A DNA stretch of 41,309 nucleotides from a virus, in the IMG/VR virus record IMGVR_UViG_3300005838_000025, positions 1 through 41,309 of that record, one strand, 5' to 3'. Shown here piece by piece: positions 1-41,309 of this stretch (position 1 is its first letter; the number at the start of each line of letters is the position of its first letter). The position numbers and the translations under genes were made by a program. The notes beneath the pieces are model-generated. The model was not told where the DNA came from, did no database searches, and saw only the letters and a program-made list of their open reading frames with translations.

Positions 1-47
1 AGAGAAAACATAAAGCCTCTTTTCGGGGGGGGGAATTGGGGGGAAAG

Positions 48-296
48 ATGAAAAGACGTGATGATAGATTCCAGGAATTGAATGCAGAATTCAAGCTCGA
101 GGTATTGAGTAGTCATTATCTTGGAGCGTATGATGAGGGACTGTCGGAAGACGACGACATGTACATTGAGTTACTCAATGACCCAGAGAAGTTAGAGCAG
201 GCCTTAAAGGATGAGTTCGGATCGGGTGAAAGGTACGGTGTAAAGTACACTCTTGAATACGCTTGGGATAACTACAGGCGATATGGATACATCTAG
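48..296 (+). CDS. Hypothetical acidic protein, 82 aa
   Basis: I do not recognise this protein. It is small, acidic in the middle (an EDDD cluster near residue 30) and rich in Tyr near the C terminus; there is no membrane segment or signal peptide. I chose the ATG at 48 rather than an in-frame TTG at 36, because the G-rich stretch ending GGGGGAAAG lies directly before the ATG and the same GGGGAAA-type leader precedes several other genes of this block. It is the first gene of the rightward early cluster. If the genome is circular, its divergent neighbour is the tape-measure-like gene. Confidence 0.6.
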   Translation: MKRRDDRFQELNAEFKLEVLSSHYLGAYDEGLSEDDDMYIELLNDPEKLEQALKDEFGSGERYGVKYTLEYAWDNYRRYGYI

Positions 297-309
297 AGCA
301 AACACTTTT

Positions 310-324
310 TTGCATATCGTGCAA
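310..324. repeat. Short inverted repeat TTGCA-N5-TGCAA
   Basis: Two 5-base arms, TTGCA and TGCAA, flank five bases in the gap between the first and second genes and are followed by a T-rich stretch. It could be a weak terminator for the first gene or an operator just upstream of the candidate promoter at 333-362. The stem is too short and AT-rich to choose between these. Confidence 0.3.
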
Positions 325-332
325 TTATTTTA

Positions 333-362
333 ATGACAGATGACAACATTTAAACATATGAT
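333..362 (+). promoter_or_regulatory. Candidate sigma-70-like promoter
   Basis: ATGACA at 333-338 matches the -35 consensus TTGACA at five of six bases. TATGAT at 357-362 matches the -10 consensus TATAAT at five of six. The spacer is 18 bp. Predicted initiation near 369 leaves a leader of about 24 nt containing the GAGGGGAAAAT ribosome binding site of the gene at 393. It is the best host-type promoter I found in the early block and would drive the rightward genes from 393. Basis is pattern only. Confidence 0.45.
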
Positions 363-392
363 ACATAAAGAAACTGAAGAGAAGGGGAAAAT

Positions 393-644
393 ATGAGAAA
401 GCTACTTGAACTATTACTAACTCCAATCGTCGAAGACATAGCTGCTCACCTGGTAGATGATACTAAAGAAGGGCTCGAGCAATACATCGGGAATGTGAGC
501 CGAGACCTATGTGCAGAGTCTGATAATCACCAGGAGCAGTTGAACGATCTTGAGGCTAAGATTGAGGAGATGAAGACCGAGATAGAGTCACTGAAGGAAG
601 AGATTGACGACATGAAGTCTGAAGGAGTTCGACATGCTCAGTAA
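393..644 (+). CDS. Small coiled-coil protein, 83 aa
   Basis: Function unknown. Residues 1-20 form a hydrophobic or amphipathic stretch (MRKLLELLLTPIVEDI). Residues about 47-77 are heptad-like, with Leu/Ile/Met spaced between Glu, Lys and Asp, as in a coiled coil that oligomerises. GAGGGG lies 7-8 nt before the ATG. It follows the candidate promoter at 333-362 and its end overlaps the next gene by 11 nt, so the two are probably translated together. Confidence 0.65.
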   Translation: MRKLLELLLTPIVEDIAAHLVDDTKEGLEQYIGNVSRDLCAESDNHQEQLNDLEAKIEEMKTEIESLKEEIDDMKSEGVRHAQ

Positions 645-894
645 TAACTACACATCGGTAGACGTCTTCACCAAGGAGCTTGGGTACATAAGAATTGAGG
701 GATACATTCAAGAGGACACTAAGATCGTAGAATGCATACACCTTAAGATTGTCCAGCTTGTACATACTCAAGGTAAAGAGATTGTCATGACCAGAGATGT
801 TGACTACGACATCCTGACAGACGAATTCCGAATCAGCCTAGAAGAGTTAGCATACAAAGAGCATATCGCAAGGATGGAAGAGCAGGATGACTGA
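634..894 (+). CDS. Hypothetical acidic protein, 86 aa
   Basis: Unrecognised. The sequence alternates polar and beta-branched residues (GYIRIEGYIQ; ECIHLKIVQLVH), suggesting a small beta-rich fold, and ends in an acidic EEQDD tail. AAGGAG at 621-626, inside the preceding gene, sits 7 nt before the ATG and supports this start despite the overlap. The last eight bases overlap the tiny membrane-protein gene at 887. Confidence 0.65.
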   Translation: MLSNNYTSVDVFTKELGYIRIEGYIQEDTKIVECIHLKIVQLVHTQGKEIVMTRDVDYDILTDEFRISLEELAYKEHIARMEEQDD

Positions 895-970
895 CATCAA
901 AACAATACTAATCGCAGTCCTGGTAACACCACTGGTTTGGTTTACCATGGCTGTATTAATGTCACTTTAA
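887..970 (+). CDS. Tiny single-span membrane protein, 27 aa
   Basis: A 27-codon frame starts at an ATG overlapping the stop of the preceding gene by 8 nt and stops at 970, fourteen bases before the next start. After MTDIKT the chain is almost wholly hydrophobic (residues 7-27), enough to cross a membrane once. A GAAGAG-type binding site precedes it. Two further phage genes of this size and shape lie at 2760-2831 and 4476-4562, which makes a chance frame less likely. Function unknown; inner-membrane location is inferred. Confidence 0.5.
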   Translation: MTDIKTILIAVLVTPLVWFTMAVLMSL

Positions 971-983
971 CTTAGGGGGAAAA

Positions 984-1406
984 TTGAAAGACCTCAGAAA
1001 TGAAATTGAAGAGTACGTAGATACAATAGACAAACTGAAGGAGAAGGTAAGAAAGAAAACCAATGAAGTAAACAGGCTTCGCAAAGACATGGAGCTCATG
1101 TCTAAGAGGATAACGACAAAGCTCTCAGATGCAGAGATCCTGGAGACGCTGTATGTAACGTTTAAAGAGACACCATTTACAGCAAGTCAGGCACTTGAGA
1201 AAATATCTGTTTCAACTCACCTTCGAGTGGAGATGGTGATTAGAAACGTACAGTTAAACAGCACCAGTTCGCTGGGGGTTAAGTTCATTAAGCCTATGCT
1301 GAATAAGAAAAACGGGAGACTTACTCTTAAGGAGGCTCACGTATATGCAAGTGATAGAACCCCGGAGCAGGGGACAGGCAAACTATATAAAATTAAGAAA
1401 GACTAG
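984..1406 (+). CDS. Coiled-coil protein with possible winged-helix part, 140 aa
   Basis: Residues 1-40 are a charged coiled coil (NEIEEYVDTIDKLKEKVRKK). The remainder has a helical segment beginning ISDAEILETLY-like and then a basic region (KKNGRLTLKEAH), loosely reminiscent of a winged-helix DNA-binding fold, but I cannot assign a family. The start is TTG at 984, preceded by AGGGGGAAAA; there is no in-frame ATG near this point. It lies between the tiny membrane gene and the gene at 1419 in the same rightward cluster. Confidence 0.65.
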   Translation: MKDLRNEIEEYVDTIDKLKEKVRKKTNEVNRLRKDMELMSKRITTKLSDAEILETLYVTFKETPFTASQALEKISVSTHLRVEMVIRNVQLNSTSSLGVKFIKPMLNKKNGRLTLKEAHVYASDRTPEQGTGKLYKIKKD

Positions 1407-1418
1407 GGGAAATAGAAC

Positions 1419-1742
1419 ATGAAGCGATACGAATTAAGAAACGGTAAGGGTAAGGACATTGCATTTACTGGTGAGCTTATCTCAGAGGTAGACTCAAGAG
1501 ACTTTAGGGTTTCACCTGGTCAGGCTGACAGGTGGACAGAGTTGAGGCTATACGAGACCAAGGGTGGTAAGTATATCTGCGAGAGCTGTGGTAGATCAGC
1601 GGTTCGAGGCGAAACAGATCGATTCAATATCAGTGTGGCTGAAACGCAAGGCGACGTCTTCAAAATGTTCCGTTCAAGCTACCTCTCAAAGGCGCTGTTC
1701 GAAGACGCTGGACTTAATGGCAACGTAAGGGAGGTTGAGTAA
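1419..1742 (+). CDS. Hypothetical protein with CxxC knuckle, 107 aa
   Basis: Unrecognised. The one clear motif is a single C-x2-C knuckle (YICESCGRS, residues about 51-59), which could bind zinc if paired with another ligand or in a dimer. The rest is mixed alpha/beta with no membrane segment. AGGGGAAATAGAAC precedes the ATG. Its stop overlaps the next start as TAATG, so translation is probably coupled to the Myb/SANT-like gene. Confidence 0.65.
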   Translation: MKRYELRNGKGKDIAFTGELISEVDSRDFRVSPGQADRWTELRLYETKGGKYICESCGRSAVRGETDRFNISVAETQGDVFKMFRSSYLSKALFEDAGLNGNVREVE

Positions 1743-2245
1743 TGTCAAAGCACTGGACGATTAAAGAACATCGAGAACTAATTAAGTCGGTACATAGAAG
1801 GACGTCTGGATTGAAAAGAAAGAGAGGGTCACCTCGACAGACGACCCCCATCTCAGTGTGGAAGCTAATAGCGGCGGACGTGAATGATGCATGCGGCAGC
1901 AATCGGTCACACTATGGATGCTCGAAGCAGTGGCATGCACTGTCAGAGGACGTTCAAACCACGATGCTGATTAATGACGTTGCTCCTGAGCAGCCAGCAG
2001 CACACCTTCACACGCCAGAAGACTTGCCCAAGGACAGACCCGACTTCGTAACAAGAAGCAAGCTTATCTGGATGGATGAAATAGTGTTTGGGAAGGGTGT
2101 CAAATACACCTTCACATTAGAGGGTGAAATCGACGGGAGGAAACTGGTTCGACTCGAGTATGATGTAGACCTTACTGAAATGAATAAGATTCAAGCTGAG
2201 CGCAGAGTCTTAATGAAGAAGCTAAACGAAGGATGGAAACTATGA
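1742..2245 (+). CDS. Putative Myb/SANT-like DNA-binding protein, 167 aa
   Basis: The first ~70 residues resemble a Myb/SANT-type tri-helical DNA-binding unit. Spaced tryptophans (HWTIKEH near 4-10, SVWKLIAADVN near 38-48, KQWHAL near 62-67) could form the hydrophobic core, and a basic stretch (GLKRKRGSPR) lies between helices one and two. The C-terminal half is charged and unrecognised. Such proteins in phages are usually thought to bind DNA, but the target is unknown. Assignment rests on the Trp pattern only. It sits in a TAATG/ATGA-coupled run of early genes. Confidence 0.55.
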   Translation: MSKHWTIKEHRELIKSVHRRTSGLKRKRGSPRQTTPISVWKLIAADVNDACGSNRSHYGCSKQWHALSEDVQTTMLINDVAPEQPAAHLHTPEDLPKDRPDFVTRSKLIWMDEIVFGKGVKYTFTLEGEIDGRKLVRLEYDVDLTEMNKIQAERRVLMKKLNEGWKL

Positions 2246-2763
2246 AGAGACTAATGAATACGTATAACAGCCTCGAGATTTGGTGCAACGCTTGCTCCGG
2301 AGTGTCGACCCTTGCAGAGGACGGTGGTGAAGCGCAGTTCCTACAGGGCACAGCAAGCATACACCAAGAGTTCCGAAGGACTTCAGAGTATGACCTGATG
2401 GATCTGATGTCAGAATACGAAGTATACAAGGTAGACGAACCATTTGGTGCAGGCAAGGCGCTGATTCTGGGCGATAAGGTCTCGAGACTCAACAGCCTCT
2501 TCGTAGACATAGACAAACTGTCTGGAGTTGTGATTGTGCCTAAGGGCATCAAGGCTAAGGAGAGATTCGCATACGCAATTGATTACATATCCCGGATGAA
2601 CATCGCGATGAGTGGAGACGGTTACCAAGTGGCACTGATGAACGGAGACGGTAAAGTCTTCGAGGTCATTGACCATGTGTCCGACATGGACGATGTCGAT
2701 GAGGTCTGCAAGTATCTCGATCAGTTAGCTAAAACAATTGGGAAGGATGGAGTGAAGCAATGA
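2242..2763 (+). CDS. Hypothetical acidic protein, 173 aa
   Basis: Unrecognised. It has no clear motif, signal peptide or membrane span; it is acidic and looks like a soluble mixed alpha/beta protein (GKALILGDKV, SGVVIVPKGI, YQVALMNGDG). I chose the ATG at 2242 over 2233: it makes a 4-nt ATGA overlap with the preceding gene, and AGGA lies 8 nt upstream. It ends in an ATGA overlap with the tiny membrane gene at 2760. Confidence 0.65.
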   Translation: MKRLMNTYNSLEIWCNACSGVSTLAEDGGEAQFLQGTASIHQEFRRTSEYDLMDLMSEYEVYKVDEPFGAGKALILGDKVSRLNSLFVDIDKLSGVVIVPKGIKAKERFAYAIDYISRMNIAMSGDGYQVALMNGDGKVFEVIDHVSDMDDVDEVCKYLDQLAKTIGKDGVKQ

Positions 2764-2831
2764 TCTTAGAAGCAATAGAGGCACTGTTCACGTTCTGGGG
2801 ATGCGTCTTTGTCTTTAGTCTTTTCAGATAG
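2760..2831 (+). CDS. Tiny single-span membrane protein, 23 aa
   Basis: A 23-codon frame starts at an ATG overlapping the preceding stop (ATGA), with GGAG seven bases upstream. Residues 5-22 are hydrophobic and aromatic (AIEALFTFWGCVFVFS), enough for one membrane pass, ending in Arg. The frame fills the only gap between its neighbours. Function unknown; it resembles the tiny hydrophobic genes at 887 and 4476 in size and character but not obviously in sequence. Confidence 0.5.
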   Translation: MILEAIEALFTFWGCVFVFSLFR

Positions 2832-2849
2832 CGAAACGAAGGGGGAAAC

Positions 2850-4049
2850 ATGAAGAATAATCTAAACCGAGGCGACACACCGATTAGCGATGGGCCGTCA
2901 CCGTACTATAGAAGGGTCCACTCCAGTGAAACACCCATTCGAATAAAGGAGACTTGCTTAGCCCATCCGCAACAGTTTCGTGATTCCATTACGGTCGACA
3001 GCCTGCTTGCGTTATGCGCTCCTGTCTCGCCAACACTGGATGGGACAAGGTCCGAACTCAGAGACTTCCGTGAAGCATATAGTGAAGAATATGCTGAACG
3101 TTTGCAACACGCCCTTACTGACGATGATGCAGCCATAATTAGATCTTGTATTTTCCATGACACCTTGTATGGAAACTGGGTGGCTCAGGGTGCTCCACTG
3201 TTTGAGATTGGACCACTGATGTCCGAAGAGTTTATGAATATCTGCGAAGTCGAAGCAAATCGGGCGGTTTCGGATGGACGACCGAAAGAGGATGGCGCAA
3301 GCATGATAATAAATAAATTGTTCTCCAGGCTCCCGTTCGATATCGCCTATTTTAAGTCTAGCACTATCGGACCAGGGTTGGGCTGCTATGTAGCTAGATT
3401 CACTAAAGGCGACATGAACTATCTACTTTTCTTTGCCGACACTGGAGCAAGGCTAATCGGCTTGACCTACCATAGTTATGGAGATGAATGGTTCATGTCA
3501 CATATCGACATGGGTGAACTTGCTGAGCTAAAAAGGATTCCAGGCACAAAGAACAGCGTCACCGGATTTACAAGGCACTACGACGAAACCTGGCACAAAT
3601 CATCTCTAGATCTTATAGAGCATGAACGAGACTACGTATACGACTGGATGTCGACCCTTTGTGGGCTCTGCCTCTATCTGGAGGCGGTCAATAAGGACGT
3701 TGTGGATACAACCCATAAAGTAAGGGCAAATATTTTCAGCGGAAAAAAAAGCAAGGTACGAAAGGCCATCAACTCAATGATAGGTAAACAAAAGATTTGG
3801 ATTGAAAGAGGTCTTGAGGAGAAGGCGAGTAGAGAGGGAATAACTACTGGACAAAAATTAAGCGCAGGACATATCCGGAGAGGCCATCTCCACACGTACT
3901 ACACCGGAAAGAAGCTTGATGCTGATGGGAATCCACTACCCAAAGATGTTAGAAAGAAGACCGTGAAATGGGTAGCACCAACATGGGTCGGGCCGAGGAC
4001 TCTCACAGAAGAGCCTAGAGAGTATGGAATTAGAGCTCAACAAAGTTAA
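2850..4049 (+). CDS. Unknown 399-aa protein with C-terminal RRGHLHTYY / WVAPTWVGP motif
   Basis: No family name I can give with confidence. GGGGGAAAC precedes the ATG. The C terminus has two linked motifs: HIRRGHLHTYYTGKK (about 346-360) and KKTVKWVAPTWVGP (about 371-384). Similar RGHWR...W(I/V)xP endings occur in many phage and plasmid proteins of unknown role. The N-terminal 300 residues are mixed alpha/beta with Cys and Trp scattered and no membrane span. It is by far the largest gene of the early block. Its 3' end overlaps the next gene by 26 nt. Confidence 0.75.
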   Translation: MKNNLNRGDTPISDGPSPYYRRVHSSETPIRIKETCLAHPQQFRDSITVDSLLALCAPVSPTLDGTRSELRDFREAYSEEYAERLQHALTDDDAAIIRSCIFHDTLYGNWVAQGAPLFEIGPLMSEEFMNICEVEANRAVSDGRPKEDGASMIINKLFSRLPFDIAYFKSSTIGPGLGCYVARFTKGDMNYLLFFADTGARLIGLTYHSYGDEWFMSHIDMGELAELKRIPGTKNSVTGFTRHYDETWHKSSLDLIEHERDYVYDWMSTLCGLCLYLEAVNKDVVDTTHKVRANIFSGKKSKVRKAINSMIGKQKIWIERGLEEKASREGITTGQKLSAGHIRRGHLHTYYTGKKLDADGNPLPKDVRKKTVKWVAPTWVGPRTLTEEPREYGIRAQQS

Positions 4050-4428
4050 GTCAATTTATTATTCCATACTTACAAACATAAGTGTAACCTACACCTACGC
4101 TTTCCCAGAACACAAGCAGGTCTCAATGAGTAAAGATGTAGTCGAGGTAGAATTCGAGCATTACCTTAACGTAATGACGGACGCCATGGACTCAGAGGAC
4201 AATGTAAAGGTGGTCATATCGGCAGAAGTCGTACCGTTCGACGGGGATGAGGGCTACATAACTACCTATGGAGAGGTACAAGTCACCGACATTAAAGTTG
4301 TAGACCCAAAGTATCCAGAGCTTTCAATAGTCGAGAGCGATATAACCGCTGACGAGTACGACAGGATTGAAGACGTAGCCTACCGGCTGGTTGAGGTATC
4401 TGCTGAATACGACGGCTATTACCATTGA
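4024..4428 (+). CDS. Hypothetical acidic protein, 134 aa
   Basis: Unrecognised. It is strongly acidic and beta-prone (KDVVEVEFEHYL, VKVVISAEVVPF, YGEVQVTDIKVV), with no Cys and no membrane span. The ATG at 4024 lies inside the end of the preceding gene, with AGAG upstream. Acidic, beta-rich small early proteins in phages are sometimes DNA mimics or inhibitors of host enzymes, but nothing here proves that. Confidence 0.6.
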   Translation: MELELNKVKSIYYSILTNISVTYTYAFPEHKQVSMSKDVVEVEFEHYLNVMTDAMDSEDNVKVVISAEVVPFDGDEGYITTYGEVQVTDIKVVDPKYPELSIVESDITADEYDRIEDVAYRLVEVSAEYDGYYH

Positions 4429-4475
4429 GACTGTCGGGTGAATACTATAACATCCAAAGATCGGGTCAGGGGCTG

Positions 4476-4562
4476 ATGCTTGATAACCTGGATATTTCGA
4501 TCCTAGCAATCACCTGCATCGTGATCTCCGTGATGTCTATCATATTTCTCGGAAACGAATAG
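4476..4562 (+). CDS. Tiny single-span membrane protein, 28 aa
   Basis: A 28-codon frame with AGGGG five bases before the ATG. After MLDNLD, residues 7-25 are continuous hydrophobics (ISILAITCIVISVMSIIFL), a convincing single transmembrane helix, followed by GNE. It fills the gap between the acidic protein and the transglycosylase. It is the clearest of the three tiny hydrophobic genes in the rightward cluster. It could be an accessory holin-type or membrane-modulating peptide given the adjacent muralytic enzyme; that is inference. Confidence 0.55.
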   Translation: MLDNLDISILAITCIVISVMSIIFLGNE

Positions 4563-4586
4563 AAGCTAAACCAAGAAAGAGTAAGC

Positions 4587-5021
4587 ATGAATTGCCCGCT
4601 CCTATGCCTGACCTTTGTCAGCTCTATATATTCCAACAACATTCAGCACCGAGTTCAAGTATGTGAAGAGGTCGTTAGCTCTGCGGAGTCCCATGACGTG
4701 GACCCAGTGCTCGCAATAGCGGTCTCACACGTCGAGAGTGGGCTTCAGAGAGGACTTGTGTCTTCTGCTGGAGCGGTTGGACCAATGCAGGTCATGCGTC
4801 GATTCTGGTGCAGGTCTGAGCCCTGCAACCTTATTGACGCTGGAATGTATGCACTTAAATACTATGAGCTGAGATATGGTTTGGATGAATCCCTGTGTAG
4901 ATACTCATCTGGTGGAGAGTGTGCTAAGTCAAAAGGACGTCGAGTCTATAGGGATAAGGTAATCAAGATGAGTGAAGTCGTCATGTCGGTTTCGGAAGGT
5001 GTTTGCGTAGATGGTTGCTAA
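4587..5021 (+). CDS. Lytic transglycosylase (SLT-type), likely endolysin
   Basis: A compact 144-residue goose-lysozyme/SLT-like transglycosylase that would cleave peptidoglycan glycan strands. The catalytic Glu is E50 in AVSHVESG, followed by the family GAVGPMQVM motif (62-70) and the ALKYYELRYG...CRYSSGG region (89-110). The N terminus is mildly hydrophobic but lacks the basic start of a good signal peptide. Several Cys could form disulfides. AAAGAG precedes the ATG. It is the only muralytic enzyme I see, so it is the likely endolysin although the holin/spanin cassette is at 21940-23100. A virion-associated wall-degrading role is the alternative. It overlaps the next gene by 11 nt. Confidence 0.8.
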   Translation: MNCPLLCLTFVSSIYSNNIQHRVQVCEEVVSSAESHDVDPVLAIAVSHVESGLQRGLVSSAGAVGPMQVMRRFWCRSEPCNLIDAGMYALKYYELRYGLDESLCRYSSGGECAKSKGRRVYRDKVIKMSEVVMSVSEGVCVDGC

Positions 5022-5571
5022 AGTATCTAGAGAATGCGGGACTTGCACAGCTTGTTGCGAAGTGATGATTGTGCCTGAGCTCAATAAGCCTGCGAACAAG
5101 CCTTGCCAATATGCGAGCGATGGATGCAACATGTATGAGCATCGACCACCCACCTGTAAGGACTGGGACTGCCTTTGGATTAAGGGAGAGTTCAGGGAGA
5201 GGGATCGCCCTGATAAGATTGGATTCGTGTCCTGGATGATGCCCGTAGCTCTTATGCGAGACTGGAAGCATCACGTCGTTGCATTCCGAGAGATCAAGGA
5301 GGGTGCTACCGTTCTAGCTGCGGCTGAGAAGATCATAAAGAAATTTAACAAGGTCGGCATATCTGTAATCGTAATTCGAAAGGAGACCGGCAGAGCCTTC
5401 TACCCAGCTAAGGGTTTTGCGCCCACCATGAGGGCTTCGTTTGAAAAGGAGGGGATGGATTACAAGGAAAGATCCGGAGCTTTCTTTGTTGATCTCGAGT
5501 TCTGCAAGAAGGCATGGCCAGCAGACTACGCGGACGAATCTAGCCTCAAAGAGCTAATACAGATTACCTAG
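5011..5571 (+). CDS. YkgJ-like CxxCxxCC metal-binding protein, 186 aa
   Basis: Residues 9-16 form C-x2-C-x2-C-C (C9, C12, C15, C16) and a second set lies at C32, C39, C49 and C54, with the ...MYEHRPPTCKDWDC... ending. This is the signature of the zinc/iron-chelating YkgJ family (CxxCxxCC). Family members are small metal-binding proteins, mostly of unknown reaction. Residues 75-186 are a mixed alpha/beta extension. The gene overlaps the transglycosylase and its 3' end overlaps by 4 nt the convergent tail gene ending at 5568. Confidence 0.8.
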   Translation: MVAKVSRECGTCTACCEVMIVPELNKPANKPCQYASDGCNMYEHRPPTCKDWDCLWIKGEFRERDRPDKIGFVSWMMPVALMRDWKHHVVAFREIKEGATVLAAAEKIIKKFNKVGISVIVIRKETGRAFYPAKGFAPTMRASFEKEGMDYKERSGAFFVDLEFCKKAWPADYADESSLKELIQIT

Positions 5572-7340
5572 ATCATATCTATAGATAAAAAAGATGCCTT
5601 GATAAACGTCAAGTCGTCAGCCCACTCGTATCCCAGGAACATGAATCGGGTCTCAGTAAAGCCAACATCCTCATCTGTAATAGATACTACAGACATCAGG
5701 GGAAGACCTGTCACCGCCACATCCTCCATCTCGTATGATACCCGCATCCGTATTCCGCCGCGCCTTCTAAGCCTCTCACTGGCTATAGCTCCGGCTGTTG
5801 ATGCGCTTTGAACATCAGGCACAGATATGGAAACGATTGGCCTCTGTCCCCACCTGTCGTAGCTTGCTCTCGCGATCTCGGAATTAAACCTGTCGATGAG
5901 GACGTTATCTGAGTTGTCCGATGATGCACCATTGGCACCATACTGGACTCTAACCTCATTCTCTATCTCACCTAGACCAGTCTGCTGCAGCTCTGTTCTC
6001 TCGATTAAGCTAACGCCATACTCAAAGCTCATTACTGGTGCCTGGTTTACTGGAACCTCGATAGACTGTATAGCAAACTTACCGCCAGCCGAGCCAACAG
6101 CGACAGGAAACTGATTCTCGAGCCTGCTTCGGAAGATGGATTGAAGCGTCTGCCCTTCCTGCTTGGCGTTAATCACAATGTCTGCATCATACTTATTGAG
6201 AAGCGCAAGGCTGGGAGATGTCAGCACCCAGTCAATGTAATCAGCGGATGCTCGTGATGAAGACTGATACATATCGAACAAGACATTTCCAAGACCTCTT
6301 ATTGCCTGACCATCAGCGCCAATCTTGCCTGTAACGCTTTCGAAGTATAGCTCATCCGGATTAAACCCGTCGAGCCGTGGCTCGTGTACCTCCTCATAGC
6401 TGGAGTCGGCATATCGAACAGGGACCGTAACATAGCTAACAGTCCCATCGAGTGCGTCTGGAGCCGTATAACCATTGACTGAACTAAATACACTTACATC
6501 ATTCCATCTGGCGTTAAGCCTAAAGTCAATTTCACCTGAGTAAGAAATCGACTCGTCGCCAACTATGGCGTGGGATGCAACCGGATAAATATATGACCTC
6601 CAGTACTGTGGAGTAGTAGTATTCACCTCAACCTCGTAATAACCCAAAGGTGTGCAGGAAACATTCTTACCGGTGCCATATATTATGGGCACCACCCCAT
6701 CAGACACGTTGTCACTAAAGAATAAATAAAGATTACCAGGGTTATACGTCCCATCCCCAACGGGAATTTCGAGACTCTTAAATTCATAAGCCGAGAACAA
6801 TGGGGCTGACGGCGTGCCAAACAAAGAAGTGAACTCCATTGCAGGCTCAAGCACCGATATGAGCTGAGTAAATCCACCTGGCTCCACAGCGTTGAAGGTC
6901 GTCTTGTTTACGAATCTCCCGTTGTCGAAATAGTTGTTTGGCGGGTACTCGAGTAGGGATATATCTTCTTTCGGCTCGAATGAGAACTCCATGGTGTCTT
7001 CATTTAGTCCGAACCCTACAGACGCAACCTCCCCATCGAATGACTCGTATATCCTTTCTTCCTCGTCCTCAATCCAGATACGTGCCCTGCTGCCTGCAAC
7101 TCGGTTAGAGTTAACAAGTATATCTCCAGGGGTAATGTCGCTCATTACCTTAACGGATGAAGACCCAGAGCTAAGTGATGATGATACAGGGTCCAGCTTA
7201 ACGCCAGGCACACTTAAGCTTACAATGCTGTCCTTGAAGAAGAACTCTTCGCCTGCAATGGTTCGAGCACCAGGCTCACCTGTGGTAACACATAGCTTTC
7301 CTGAGTCCAGTTCAATAACGATGTAAGCATCAACCCTCAT
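5568..7340 (-). CDS. Tail protein, possibly hub/baseplate-like, 590 aa
   Basis: Large beta-rich structural protein, last gene of the leftward packaging/head/connector block. The start overlaps the previous stop by 4 nt. The N-terminal third alternates short strands (KDSIVSLSVPGVKLDP, GDILVNSNRV, ARIWIEDEEERIY) and the C terminus has a region (about 515-590) typical of tail hub-like proteins: a basic SERLRRRGG helix followed by strands ending in FLSIDMI. I base the hub-like suggestion on size, fold character and position after the connector genes, not on a diagnostic motif. Other tail-tip or receptor-proximal roles are possible. Confidence 0.6.
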   Translation of the reverse strand: MRVDAYIVIELDSGKLCVTTGEPGARTIAGEEFFFKDSIVSLSVPGVKLDPVSSSLSSGSSSVKVMSDITPGDILVNSNRVAGSRARIWIEDEEERIYESFDGEVASVGFGLNEDTMEFSFEPKEDISLLEYPPNNYFDNGRFVNKTTFNAVEPGGFTQLISVLEPAMEFTSLFGTPSAPLFSAYEFKSLEIPVGDGTYNPGNLYLFFSDNVSDGVVPIIYGTGKNVSCTPLGYYEVEVNTTTPQYWRSYIYPVASHAIVGDESISYSGEIDFRLNARWNDVSVFSSVNGYTAPDALDGTVSYVTVPVRYADSSYEEVHEPRLDGFNPDELYFESVTGKIGADGQAIRGLGNVLFDMYQSSSRASADYIDWVLTSPSLALLNKYDADIVINAKQEGQTLQSIFRSRLENQFPVAVGSAGGKFAIQSIEVPVNQAPVMSFEYGVSLIERTELQQTGLGEIENEVRVQYGANGASSDNSDNVLIDRFNSEIARASYDRWGQRPIVSISVPDVQSASTAGAIASERLRRRGGIRMRVSYEMEDVAVTGLPLMSVVSITDEDVGFTETRFMFLGYEWADDLTFIKASFLSIDMI

Positions 7341-7765
7341 CCCACAACAATCCCTTGCTTAGTATGGACAACCTTAACCTGTCCGCTGCCTGGAGTGTCT
7401 ATCCCACCACCAGGTACCAGCACGCCACCCTTACCAGCCTTAAACAATCCACGGATCGCTCCGTATCCAACACTCATCCTGCCTAGACTTCTATCTCTCG
7501 CAAACGCAATCGCCTCTTCCTGGAATTGAAAGTCCGTACCACTAAGCTTAGGCTGAGAGAAGCCATCGAGCTCAAACACGTCCCAAAGAACTACCGCACC
7601 GGTAGACCTGCCCTTAACTAGGTATTGCTTCTTCTCCTGCTTGTCCCTGATCTTCGCGAAGCCTTTGCTCCTCTTGTCTCTAATGAATACCTTGCGGACA
7701 TTTCCTGCATCGGTGGAGAAGTAGTCTCTTATCTTACTACTAACCTCATTTGCATACTTACTCAT
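7337..7765 (-). CDS. Putative head-tail connector or tail protein, 142 aa
   Basis: Function not recognised. I use the ATG at 7765, seven codons inside the longest frame: AAAGGGG is well spaced before it and the overlap with the upstream gene falls to 8 nt. The chain starts MSKYANEVSSKIRDYF, has a basic middle (KVFIRDKRSKGFAKIRDKQEKK) and a Gly-rich C terminus (GKGGVLVPGGGID). It is one of three small genes between the minor head protein and the hub-like protein, where phages normally encode completion proteins. Confidence 0.6.
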   Translation of the reverse strand: MSKYANEVSSKIRDYFSTDAGNVRKVFIRDKRSKGFAKIRDKQEKKQYLVKGRSTGAVVLWDVFELDGFSQPKLSGTDFQFQEEAIAFARDRSLGRMSVGYGAIRGLFKAGKGGVLVPGGGIDTPGSGQVKVVHTKQGIVVG

Positions 7766-8165
7766 TCCTAAACCCCTTTGGCTCATCGTCCTGCGCTAAG
7801 GCAAGCATCCATCTTCGTATAGTCTTGGCGTCATCCATGGACTTGGCTAACCCTGCGTACTTCTTCCCGATGGTGACTCGCTGCCTCTTGGAGAGTTGCT
7901 TGTTGCCTAGTATACTAAACACCTGCCTAAGGAAGTTAAACTTCTTCGTCTTCCCGTGGGGGACTCTCATTAGAGACCTGCCGATAAACTCTGATCGAGA
8001 CATCTCTTCGTCGACTGCTGAGTCCATAGCCGTGAACTCGACTTGAGACCCGGCCTTATTGACTGTTACTAGAGAAAGTCCCCTCCAGAATTGGTCAGAG
8101 GCTTTAATTCTCAGCCCCCTCTGAACCTTTTTTAGGCTTGATTCAATCTCACTTCGGACTGACAC
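7758..8165 (-). CDS. Putative head-tail completion protein, 135 aa
   Basis: Unrecognised. The protein is basic and helical (SSLKKVQRGLRIKASDQFWRG; KQLSKRQRVTIGKKYAGLAK). The start is GTG at 8165, with GGAG eight bases upstream, overlapping the preceding gene by 17 nt. Position and size fit a neck or tail-completion protein; HK97 gp10-like roles are possible but no motif confirms this. Confidence 0.55.
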   Translation of the reverse strand: MSVRSEIESSLKKVQRGLRIKASDQFWRGLSLVTVNKAGSQVEFTAMDSAVDEEMSRSEFIGRSLMRVPHGKTKKFNFLRQVFSILGNKQLSKRQRVTIGKKYAGLAKSMDDAKTIRRWMLALAQDDEPKGFRNE

Positions 8166-8490
8166 GGTTCAACTCCACAATAAGGTCGGTTAACCTGGAG
8201 ACGGACAAGGATGTTGCGGCAATTCTTATATTCGCAGACTTGCCACGAAACAGCCACCCATCAAACCTGGCGACCTCTACAGTTTGCTCAACGCCATAAA
8301 CCCCAATAAACGGAGTTCTCTCAACATATATACTGAGCCTTGCGTCCTTGCACCACGTTCTTCTAGACTTCGTTGCGTCAAGAACTTCAGACACTATCGT
8401 CTGGTCAATTAAGCAGTTGCGCTGACAGATGGATACCTTGTCATAAACAAATATGCTCCATCCCAGCATTTTTAAAAGTAATCGTTTCAT
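8149..8490 (-). CDS. Putative connector/neck protein, 113 aa
   Basis: Unrecognised small mixed-fold protein with a hydrophobic N terminus (MKRLLLKMLGWSIFVYDKV) that could be a weak membrane or core helix, and beta-rich remainder. It overlaps the minor head gene by 4 nt in an ATGA-type junction, so translation is probably coupled. In this position phages encode head-tail joining proteins. The role is inferred from position only. Confidence 0.55.
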   Translation of the reverse strand: MKRLLLKMLGWSIFVYDKVSICQRNCLIDQTIVSEVLDATKSRRTWCKDARLSIYVERTPFIGVYGVEQTVEVARFDGWLFRGKSANIRIAATSLSVSRLTDLIVELNRVSPK

Positions 8491-9926
8491 GCTAATACAA
8501 CCTCCGCCAAGCCAACCTCTGAGCCTACGTCCCTAAGCAGCGACACCGCCGTATCGACTTCGTCATTCTGTCCTCGAATCCATACTCCTGAATACCCGAC
8601 AACTCTCTCCATTGAGTCGTCCAGCCCACCAACCTCAATAAAGATCTCGGAATCGGAGAGGATCTGAAGTAGTAACCTAAGCATAGCCCATGTCTTTACT
8701 GATCCATCGGCTACAAGATTATAAGTAACAAATGTTCCTATCTTTGGGACTCTGTCTGGGCCTATGGGAGACTTAGGTATCTTGGTGGAGCGTGAAACGT
8801 GGGACGAGTAAAGCTTTGCTGTGGAGTCAAGCTCTCCAATCGCATTCTTCATGTCAGCTCTAAAGATAGAGGGACCGTCAATGCCCGCATCGAAAATCTT
8901 TCCGATGTCGTTATACGATATGTCAGCACGAGTGATGACGGCAGCGGGGTTATACCTAGCCGCCAACTCTAGCCCCTGATCCTTAGCCATCGCATCCACC
9001 TTAGAGCTCACGGACCTAGACTCACGCTCTGCTGCATCAACTTCAGACTGGGTAACGTCAAGCTTTCCAAGAGCATATCTCCTCAAGAAGGATCTCTGAA
9101 GCATAAGGTCCTGGAGATCTCTCCGTGCCTTATCCTGAGACTCATCCTCTTGCACTTCCGGACCATCAGACATCCAGGAGTCCACGGTGTCCTCTGGCTC
9201 TACTTCCTTGGGTGCCCGAACGAATACCAAATAGCAGCAGCAGTTTGTCTTGCATACCGTATCTCCATTCCCAGGCAGTGTGGGCAGCGTTGCTCGAGTG
9301 AACGGGCTTGATGCACTTAATGCCGGACAATCAACACAATGGTCGCACGCCCCCAGCCTCCAGAAGATCTTCTCGCCACCGATTCCTCCGAACACAGAGC
9401 CAGCGTTGTACGCACCCTTCAGAGCCTGACCATACATGTTGGTCCGAGCCCCAACGCCCATCGCGCCCTTGCGGTCTGTATCGCCTGCCGCATACTGACC
9501 AGCGAATTGATTGGCGAACGCGGACTGCTTTTCCATCATCATCCTGAATATTGGGCTGCCCTCAAGGATCTTTCCCTGTGTCAGGGTGGACGCATCCTGT
9601 CTCCCGCGATTTCCGTACCCCTTCCTAAAGCTTCTCACCATAGCGTCACCAAGAGACTTCGTCCAAGACACCTGTAGCGCAGCCAGTATTGATGCAACCC
9701 TCTGGGGTCTATTTGCAGCAGACGAGCCCAGCTTCTCGAGCTCTTGGTCAAACTCGGATAAAGCAAAATACCATTCGGAGTTGAACACATCTCTGATGCT
9801 GCCAATCTCCTCGTTAGCTCGAACGGTATTCTCAACCAATGGAGTGGGAGAAGATGCGGCATTACGAAGGAGTCCTGACAGGTAAGATACCGCCACGTCT
9901 GCCCTAGTGAGCCTATTCTTCCCCAT
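8487..9926 (-). CDS. Minor head protein, SPP1 gp7/Mu F-like, with Cys cluster
   Basis: About 479 residues, directly after the portal gene, as is usual for SPP1 gp7/Mu F-type head morphogenesis proteins. Near residues 195-240 it has a Cys-rich segment: ACDHCVDC, then CKTNCCCY. This is the zinc-binding-like pattern often seen in gp7-family proteins. The remainder is helical and charged. I chose the ATG at 9926 over an in-frame TTG at 9938 because GAGG lies 6-7 nt before it. It overlaps the portal stop by 14 nt. It probably acts inside the procapsid during assembly or DNA injection. Confidence 0.75.
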   Translation of the reverse strand: MGKNRLTRADVAVSYLSGLLRNAASSPTPLVENTVRANEEIGSIRDVFNSEWYFALSEFDQELEKLGSSAANRPQRVASILAALQVSWTKSLGDAMVRSFRKGYGNRGRQDASTLTQGKILEGSPIFRMMMEKQSAFANQFAGQYAAGDTDRKGAMGVGARTNMYGQALKGAYNAGSVFGGIGGEKIFWRLGACDHCVDCPALSASSPFTRATLPTLPGNGDTVCKTNCCCYLVFVRAPKEVEPEDTVDSWMSDGPEVQEDESQDKARRDLQDLMLQRSFLRRYALGKLDVTQSEVDAAERESRSVSSKVDAMAKDQGLELAARYNPAAVITRADISYNDIGKIFDAGIDGPSIFRADMKNAIGELDSTAKLYSSHVSRSTKIPKSPIGPDRVPKIGTFVTYNLVADGSVKTWAMLRLLLQILSDSEIFIEVGGLDDSMERVVGYSGVWIRGQNDEVDTAVSLLRDVGSEVGLAEVVLA

Positions 9927-11421
9927 ATACACCCTCAACTGACTCCGCTAGGTCTTTGAGAAGTTGCTTGACTCCAAACTCCTGATCCCTTAAATCCGCC
10001 AGTCTATCAGAAGACTCTTGAACCTCTCTGGTTGCAGCCAGGCTCATGACCTCCTCATCACTTAGACCGAGCGCCTCCTTAAGCACGAACTTAAAGTCCA
10101 TCCCTAGGTCATTGGCTAGAATTCTAGCAGTCTGTGCTCGAACATAGTTGGTGTCTGCCTTCATCTTCTCATCGAAAGAGCTGACTCTCGGCATTCTAAT
10201 CTTGTATTTTATCGATGGCTTAACACCGGCTGCCGCTAACGCTCTCTGAATAACAGTGTGCATCAGATGAACAACTTCCTGCTGCTTACGGCGCACGGTT
10301 CTAGCAAACTGAAGACCCTGCTGCTCGAGTGTTGATCGAGCATTAACATTCTTCTCAAAGCCGCAGAGTGCAGCGGGAACGCCGGTCACAATAAAGAACT
10401 TGTCCTGCATGAATCTAAGCATATCAATGATTTGTCTTAAGTCTGCGGGTGGATCATTGTGGAAGCTCGGCTTTTCAGCGCCCTCTCGGTACGGGTAGAC
10501 AAGATCATCCATTGCGATAAGCGAGGTGATTCGTCTTCTCATCTTTCCGTCTCGGTCAAAAACCTGCTGACTCCACTGTCCAGACTTGAGGTTCTCAAGG
10601 AAGTCATCAACCTGATCCGGTCTAATATTGGAGGGCATCGGGTATGTAACAGACTTACGGGCGGCAGCCTGAAGAATGGAGAGAAGGCTCAACACATCCT
10701 CCGCAGCCTCACTCTGACGCCAAAGCTTTCTAGCTGTCGCGTACATGCTTCGCCCGTATCGACGCCCTCGGGACTTGTCGGGTGCATAGTGAACCACCTG
10801 AACTGGTGCCAGTGTAACTGTATCTCCATTGTTGTAGGTTGTTGGCGTCATCCTACTTTTGTAACCGACGATCTGAGAGTATGTGTTGACAACAACATCC
10901 GTAGACATAGGAATTAAAGGTCTCTCTGCTACCAGCGAAGAGCTTGAGAAGATCAGCTCTGTAAAACTGTCACCAAGAAGAGTGCCCTCCTTGAAGATGT
11001 GGACAAAGAAGTCCGTGCCGCCTACAGCCGCCAGTGCAGAGTTTACGATGTCCTTATATGGTTCGTCCGCATCTTCCTCAAACTGAATGTTGACCCCATC
11101 AACCGAATCCCCACCAAAAACAAAGTCGGTCAAAACCTGAAGAGCCGTCGCCATCTCAGGAACCTCGTCCCTAATCTCCCTGAAATCTAGATACCTAGAG
11201 CCTCGAGACCGATCATACGCCTCTTGATTCAAAGCCTTCATCTGATTAGACATCCGGCGAGCGCGCCTCTCCGCAGCAGACCCAGCGGTCGTCCCATTCA
11301 AGTCGACACCAGTAGCCCCGTACTCTGATGCGACCACTTCGGGGGCACCCTTAAACATTCGCATCATTCTATCGGAAAGCCTGCGTGCAAGCATGCTGTC
11401 GGGCTCAAACTTCTTAGCCAT
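9913..11421 (-). CDS. Portal protein, T4 gp20-like
   Basis: 502 residues. The portal ring forms the packaging vertex, binds terminase and later the tail. Features recalling the gp20 family are the segment GRSMYATARKLWRQSEAAEDVL followed by a conserved middle region (about 265-310), then MDDLVYPYREG, a helical stretch ending FFIVTGVPAALCGF, and a basic ARTVRRKQQEVVHLM helix. It lies between terminase and the minor head gene, the normal portal position. CGGAG precedes the ATG by about 10 nt. A 45-nt gap without genes separates it from terminase. The gp20 likeness is by eye and needs a profile search; portal identity itself is well supported by position, size and pattern. Confidence 0.85.
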   Translation of the reverse strand: MAKKFEPDSMLARRLSDRMMRMFKGAPEVVASEYGATGVDLNGTTAGSAAERRARRMSNQMKALNQEAYDRSRGSRYLDFREIRDEVPEMATALQVLTDFVFGGDSVDGVNIQFEEDADEPYKDIVNSALAAVGGTDFFVHIFKEGTLLGDSFTELIFSSSSLVAERPLIPMSTDVVVNTYSQIVGYKSRMTPTTYNNGDTVTLAPVQVVHYAPDKSRGRRYGRSMYATARKLWRQSEAAEDVLSLLSILQAAARKSVTYPMPSNIRPDQVDDFLENLKSGQWSQQVFDRDGKMRRRITSLIAMDDLVYPYREGAEKPSFHNDPPADLRQIIDMLRFMQDKFFIVTGVPAALCGFEKNVNARSTLEQQGLQFARTVRRKQQEVVHLMHTVIQRALAAAGVKPSIKYKIRMPRVSSFDEKMKADTNYVRAQTARILANDLGMDFKFVLKEALGLSDEEVMSLAATREVQESSDRLADLRDQEFGVKQLLKDLAESVEGVYGEE

Positions 11422-11466
11422 GAGGGATAACTCCGGATTGTTTAATGCTATTTTAAACCAACCGCG

Positions 11467-12933
11467 TCACTTTGTCGACACAAGTCGCAGCATCCTTTTG
11501 CGAGGAAAGAGGTATTCTGCAGAGTTGTACTGAGAGATCCTTCTAAGAGCCTGGCTTGCGGCGTCCACCTGGTCATCGTTTCGACCCAGGGGGAATTGAA
11601 GGAGCTCAGTAAGGAAATCCTGTAGAAAAGCGGACTTCTTGTGGAGAACAACCTGCCCAGCCTCGAACAGTGGAGAGACTGCGCTGAACCTTGCAACCTT
11701 GCTGCCCTCTGGTCTGACTGGTATGATACCGTTTAGGCTTCTCTTCAGCGTGTCAATGATCGCCGGACCATTCGCAGCGTCCTCTATCAGGATCTCTGTA
11801 CAGTCAGGGTGCCTTCTCGAGAGTCGCTCAATCGCAGCGATGGTCTGAGTGAACCCCCACCTTCCGCGCTCCTGGTCCAGAAGGTAATACTTGTTGTCCT
11901 TAGCTCCCCATACCTGTCCGCACACGAACGATCCTGGTCCAGCTTTAAATGCGGTGTCCCAGCTTTGAATAACCCTGTCGAACTTTTCCGGCAGATCATC
12001 ACAGTATTCAATCCAGGACTGGCTAACCATTCCGCCGTCTTGAGGAACGGGTCTCTGCTGAAGCTGAGCAGAGCTCGCAAAGGTACCCAGACTTTTCTTA
12101 AGTATGTCGATATCGTCACGGCTGAACCGGTCAGGCCATAAAAGCTCGCCGTCCTTCTTTCTGGGGTCTCTCCAACCTATTGATGTCTTAGCCGTTGATC
12201 CGTCGTACTCAGCTGGCAAGGTAAGCTTTTCGTATCCTCCGAGATCTTCCAGATGCCCGCAAAGATCACCAAAGTGCACACGCTGACCAATGACAATTCT
12301 TCTGGCTGTTTTTGGATCATTGCCGCGAGTGGACATGGTTTGATCCCACCAGTCTATGACAGCATCTCTACCCTTCTCGGACTGAGAGTCCAGCACCTTA
12401 TGTGGGTCGTCCACCTGGATGAAGTCACCACCTTCACCTGTCGCTGCACCGAGGACGGTGGTGGCGACCCGGACGCCACCACCAGTCAACTCGAACCTTG
12501 CCTTCTGATTCTGGTCCGGAGCGATATCACACTCAGGAAACCTTAACCGAAACCAAGGGGTCTGCATTACACGTCTGGTCTTTACGGAGTCTCGTACCGC
12601 AAGACCATGAGAGTACGATGAGCACAACCATTTGGTGGACGGGTCGTTGATCCAGGTCCACAAAGGGAAGAATACGCTGCATAGCGTGCTCTTACAGTGT
12701 CTTGGCGGCATGTTAATCACCAGGTTCCGAATGTCTCCACGCTGGCACGCCTCAAGGTGCTCGCAAATGGCATGAAGGTGCCATCCATCAATGAACTGAT
12801 TGTCGCCCTCAACGAGATGCCATGCGGACTCCATGAAACTATGAAGGCTCCCCTGAAGATTCTCTCTCGCAAGATTGAGTATCGCCTGAAGTTCATCGTC
12901 CCTAATGTTATGCGGGTTTAAGTCCTGCGTCAC
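11467..12933 (-). CDS. terL: Terminase large subunit (TerL)
   Basis: 488 residues, ATP-driven DNA-packaging motor and nuclease. The ATPase has a variant Walker A (NMPPRHCKS, about 74-82; Cys replaces the usual Gly) and Walker B FIQVDD (171-176). The RNase H-like nuclease shows SWDTAF (D326), IEDAANG (E384/D385) and NDDQVDAAS (about 452-460). The MPPRHxKS form is typical of one large terminase group. The start is GTG with GAGG seven bases upstream, overlapping terS by 26 nt. It is followed by the portal, as expected. Confidence 0.95.
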   Translation of the reverse strand: MTQDLNPHNIRDDELQAILNLARENLQGSLHSFMESAWHLVEGDNQFIDGWHLHAICEHLEACQRGDIRNLVINMPPRHCKSTLCSVFFPLWTWINDPSTKWLCSSYSHGLAVRDSVKTRRVMQTPWFRLRFPECDIAPDQNQKARFELTGGGVRVATTVLGAATGEGGDFIQVDDPHKVLDSQSEKGRDAVIDWWDQTMSTRGNDPKTARRIVIGQRVHFGDLCGHLEDLGGYEKLTLPAEYDGSTAKTSIGWRDPRKKDGELLWPDRFSRDDIDILKKSLGTFASSAQLQQRPVPQDGGMVSQSWIEYCDDLPEKFDRVIQSWDTAFKAGPGSFVCGQVWGAKDNKYYLLDQERGRWGFTQTIAAIERLSRRHPDCTEILIEDAANGPAIIDTLKRSLNGIIPVRPEGSKVARFSAVSPLFEAGQVVLHKKSAFLQDFLTELLQFPLGRNDDQVDAASQALRRISQYNSAEYLFPRKRMLRLVSTK

Positions 12934-13351
12934 TTACAAGCCTCGCTATGTCGTTCTTAGACATTTCCTTAACGTTGATAGCTCCGCCACCCTTGCCAGT
13001 CAACTCAAGTCTTGTATTCACTGACGTGCCATAAAGCTGCATAAGCATCCCTACAGCCTTAAGCTGAAGATCCAAGCGTCCCTCTTTGGCTGCATTGGCA
13101 GTGATGAGCTTAAGCATTCGCTCATGCTCTTTACGTCTTTCAGATGTGGTCCTACCATCCTCTTCAAGAGCGTTCTCTCGCCACCTCTTAAATGCTGCAG
13201 AGATGTATCGTGTCGCGGTACGCTTAGATACATCATACTTCTGCGCCAGAACCTTCTGGGCCTGCCGATTGGTCAGCCCTTGGAGAAGCAGAAGCTCTGC
13301 CTGGTCAACCCTTGACTCCATCTGTTCTTTAGTAGATCTTTTTTCAGCCAT
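12908..13351 (-). CDS. terS: Terminase small subunit (TerS), putative
   Basis: 147 residues, basic and helical. Near 20-55 is an HTH-like unit (LLLQGLTNRQAQKVLAQKY, then SKRTATRYI), and the rest is a helical and C-terminal segment fitting oligomerisation and TerL contact. TerS recognises the viral DNA to start packaging. I chose the ATG at 13351 over an in-frame TTG at 13378, because GAGGAG precedes it by about 6-7 nt. It lies directly upstream of and overlaps terL, the classic position. Identity rests on position, size and HTH, not a signature motif. Confidence 0.8.
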   Translation of the reverse strand: MAEKRSTKEQMESRVDQAELLLLQGLTNRQAQKVLAQKYDVSKRTATRYISAAFKRWRENALEEDGRTTSERRKEHERMLKLITANAAKEGRLDLQLKAVGMLMQLYGTSVNTRLELTGKGGGAINVKEMSKNDIARLVSDAGLKPA

Positions 13352-13386
13352 AACATACTCCTCAAGGCAGTATATCAATAACCGCG

Positions 13387-14667
13387 TCAGTAAGAAACCA
13401 ATTCGTAGAACCGCTGCTTGGGTCTATCAAACATCACGTTCACCTTACCCGTTCGACCGTGCCTATGCTTTTGCACTATGATGGTCCCCTCAACCGTCTC
13501 ATGCCCATCACTCCACTCACTCTCAACATGCTCTGGATACGCTATCTTTAGGATGCCTGTTGCATCATGCTCTACCGCTCTAGACTCACGAATCTGCCCG
13601 CCATCGTTGAGTTGGCTTAACGCGATTACAGGTATTTCGTTAGTTCTTGCTATCGCAACAAGGCTGCTGGATATCTCAGCGACCTCTCGCTCTCTGGAGT
13701 AGGTAGAGTCTGTCCTCAGAAGCTGTAGATAATCAATGATCACCATGTCGCACTTACCTAGCTTTACCTGCTGCCTTACTGCTGCACCCAGTTGATATAG
13801 ACTTAATGACGGCTGATCGAGTATCAGGAAATTACCTGACGCAGAATATATTCTGCCTGCGGAGTGCTGCAGGCTATCAATTTGATCAGACGAAAGGTGT
13901 CCAGATTCTATCAGGTTTCCTGCGATCCCAGATTCAGAGCTCACTATCCTTCTCATGAGATCAACGTGAGACATCTCGAGAGAACAGTACATCACCTTCG
14001 TGTCTCTAACTGCAGCATCAAATCCAATATTAACGCCCAGAACACTCTTCCCGCGCCCCGTGCCAGCACCAAGAACATAGAGCCCTCCGGGTCTGAATCC
14101 ACCGAGTATCTTATCTAGCCCCTGGATTCCTGACGAGATCCCCGGTGGCTTATTCTTTTCCGCCTCAGGTCTTTCAAATGCAGCCTGAGCAAGCCCTATC
14201 ACAGACTGAAGCGAGTCTTTGGCGGAGAAAAGTCTCTGCTCAGGAGTCAGGTCGTCCATATCAAGTAGACGCCCTATAGCAGTCTGCCTTGCTTCATATG
14301 CGCTGGAAGCGTCCTTAGCGAGAACAACAGCTTCAGATACTGCTTGAACGACACGTCTCTGCTGCGTTGACTCGCGCAGACTCTGACACATTTTCCCGAA
14401 CGTGGAAGCTACCATCACATACTCGGAACTCATGTTCATCAGGTAATCAAACTTAACCGGAGTCGTTGTCGACTGAAGCGAATGATACACGCTTATCTGA
14501 TCCACATCGTTTCCGGACATGAATAAATCGCATACAACCTTGTGAACATTTTGATGGACTTGGCTGGTCCAACAGTCAGCAGACAAGCTGACAAACTCCG
14601 TCAAATCAGCCCCTTGAAGGCAAGAAGAAATAATCTGCCCTTCAAGATCCTCGTGCATTGAAAACAA
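13387..14667 (-). CDS. dnaB: Replicative DNA helicase, DnaB-type
   Basis: 426 residues. It would unwind DNA at the phage replication fork as a hexamer. A RecA-like core has Walker A GAGTGRGKS (200-208), the catalytic Glu region SLEMSH (229-234) and Walker B MVIIDYLQLL (308-317), followed by SREREVAEIS and the IPVIALSQLN segment, as in DnaB. The N-terminal 140 residues match a DnaB N domain plus linker. The start is probably TTG at 14667: GGGAGG lies 5 nt before it, but 14 nt before an ATG at 14658. It is co-directional with terS and lies 35 nt upstream of it. No primase or polymerase is visible, so these are presumably taken from the host. Confidence 0.92.
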   Translation of the reverse strand: MFSMHEDLEGQIISSCLQGADLTEFVSLSADCWTSQVHQNVHKVVCDLFMSGNDVDQISVYHSLQSTTTPVKFDYLMNMSSEYVMVASTFGKMCQSLRESTQQRRVVQAVSEAVVLAKDASSAYEARQTAIGRLLDMDDLTPEQRLFSAKDSLQSVIGLAQAAFERPEAEKNKPPGISSGIQGLDKILGGFRPGGLYVLGAGTGRGKSVLGVNIGFDAAVRDTKVMYCSLEMSHVDLMRRIVSSESGIAGNLIESGHLSSDQIDSLQHSAGRIYSASGNFLILDQPSLSLYQLGAAVRQQVKLGKCDMVIIDYLQLLRTDSTYSREREVAEISSSLVAIARTNEIPVIALSQLNDGGQIRESRAVEHDATGILKIAYPEHVESEWSDGHETVEGTIIVQKHRHGRTGKVNVMFDRPKQRFYELVSY

Positions 14668-14791
14668 CCCAACCTCCCTATTAATAAGTAACCAGACTCA
14701 AAAACACTATTCTAATAAAATTGATAAATAAACCTTTATTTTAAAAAACTTTTCATGCATGATGACCAAGGATTAAGAAAGGAGTCAAATA
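14668..14791. promoter_or_regulatory. Divergent AT-rich control region with palindrome
   Basis: This 124-nt gap separates the leftward helicase gene from the rightward small HTH-like gene. It is strongly AT-rich at 14700-14750 and contains the perfect 10-bp palindrome TCATGCATGA at 14753-14762, plus an AAAGGAG ribosome binding site for the + gene. Promoters for both directions must lie here, since both operons start here. I could not pick convincing -35/-10 pairs. The palindrome is a plausible operator for the small HTH-like protein next to it. Confidence 0.6.
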
Positions 14792-15067
14792 ATGACTGAC
14801 CAAATATCTAGAAGAATTAAGATTCGAATCATGGCAATGGGCTGTTCGAGTCTTAAGAGTTTTGTTGAGGAGTATAAGTTGAACGGTGGCGTAAGACCAT
14901 ACTCTTGGTGGAGAAATCTTTCGGAGGGGAGTCCGTACTCATCTCTTATTGAGGCCAGTGAGTGCCTGGGTGTCTCTGTTGATGCATTAATAGGAAGGTC
15001 TTCAGATTCGGACAGCGTCTTAATTAGAGAAGGCGTTCCTGGTGGCAGGGTAAACCTTAATGAGTGA
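14792..15067 (+). CDS. Small putative HTH regulator, 91 aa
   Basis: First gene of the rightward recombination operon. The N-terminal half (RIKIRIMAMGCSSLKSFVEEY...YSWWRNLSEG) and the following SLIEASECLGVSVDALIG resemble a short XRE-like helix-turn-helix region, in which the last helices pack after the recognition helix. This would make it a repressor or activator of the divergent control region at 14668-14791. AAGGAG lies about 7 nt before the ATG. Its stop overlaps the exonuclease start by 8 nt. The family call is tentative. Confidence 0.6.
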   Translation: MTDQISRRIKIRIMAMGCSSLKSFVEEYKLNGGVRPYSWWRNLSEGSPYSSLIEASECLGVSVDALIGRSSDSDSVLIREGVPGGRVNLNE

Positions 15068-16133
15068 TAGAGCTGCACCGCCCAAGGACTCCATCGGGGG
15101 AACGACGGCAGCACAAGTCCTGGGTCATAGTAAGTATGGCAACAGGCATGCTGCATATCGTAAGATAGTTTCTGCGTTGGACGGGAATCCCATCAGCATC
15201 CCAGTGAACTTTAACATGCACCGTGGGCTGCTTGCTGAAGATAAGATTGTCGATATGGTTAAAGAGGACTTTGAGTCTTCCACGGGTATGCGTATCGCAG
15301 AGTTGTTTGGCAGCGGCGTTGTTAGGCATAAGGATTTTCCTTTTATACATGCGACAGTGGACAGGGTCGTCTTTGATAAGTCTGGGAAGATACGCGGAAT
15401 CGTTGAGGTGAAGAGCTGCGACAACACCTGGGCGAGCTTTGATTGGGAACGAAAGGATTACCGATGCCAGTTGGAGCACTATGACTGCATATTTAAATCT
15501 GCATATGAGTCGGAGATCTCCGAGCATGGTCTTGATCATAACTACCTGCTTGTGGCAACAGGCGATGAGCATACGTGGAGAACGTTTGTGAGAATGATTG
15601 AGTCCGGTGAAGACCCTAGTGTGCTGAAGCCCATCATGGGCGTCGAGTATCGCAAGGTTGACTTTAGCGGAAGCTATAAAGACGAAAGCCTTCCTAGGCT
15701 CGTAGACTTCTGGACGAAGAATGTTGAGCCCAGAGTTATGCCTGATGTTGATGGGACCGATGGGTGCAAGGTCAACATTATGGAGGCTAACCCTGAGCGA
15801 TCTGGCGGAAGGGTGGTGTCCGGTTCGGACCCTGAGTATGTTCAAGTCTCCACTATCATTGAGGGCAGGGCTAGGCTTAAGGCAAAATTAAAGGATCTGT
15901 CGGAGGAAGAGCGTGGGCTTAAAGAAGAGATAAGGCTCATGGACAACCACCTTAGATTTATTGTGGGTAGGAACAAGTGGATGGAGTCTGACTCGTTCAA
16001 GGTTACCGTGTCCAAAAGGGACGGTAGAAAGAAGTTCGATAAAGATCAATTCATGAGTGATAACCCAGGGCTTTACGAGAAGTATCAATCCGAAGGGGAC
16101 GGATATGAAGCTTTGAAGGTTACACTGAAATAA
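15060..16133 (+). CDS. YqaJ-family viral recombinase exonuclease
   Basis: 357 residues. YqaJ/lambda Exo-type enzymes resect double-stranded DNA so that an annealing protein can recombine the exposed strands. The N-terminal nuclease shows GGTTAAQVLGHS (13-24), MHRGLLAE (53-60, metal-binding Glu E60), ATVDRVV (D101) and the IVEVKSC signature (E116-V-K118). Residues about 270-300 are coiled coil (LKAKLKDLSEEERGLKEEIR). It is followed at once by the DUF1071-type annealing protein and SSB, as in many phage recombination modules. Confidence 0.88.
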   Translation: MSDRAAPPKDSIGGTTAAQVLGHSKYGNRHAAYRKIVSALDGNPISIPVNFNMHRGLLAEDKIVDMVKEDFESSTGMRIAELFGSGVVRHKDFPFIHATVDRVVFDKSGKIRGIVEVKSCDNTWASFDWERKDYRCQLEHYDCIFKSAYESEISEHGLDHNYLLVATGDEHTWRTFVRMIESGEDPSVLKPIMGVEYRKVDFSGSYKDESLPRLVDFWTKNVEPRVMPDVDGTDGCKVNIMEANPERSGGRVVSGSDPEYVQVSTIIEGRARLKAKLKDLSEEERGLKEEIRLMDNHLRFIVGRNKWMESDSFKVTVSKRDGRKKFDKDQFMSDNPGLYEKYQSEGDGYEALKVTLK

Positions 16134-16151
16134 AAAACGAAAGAGGACGAA

Positions 16152-16793
16152 ATGTTAGCAAAGAAAGTATGGGAATCGTTTAGGTCTAAGCGAGTATTTG
16201 AGAATGGATACATAGAGAAGAAGGGTCGATATAGTTACCTTGCGTGGCATGCTGCACAGGAAATACTTAACGACGACTTTCCGGATAACACTGTAGAGTT
16301 CTCAATGTATAAGCACCCAAGCGGGTATGAGACCTGTGCCATGTATTACCCTGACGGAACGGCAGAGGTAAACTGCACCATCACGATTAGGGAGGACGGC
16401 GAGTCCTTTAGCAGGAGCATGTTTCTCCCTGTTAAGGATCACAAGCATAAGTCTATTGTTAACCCAAACTCTATGGCAATAAACACTGCAAAGCAGCGGT
16501 GTGTTGTTAAATGCTTGGCGATGATGGGGCTTGGTCTGCATGTATATATGGGCGCAGAAGATGATCCAGAATACGTAATGACTGGGCTGGATAAGGTTAG
16601 AGGATTCTGCTCTGAGTTGTCCGTGTCTGAAGACAAGCTTAACCAGTATGTCAAATCAGTGGCGAACGGGAGTTCTATCTACGAGATTGCTGACAGAGAA
16701 AATGGCGACATCGATTCGCTTCTCCTTTACCTCAAAGACAAGGTAGAGGAAATAAATAATCAAGAAAACAACAAGCTGGAAGACCAGCAGTAA
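16152..16793 (+). CDS. Single-strand annealing protein, DUF1071/Sak3-like
   Basis: 213 residues. The motifs YLAWHAAQE (29-37) and the long block FLPVKDHKHKS, NPNSMAINTAKQRCVVK and GLGLHVYMGAED (91-137) match the DUF1071 family, known as Sak3-type phage annealing proteins. It would anneal strands exposed by the upstream exonuclease. The C terminus is variable and acidic. AGAGGAC precedes the ATG. The family assignment rests on this conserved block and fits the exonuclease-annealing protein-SSB order. Confidence 0.85.
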   Translation: MLAKKVWESFRSKRVFENGYIEKKGRYSYLAWHAAQEILNDDFPDNTVEFSMYKHPSGYETCAMYYPDGTAEVNCTITIREDGESFSRSMFLPVKDHKHKSIVNPNSMAINTAKQRCVVKCLAMMGLGLHVYMGAEDDPEYVMTGLDKVRGFCSELSVSEDKLNQYVKSVANGSSIYEIADRENGDIDSLLLYLKDKVEEINNQENNKLEDQQ

Positions 16794-16805
16794 GGAGAAG
16801 ATGCT

Positions 16806-17333
16806 ATGTGGCATTCGACGATAATTGGAAACGTGGGCGATAATGGGGAATTGAAGACTGTTGGAGATGGAAAGCAGGTCTTAAGCTTCAATGTCGGGAT
16901 TAAGACCGGCAGAGAAAACACAGAGTGGGCACAAGTTAGCGTGTGGGGCAACTACGGCGCGGCTATTGCGGAGTCTGTAAAGAAGGGTGCTCGAGTCACT
17001 GTTGTGGGACGAGTGACCGGTGTAGATGCATATCAAAAGAGGGACGGCGGATTCGGCAAGTCTGTGAAGATGACGGCTGACTCAGTTGAAATACATAGAA
17101 GTCGGGACGAGTCTCAGTCTCAGCAGTCTATGTCAATGCAGAAGAGGCAGCCTCAACAGCAACGGCAGGCTCCTCAGTCACAGCAGCAGTGGGGATCAAC
17201 TCCACAGCAGCAGCCTTCACCTAGCCAGGGACAGTGGGGTTCTCAGCCTCAACAACAACAGCAGCAGCCAAACGGTGGTCAGCAGCAGTGGGGGTCTGCC
17301 CCGTCCAATGGTAGTGACCCGATTCCATTCTAA
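16806..17333 (+). CDS. ssb: Single-stranded DNA-binding protein (SSB)
   Basis: 175 residues. Residues 1-100 form an OB-fold (MWHSTIIGNVGDNGELKTVG, LSFNVGIKTG, TEWAQVSVWG, GARVTVVGRV). Residues 100-168 are a Gln-rich, disordered linker with repeated QWGS units. It ends in DPIPF, close to the classic DDIPF tip that recruits partner enzymes. It would protect replication and recombination intermediates. AAGGAG precedes the ATG by 8 nt. It sits between the annealing protein and the resolvase. Confidence 0.93.
   Translation: MWHSTIIGNVGDNGELKTVGDGKQVLSFNVGIKTGRENTEWAQVSVWGNYGAAIAESVKKGARVTVVGRVTGVDAYQKRDGGFGKSVKMTADSVEIHRSRDESQSQQSMSMQKRQPQQQRQAPQSQQQWGSTPQQQPSPSQGQWGSQPQQQQQQPNGGQQQWGSAPSNGSDPIPF
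17181..17300 (+). repeat. Gln-rich QWGS repeats in SSB linker
   Basis: CAG-rich DNA encodes three copies of a (Q/G)QWGS unit, at about 17184-17200, 17230-17244 and 17284-17297, separated by Gln/Pro spacers. In-frame CAG-type runs could expand or contract by slippage. This is the disordered SSB linker rather than a separate gene. Confidence 0.7.
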
Positions 17334-17824
17334 TGAATATAATTGGGATTGACCCAGGGAAAAGCGGCGCTGTTGTCTCTATGAACTTAGAGACGCACGC
17401 CGTTTCCTCTAAACAAATAACGCCTATGGTCAAGGTGGGTAAGAGCAGGCAAGAGTACGACATCCAGGGTATGTCAGACATTCTTAAGTCTCTATCTAGG
17501 AATGGCGGCAAGGTCTTTATCGAAAGGCAGCAGGCTAGACCTGGTCAAGGTGTCAGCTCTATGTTTACAACGGGTATGGGCTACGGGTTGTGGCTTGGCA
17601 TATGTGGTGGACTAGAGATACCGATTGAGGTGGTCAGCCCGATTTCATGGACAAGGGAAATGCTGCGTGGAGTTCCAGGTGAAGGCAAGGGCAGGAACAT
17701 ACTCGGAGCAAAAAGGCTTTTCCCTTCAGAGGATCTGCGTAAAAGTGATAGAGCTCGAGTCGCCCATGATGGTATATGTGACGCACTGTTAATTTGCGAA
17801 TACGGATGGAGACTTAGCTCGTGA
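17333..17824 (+). CDS. RuvC-like Holliday junction resolvase
   Basis: 163 residues. The RNase H fold starts IIGIDPGKSGAVV (D7), then VFIERQQ (E64), with AHDGICDALLIC near the end (D146 and D150). These are the RuvC catalytic acids. It would cut branched recombination or replication intermediates before packaging. It starts one base inside the SSB stop and ends in a GTGA overlap with the next gene, so it is tightly coupled in the recombination operon. Confidence 0.88.
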   Translation: MNIIGIDPGKSGAVVSMNLETHAVSSKQITPMVKVGKSRQEYDIQGMSDILKSLSRNGGKVFIERQQARPGQGVSSMFTTGMGYGLWLGICGGLEIPIEVVSPISWTREMLRGVPGEGKGRNILGAKRLFPSEDLRKSDRARVAHDGICDALLICEYGWRLSS

Positions 17825-18312
17825 AGTGGTTCATTACTCAAGAAATCGGAGACCTTAGTCAGAGACTAGTTGATGCGGGCGAGACGGTTCTATCTACACC
17901 GGATACTCAAAGAAACCCCGATGACCCTGATATGGAAGAGCCCAAGGACTACAACCTTAGAAGCATCATCACTAGCCTAGAAGAAACTCCAGACGTGATA
18001 ATATTTGGTAACATTAATCAGCCTCCCTTCTATGCTAAGGGATTTGCAAAGCTCTTCCACAGGAAGGGCGGCAAAGTATTAATGGGTGGAAATGATAACG
18101 ATCCAACGGGAATATTTTACAATAACAACAGAATGGTTCGATGCACCATGACGACCAAGCAGATCTCTGTCTACCTCACCAACGACGTCTCAGTTAAAAG
18201 AAAACTTCCCAGGAACACGCGAGTGTTTGACCTAAACGGGGATATTGAGTCCCTGATACAAGCAGCCCATGACACCCTCAACACAGTAGGCATGGGCAAG
18301 CTGTATGTTTAG
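17821..18312 (+). CDS. Unknown protein, 163 aa
   Basis: Not recognised. The chain has a Rossmann-like feel: MKWFITQEIGDLSQRLVDAGETVL, then DVIIFGNINQPPFYAKGFAKLF and KGGKVLMGGNDND, a strand-helix-strand pattern with a Gly-rich turn. There is no known catalytic motif. The start is GTG, overlapping the resolvase stop as GTGA. It might bind a nucleotide or sugar, but I would not assign an activity. Confidence 0.65.
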   Translation: MKWFITQEIGDLSQRLVDAGETVLSTPDTQRNPDDPDMEEPKDYNLRSIITSLEETPDVIIFGNINQPPFYAKGFAKLFHRKGGKVLMGGNDNDPTGIFYNNNRMVRCTMTTKQISVYLTNDVSVKRKLPRNTRVFDLNGDIESLIQAAHDTLNTVGMGKLYV

Positions 18313-18505
18313 ATGGGCAGAGGATGTTCTGATCCTGAACTCTGCCACTGCGCTGCTCTTTATAATCCTTGTTTTTTGTGCCATATTCATTCAAACAGAA
18401 TTCAAGGTTGAAGACGTATGTTCCCGATTTTCTTTGAGAACTCCAAGGTTCCATCACTACTATCTAAGATCGCGCCTTTTAAGGTGGGTGGATTTTCCTT
18501 TCTAA
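18305..18505 (+). CDS. Possible small single-span membrane protein, 66 aa
   Basis: The ATG overlaps the preceding stop by 8 nt. Residues 9-29 are a good transmembrane helix (ILNSATALLFIILVFCAIFI). The C-terminal third overlaps the next gene by 88 nt and loses clear character, so the real product may be the N-terminal part only or the frame may be spurious. The ribosome binding site is weak. It is reported because no other gene covers 18313-18417. Confidence 0.4.
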   Translation: MFRWAEDVLILNSATALLFIILVFCAIFIQTEFKVEDVCSRFSLRTPRFHHYYLRSRLLRWVDFPF

Positions 18506-18795
18506 TTTTCGTCTGGTGCCGTGGGATCGCGAGCCCAACACTTAGAAGGCATGAAATTACTCACTTTCTCCAGCAAAAGGAGTGTCTTTTTCTTCTGCAG
18601 TGGATCATGTACGGATTAGGCTGGGTTATACTCCTAGCTTATCATCGAGACACCTACCTTGCCTACCGAATGTCGCCTTTCGAAATCGAGGCATATGACA
18701 ATCAGCATGACCCCACATACAACACCCAAGCAAGAAAACCTTATGCATGGATTAAGTGCATCCCCAAGTCATTTGAAAGGATTAAAAATGCCTAG
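18418..18795 (+). CDS. HExxH-type minimal metallopeptidase-like protein
   Basis: 125 residues. HEITH (46-50, the H-E-x-x-H zinc motif) lies in a membrane-adjacent hydrophobic setting, followed by QQKECLFLLQWIMYGLGW and then AYRMSPFEIEAYDNQ, where the Glu in FEIEAY could be the third zinc ligand. This arrangement (HExxH, hydrophobic stretch, FExEAY, ending in a YAW segment) recurs in a family of short bacterial and phage proteins that look like stripped-down M48-like metallopeptidases. Activity is unproven. The protein probably sits at the inner membrane. It overlaps the following gene by 8 nt. Confidence 0.65.
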   Translation: MFPIFFENSKVPSLLSKIAPFKVGGFSFLIFVWCRGIASPTLRRHEITHFLQQKECLFLLQWIMYGLGWVILLAYHRDTYLAYRMSPFEIEAYDNQHDPTYNTQARKPYAWIKCIPKSFERIKNA

Positions 18796-19174
18796 AATAC
18801 AGATCAATACCGACGATATGAGACTACAAAGGCTCGAGGAGATTGGAGAGCAACTTACGAAGAGTAATCCAGAGACCAGTATCTCTATCAAGAGAAGCAC
18901 TGCCTTTGACTACCTGATTGATGCCATAGTAAATGCTAATCAAACCATGAACGCTCAGAAGGCGGACATAAACAGGCTGCAGTCCCTAGTCAAGGATGGC
19001 GAGAAGTCAGAGGTTCTCCAGAAGAAGCTTGATGACCTAACTGAGGAGCATGAGAAAACTCAGTACAAGCTGAACGGATGCAGGAATGACTGTCACAGGT
19101 TAGAGCGTGGAGCCACAGGCATGATGGAGACAATCTCATTTCTTGTAGATAGGCTTCGAGGTCTCGAGCTATGA
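18788..19174 (+). CDS. Coiled-coil protein next to tubulin gene, 128 aa
   Basis: I use the ATG at 18788, preceded by AAAGG, rather than an in-frame upstream ATG at 18659 that lies inside the previous gene. Residues about 1-45 are mixed, and from about 55 the chain is heptad-like (KADINRLQSLVKDGEKSEVL; KKLDDLTEEHEKTQYKL). It overlaps the tubulin/FtsZ gene in an ATGA junction, suggesting co-translation. A filament adaptor or DNA-binding partner is conceivable, but this is position only. Confidence 0.6.
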   Translation: MPRIQINTDDMRLQRLEEIGEQLTKSNPETSISIKRSTAFDYLIDAIVNANQTMNAQKADINRLQSLVKDGEKSEVLQKKLDDLTEEHEKTQYKLNGCRNDCHRLERGATGMMETISFLVDRLRGLEL

Positions 19175-20190
19175 GTGAGGTTTCATTCCGATGGGGGTTC
19201 GTAGGGATAGGTCAGGGTGGATGCAGAATTGCTCAGTCATTTTATTCCCTGGGATACAAGGACTGTGTATTTATAAACACTGCCAATGTGGACCTAGCTG
19301 GACTTGATGTTCCGTCGGAGCTAAAGCTGCTAATTGGTGGACACGGTGACGGAGCAGGTAAGGACCCGTCTATAGCTGAAGAGGCAGCATCCAATCAAAG
19401 GGAGGAAATAGGTGACGCAATTAAGGCTTTATCTGATTGTGACCAGGTGTTCATATGCACTGGTGCGGGCGGGGGAACTGGTTCAGGTGCAGCCTTGCCT
19501 GTTCTTGAGATAGCGAAGATGTGTCTACCATCCATTCCTGTTGGACTGATATCCTCCATGCCTGCAAAGCAAGAGCTGGTTTCAGATGCAACCAGAAAGA
19601 ATGCGAAAAATCTTCTCAACGTATGCTGCGACTTGGCTGATTCGGGGGAACTGTCCCCGTTCATTGTTATGGATAACGAGCTAGTTAAGAAGAGGGTTAG
19701 ACCGAGATCATTAAGGACTCTATGGATCGACGGTAATCTTGCGTTCGCCAACATACTTCACAAAATCAACAGGCTATCTGCGACCCCAACAATGCTGGTT
19801 AGCTTGGATAAGGCTGATCTTAAGACGCTTATGTTTAGAAGCGGAACCCTCTTTGTAGGGTCTCGAGAAATCAACAATCCTGAAGACAGGGTTCTAGTTG
19901 AAAAGCACCTCAATATAGCGTTCACCGCTGGCACTGTGCTTCATTCTGATTCTCCGCTTAAAGAGTCGGACTGTGCTCTGGTTCTTACTATGCCGAGCAG
20001 GATTCTGGATGGTGACGTTAGGTTCTTTGACCTCTTTACCGGGGTGGTAAACAAGTACCTGACCACTATGCCAAACTCTTATATTCACCGGGGGATATAC
20101 GAAGACGAGTCTAGACCTGCGATTCGTGCTACAGTCCTGAGCATTGGAGACAAGTCTCCACGAAGTAAGATTGTGGCTAGGCTCAAGTAG
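19171..20190 (+). CDS. Tubulin/FtsZ-superfamily GTPase (phage tubulin)
   Basis: 339 residues. The G-box region starts FVGIGQGGCRIAQSF (T1 loop, Gly 12-17), with NTANVDLAGL near 36-45. The tubulin signature is intact as GAGGGTGSG (98-106). The T7 catalytic-loop region after helix H7 is SLDKADLKTL, with D213 and D216 in the places where FtsZ has NxDxAD. This points to a GTPase that can form filaments. The C terminus is basic (SPRSKIVARLK). FtsZ divides cells; phage relatives such as PhuZ position the phage nucleus and TubZ moves plasmid-like DNA. It abuts a convergent ParB-like gene with no spacer and overlaps the upstream coiled-coil gene. A captured host FtsZ is an alternative, but the length and sequence look divergent from host FtsZ. 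Confidence 0.9.
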   Translation: MSEVSFRWGFVGIGQGGCRIAQSFYSLGYKDCVFINTANVDLAGLDVPSELKLLIGGHGDGAGKDPSIAEEAASNQREEIGDAIKALSDCDQVFICTGAGGGTGSGAALPVLEIAKMCLPSIPVGLISSMPAKQELVSDATRKNAKNLLNVCCDLADSGELSPFIVMDNELVKKRVRPRSLRTLWIDGNLAFANILHKINRLSATPTMLVSLDKADLKTLMFRSGTLFVGSREINNPEDRVLVEKHLNIAFTAGTVLHSDSPLKESDCALVLTMPSRILDGDVRFFDLFTGVVNKYLTTMPNSYIHRGIYEDESRPAIRATVLSIGDKSPRSKIVARLK

Positions 20191-20784
20191 CTACTTTATC
20201 TCAACGAGATCCCCGTACTTCATTACGAGCCGCCCAATCTCAGACATAACCTCGTTGGCAACATCGGTATCATAGATTATAACCCTATGTATGGCAGGTT
20301 TAGGATCGTCCTCACACCAGGTCGATTCAGCCCCGTCGCCCTCTTCATCCACAAACGCCATCACAAGATCGTCTTTGAGACCTAGCGCATCAATGGTGTC
20401 CATCTCTGGACCATCGAGAAGAGACGATATTGCTTCAGCTAGTTTATCTGAATCCCATGTAGAAAGCTCCGCCGTCTTGTTGTCCACCAAGGCAAAGGCC
20501 TTTGCCTGCTCATCGGTCCCATCCCATTCAACACAAGCGACACTGTCCCAGCCAAGGGCTTTGGCGGCTGTTACGCGCCCAGACCCGGCTACGCAGGTGA
20601 ACGTATAGCTGCTAGTCTTTCTTACCAGCACAGGGAACACCTGCCCGTACTGAAGAAGACTTAGCTTAATCCCTTCAATGGATTCCTTTCCATGCCTCCT
20701 CGCGTTGTCCGGGTCGGCAACTATTTGATCCAGAGGCTTTAGCATCGGAATAAGATCCTTGTGAACATTCCCCTTGTTTTTCAT
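20191..20784 (-). CDS. ParB-like N-domain protein, 197 aa
   Basis: Residues 1-110 match the ParB N-terminal (ParB/Srx) fold: DNARRH (26-31), GQVFPVLVR (47-55), VAGSGRVTAAKALGW (65-79), and DEQAKAFALVDNKTAELSTWD (91-111), typical of phage ParB-like proteins, many linked to DNA modification. The classic ParB GERR CTP motif is replaced by GSGR, so CTP binding is uncertain. The acidic C terminus has no clear HTH. It ends exactly at the tubulin stop. The start has AAGGGA upstream. A role in DNA segregation is suggested by the neighbour only. Confidence 0.8.
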   Translation of the reverse strand: MKNKGNVHKDLIPMLKPLDQIVADPDNARRHGKESIEGIKLSLLQYGQVFPVLVRKTSSYTFTCVAGSGRVTAAKALGWDSVACVEWDGTDEQAKAFALVDNKTAELSTWDSDKLAEAISSLLDGPEMDTIDALGLKDDLVMAFVDEEGDGAESTWCEDDPKPAIHRVIIYDTDVANEVMSEIGRLVMKYGDLVEIK

Positions 20785-20811
20785 TTTCCGTCCCTTTTAA
20801 CTGTTGAGGTA

Positions 20812-20821
20812 CCTACGTAGG
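20812..20821. promoter_or_regulatory. 10-bp palindrome between divergent ParB-like and HTH genes
   Basis: CCTACGTAGG is a perfect palindrome in the 44-nt gap between the leftward ParB-like gene and the rightward putative HTH gene. It partly overlaps the GGAG-containing ribosome binding site of the + gene. It is a candidate operator or small partition site. No repeated copies were seen nearby, so a centromere-like array is not supported. Confidence 0.35.
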
Positions 20822-20828
20822 AGCAGGC

Positions 20829-21161
20829 ATGAAAAGAATTAGACCCATCACGAAGCAGGAAGTCCAAGAAATTCTAGACAGAAATAGGGAGGTCTCGGAA
20901 TTTGTTCAGAAGAAGATTGGTCCCACCACCTGGAAAGAGCTTCTAGAGGAGTACGGAATGACTCAATCAAGTATGAATAATGCTCTGTCAAAGGGTGGGC
21001 TGCTTTCTCCCATGAACAGGGGTCCCGTAAGGAGGTCAAAAATGAGCAGCTTCGATGTCCTAAAGTCCATGACTGAGACACTGTGGATGAGAAGTGGTGA
21101 TCAGTACGGAGAGATAATAAAGGAGGCTGCAGAAGACATCTTGGCTAAGCAAGATCTCTAA
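20829..21161 (+). CDS. Putative HTH DNA-binding protein, 110 aa
   Basis: The central segment TTWKELLEEYGMTQSSMNNALSKGG (about 32-57) reads like a helix-turn-helix recognition unit. The N-terminal and C-terminal thirds are helical and charged. AGGAG precedes the ATG. It diverges from the ParB-like gene across the CCTACGTAGG palindrome, so it may autoregulate. Its 3' end overlaps the convergent LamG gene by 17 nt. The family is not recognised with certainty. Confidence 0.6.
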   Translation: MKRIRPITKQEVQEILDRNREVSEFVQKKIGPTTWKELLEEYGMTQSSMNNALSKGGLLSPMNRGPVRRSKMSSFDVLKSMTETLWMRSGDQYGEIIKEAAEDILAKQDL

Positions 21162-21930
21162 CTGCAACAATCTTTGCGTCATTCTCCATGGTGCCATTAT
21201 AGGAGCCTACGCCGTCAATAATCCCCCCGGCTCCAGGTGAGTCTCCGTCGCCCATCCTCCACCATGAAACAAGGTCTGAATGGCGAGAGAAGGACAGCAT
21301 GTCTAATGGTCGGCCCTGGTTATACACTTCTAATGCCTCCGAAGGGTTGACCTCAAAATTATAAACAACGCATTCCGTGATATACTTTTCAAACTCGTTG
21401 CCAATGCCTCCAGCAGCATTAGCCCCAATTCTAACAGGGCTTGATGTGGACTGAAGCCCTGTATAGGGTGACGGATTACTCCTGGATACGGATTGGGTCT
21501 GCCCGTTAACGTAAACGCTTATACCGTTCTGACTCTTGGAGCCATCATAAGTCATCATTACATGGGACCACTCACCTGGAGGAAGTAGTCCAGAGCTCTG
21601 AGTGAAGGCACGTATAGCAGCTAGGTTACTGCCGCTTCCATCGTAAATAAACGCCTGAATCTCGCCCTGGTCATGAACCAGGAGCCAGTTGGATGGTACA
21701 CCGTTTCCGCTGTTTTTTGATAGGATCGCGCCTTGATCATTCGAAGAGGTTGTCTGAACCCACGCACTGATAGAAAAGGGTCTATCGTTCCCAGCCCCAT
21801 CCGTAAAGTTGAATACTGGATGGTCCCCCACCTCGACATAATCTTCAGTCCCATCCATCTCGATCACTAGCTTGCGGGATCTTCCGACACCGGGACCTCG
21901 ATACGTGGGATCATCTTTACCAAAAGACAT
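21145..21930 (-). CDS. LamG/concanavalin-like jellyroll protein, 261 aa
   Basis: Residues about 20-200 form a LamG-like (concanavalin-type lectin/glucanase) jellyroll: DGTEDYVEVGDHPVFNF, FSISAWVQTT, GEWSHVMMTYDGSKS, ISVYVNGQTQS and PVRIGANAAGG are hallmark strands. The C terminus has another repeat-like SWWRMGDGDSPG unit. There is no signal peptide. LamG-type domains in phages usually sit in receptor-binding or adhesin proteins that touch glycans. AGGA precedes the ATG at 21930 by 7-8 nt. It follows the lysis cassette on the same strand. Confidence 0.85.
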   Translation of the reverse strand: MSFGKDDPTYRGPGVGRSRKLVIEMDGTEDYVEVGDHPVFNFTDGAGNDRPFSISAWVQTTSSNDQGAILSKNSGNGVPSNWLLVHDQGEIQAFIYDGSGSNLAAIRAFTQSSGLLPPGEWSHVMMTYDGSKSQNGISVYVNGQTQSVSRSNPSPYTGLQSTSSPVRIGANAAGGIGNEFEKYITECVVYNFEVNPSEALEVYNQGRPLDMLSFSRHSDLVSWWRMGDGDSPGAGGIIDGVGSYNGTMENDAKIVAVRDLA

Positions 21931-21939
21931 AAGTAATTC

Positions 21940-22296
21940 CTAAAGCAGTATGCCAAGAAGTATACCAGAAACGAGCCCGATAGAGACCGTTAAAATCTTA
22001 TCCTTTAATTCAAGGGATGATTGGTTTCTTTGTATCTCGCTTTTAAGAAGGTCTTCTCTTGCGAGGTAGAGCTTCATTCGTATGTCTATATCCCTTAGGC
22101 ACTTATCCCTTTCCGCCATGAGCGTTGGGACGGCAACCCTCTTGCACTCCAGAGCAGACCTAAGTTTTACCTCTGGAACAAGGATGCCTGAGCATGGTGA
22201 CTGAATGGGTATGGATGATTTACATTCTTCAGAATTCGCTGTCGAACTCAGAAGCAAGACTAGAACCAGAGAGGTCATCAATTCTTTCCTTCTCAT
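21940..22296 (-). CDS. Putative spanin partner with signal peptide and C-terminal TM, 118 aa
   Basis: Starts MRRKELMTSLVLVLLLSSTANSEEC, a good signal peptide with likely cleavage after the ANS region. Cys-rich periplasmic-type middle (CKSSIPIQSPC, then ECKRVAVP). The C terminus LTVSIGLVSGILLGILL is a membrane helix. It overlaps by 68 nt the candidate inner-membrane spanin gene at 22229. Overlapped pairs of this kind are typical of Rz/Rz1 spanins, but the usual lipobox of an outer-membrane partner is absent, so spanin identity is tentative. AAGGAG lies 8 nt before the ATG. Confidence 0.6.
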   Translation of the reverse strand: MRRKELMTSLVLVLLLSSTANSEECKSSIPIQSPCSGILVPEVKLRSALECKRVAVPTLMAERDKCLRDIDIRMKLYLAREDLLKSEIQRNQSSLELKDKILTVSIGLVSGILLGILL

Positions 22297-22501
22297 GCTC
22301 TATCTCCTTTATCGTCTCTTCGAATTCCTCGTTCGAATCAGAGAGTTCCTCCTCAAAGGGGAGCGAAAGTTTCTCGAGCTCATCAGAAATGCCAATGTCT
22401 CGTGTTTTCTTAGATGCAAAATACCGATATATGAATCCGAATATTAGGACATACGAAAGTATCTCAAGCGTCTTCCTTAGTGTCTTCCTTACCTGATCCA
22501 T
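22229..22501 (-). CDS. Candidate i-spanin-like protein, 90 aa
   Basis: The N terminus has a transmembrane segment (about 12-28, ILSYVLIFGFIYRYF) and a charged, coiled-coil-like C-terminal half (EELSDSNEEFEETIKEIEHEKE). This fits an inner-membrane spanin with a periplasmic arm. It overlaps the holin gene by 38 nt and the downstream partner gene by 68 nt. AAGGAG precedes the ATG. Spanin pairs connect inner and outer membranes in Gram-negative hosts. Confidence 0.6.
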   Translation of the reverse strand: MDQVRKTLRKTLEILSYVLIFGFIYRYFASKKTRDIGISDELEKLSLPFEEELSDSNEEFEETIKEIEHEKERIDDLSGSSLASEFDSEF

Positions 22502-22799
22502 CCTCGAGCTCCTTGATATCCACCTTGGCTTTGGATGATAGCATTCTCTTGATTAGAGCAACAGTGAAGGCAGACATTGCACCACAAGCAGCGCCGAGTC
22601 CAGCACCATGAGCAGTGGGCTCCATTCCAAATCCAACACCACACCCTATGATGATTGCAGATATTCTCAGAACTGCATCAGAGATGTGCTTGGGTAGCCT
22701 GTTTTTGCAGATTGGTTTGATTGCTTGGACTACGCCCCAGCTAACGAACGAGCAAACAAGAACGTGCTTGATGTCGAGCAACTTAATCAGATCTTCCAC
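22464..22799 (-). CDS. Putative holin, three membrane segments
   Basis: 111 residues. Likely transmembrane segments are at about 12-27 (HVLVCSFVSWGVVQAI), 43-60 (VLRISAIIIGCGVGFGM) and 64-86 (GAGLGAACGAMSAFTVALI), followed by a charged tail (KAKVDIKELEDGSGKEDTKEDA). This is a three-span holin shape and fits the KP-x-PK-spaced holin families of marine-type phages. The start is GTG at 22799, with AAGGAGG six nt upstream. It overlaps the upstream gene by 17 nt. It would form the membrane lesion that triggers lysis. Confidence 0.7.
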   Translation of the reverse strand: MEDLIKLLDIKHVLVCSFVSWGVVQAIKPICKNRLPKHISDAVLRISAIIIGCGVGFGMEPTAHGAGLGAACGAMSAFTVALIKRMLSSKAKVDIKELEDGSGKEDTKEDA

Positions 22800-23100
22800 G
22801 GATTGCCTCCTTGAGTCTTGGCATGCCTCGCTTGACTTCAGAGAGATCCTCCTCCACCTTTCTCAGCGAGACCTGGTTTTCTTTGGTGATCAGCATGAGC
22901 GAATCAATCTTATCCTCGAGACGTTCAACCCTAGACTTGGTATCCTCTGACCGCTGATGGGCGGACTCAGCCTTAGCCTCAACATCCTTAACCATGACGG
23001 TCACCGCAACAATCGAAGCAGCAACCGAGAGCGCCATGGGCACCCAGATTGAAGCAGCGGATATGTCGGTAGAATTATTATTATCTTGATGGCTACTCAT
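22783..23100 (-). CDS. Putative XhlA-like membrane/coiled-coil lysis protein, 105 aa
   Basis: Residues about 16-40 are hydrophobic (ASIWVPMALSVAASIVAVTVMV), one membrane span. The rest is coiled coil (AKAESAHQRSEDTKSRVERL, then SLRKVEEDLSEVKRG). This single-span-plus-coil form recalls XhlA-type holin-associated proteins. GGAG precedes the ATG at 23100. It is the first gene of the leftward lysis cassette and diverges from the glycosyltransferase at 23197 across a 96-nt gap. Confidence 0.65.
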   Translation of the reverse strand: MSSHQDNNNSTDISAASIWVPMALSVAASIVAVTVMVKDVEAKAESAHQRSEDTKSRVERLEDKIDSLMLITKENQVSLRKVEEDLSEVKRGMPRLKEAIRGRSD

Positions 23101-23196
23101 ACAAACTCCATTATAGCCAATATACTGGAGACATTAAACAATTTATACCCATCGATGCAGCATGCCTATATCGATCATGGCTTAGGAGATTCCGGA

Positions 23197-23820
23197 ATGA
23201 TAGTGACTGTTATAATCCCATACAACGTGTCAAGGGGATACCTTGGCGAAGCTGTAGATAGCGTTAAGTCTCAGACATACGAAAATGTGGAGCTAATCAT
23301 AGAGAAAGGTGACTGCGTTTGGCCGGTATCTGCAAATAAGGCTATTCGAAAATGCAAGGGCGGCTTGATAAAAATTCTTTCAGAAGACGATCTACTAACG
23401 CCTACAAGTGTAGAAAGTGCGGTTGAGTATTTTTCAACCAACGATGCGGACTTCATACACTCCAACGCAATAAATTTCCATAAAAATGGACGTGAAGAAT
23501 ACTGGAATCCTTCAGAACAAAAGTATCCAGGGTCGCCCCATCCAACACTTGAGCGAAATCTTGAGAAAAACAGTATCCACGGTGGAACTGTTACGTACAG
23601 AAAAAAGTGTTTTGATGAAAGGCTTTTTGATGAAACGCTTTGGACCGGAGAGGAATGGGAGTTTCACCTTTGGTTACAGAAAAGCGGATATAAACTTGGA
23701 TATTTAAATGAGTTTACGACCAGATGCAGAAGGCATCCTAATCAGAAGTCTCTTGGATCCCAGTCAAGACAAAAAGACAGACAAAAAGAATTCAGCAGAA
23801 TAAGAGCTAAATTCAAATAG
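23197..23820 (+). CDS. Family 2 glycosyltransferase (GT-A), 207 aa
   Basis: Begins TVIIPYN (residues 4-10) and continues LGEAVDSVKSQTYENVELI, the start of a GT2 Rossmann-like fold. The acidic sugar-nucleotide motif is EDD (63-65). I use the ATG at 23197 because AGGAG at 23184-23188 is 8 nt upstream; the in-frame ATGs at 23086 and 23155 lack a usable site and the first overlaps the divergent gene. It would transfer a sugar to a glycan or protein. It is alone on the + strand among the nearby transferases. Confidence 0.85.
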   Translation: MIVTVIIPYNVSRGYLGEAVDSVKSQTYENVELIIEKGDCVWPVSANKAIRKCKGGLIKILSEDDLLTPTSVESAVEYFSTNDADFIHSNAINFHKNGREEYWNPSEQKYPGSPHPTLERNLEKNSIHGGTVTYRKKCFDERLFDETLWTGEEWEFHLWLQKSGYKLGYLNEFTTRCRRHPNQKSLGSQSRQKDRQKEFSRIRAKFK

Positions 23821-23865
23821 TTCACCAAGGATATTAAAGTCTTGGATCTTAATTACCGTATGTAA

Positions 23866-24609
23866 TCAAAGCTTGTCCCAGTCAGTGCCTAGTACGATCT
23901 CATTTGTATGAGATCTTCGATCCATTGCCCCTCCAAGACTCCTGCTGCTGGCGTCCCATATCGTATTTCTAATATTTAAGACCTTAAAGTCCCCACTTGA
24001 GTGTCGTAACACGTATAAACTGATGCCGTTCTCTTGAGCATGCTTTGCGACAAATATATCACTCATATTTATATGTTTAAACATCTTAAGAGATGGAGTG
24101 AACGTATCCAAACCAAACGCCATACAGCCAGTCCCGCCGACGTTGACCCTTCGCGTTCTTTGAACGTGCCCCTTGCATGGGAAGGTGGTCTTTCCTCTTG
24201 ACGAATGGTACTCGCCAGCATTTTTATGAATCAATGCTCCATGGTAGCTAACAATTTTTCCAATGTGCTCATCTTTAAGAAGTCTTATTGTTCGACTTGT
24301 GTACCATTCTGGATAGATTATGTCGTCGTCGCAGGTAAAGACGAATCCATTTATTCCATATGTATCCTTCATCTCCTCGGAGCAGAAGTAGAACTTTCCG
24401 ACATCGCCAAGGTCTCCATGCTTCCCAGATGAAGACGTCTCGTACTCTACCTTATTAACACTCTTAGCCCACATCGGAACTTCACTCTCTTCATAATTGT
24501 TGAAGTAAATAAAGAGCCTATCGACCTGGGGAAGAAGGCTTTCACAGACGAGCTTTAATTCTTTCTTTCGAGAGGGAATCGTTGCAAGACACGCGACCAC
24601 TTCATTCAT
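23866..24609 (-). CDS. Putative glycosyltransferase (DxD motif), 247 aa
   Basis: Opens with CLATIPSRKKELKLVCESLL, a GT-A-like start, and carries FTCDDDIIYP (D94-D96), the metal-binding Asp cluster. VNVGGTGCMAFGLDTF is a later conserved stretch. The reading resembles small family 2-like phage and bacterial glycosyltransferases, but the exact family is not certain. It starts 8 nt inside the upstream transferase. It is the third gene of a four-gene sugar/methylation cluster. Acceptor unknown: host surface glycan or phage virion. Confidence 0.7.
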   Translation of the reverse strand: MNEVVACLATIPSRKKELKLVCESLLPQVDRLFIYFNNYEESEVPMWAKSVNKVEYETSSSGKHGDLGDVGKFYFCSEEMKDTYGINGFVFTCDDDIIYPEWYTSRTIRLLKDEHIGKIVSYHGALIHKNAGEYHSSRGKTTFPCKGHVQRTRRVNVGGTGCMAFGLDTFTPSLKMFKHINMSDIFVAKHAQENGISLYVLRHSSGDFKVLNIRNTIWDASSRSLGGAMDRRSHTNEIVLGTDWDKL

Positions 24610-25339
24610 CTACATTTCTCCCATTCAAAACGACGAGTCGATGAGGGGAGAGGTCGTCTTGGTGATATATTGTTTCGTCGTGCCACATGCTCTCATACTT
24701 CTTCCTCAACTCAGACCCAAACCCAGTCTCCTTATTATGAGTCAACTGATCCCCGTGCTGGCGGTATAGGTAGGAGTAGGCTCGATACATGCTTAGGTGC
24801 CCTCCTAGCTTCTGAGCTCGGTAGAACATGTCGCTATCTGCGGAGCACGGCCACTGACGAAACATGCCCAGCCTCTCTATCATGTTCCTTGAGTAAGCGT
24901 AACATCCGCCCAGAGGATGTATGGACCTCTTGAGCCTTCGTCCTGAAGCATCAATCTTGCAACTATATGTATTTACGATAGAGTTATAATTGTGGAACGA
25001 CCTGAGGATGTCCCTAGACCGAGACGGAGTCCACATGTCATCCACGCCACAGAAAGAAACTGAATCAGAATCAAGAAGACTGAGCCCTACGTTTTGAGCA
25101 CAATATGATCCAGAGTTCTTATCCAGCATCGCAATAGTAAAGTTGCTTCTGGCTTTAGAATCATAGAAGCACTCCTTGGCAATTTTAAGGGCATCTTTAT
25201 CCCCATCAACAACCAAGATGATTTGATTCAATGAAGACCACTGGGATGTCAGGCTGTATATGCAATCCCGAATGTATCCATGGTGTCCATAGATCGGGAC
25301 AACTACAGCCAGGGTCTTTATGGGTGACACTGCAATCAA
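24602..25339 (-). CDS. Family 2 glycosyltransferase, 245 aa
   Basis: Residues 10-50 (LAVVVPIYGHHGYIRDCIYSL; QIILVVDGDKD) are a classic GT2 start, with SFCGVDDMW (D100/D101) as the sugar-nucleotide motif. The start is TTG at 25339, with AAGAGG five nt upstream, overlapping the methyltransferase stop as TTGA, so translation is probably coupled. It acts with its neighbours on some surface or virion glycan. Confidence 0.85.
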   Translation of the reverse strand: MIAVSPIKTLAVVVPIYGHHGYIRDCIYSLTSQWSSLNQIILVVDGDKDALKIAKECFYDSKARSNFTIAMLDKNSGSYCAQNVGLSLLDSDSVSFCGVDDMWTPSRSRDILRSFHNYNSIVNTYSCKIDASGRRLKRSIHPLGGCYAYSRNMIERLGMFRQWPCSADSDMFYRAQKLGGHLSMYRAYSYLYRQHGDQLTHNKETGFGSELRKKYESMWHDETIYHQDDLSPHRLVVLNGRNVDE

Positions 25340-25905
25340 TTTGTCCTCTTAACTATAGCCACTTCCTTCATGGGAAAGTCAGGCACCGCCACATTGACAA
25401 CATCAAAACCCTCCGGAACCACTATGGGTCTATAGAAGCAATGCCTAGCAAGCCTCACCCCATCCATTAACCTGTTCCAATAACTAAAGACTCCAACGCT
25501 ACCAATGTTGCTAAAGAACGTACTCATAACTTCATTGTGAGCATCGTCACTATTAAGGTGAAAGAGCACGTCCATCATAATCACCATATCCATAGGATCA
25601 AAGAATCCCTGAATGTCTGACTTCTTAAATGAGGAAACAGGAGAAGGAGGAGAAGAGTTATGCCGCTGTATAACAGGTTGAGCTATATCAATACCGAGGT
25701 ACTCTGATGGGTTAAGTTGATCGAGTATAGGAAAAATTAAATTGCCATCTCCGCACCCAAGGTCGAGAATGCTTTCGCACCTTGATGCCTTAAACTCTCT
25801 AATTAGAATAGATCTCTTAAATTCGGCCTCATCACCATATGAACCGGCACCAGAGTCTCCCCCAGATGAATACCTGTTAGACCAATAATCATTCTCGTTA
25901 TACAT
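25336..25905 (-). CDS. SAM-dependent methyltransferase (class I), 189 aa
   Basis: Motif I is SILDLGCGDGN (45-55), the S-adenosylmethionine loop, followed by GIDIAQ (71-76), the acidic end of strand two, and DMVIMMDVLFHL (about 106-117), as in class I methyltransferases. The substrate is unknown, but the two downstream glycosyltransferases suggest O-methylation of a sugar. AGGAG precedes the ATG at 25905. It heads the leftward cluster and lies 196 nt past the capsid gene, beyond a terminator. Confidence 0.85.
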   Translation of the reverse strand: MYNENDYWSNRYSSGGDSGAGSYGDEAEFKRSILIREFKASRCESILDLGCGDGNLIFPILDQLNPSEYLGIDIAQPVIQRHNSSPPSPVSSFKKSDIQGFFDPMDMVIMMDVLFHLNSDDAHNEVMSTFFSNIGSVGVFSYWNRLMDGVRLARHCFYRPIVVPEGFDVVNVAVPDFPMKEVAIVKRTN

Positions 25906-26046
25906 AATACTCCTAACGGGACGGGGTCCAGCACGGCGTGCCCACCACTGCCTCCGTAACTTTGTATTGGTGATCAGGTGCTTGAGTGGGACAAGTCCTG
26001 GCGGAAGAACAATACAATGAACACGGTAAAGCTGGATACCCCTAAA

Positions 26047-26079
26047 TAAAAAAAGGGAGCCAAGAAAACTTGACCCCCT
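26047..26079 (-). terminator. Rho-independent terminator after the major capsid gene
   Basis: Read on the minus strand, AGGGGGTCAAG and CTTGGCTCCCT pair as an 11-bp stem with two G-T wobbles around a TTTT loop, followed by a run of T (26047-26053). It lies 22 nt past the capsid stop at 26102 and closes the leftward structural operon. The stretch 25906-26046 between it and the methyltransferase start has no gene I can support; it includes a GCACG/CGTGC inverted repeat near 25936 of unknown role. Confidence 0.85.
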
Positions 26080-26101
26080 CTTAAATCACCAGACGAACCT
26101 A

Positions 26102-27280
26102 TTAGGCGGTGATGTTGACCACTGCGAACAGGTTTGGTCGGATTGTCGCGTTTGCATAGCGAGTCATGACACCCATGTCTACACATGCAGTACGAGGATC
26201 TCGGAATACACCAAGGTCACTTACTGGAATGTAAGTAGCGTGGATGTGACCAATTTCCTGTGGATTGTCAGACTTAACGCCCAACAACAAAGTGTTGGCA
26301 GGCATGAAGCGCATTTTCCAGATGTCATATCGGTGGTTAGCTACGCCAAACTTGTTGCTGTAAGCATCGATATCGCCACGCACAGAATCAGTTCGGTCAG
26401 CGCCAGCACTAGTGATGCTGAAGGCTTGGAGTTGCTCAAGGAACAACAGTCCGTCAGGATCGCCAGCAATCCAGTTAGCGCCACGGAAACCATCAGCAGA
26501 CTTAAAGATGTCGTTGTCTGCAGTTTGGATTGCATCATAAAGAGTCTCTTGGTGAATCTTTGGATCCAATGAAGCGTAAACGCCCTGAGGAGTCTGTGAC
26601 CAGCCAACAGTGTTATTAGTGTTTGCGATAAGCTGATCAATAACTTCGCCCTGCATCTCACGTCGGAGCTCAGTAGCCATGAAGTTACGAAGTCGATCAG
26701 ACAAAGAGTCGCCGTACTGGCTCTCAAGATCTTGTTCAGCCTGAACTGTGTATCGAGCCTGAAGTCGCTTACACTCCGCAGTGATGGTTGAAGCAGTCAA
26801 AGAAAAGTCAACGCCAGCACCGTCATTGCAAGAGCTTTGGGGCGTTTCACCAGGGCAGTCCGCATAGTTTGGATCAAGACCAGTGTTGAAGTCAGTGTCA
26901 GGTCCGTAGACTCCTTGGTCCGCCTGCTGGTATCCCATGGTGTGAACGAAAGCAGTTGGACCGTCCATTGTTCGCACGTCCACAAGCTGATCAATTACGA
27001 TCTGCTCGAAAACCATGTCCACCATCGCAAGAGACTGCTTGGTGAAAGTAGCGATGTCGTCAGGAACGATGTTCTCCGTAAGAGTAGAAGGAAAAATCCC
27101 TCGGTCAGCCTTGAATACGCTGGCAATGTTGCCGCGCCGAGCTGTCTCTTGGATGAATCGGTACTGACGCTCCATTGCAGAAGCAACAACTTTCTGCTTC
27201 TCAGGACGCTTTGCGCTGATGTACTCACCCCATTTCTCTACGAGCGTAGGGGCATTCTCGTTTAATGCTAAGATACTCAT
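26102..27280 (-). CDS. Major capsid protein, T4 gp23-like
   Basis: 392 residues forming the HK97-fold shell. The stretch TAECKRLQARYTVQAEQDLE and the following ELRREMQGEVIDQLI (about 165-220) resemble the gp23 block with its RKLKA...E...D..., and the N terminus is a normal start for such capsids. GGAGG precedes the ATG at 27280 by 5-6 nt. It follows the gp21-like protease/scaffold gene by 13 nt and is closed by a good terminator. The gp23 likeness is by eye. As the most abundant virion protein it should have the strongest translation. Confidence 0.85.
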   Translation of the reverse strand: MSILALNENAPTLVEKWGEYISAKRPEKQKVVASAMERQYRFIQETARRGNIASVFKADRGIFPSTLTENIVPDDIATFTKQSLAMVDMVFEQIVIDQLVDVRTMDGPTAFVHTMGYQQADQGVYGPDTDFNTGLDPNYADCPGETPQSSCNDGAGVDFSLTASTITAECKRLQARYTVQAEQDLESQYGDSLSDRLRNFMATELRREMQGEVIDQLIANTNNTVGWSQTPQGVYASLDPKIHQETLYDAIQTADNDIFKSADGFRGANWIAGDPDGLLFLEQLQAFSITSAGADRTDSVRGDIDAYSNKFGVANHRYDIWKMRFMPANTLLLGVKSDNPQEIGHIHATYIPVSDLGVFRDPRTACVDMGVMTRYANATIRPNLFAVVNITA

Positions 27281-27293
27281 TTTATCCTCCGAT

Positions 27294-28586
27294 TTATGCC
27301 CGGTTCTTGTTGATAAGGGCTAGTAATTGTTCATTAATATCATTTGTTAAAGGAGCTTCTGCTTCCGTTACTTCTTCAGCAGACTCAGTGACGAGATCGT
27401 CAGCAGCGTCAACAACCTCTTGAACCACTGGCGCAGCTACAGGAGCATTGGCTTCTTCGATCATTGAGAAAAGTCGAGACGCATGAACAGGAACAACCTC
27501 TGGTCCAGAGATTAATCCAGACTCAACGAGAGCGTTAAGCTCCTTGCGAACCAATCCAGAGAAACGCTTGCCGTCAACAGCCTCTTCAACCGAAATCGCC
27601 AGAGCATCACTAAGTTCTCGAGCAAGCTTTTCTTCGCGAAGAGACTGAACCTCTTCATTAAGAGTAGAGAGTTGCTCCTTAAGCTCACGGGTCTCCGCCT
27701 CACTCAGGTTGGTGCGAGCACGGCTCACATCCATTTGCTCACGAAGAGCAGAAACCTGCTCTGCAAGTTTATTCTCGGTTACAGCTTCTGGATCATCAAA
27801 GCTTACAGCTTCCACAATCTTCAGAAGAACCTCTTTCTGGGACTCATTTAGAGTCTCCAGTGGATCACTCTCAGCTTTGACAACAGTAGCCGCCGCTGGA
27901 GCTTCTTCCACGATCTCAGTATTCTGATCGCTCATTTCTAACTCCTCTACGGCTTCGACAGTCTCCTCTGACTCATCTTGCCGCTCACGTTTTACAAACG
28001 TTCCTGCACTAGGAACTCTAACTAAATCATATGTTTCAAGATCGAACTCATGAACAAGCTGCACAGTCCTACCCATGAATCCGGGATTAGCCTCAAGATA
28101 CTGGCTGCCTTCATCAAGAGTGATTTTCTCAACAAGTCCGGTGCCACGCGAAGACGCGCCGATGTCCATGCCTGCACGATACAGGGTAAGAAGATCTCTA
28201 CCTGCAGCAGTGTTGAGAAGTGCAAACACGCCCTCTGCCATAGCGGTGTTACCATCAACAACAGTGTCAACAGATACAAGGCGGGCAGCAACTTCGAATG
28301 TCGACCCGGACTCTGGGTGACCCAGCTCTCCATCAACAAACTCACCCGATTCAAGCCTCTCTTGAAGCCTAGCATTTTGCTCAACAAATTCCCGAACCTG
28401 GTAGATACGCCGATTCTTGTTAACAACACCCGCTCGGCCTAACTCAGACTGAACTGCGGCGATGTAGATGTCTGGGTCAAGACTCAGGGTCTCAACATCT
28501 TCGACTAAGCGAGAACATTGCTTGACAAACTTTTCTGTCAAACTGGTCCTCTGCACACAAACGTCTAATAAGTTTTGCTTTTCCAT
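27294..28586 (-). CDS. Prohead protease fused to scaffold-like C terminus, T4 gp21-like
   Basis: 430 residues. The N-terminal ~200 residues look like T4 gp21-type prohead protease (serine): VVNKNRRIYQ (54-63), ELGHPESG (87-94, candidate catalytic H90), and GMDIGASSRGTG (139-150, candidate S145). After about 205 the chain becomes acidic and coiled-coil rich (EETVEAVEELEMSDQ; LSEAETRELKEQLSTLNEE), like a scaffold. So one gene seems to supply protease and internal scaffold. The capsid gene follows at once. A hairpin lies where the ribosome binding site should be (28589-28603) and no clear Shine-Dalgarno is visible. Confidence 0.85.
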   Translation of the reverse strand: MEKQNLLDVCVQRTSLTEKFVKQCSRLVEDVETLSLDPDIYIAAVQSELGRAGVVNKNRRIYQVREFVEQNARLQERLESGEFVDGELGHPESGSTFEVAARLVSVDTVVDGNTAMAEGVFALLNTAAGRDLLTLYRAGMDIGASSRGTGLVEKITLDEGSQYLEANPGFMGRTVQLVHEFDLETYDLVRVPSAGTFVKRERQDESEETVEAVEELEMSDQNTEIVEEAPAAATVVKAESDPLETLNESQKEVLLKIVEAVSFDDPEAVTENKLAEQVSALREQMDVSRARTNLSEAETRELKEQLSTLNEEVQSLREEKLARELSDALAISVEEAVDGKRFSGLVRKELNALVESGLISGPEVVPVHASRLFSMIEEANAPVAAPVVQEVVDAADDLVTESAEEVTEAEAPLTNDINEQLLALINKNRA

Positions 28587-28588
28587 GA

Positions 28589-28603
28589 CTGGTATCTTAC
28601 CAG
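28589..28603. promoter_or_regulatory. Perfect hairpin at the protease start
   Basis: CTGGTA-TCT-TACCAG is a 6-bp inverted repeat with a 3-nt loop, ending two bases before the protease ATG. In the mRNA it would fold over the place where a ribosome binding site is expected, and no Shine-Dalgarno is seen. A second, bulged repeat AACCTT...AAGGGTT at 28621-28642, with a short T run on the minus strand, lies just upstream. This may tune expression of the capsid operon or mark an RNA-processing site. Confidence 0.45.
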
Positions 28604-28656
28604 AGCAGCCATTACATTAAAACCTTAAATGTTTCAAGGGTTTACCGATAGGCTGG

Positions 28657-28917
28657 CTACCCATCAAGAAGACTGGACCAGGAGGGCACAACCACTGGAC
28701 CGTTGCCGTTATCAAGGTTGAATTTCTGTCGATCTACCCATTTACCTTTTGACAAAAATGCTGTTTTCATAAACGATCCAACAGCCTGCTTTAGGATCGA
28801 CGTCTTCTTTCTGGATGGGTTCACCTTCTCTATTGCATCAAGCATAGACTCAAGCCTATCTTTTTGCTTTTTATTGAGAGGTGCTCCGTCAAGAATGCCG
28901 GGTACTGGAATTGCCAC
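28657..28917 (-). CDS. Small basic hypothetical protein, 86 aa
   Basis: Unrecognised. The protein is basic and helical (NKKQKDRLESMLDAIEKVN; SRKKTSILKQAVGSFMK). The start is GTG at 28917 with AAGGAAG upstream; only two bases separate it from the preceding gene, so it is translated with the structural operon. It lies directly before the protease gene, where phages often encode small head proteins, but nothing identifies it. Confidence 0.6.
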   Translation of the reverse strand: MAIPVPGILDGAPLNKKQKDRLESMLDAIEKVNPSRKKTSILKQAVGSFMKTAFLSKGKWVDRQKFNLDNGNGPVVVPSWSSLLDG

Positions 28918-28919
28918 CC

Positions 28920-30443
28920 CTACTTCCTTAGGGCTTTAAGTGCAAAGATGAGTGTAGATATCTCTTCTCTATCTCCTAGAGAGGCATTCTCTGCAATAAG
29001 GATCATCGAGTCCGCACGGCGCTCAAGCTTTGCGCGAACATTGGTGTCGCCCTTTCCTTGCTCTACATACGAAAGTATCTCGAGAGAAACTGTGGGGGCA
29101 TCCTCTAAGACCTTGTGGTCGCACTCTTCCGAATTAGAAGACTCATCATAGCTTGACTGCTGCCTGTCTCTTCGATCATCGGATGAGTATTTATCCTCAA
29201 ACTTGTCCTGCACCATCCTTAAAGAATAGAACATCTGACCGCCAGCCGTTTGAGGGTCTCGCTCTTGCCAATCCTGCAGCGCCTGACTGATCATAGACAT
29301 AAGCATGTAGAATGAAGTCTTAGCGGGCTCACCATGCTCCGGCATCTTCTTTCCGGCTTCAATGATCTTGCCCATATCTTCAATGTACTTTGCGGCAACA
29401 TCATCGTCGGAGATCTCCTTGGCCATGTAGAAGTGGAGCATGCCTCCAAGGGTATGCCGTAGTGCGACAAACCTCATGCCCCAGTTTGCCTCGTAAAGCT
29501 TTCCGTGTCCCTCATACTTGTATGCCCCGCCTTCGTAATTCTTCATAGATACTTCTTCCTTTTTTGAACTTAGTGGATGAGGACTTGGCAACAGGTCGTT
29601 GTCAGGCCCATTATATTTTGGATCATCTGGTTTTAAATTTTTAAGCATCTTTAGGAAAGCCCTTACCCTGCCGAACGCCCATTGAGCCCTGGTGACTCCT
29701 GGTCTATGCGAGGTGCTGAATGCGCCAGCGCCCCGAAGCCAAACCTTCTTAAGCATCGGCAACGTTGATATCTTCCTTTCGTCTCCACCCATAGCGTCGT
29801 TGTGGGCTTTCACTAAACGCTTCAGCGCAATGGTGGTCTGCTTGTTGAAGCTGGGGGCAGGAGACTTATCCGTACCCTTACCTGTATTCTTTCCGCCCTT
29901 TATCCTGTCCTCTGGTGGGGCAGGCGTACCCTTACCACCGTCACCCGCCGCCTCCCGCTTCGACTTGATCTTGTCCGACATGGACTGAATCCAGTCTCGT
30001 CCTTTTCCGTCGCCATTGTCACCCCATAGAAGCCACGCAGTATAGCCTGGTGTTGGAGGGTCAGACCAGTCTCTGCCTTTCGTTAGATTCCTGTCGTCGT
30101 CATGCCTCGCCAGCCATGCCGCTGCACGCACAATCTTATCGTCAGACCAGGACCCGGACTTTACCGCATCGGACGCAGACCTGACCGTCGCAGGCTTCAG
30201 TCCGTCCCCACTAAAGCCATCCTTGTGCAGCTCGAGACCCTTCTTGAGGGCTGAGATTACATACGCTGGCAGCTTCTGATCTTCTGTGTAGCCAGAGGAG
30301 TACGCTGCAGTGCCTTGAGCAGACGCAAGGGCTCGTGCTGACTTCATGTCCTCAACATCACCAGGGTTAAAGGTATAGCACTTTCCAGAGTCGCCCCATT
30401 TGTAGCCAGGCTTTCCGTCGAGTTCACATGAGATAATAGGCAT
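28920..30443 (-). CDS. Phage structural-type protein with GxKCY motif, 507 aa
   Basis: The N terminus PIISCELDGKPGYKWGDSGKCYTF (residues 2-25) is a recognisable phage-protein start (CELDGKPGYKWG...GKCY), seen near head/portal genes in other phages. Residues about 115-155 contain DWSDPPTPGYTAWLLWGDNG, an aromatic patch. The middle (about 165-200) is a low-complexity Gly/Lys/Pro linker; the C terminus is helical. AAGGAG precedes the ATG. It is upstream of the protease in the structural operon. Function in the virion is not known. Confidence 0.7.
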   Translation of the reverse strand: MPIISCELDGKPGYKWGDSGKCYTFNPGDVEDMKSARALASAQGTAAYSSGYTEDQKLPAYVISALKKGLELHKDGFSGDGLKPATVRSASDAVKSGSWSDDKIVRAAAWLARHDDDRNLTKGRDWSDPPTPGYTAWLLWGDNGDGKGRDWIQSMSDKIKSKREAAGDGGKGTPAPPEDRIKGGKNTGKGTDKSPAPSFNKQTTIALKRLVKAHNDAMGGDERKISTLPMLKKVWLRGAGAFSTSHRPGVTRAQWAFGRVRAFLKMLKNLKPDDPKYNGPDNDLLPSPHPLSSKKEEVSMKNYEGGAYKYEGHGKLYEANWGMRFVALRHTLGGMLHFYMAKEISDDDVAAKYIEDMGKIIEAGKKMPEHGEPAKTSFYMLMSMISQALQDWQERDPQTAGGQMFYSLRMVQDKFEDKYSSDDRRDRQQSSYDESSNSEECDHKVLEDAPTVSLEILSYVEQGKGDTNVRAKLERRADSMILIAENASLGDREEISTLIFALKALRK

Positions 30444-30469
30444 TTGATATTCTCCTTGGATACGGAGAC

Positions 30470-30475
30470 ATTATA
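30470..30475 (-). promoter_or_regulatory. Candidate -10 element (TATAAT)
   Basis: On the minus strand, a perfect TATAAT lies upstream of the 507-aa gene, with a transcript predicted to start about 20 nt before its ATG and include the AAGGAG site. No -35 match is visible at 16-18 nt. It may be a late promoter recognised with phage help, or chance. Confidence 0.3.
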
Positions 30476-30519
30476 ACGCTTGAGAGGGAGAAGTGGAAGT
30501 GGGAAGGGGAGGGAGAAGG

Positions 30520-30545
30520 GAGACCCCCCACCAAGAGGGGGACTC
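30520..30545 (-). terminator. Candidate GC-rich terminator after the fibre gene
   Basis: GAGACCCCCC and GGGGGACTC pair as a stem with one A-A mismatch and an 8-nt loop, just past the fibre stop at 30560. On the minus strand the tract that follows is C- and T-rich rather than pure T, so efficiency is uncertain. Together with the TATAAT at 30470 it could separate two transcription units. Confidence 0.4.
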
Positions 30546-30559
30546 CTTTCAGTTCTTTA

Positions 30560-33199
30560 CTACAGGATGGACCAACAAAGAGCATCGCTGCTCTCGCTGT
30601 CGCTTATCATAGCAGCACTCAGATGAAGAGTAACTGATTGACGAGCCTGATCTAAATCAACATAGTCTGCTCCGTCGATAGTCATTCGACCACCACCAGT
30701 AACAGTTCCGCCATTGATTCTAATCTTGTATCCGGATGCCAGACCCTGAACCTTAAAGGTAACAGTTGCACCTCGCTCTGCAGCGGTAATAGACGTTGGA
30801 AGATTGAGGGATACATCCGAAGAAATAGAGCCCAGGTCGTAAATATACGCACCTTCCAAAGAAGAGATTGAAGATGGAAGCGAGGCGGTGCCATTCAAAA
30901 GCCCTGTTGAGCTCTTGACTAATGGACCATCGAGATCGTAGCCCGTAGGAGTAACGAAAGAGCCAGTGCTTCCATCGTTCTTGTAAAAGCCAGTACCAGA
31001 GCTGAAAGTAATTTCACCGTCAGCATTAATTAACGGCATAAGCCCCTGGTCAAACGATCCTGAACTTACTGATGAATCAAAGCCTACGAAGACGTTATCG
31101 CCCGAAACGGTTGAAGAGCTCGCCTTCTTAGCGACACCTTCAGCAGTGGTGCTCGCAGTTGCCACAGCGATTTCAAGCTGGTTAGAGCCGTTAACGTTTG
31201 TGGTCAGGATGGTCCCGTCACCTACAACAGCAATAGAACCAGAGGTCGTGACTGCCGTAGTCGTATCACCATCATCGTCGGCAAGAGAGATGCTTGTAAC
31301 CGTACCCTGATTACCTGCTGTTCCCGCAATAATCTCACCTGATGAGTTAATCGCTAAAAGGCTATCAGCAGCAAGGCTCGCAGAAGCACTAACCTTAAGC
31401 ATCTTGCCTTGTGCAGACGATCCCACGCCAGTAGCCAAACTTTGGTTTGCAGCATTCCCAAAAGCGCCTGCAGAGATAAAGCCATCCCCGCCACCAATGC
31501 TGAACGAGCCTGAGTTATAAAGATACTGGAGGTTGTTGCTTGGGTCAGACACCGTAACTGTGTAAGTCGGAGTTCCAGCGCCATCGCTTGAAACGCTCAC
31601 AACGGTGAAGTCATATCCGCTGCTATTCATCACCTGACCGGCTTGGACTGAAGAGACGTTTGTTTGCGTCTTGACGGTGTCTGCACTTGGGTCAATGGCG
31701 TTGGATGAGATGAACTGACCAGAGCTAACAGCGGTCCAGCTGACAGCCTTGACAAGATCGCCCGCGCTTAATGCGCCTACGATCTCAGCAACCTTTCCTG
31801 CAGCAATACCCGTATCCAAGCTGATGAAGCCACTTGAAGCAGTAAAGTAAGCAGAATCAAATGCCGCCACACCTCTATTACTGGAGCTTACGCTGCTTGA
31901 GCTTGAGGCGGTCGAAGCGTTACCGATGATTGTCTCAAGATCGCCTGCATCTAAGCCTTTATTTTCAACGCTACTGCTCTGGGCTGAGTACGAAAAGCTG
32001 TACCCTGATGAACCTACAGTGTCACCAACAGCTAGGTTGCTAATGAAGCCCGAAGAGATGCTTACCTTCCAAGACGAGGCGGAGCTATCTATCGAAAGAA
32101 TTGTACCAGCAACGTTTCCGTAAGAACCTGTCGCGCTAAATGTGGCTCCTGCATATAAGTAGTTGAAGTTGGCATTGCTGCTGAACTCCATTACCGGAAC
32201 AGATAATCTACCCAGAACTTCGTTTGTACTTAAGGCATCATCAAGCTTAACGATATCACCAGCAGCCACACCAGTGTCTTCTACTGCTGCTGTGCCAAGA
32301 CCCAAAGAAGTTCGAACAGTAGCACCAGACTCAGCAACGATGTCGCCATTGGCATCACCAACAAGGAATGTGCCGTCTGCAATCGTTAAACCAGCGATGT
32401 CGTCAAGGAGAGCATTCTGAGCTTGAGCTCCCAAGTTCGTGCGCGCCGTAGCAGCGTCCGAGGCACCTGTACCACCATCGGCTACAGCGATGTCGGTAAT
32501 GCCTGTAATACTGCCACCAGTGATAGACACAGCGTCAGAGTCTTGAGTAGCGATTGTGCCTGCACCAATTACGGTACGAGCAGCAGAAGCATCAGCAGCA
32601 GTGATAAGACCAACCATTGGTGCAGTGCTAGAACCTGTACCGCCACTAGCAACTGGAAGCGTGCCACTTACGTCTGAACCTAAATCAACAGAGCTTTGAG
32701 TCGCAAGCGAGCCAAGACCCAAGTTTGTTCTAGCAGAGCTCGCACTATCGAGATCGCTCAGATTGTTGGTCTTAAGCAACGCGCCAGTAGCATTAGCAGC
32801 AACAACCCAACCAGCTGATGGGGTCGTTCGATAGATCATGGTGTTGCCAGCGTTATTAGAACCACCCTCGATGAATACGTGAGCACCTGCAGTAGGAGCG
32901 CCAGTATCTGGAGAAGTAGAGTCCCATGCCGAACCGTTCCACTCTACGATGTTGTTCGAGAGCGAGGACCACGCGCCACTACCACTAGCACCTACAAGAT
33001 AGCGGTCTCCTGTAGAAGGAGTTGAAGGGGGAGCGTCCTGTTGAGTAAGGACAGAAGCAAACCACTCGCCGCCGCCTGCCGCTACAGCATCAAGAACATA
33101 CTGCTTATTGGCTAATGCGTTGCTTGCAGTAGCAGTTGACCCGTCAAATAACGAGCCTTTAATGTCGAAGTCATGAACTCCAAATAATCCGAAAGACAT
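30560..33199 (-). CDS. Tail fibre-like protein, 879 aa
   Basis: Start ATG at 33199 with GGAGG 6-7 nt upstream (not the TTG at 33202). Residues about 55-130 form a domain with GDRYLVG, GAWSSLSNNIVEWNGSAW and TAGAHVFIEGG, matching DUF2793-like modules of phage fibres. Then comes a series of ARTNLGLGxLAT-type repeats common in fibre shafts (about 140-325), and long Ser/Gly/Thr-rich beta repeats. The C terminus (about 835-879) is a compact tip-like region. It probably reads the host surface. A related DUF2793-like unit occurs in the 1906-aa protein at 34055. Confidence 0.85.
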   Translation of the reverse strand: MSFGLFGVHDFDIKGSLFDGSTATASNALANKQYVLDAVAAGGGEWFASVLTQQDAPPSTPSTGDRYLVGASGSGAWSSLSNNIVEWNGSAWDSTSPDTGAPTAGAHVFIEGGSNNAGNTMIYRTTPSAGWVVAANATGALLKTNNLSDLDSASSARTNLGLGSLATQSSVDLGSDVSGTLPVASGGTGSSTAPMVGLITAADASAARTVIGAGTIATQDSDAVSITGGSITGITDIAVADGGTGASDAATARTNLGAQAQNALLDDIAGLTIADGTFLVGDANGDIVAESGATVRTSLGLGTAAVEDTGVAAGDIVKLDDALSTNEVLGRLSVPVMEFSSNANFNYLYAGATFSATGSYGNVAGTILSIDSSASSWKVSISSGFISNLAVGDTVGSSGYSFSYSAQSSSVENKGLDAGDLETIIGNASTASSSSSVSSSNRGVAAFDSAYFTASSGFISLDTGIAAGKVAEIVGALSAGDLVKAVSWTAVSSGQFISSNAIDPSADTVKTQTNVSSVQAGQVMNSSGYDFTVVSVSSDGAGTPTYTVTVSDPSNNLQYLYNSGSFSIGGGDGFISAGAFGNAANQSLATGVGSSAQGKMLKVSASASLAADSLLAINSSGEIIAGTAGNQGTVTSISLADDDGDTTTAVTTSGSIAVVGDGTILTTNVNGSNQLEIAVATASTTAEGVAKKASSSTVSGDNVFVGFDSSVSSGSFDQGLMPLINADGEITFSSGTGFYKNDGSTGSFVTPTGYDLDGPLVKSSTGLLNGTASLPSSISSLEGAYIYDLGSISSDVSLNLPTSITAAERGATVTFKVQGLASGYKIRINGGTVTGGGRMTIDGADYVDLDQARQSVTLHLSAAMISDSESSDALCWSIL

Positions 33200-33211
33200 C
33201 AAATACCTCCA

Positions 33212-33556
33212 TTAGGAAATGATATAATAGTTAGTGCCGTCAGAAACCAATGTGACGGCGGAAAAGTCATTATTGAGATCTATATAAGTCTCATCGTCAA
33301 TCCGTCCCGTAGAAACCAAAACCCGGACACGGTTAACGTCAGCACCCGCTGTATTCTTAATATAATACATCACCCCAGTTGAAAGAGATGGAGCAGGTAG
33401 ATTTACACTAACCAGCCCAGCCGTACTGTCAACTAGGAGCGCAGTTTCAGAGGTTGGGAGATTATATGGACTATCAGCCGAAGTGATGCTGACAATCGAC
33501 ACGGTTCCACCGCCCCCTCCTCCTCCTCCTCCGCCTCGGAAGGAGCCCCTAAACAT
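33212..33556 (-). CDS. Poly-Gly N-terminal tail-associated protein, 114 aa
   Basis: The protein opens MFRGSFR and then ten or so glycines, a flexible hinge, followed by a compact beta-rich body (SIVSITSADSPYNLPTSETA). The start is ATG at 33556; the Shine-Dalgarno is weak. It sits between the 144-aa protein and the fibre in the same operon, so it is probably a tail or fibre connector. The Gly run is encoded by a tandem TCC/GGA repeat. Confidence 0.6.
   Translation of the reverse strand: MFRGSFRGGGGGGGGGGTVSIVSITSADSPYNLPTSETALLVDSTAGLVSVNLPAPSLSTGVMYYIKNTAGADVNRVRVLVSTGRIDDETYIDLNNDFSAVTLVSDGTNYYIIS
33517..33532. repeat. Trinucleotide TCC (GGA) repeat
   Basis: Five tandem TCC units, flanked by further C/T-rich codons, encode the glycine run of the 114-aa tail-associated protein. 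Because the unit is a codon, slippage would change the hinge length without shifting frame. Confidence 0.7.
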
Positions 33557-33559
33557 TAC

Positions 33560-33994
33560 TTAACTCGCTGGAGGAACGTCGTACCAAAGTTCCATCTGAA
33601 CTTCCGGTGTACCGCTCTCCGCTTTCAGAAAGAATCTGGTTACGTTGGGATGGCTGCTACATCTGAGCTCCACGCTTGGACCATTAGGGATTACAACATT
33701 GTATGCATCGGCCGGTGTTGGGCTTCCTGCAGAAACATAAAATGCAACTCGAACTCTCTCTGCTGCAGTGGTTGAATTATTCAACAATGCTACAGACTTA
33801 AGAAGCCCTCTCTGATCCCCATCAGGGTCCTGAGCAATTCCGTCCGCTGCACCAGCATAGGCTGCAGTACGAAGATCGATCTCAGTGTACGATGCGCTGC
33901 TAACCGTAATGGTTCTAAGCAGCCTGTTTGCGCCTGGCTCATCTGTTGTCGGGATATGCCCGCGCCAGTATGTCGCTAATGATGGTAGTGCCAT
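33560..33994 (-). CDS. Hypothetical tail protein, 144 aa
   Basis: Beta-rich, no membrane or signal features: RTITVSSASYTEIDLRTAAYA and SVALLNNSTTAAERVRVAFYV alternate strands and turns like a small tail or tube protein. GGAGG precedes the ATG by 5 nt. It is encoded between the 1906-aa protein and the Gly-rich protein, a likely tail position. It might be a major tail-type or decoration protein, but no signature is visible. Confidence 0.6.
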   Translation of the reverse strand: MALPSLATYWRGHIPTTDEPGANRLLRTITVSSASYTEIDLRTAAYAGAADGIAQDPDGDQRGLLKSVALLNNSTTAAERVRVAFYVSAGSPTPADAYNVVIPNGPSVELRCSSHPNVTRFFLKAESGTPEVQMELWYDVPPAS

Positions 33995-34054
33995 TGTTCC
34001 TCCGATGCTTTCAAATTATCATTTGGTTTGTTGTGTTTATACCCATTGAGAAAA

Positions 34055-37000
34055 TTATAATTCCTCTGAGAACTTTAATCCCTTAATCTGCATTACTGCA
34101 GCAGGAGTACATTCTGTTTGATTCTTAATCTCGGATGGCGATCCTGTGAAGGACCCTGCTCCGCCTTGGCTATTGGCTATCTCACGCTGCCATGTGTAAG
34201 CAACATTCTGAGCTCCGTCGTATCCAGTAAGCCTAGCAACGCAAAGCCCGTGTGGGTTAGATAGGGAAGGCTTCAGGTCTGCGATGGCGCTCATCTCTCT
34301 AGGGGTCAGGTTTATCGTTGTCCCAGATAAGGTCTGCATATTATTTCCATCGAAGCCAAGTGCAAGAACATCCCCGTTAATTCCAATAGATAAAACCCTC
34401 TCAATGAGCTCCTGCCATGAAAGCTTCTGGATCTCTTGAGCCTGCGCTGGATTGACCCAGTGGTCGTCAATGTTTCCGTACCCTCTACGTGGGTTCATCG
34501 TGGACGTGTTCTGAGCATTAGAGACAATGTCCAGTTCCGCCGAAGGTCTAGGCTCATAAGACACGTCCCAAGATTTCCTTGGCTTATGGTTTCTCCTGGA
34601 TTTTCTCCTGCCGCTCAGAGAGTCAAATAGAGAGCTTCCCGACTCCATATTGTAAGAGTAAGAGAGGCTAAAGTCTGGATTAGATAAATCGAGACGCTGT
34701 CCACATATAGAGACCCCGAGTTTTAGAAAGTCATCTGAATGGTCCCCGCCGCTCAAGGTTATTCGCATGTACCGATACCTGGTACCCCTCTTTAGAGAGC
34801 TCGATCCAAGTGAGTCGAAGAAATCGGGAGTGTTGGCTGCGACCCTGTCGCTGATGATCGTCATGGAACCCGGAGTCAGCTTTCCTGCACTTGAAGCTTC
34901 AGAATCATCGGTACGGAAAACGTCTGTGATGCTTCTATCAAGAGTAAGGTAGTCGGTACCATTATCAACAATCTTGTAGTAGTAGGAATACTTTACGTCT
35001 GAATTTGACCGCAGTTCTGATGGCGAGAAATCCTCATAAGAAAACAATGTCGGGCTGGCGCTCTTATCCACCACCAGTAGGTAAAAGTTCTCATTCGACT
35101 GAGATTTAAATTGGCCTGGTCTAAATGGAGCGTACCGTGGATTCATATCGGGCGTCGATAGGTCTGTCTTGAAAACAACAGTGGTCGGATTACTCGAATC
35201 CATGAACCAACGGATTCTTGAGTCGGGGATTCCGTCTTCAATATTCTCCCTTAGCCCCCTGTACTGAAAGTACATCAAGTATGTTGGCTTAAAGAAAATT
35301 CTTGGCTGTACGTCGTAATAGTCCTGCCAAGCAGACCCATCATAAATACGCAGTCCGACACCAGCGTCTCTTGCGGTATAGCCTGGGAGCACATTCACAA
35401 AAGACCACCCAAAGCCTGACCAGTTTGCAATTTTACCTGCCTGCCCAGACCACGCCCCCGTTGGAGAAGTTCCGACAAGATACTTGTCATTTAAGGACGG
35501 GTTTGATGGAGGCGTATTCAGTTCAAGGAGAGAGTTCGCCCAATAATTAAAAAGCAGTGAGTTTGTGTGACCCGGAGAGCAAAACAGCATGGTCAATTCT
35601 GGTTGCGAGGCGGTTCCATAGGTTCCAAAAGATGGGCTATCGTTAAAGTCAATAATCGCAGACCCTGTGTTTATCCCAAAAAGGGATACTGATTCTGGGT
35701 TTATTGAGTTGCTGCCCGCATCATAAATGATCTCGTAACTAGGCACTCGAGCCGTTTGAACATTGTCGACACCACTCTCCGATGGAACGGAGAAGGTTAT
35801 CTCTTCTGTAGGGCTCCTCCACCCATCCTTCACTGGGGCATCAAGTGCAGCCAACGCTGGAAAGGTGGACTTACCTTCATAGGAAAAGGTGTCTTGACCA
35901 GTTGAACGCCCTCGAAACGAAAGCTCAATTCCGTTATCTATCATCTGCGGAAAAGTGGAGCATCTAGCAGGAGACATTGGAGACATCTGACCAGCATTAT
36001 AAAGCCTCAAGAAATCCATTGCTGGCTCCTTGGGTACATGCAGGTCCTCCCTAAATTCAAAGAGACCAGAATCAAGCTCACCCTCTTCATAGTCTATGGC
36101 AAAACAAGGCTCTGCGTTTAAGAAAGACCGAGAAAACTGTACAGACTGAAATGAGACCCTAACCCCGCTAGTATCAATAGTGGTATCGTAAACCCCGTAC
36201 CCTACGTACTCAGCAGCAGTGCTGCTTGCCACATTGTTTCCAAAGGGATCTAAATCCTTAGAAGCAACTGGCGACATGCTGGCTGCACTAGGGCTGGAGA
36301 AGTCCTGTAGAAAACCAGGATCAGAATATCTATTCCATGGACGAGCATAAAGAAACGGAGTGTAGTTATCCGTAAGACTGGTGGAGGATACTGGCTTAAC
36401 CCCCCACACCACCTCATAAAAAGGAACCTTCTCGCTTAGATTGGATCCTGTTCCATTGTCGGAAAAAACGAGCTCATCACCAACTGGCGAGTACTCTGTG
36501 GCAGATCCGTTGTAATATATTTCCATGAGCCGAAGGTAGACACTAGAGCCCACCCTGGAGATGCATAGCCCCATAGAAAGAAAGTTGCCCGATGCTCGGC
36601 TTCCGTCACCCGTGTCTCGAAGAAATACTTGGGATGAGCATCTTAGCCCGTAATCAAGAGTGCCCCCGGTGGTAACTGAATTGCTATTTCTCCTATTGCC
36701 GCCCGACTGAATCTGGAAAACGGATCTTTGAACAAAGCTTAAAGCATTCCTCGTAGCCGGATATGTCGATTTAAGGGCTTCCCCGTCCGTATTCGGGAAG
36801 GTGAACTTTCCGTATACCTCATTCTGATTATAATCTTTGTCAAAGGAATAGTTAACATACTGGTTTGCGCCGAGATTTAGCTCCCACTTGGTTGCATAAG
36901 AAACTCCAGACTCAGCATCTTCCTCTATTGACCCGTTAGCGCCCGCGCTTGCAGACCTCTGCCACCCCCAGTACTGCGGATTCTTTGCCCCCATCAATGA

Positions 37001-39775
37001 CACCTGATAAGAGTTTGCGCCAAAGACCATTCCGTTTTGATAGTCGGAGGCAGTGATCAAGTCTGGTGCCCTTGTTACAGAATAAGGATACGAATCATAG
37101 ATATTATCAGTCACAGCGCCGTCAACGGATTGTAGGTTGAACCTAACCTTCCCGTCCGCCTGATTTGGCACAACACTTGTTATCCTAAATGTTGGTCCTT
37201 GCTCCCAGTGGTGGTTCACGATAATCGTGAAAGTGATAAACCTGTCGAATCCTGCAACATTTAAATTCGCAGCCTCACTTTTATACCAGACATCAACATG
37301 GGAGTTTCCCACAGAGTTCTGAGTACCCTGAAATGGCTGATCATCAAACAGTATCCCAGTAAAGAGTTCCAGATTTTGAGTAACTGGACCCTCATCGTAT
37401 TTTAACTCATTGAGTCGCCCGGCCACGTCGTAAGCTGCATCATACCTACGGATCTCAGTAGGAAGGTTTACTCTGAGTGGCTGCATAGAGTCTGAGAATA
37501 AAACATTGACCGATCTAGTCAAAATGCTTTTGTCTACATTTCTTTGCTGGAGGTATTCACTTGATCCTGGACTATCAGATACGCCTGTCTCGAACCCTTC
37601 GCACACAGCGGTCACAATTTCCCCCTGGTGTAAGCATGTGGATATATCTATGGGACCACTTACAACTATGGGCCCTCCCCCGAACCTTTTGTAGACAAGA
37701 GTTTCTTCGCCAAAGTTTCTTATCCCAGCAAAATATAAAGCCCCCAGATACCCTCTGTCATGCGGAGCCGTGTTCCTATAGTTTGGGGATATGCCCGACG
37801 TGGCCGTTTTATAGGCGTACTCAAGATAATCTAATAAAGGAGGCGCATCGGAATAAGGGTTATCCCTTCGCCCGCCAAAGTATGGTACAGCCATGCCGAA
37901 TCTAGATATCGCAGCCTCCACAGGCTGGACAGTAGAATATATCTGGGCAGGCAGGCTGGGGGCTATTTCAATACCTGTTGATCCAAAAGAGATATCATCA
38001 ACGCTCAACGCTCTCTGATAAACATGGCAACCCTGACTATTGCCGGGACCGCCAAGATTTAGAGTAACCAGTGAAACAAGATACCCGCCCTCTGGCGTTA
38101 GGCATATGGACCCGCTTAAAGGATATATGCTCTCATCGATATGAACAGCGTAAGTAGATGGGTATGTTCCTGTGTAAGATATCTGTCCGTATAGAGGATA
38201 ATAGCTGCCGCCTCCAAGCCTCTTTTCGGAAGACCACTGCTGTCCGTCCATAGTCACAAATATAGAAATGACGCTCTGCTTAATGGGATCTGAGTCCGAA
38301 GGTGTCGCACTACTATATCCACGATCCCCAATAGGGTTAGCCGTAAGAAGTATTACCATCTTTCCGGATGGGTCGATAACGGAATCAAGGGAGCAAAACT
38401 GCTGATACTCGTAATCCGAGCCGAACTGAAGATCCATTATCTCCGTAGCGCCAAATGTGACACCCCTGTCGTCGCTAATTAGGCTCACCAACTTGTCGGA
38501 GAACGCAATCACCACTACGAGCCTACCGCTTGCAAGCGCCTCTGCGGTCATGGCCAGCGGTATCGTCTGATTATTTAAGTTTGATACGTCGGTAATTTCG
38601 TCATTAGAGAAGAACCCGTCATACTTATTCAGCCCAACACTCGACCGTCTCTCAATCTTAGATCCATCAGAAACCCCTGAAGAAAATCCGGAATAAGAAT
38701 CAAGTGTAGACTTAATCTCATCTACATGAAGATAAGATGAATTGTTGACCGCGTCACTAGCGTCCCCAAGGTACCCACAAGAAATAAGTAAAACCTCTTC
38801 CGTATCCTGGAACTGAACTAGAGATATTCCAGTCGCGCCAAAATCCGCATCATTCGAAAGAGGATACTGATCATTCTCTTCGCTCCAGTACTTGTCTTGA
38901 TTGAGGCTTAGCCTAAGCTTAACATTGTGAGAACTGTTGATAGACGGACCGTTTGCGTATCGAGGCACATAGTAAACATCAGCATCACCAAGAGTCCATG
39001 AGACGCCTTCAGTCTTATCCTCGAGCACAAACGTCTCGTTTACTGCGTCAACTTCAACTATCTTGTAGTAAGTCGAAGTGCTGCCTTGGTGAGCAACAAG
39101 TTGATTTACCTGTATGAAGGACGCATCCCATCCTGAATTGACGGTGACGGTCCTTGTCGTACTATTATATCCTGAGGTTGTAAAGGAGTGGGCGCTTGAG
39201 GCAAGCGATGAATCCAGAAGGCTACTAGAAAAAGACCACATCCAGGGGGGTGAGTATGAGTCTAGGTACGCAGATAGAAGATTGCCATTCTTTAGGCTCA
39301 GAAGTTGAGGTCTAGTGTAGCATTGAGCCTTAGCCGACGCAGCATCATCGTAAGCCAAGGTGAATGGAACCTTGCTAAAGTAGTTAGGGGTCGTCCGAAA
39401 CTGGTAGCTGGCTTCAGAGTCTAACTTATACGAAAACCGACTTCTGCTAGAAGCCCCGTCTGTCTGTATCAATCCTGTTCCAGAGGTCTTTCTGGGGCTT
39501 ATGCCTGCCTCATACGAATAAGTAGACGCATTTTCGGTGTCCTCTTCGTAAGTCGGATTAACTGACCCGGTTGCGACAATTGAGACATCGCCACTAGATC
39601 CAATACTCTTTGACACCGAAGGCTCAAGTGCCCCCTCACCATACATCTCAGTCTTCGTTGACTGATTAACACCCGATACTGTAGGCGGTGTCGTTACGGA
39701 CTTCACCGACTCGACCTCCGAAGACTTTAAGTTCTTATCCTGAAGTATCGCGTATCTTCTATTGTATGATGACAT
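34055..39775 (-). CDS. Very large tail/receptor-binding protein with BNR-like and DUF2793-like parts, 1906 aa
   Basis: By far the largest gene. The N-terminal half contains an Asp-box-like motif SDDRGVTFGA (about 431-440) and a second VTMDGQQWSSEKRL unit about 80 residues on, as in BNR/sialidase beta-propellers that bind or cleave glycans. Residues about 1415-1485 (LNDKYLVGTSPTGAWSG; IYDGSAW) form a DUF2793-like module also found in the fibre at 30560. The rest is beta-rich Ser/Thr/Tyr repeats. AGAGG precedes the ATG. This is probably a tail tip or receptor-binding protein. No catalytic residues are proven. Confidence 0.75.
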   Translation of the reverse strand: MSSYNRRYAILQDKNLKSSEVESVKSVTTPPTVSGVNQSTKTEMYGEGALEPSVSKSIGSSGDVSIVATGSVNPTYEEDTENASTYSYEAGISPRKTSGTGLIQTDGASSRSRFSYKLDSEASYQFRTTPNYFSKVPFTLAYDDAASAKAQCYTRPQLLSLKNGNLLSAYLDSYSPPWMWSFSSSLLDSSLASSAHSFTTSGYNSTTRTVTVNSGWDASFIQVNQLVAHQGSTSTYYKIVEVDAVNETFVLEDKTEGVSWTLGDADVYYVPRYANGPSINSSHNVKLRLSLNQDKYWSEENDQYPLSNDADFGATGISLVQFQDTEEVLLISCGYLGDASDAVNNSSYLHVDEIKSTLDSYSGFSSGVSDGSKIERRSSVGLNKYDGFFSNDEITDVSNLNNQTIPLAMTAEALASGRLVVVIAFSDKLVSLISDDRGVTFGATEIMDLQFGSDYEYQQFCSLDSVIDPSGKMVILLTANPIGDRGYSSATPSDSDPIKQSVISIFVTMDGQQWSSEKRLGGGSYYPLYGQISYTGTYPSTYAVHIDESIYPLSGSICLTPEGGYLVSLVTLNLGGPGNSQGCHVYQRALSVDDISFGSTGIEIAPSLPAQIYSTVQPVEAAISRFGMAVPYFGGRRDNPYSDAPPLLDYLEYAYKTATSGISPNYRNTAPHDRGYLGALYFAGIRNFGEETLVYKRFGGGPIVVSGPIDISTCLHQGEIVTAVCEGFETGVSDSPGSSEYLQQRNVDKSILTRSVNVLFSDSMQPLRVNLPTEIRRYDAAYDVAGRLNELKYDEGPVTQNLELFTGILFDDQPFQGTQNSVGNSHVDVWYKSEAANLNVAGFDRFITFTIIVNHHWEQGPTFRITSVVPNQADGKVRFNLQSVDGAVTDNIYDSYPYSVTRAPDLITASDYQNGMVFGANSYQVSLMGAKNPQYWGWQRSASAGANGSIEEDAESGVSYATKWELNLGANQYVNYSFDKDYNQNEVYGKFTFPNTDGEALKSTYPATRNALSFVQRSVFQIQSGGNRRNSNSVTTGGTLDYGLRCSSQVFLRDTGDGSRASGNFLSMGLCISRVGSSVYLRLMEIYYNGSATEYSPVGDELVFSDNGTGSNLSEKVPFYEVVWGVKPVSSTSLTDNYTPFLYARPWNRYSDPGFLQDFSSPSAASMSPVASKDLDPFGNNVASSTAAEYVGYGVYDTTIDTSGVRVSFQSVQFSRSFLNAEPCFAIDYEEGELDSGLFEFREDLHVPKEPAMDFLRLYNAGQMSPMSPARCSTFPQMIDNGIELSFRGRSTGQDTFSYEGKSTFPALAALDAPVKDGWRSPTEEITFSVPSESGVDNVQTARVPSYEIIYDAGSNSINPESVSLFGINTGSAIIDFNDSPSFGTYGTASQPELTMLFCSPGHTNSLLFNYWANSLLELNTPPSNPSLNDKYLVGTSPTGAWSGQAGKIANWSGFGWSFVNVLPGYTARDAGVGLRIYDGSAWQDYYDVQPRIFFKPTYLMYFQYRGLRENIEDGIPDSRIRWFMDSSNPTTVVFKTDLSTPDMNPRYAPFRPGQFKSQSNENFYLLVVDKSASPTLFSYEDFSPSELRSNSDVKYSYYYKIVDNGTDYLTLDRSITDVFRTDDSEASSAGKLTPGSMTIISDRVAANTPDFFDSLGSSSLKRGTRYRYMRITLSGGDHSDDFLKLGVSICGQRLDLSNPDFSLSYSYNMESGSSLFDSLSGRRKSRRNHKPRKSWDVSYEPRPSAELDIVSNAQNTSTMNPRRGYGNIDDHWVNPAQAQEIQKLSWQELIERVLSIGINGDVLALGFDGNNMQTLSGTTINLTPREMSAIADLKPSLSNPHGLCVARLTGYDGAQNVAYTWQREIANSQGGAGSFTGSPSEIKNQTECTPAAVMQIKGLKFSEEL

Positions 39776-39790
39776 ATTTAGCCTCTAAGT

Positions 39791-41309
39791 TTATGACTGC
39801 CGGATCAGCGGTGCTCCACCTATACCACGAAAACCCATAAGGTTTTGAGAGGAAGACTTGGAGCCTGGACCAGCAACACTTATCGAACCAATCAAGAAGG
39901 GGAGCAAGGCTGCGGCAGCTTGACCGAGACCGTTCGCATTCGGATTGATTCCAACATTTACATTTAAATTAGGTGCAACACCCGCACCAGAATTTATCGC
40001 ATCTATGGCTGAAGGTCCACCGATATTGGATACAGCCGATCTATTGAGAACAGCTTCACCGGTTTGAAGTAGAGCAGGTACATCGTCAGACATTGAAGCC
40101 CTGAAGTTTCTTCGAAGAGTGTCTCCAACCATGCCGCCATCCAGAAATCCCTGAACCCCCGCTGCTCTGTATCGACTTGCAAGGGGCTTGTTCTTCATTC
40201 CGGATGTGACGTTACCACCATCGTGAAAAATTGCGCCCAAAATGCTCCCTAATGCCCCGCCTGCAATAGCCCCCACCTTAGCGCCCGGAACTCCGCCAAA
40301 GATAGCCCCGAGTCCCGCACCAATGGCTGCACCACCCGTGAGACCTGCCGTCACCTTTCCGCCTTCTCCAGTAGTCAGGTCTTCGAATATCCTCGCGATA
40401 CCAGATGATAGTGACTTCAGAATTCCGATTGTTATCGCTTCACCTATGCCACGGAAGACCCCAAGAAGTATTCCCGGAAGACCCCTGATTAACGCGAACA
40501 GTCCTCGAGCAAGCGCCTCTATAAGCCTTGGGATCAACCTGATTACTGCGGCAATGATATCCGGTAACGCATCCACAACTTCTTGAACCAGAATCTCAAA
40601 GAACTGAGGAAAGTATTCTCCGAAAGCATCGAGTGCTTCTACGAGACCCTTAACCAGGAGAGGGAATACCTCTGGCAGTTTCTCTGTTACAGTCTGGAAG
40701 AACTGAGTCACGAGGGGTCCGAGTTGCTCTGCGATATTAAGTGCAGCCTGAACAGACCTATTGATCTCTTCTTCAAGTCTCTCTGCTGCACTCTGTGGCT
40801 CATCGCCCTGCTGGCTCCTGAGTAATGCAGCGAGAGCAGCCTGCTCCTGTGCAATCTGGTCATTGGATGCACCGCTTCTTTGTAGTTGAGCAAGAGTAGC
40901 CCTCTGAAGCTCGAGTGCTTCCTTCCTGTCTCTCCTGTCCTCTTCCTCCGGAGTATCTGCAAGGACGCCCACGGCTGCCCCTAGAGACCCAAGAAGCCTT
41001 CCAATAGGTGCAGATATCGCGGTACCGATTGGTGTAAGGATGTCGCCGATGGTTTTAACGAACAGGTTCGCGACCATAAGGACGCCTTCGCCAGTTACTC
41101 GAACAAAGAGATTTGCTGCTCCAACAATCCCGCCGGCAACACCCCGTATGAATCCGCTCTCACTCTCCAGGTTCAGCGAGAATAAATCGCCAAGCTTAGC
41201 GTCGATCAGGTCTCTGCCAGCCTGGAATACTGCAGGAAGCTCTGCCACTGCAGATCCAATCGCGCCCGATATCTTTGCACCAAAACTAAAGCTAAGGTCG
41301 CCCAGTGCT
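39791..41309 (-). CDS. Tape-measure-like tail protein, 5' end cut by the window
   Basis: The frame stays open to the right edge, so the start is missing. A GTG at 41248 is possible but in-frame codons extend upstream of it. It has Gly-rich hydrophobic parts (GGIVGAANLFVRVTGEGV; GGVPGAKVGAIAGGALG), a coiled segment (about 41000-40800) and amphipathic repeats of the LPxLIxxLV kind typical of tape-measure C termini, which pass DNA through the tail. If the ends join, an ATG at 9-11 gives a protein of 509 residues, short for a tape measure (family members scale tail length with residue number). Other membrane-active ejection proteins are possible. Confidence 0.7.
   Translation of the reverse strand, partial: ALGDLSFSFGAKISGAIGSAVAELPAVFQAGRDLIDAKLGDLFSLNLESESGFIRGVAGGIVGAANLFVRVTGEGVLMVANLFVKTIGDILTPIGTAISAPIGRLLGSLGAAVGVLADTPEEEDRRDRKEALELQRATLAQLQRSGASNDQIAQEQAALAALLRSQQGDEPQSAAERLEEEINRSVQAALNIAEQLGPLVTQFFQTVTEKLPEVFPLLVKGLVEALDAFGEYFPQFFEILVQEVVDALPDIIAAVIRLIPRLIEALARGLFALIRGLPGILLGVFRGIGEAITIGILKSLSSGIARIFEDLTTGEGGKVTAGLTGGAAIGAGLGAIFGGVPGAKVGAIAGGALGSILGAIFHDGGNVTSGMKNKPLASRYRAAGVQGFLDGGMVGDTLRRNFRASMSDDVPALLQTGEAVLNRSAVSNIGGPSAIDAINSGAGVAPNLNVNVGINPNANGLGQAAAALLPFLIGSISVAGPGSKSSSQNLMGFRGIGGAPLIRQS

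Follow-up and report, generated by a model that had tools for sequence, protein, structure and literature searches.

The tubulin locus

The window, by which we mean the whole stretch of DNA that was analysed, is an IMG/VR record of 41,309 bases, and the contigs examined, this record included, are classed as linear and carry no completeness estimate. It encodes a protein of the tubulin/FtsZ superfamily, here called P0001 (Table 1). The gene is the last in a same-strand series that runs RecE, Sak, SSB, RuvC, two small genes, a coiled-coil protein of 128 residues and tubulin, and with the RecE, Sak, SSB and RuvC genes on its own strand it lies, as the initial annotation had it, inside a recombination operon.

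Table 1. Positions of the tubulin gene, its motifs and the genes discussed in the text (window positions unless a contig is named).
Feature	Position	Strand	Evidence or remark
RecE-like exonuclease	15060..16133	+	phrog_434 4.2e-34
Sak-like single-strand annealing protein	16152..16793	+	phrog_8492/659 2.2e-25
Single-stranded DNA-binding protein (SSB)	16806..17333	+	phrog_44 3.1e-10
RuvC-like Holliday junction resolvase	17333..17824	+	phrog_1770 2.7e-23
128-aa helical coiled-coil protein, candidate partner	18788..19174	+	stop overlaps tubulin start (ATGA, 4 bp)
Phage tubulin/FtsZ-superfamily GTPase P0001, 339 aa, ATG start	19171..20190	+	PF00091, TIGR00065, AF2, phage-tubulin clade
T1 loop GIGQGG, residues 12-17	19204..19221	+	G12, G14, Q15, G17 invariant in 40 relatives
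T4 tubulin signature GAGGGTGSG, residues 98-106	19462..19488	+	
T7 (synergy) loop LDKAD, residues 212-216	19804..19818	+	D213 invariant, D216 = D/E
ParB-N-domain protein	20191..20784	-	PF02195 3.7e-9, phrog_620 3.4e-31, cluster c20
Lysis-like block: signal/TM, holin-like, TM + coiled-coil (Rz-like)	21940..23100	-	phrog_1129 0.0044, phrog_739 0.003
T4-type head genes (Gp23, S77 prohead protease, T4 portal)	26102-30443 and 9913-12933		
Glycosyltransferase-like genes (several) and a methyltransferase	23086-25905; G001 36833-38788		within the structural region
TM + coiled-coil gene of a relative	L009:11017-11280		same type as window 22783-23100
Membrane-protein block of relatives	L198:7600-8096; L212:11052-11435		equivalents in L200, L209, L233, L252
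Acidic N-terminal extension, examples	L310:4773-6044; L288:4914-6047; L011:2229-3311		

The overlap between the coiled-coil gene and the tubulin gene is kept in two relatives, L003 and L008, and a scan for the coiled-coil protein itself found it only in the near relatives of the window. Its AlphaFold2 model, of low to moderate confidence (pLDDT 75), is a helical hairpin with no strand. Considered as a partner of the TubR or TubY type, the protein had by eye first given the impression of a ribbon-helix-helix fold, which the model does not bear out, and we make no claim of DNA binding for it because the hairpin lacks a strand. The ParB-N gene is convergent to the tubulin gene and abuts it, and homologues flank the tubulin gene in L008 and L009 too. 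Near the gene we found no convincing tandem or inverted repeats, iterons or centromere-like array, and beside the relatives no iteron array. The lysis-like block lies about 2 kb from the tubulin gene and its assignments are weak. In L009, a relative of 75 kb, a TM plus coiled-coil gene of the same type as window 22783-23100 stands directly downstream of tubulin on the opposite strand.

Sequence and predicted fold of the protein

The three motifs that had been read from the open reading frame, the T1 loop, the tubulin signature and a T7 loop with both of its aspartates, are all present at the residues given in Table 1. The Pfam family PF00091 matches P0001 at 2.5e-17 (64.2 bits, cut-off 33), and a phmmer search against the PDB returned Aquifex FtsZ at 1.5e-15, the best of dozens of solved FtsZ and TubZ chains, together with staphylococcal FtsZ and Bacillus TubZ/RepX. 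Judged from such matches, membership of the superfamily is far above chance. With the NCBIfam FtsZ model TIGR00065, on the other hand, P0001 scores 75.5 bits against a cut-off of 295.2, far below the threshold of an FtsZ equivalog, and among the PHROGs it matches 17961, of unknown function, at 9.7e-11.

An alignment of 40 sequences leaves G12, G14, Q15, G17, N36, T37, D41, G61, A62, K64, C96 and G98 invariant, and likewise GGGTG, G106, P131, E135, N169, N189, D213, H306 and Y310, while position 216 holds an aspartate in 34 sequences and a glutamate in 6. The family consensus reads as a GxGQ[GA]G T1 loop, NT, D41, a T3 loop GAxK, CxGxGGGTG[ST]G and P131/E135, followed by N169, N189, D213 and a C-terminal HxGxY. 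Compared with the 96%-identical L003 (contig G003), P0001 has a dN of 0.020 and a dS of 0.538, a ratio of about 0.04, which indicates strong purifying selection; towards L008, 61% identical, the synonymous sites are saturated and no ratio is therefore given for that pair.

The AlphaFold2 model of P0001, made with the family alignment as input, shows a tubulin fold (pLDDT 92.5, pTM 0.92) of the two-domain architecture, with helix H7 at residues 181-202 and T7 following at 211-217. In Foldseek searches against the PDB the E-values reach down to 4e-23. Among the 50 PDB matches listed, the highest TMq values belong to TubZ chains (0.76-0.82; FtsZ chains 0.63-0.71) and the best E-values to FtsZ. 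The best fold match among viral models is A0A6J5RW92 from an uncultured Caudovirales phage, with a TMq of 0.88, and annotated PhuZ and tubulin-like models lie at about 0.54-0.58; across the annotated and the phiKZ-like viral models, the TM is about 0.51-0.60 and the identity 11-16%. In the model the chain stops 13 residues past the last strand; sequence and model have neither the C-terminal helix H11 and tail of the TubZ type nor the C-terminal linker and conserved C-terminal peptide of FtsZ. The C terminus of P0001 is basic, GDKSPRSKIVARLK.

Phylogeny

Two IQ-TREE analyses, of 53 and 65 sequences, both gather the phage proteins, almost all from uncultivated tailed phages, and two MAG contigs in a single clade (support 97/94 and 96/96), in which the window protein, L008 and L009 make up a basal subclade (100/99). 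The nearest group is plasmid TubZ, with weak to moderate support (93/89, 87/87), and FtsZ, PhuZ on its long branch, phage G and a chromosomal group fall outside the phage clade in both trees. A position inside a host FtsZ clade, against which the initial annotation had set its own reading, is seen in neither tree, and constraining the window's subclade with FtsZ gave a borderline result in the AU test (p = 0.057). Constrained with PhuZ the subclade gave p 0.31, a grouping that is not rejected and in which long branches are involved. With strong bootstraps and less decisive AU tests, the deep placement of the window protein is well supported, not proven.

Profile scores go in the same direction. 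P0001 reaches 237.8 bits with a family profile built without the window's own subclade and 217.0 with a five-sequence family profile. The scores are lower with profiles of the chromosomal group (119.3), TubZ (107.5), FtsZ (71.7) and PhuZ (9.9), which are home-made, small and unequal in size. Profile, fold and phylogeny alike agree with the suggestion that the protein diverges from host FtsZ, and the basic C terminus mentioned in that connection is real. Taken together, the comparisons support the conclusion that P0001 is a phage tubulin whose clade stands apart from host FtsZ, from plasmid TubZ and from the PhuZ of jumbo phages. The reading of the gene as a phage-encoded GTPase of the tubulin/FtsZ family stands on the Pfam match, the predicted fold and the phage clade; of the two kinds of phage tubulin cited with it, PhuZ and TubZ, the protein is probably not a PhuZ and probably not a typical TubZ.

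The chromosomal tubulin-like proteins, L112, L113, L114 and L115 from Myxococcota and Latescibacterota MAGs, form a clade of their own outside the phage and TubZ group, and three of them carry a long C-terminal extension (575-824 aa as called).

The phage that carries the gene

Three contigs overlap the window. Over the overlap, identity to it exceeds 99.9% for G001 and for G002 and is about 87-96% for G003; G003 reaches about 4.9 kb beyond the left end and G001 about 10.7 kb beyond the right end, where it adds a tape-measure type ORF of 1848 aa and more tail-like genes. The window is thus a fragment, and the genome, taken at first to be near 41 kb, is at least about 57 kb. Its backbone is that of a tailed phage, with TerL (PF17289), a T4-type portal (PF07230), a T4-type major capsid protein Gp23 (PF07068), an S77-type prohead protease and DnaB, and the scan of genes over about 57 kb recognised neither an integrase nor a repressor. 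A phage with these T4-type head genes may have a genome of only about 60 kb. The structural region also holds several glycosyltransferase-like genes and a methyltransferase (Table 1).

Distribution of the clade

No match to P0001 was found by tblastn at E 0.01 in 50,697 records of named phages, a collection that does not include Clostridium phage c-st, and its matches at E<=10 in the collection are at chance level. With two of the relatives as queries the sole named-phage match was gp138 of Bacillus phage G, and a third relative gave none. In IMG/VR, pattern and tblastn scans run with different patterns returned overlapping sets of 135, 150 and 415 contigs that hold relatives, and the contigs that bear the gene span about 4 to 241 kb. 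The gene occurs in unrelated phage backbones across these hundreds of environmental contigs and is for that reason no rarity; it had been called unusual for a genome near 41 kb, but it is rare only among cultured, named phages. Among 84,980 cellular genomes the best matches are the two MAG contigs that the trees place with the phage proteins, followed by FtsZ-like proteins of Myxococcota and Latescibacterota chromosomes, a TubZ-like protein of an Alicyclobacillus plasmid and archaeal FtsZ. When relatives were sought by the terminase, a contig 92% identical (G055) carries the tubulin gene and 19 others show none; this is uninformative, since all of them are fragments.

In the literature, searched apart from subscription papers and preprints, no paper that describes this clade came up. 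A study of a hot-spring virome names a tubulin/FtsZ cluster and does not analyse it further (PMC8597652), and a survey of jumbo phages lists two distinct FtsZ/tubulin types (PMC7824862).

Gene neighbourhoods and N-termini of the relatives

The relatives share no common upstream partner. In one set, group A, TerL (phrog_2) is followed by a protein of about 660 aa and then by tubulin; in group B (L212) tubulin lies about 1.4 kb ahead of TerL and a T4-type portal (PF07230). It is found upstream of a portal in L044, L060 and L069 (phrog_213 being among the portal assignments in relatives) and ahead of DnaB in L310. Such varied neighbours argue that it is the tubulin itself, and not a fixed operon, that is kept. 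In profile-profile comparison, the protein of about 660 aa in group A and cluster c29 did not show a portal identity, and cluster c22 gave only a weak match as a terminase.

Small genes for TM proteins, TM proteins with a coiled coil or lipoproteins flank tubulin in L198, L209, L212, L051, L065, L027 and L045, the TM calls coming from a simple hydropathy scan, and one flanking membrane gene has a weak Rz-spanin match. A block order is conserved in L198, L212 and the contigs with equivalents (Table 1): a 61-aa TM protein, a 104-aa protein with TM and coiled coil, tubulin, a 127-aa signal/TM protein, a 138-aa Cys-rich protein, TerL and a T4-type portal. The membrane-protein genes of the block have no confident family match, and could possibly be membrane anchors or lysis genes.

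Ahead of the T1 loop, 29 of 45 sequences have [DE][IL]P, as compared with 5.3 expected by shuffling, the sequences being related to each other. Most of the clade carries an acidic N-terminal extension in which a PDIP[LIM]P[DE]-like motif recurs, whereas the window's subclade lacks it. The motif bears a superficial resemblance to the DIP found in the C-terminal peptide of FtsZ.

Possible function

We consider it somewhat better than an even case that P0001 is a phage tubulin which, in lytic growth, forms GTP-driven filaments that place the phage DNA or the sites of assembly. As in the rest of the superfamily, the protein would bind GTP and polymerise head to tail, and D213 and D216 in the T7 loop of each subunit would complete the GTPase site of its neighbour. 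By analogy with PhuZ, and given the gene context, the dynamic filament would then organise the infected cell, either by placing the replicating and recombining phage DNA or by placing the site of head filling and assembly. That the gene comes last in the RecE/Sak/SSB/RuvC operon suggests co-expression with the replication genes, and the unrelated backbones with TerL and portal or DnaB as neighbours fit a general role in intracellular organisation. The 128-aa coiled-coil protein would be the best candidate for an adaptor or regulator of the tubulin. That this partner is limited to near relatives counts against the filament reading, as does the missing tail of the TubZ type.

A different use of filaments, and in our view an unlikely one, would be partition of the TubZRC type, in which they separate a plasmid-like prophage through an adaptor bound to a centromere, the 128-aa protein and the ParB-N protein serving as the DNA-binding parts. 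The fold is closest to TubZ by TM, the tree has plasmid TubZ as sister with weak support, and both the overlapping small upstream gene and the ParB-N neighbour are conserved in the window's subclade. The 128-aa protein is, however, unlike the proteins upstream of three plasmid TubZ operons and unlike gp137 of phage G, and its model, with modest confidence, is a hairpin and not a winged helix. No iteron-like or tandem repeats accompany the gene and no iteron array its relatives, the scanned part of the genome yielded no recognisable integrase or repressor, and the relatives lack a shared upstream partner, many of them instead adjoining terminase or portal. Because the searches turned up neither a TubR nor iterons nor lysogeny genes, partition becomes the less likely reading.

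Filaments that act on the phage's own DNA or assembly sites also have to be weighed against an action on the division of the host, in which P0001 would co-polymerise with FtsZ, cap it or compete with it, and thereby block septation or redirect the Z-ring. The known phage inhibitors of FtsZ are small unrelated proteins. The full GTPase site, T7 and the C-terminal domain are conserved over very diverse phages, as expected of a protein that polymerises with itself, and the trees separate P0001 from FtsZ. On the other side, two of the three members of the window's subclade reach 72-76 bits with the small FtsZ profile, against 36-55 for TubZ and phage G, and the AU test is no more than borderline in rejecting a common group of the subclade and FtsZ. 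A phage protein that binds FtsZ does exist in Gp0.4 of T7 (PMC13423816). We nevertheless regard an action on host division as improbable. Slightly more doubtful again is a late role at the membrane, where filaments anchored by adjoining membrane proteins would site head filling or lysis: small membrane-protein genes, one with the weak spanin match, flank tubulin in several relatives, TerL and portal adjoin it and the acidic N-terminal extension of many relatives could bind a partner, but the window gene sits in a replication and recombination operon convergent to the late genes and lacks the N-terminal motif, terminase and lysis genes are often neighbours anyway, and the TM calls come from hydropathy only.

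Going one step further than the role of P0001 itself, we tentatively hypothesize, at somewhat less than an even chance, that the clade is a third class of phage tubulins beside TubZ and PhuZ, common in lytic environmental phages of ordinary size, which would organise replication or head filling with neither a nucleus nor a partition complex. If so, phage cytoskeletons would be widespread and would have escaped the culture collections, and the distribution suggests that phages well below jumbo size build a cytoskeleton of their own in bacteria. Of note here are the breadth of the clade and its presence in a lineage of at least 57 kb, so far not shown to be jumbo. Should P0001 polymerise, phage cytoskeletons would be much commoner than thought and their explanation by large virions would need revision, and its compact subunit of 339 aa with a candidate coiled-coil partner would offer a simple system for asking what a phage tubulin is for.

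Comparison with known tubulin systems

Bacterial and archaeal FtsZ shares with P0001 the core GTPase motifs, a T7 loop of the NLDFAD kind and roughly 23-33% identity over the core; P0001 differs by having no C-terminal extension of the FtsZ type, by falling below the cut-off of TIGR00065 and by branching apart from the FtsZ clade in both trees. TubZ of Bacillus plasmids and Clostridium phage c-st (PDB 2xka, 4ei7, 3v3t) has the GTPase and T7 motifs in common with it, and plasmid TubZ resembles it in superfamily fold, as the weak sister group and in the small gene upstream. The identity to TubZ is however about 20%, the 96/96 clade is separate, and a recognisable TubR, iterons and a long C-terminal helix and tail are lacking in P0001, whereas TubZ needs its long C-terminal tail for its dynamics (PMC5322520).

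The gp138 of Bacillus phage G, annotated as putative FtsZ-like, is matched by two of the relatives and is directly preceded by a small gene, but in both trees it pairs with a Pontibacillus plasmid tubulin (100/99), and the pair lies outside the clade to which P0001 belongs. A0A6J5RW92, annotated as 'FtsZ Cell division GTPase' and 25% identical to P0001, is probably the same kind of protein, as is PHROG 17961, and through such automatic annotation these proteins are probably in the databases already. PhuZ of the phiKZ-like jumbo phages is, like P0001, a phage-encoded tubulin; the identity is as low as in the fold comparison, PhuZ has its long separate branch, and the present clade is found outside the phiKZ-like jumbo phages. 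In function PhuZ is the precedent, since it positions the phage DNA and carries capsids (PMC4244570, PMC7950403).
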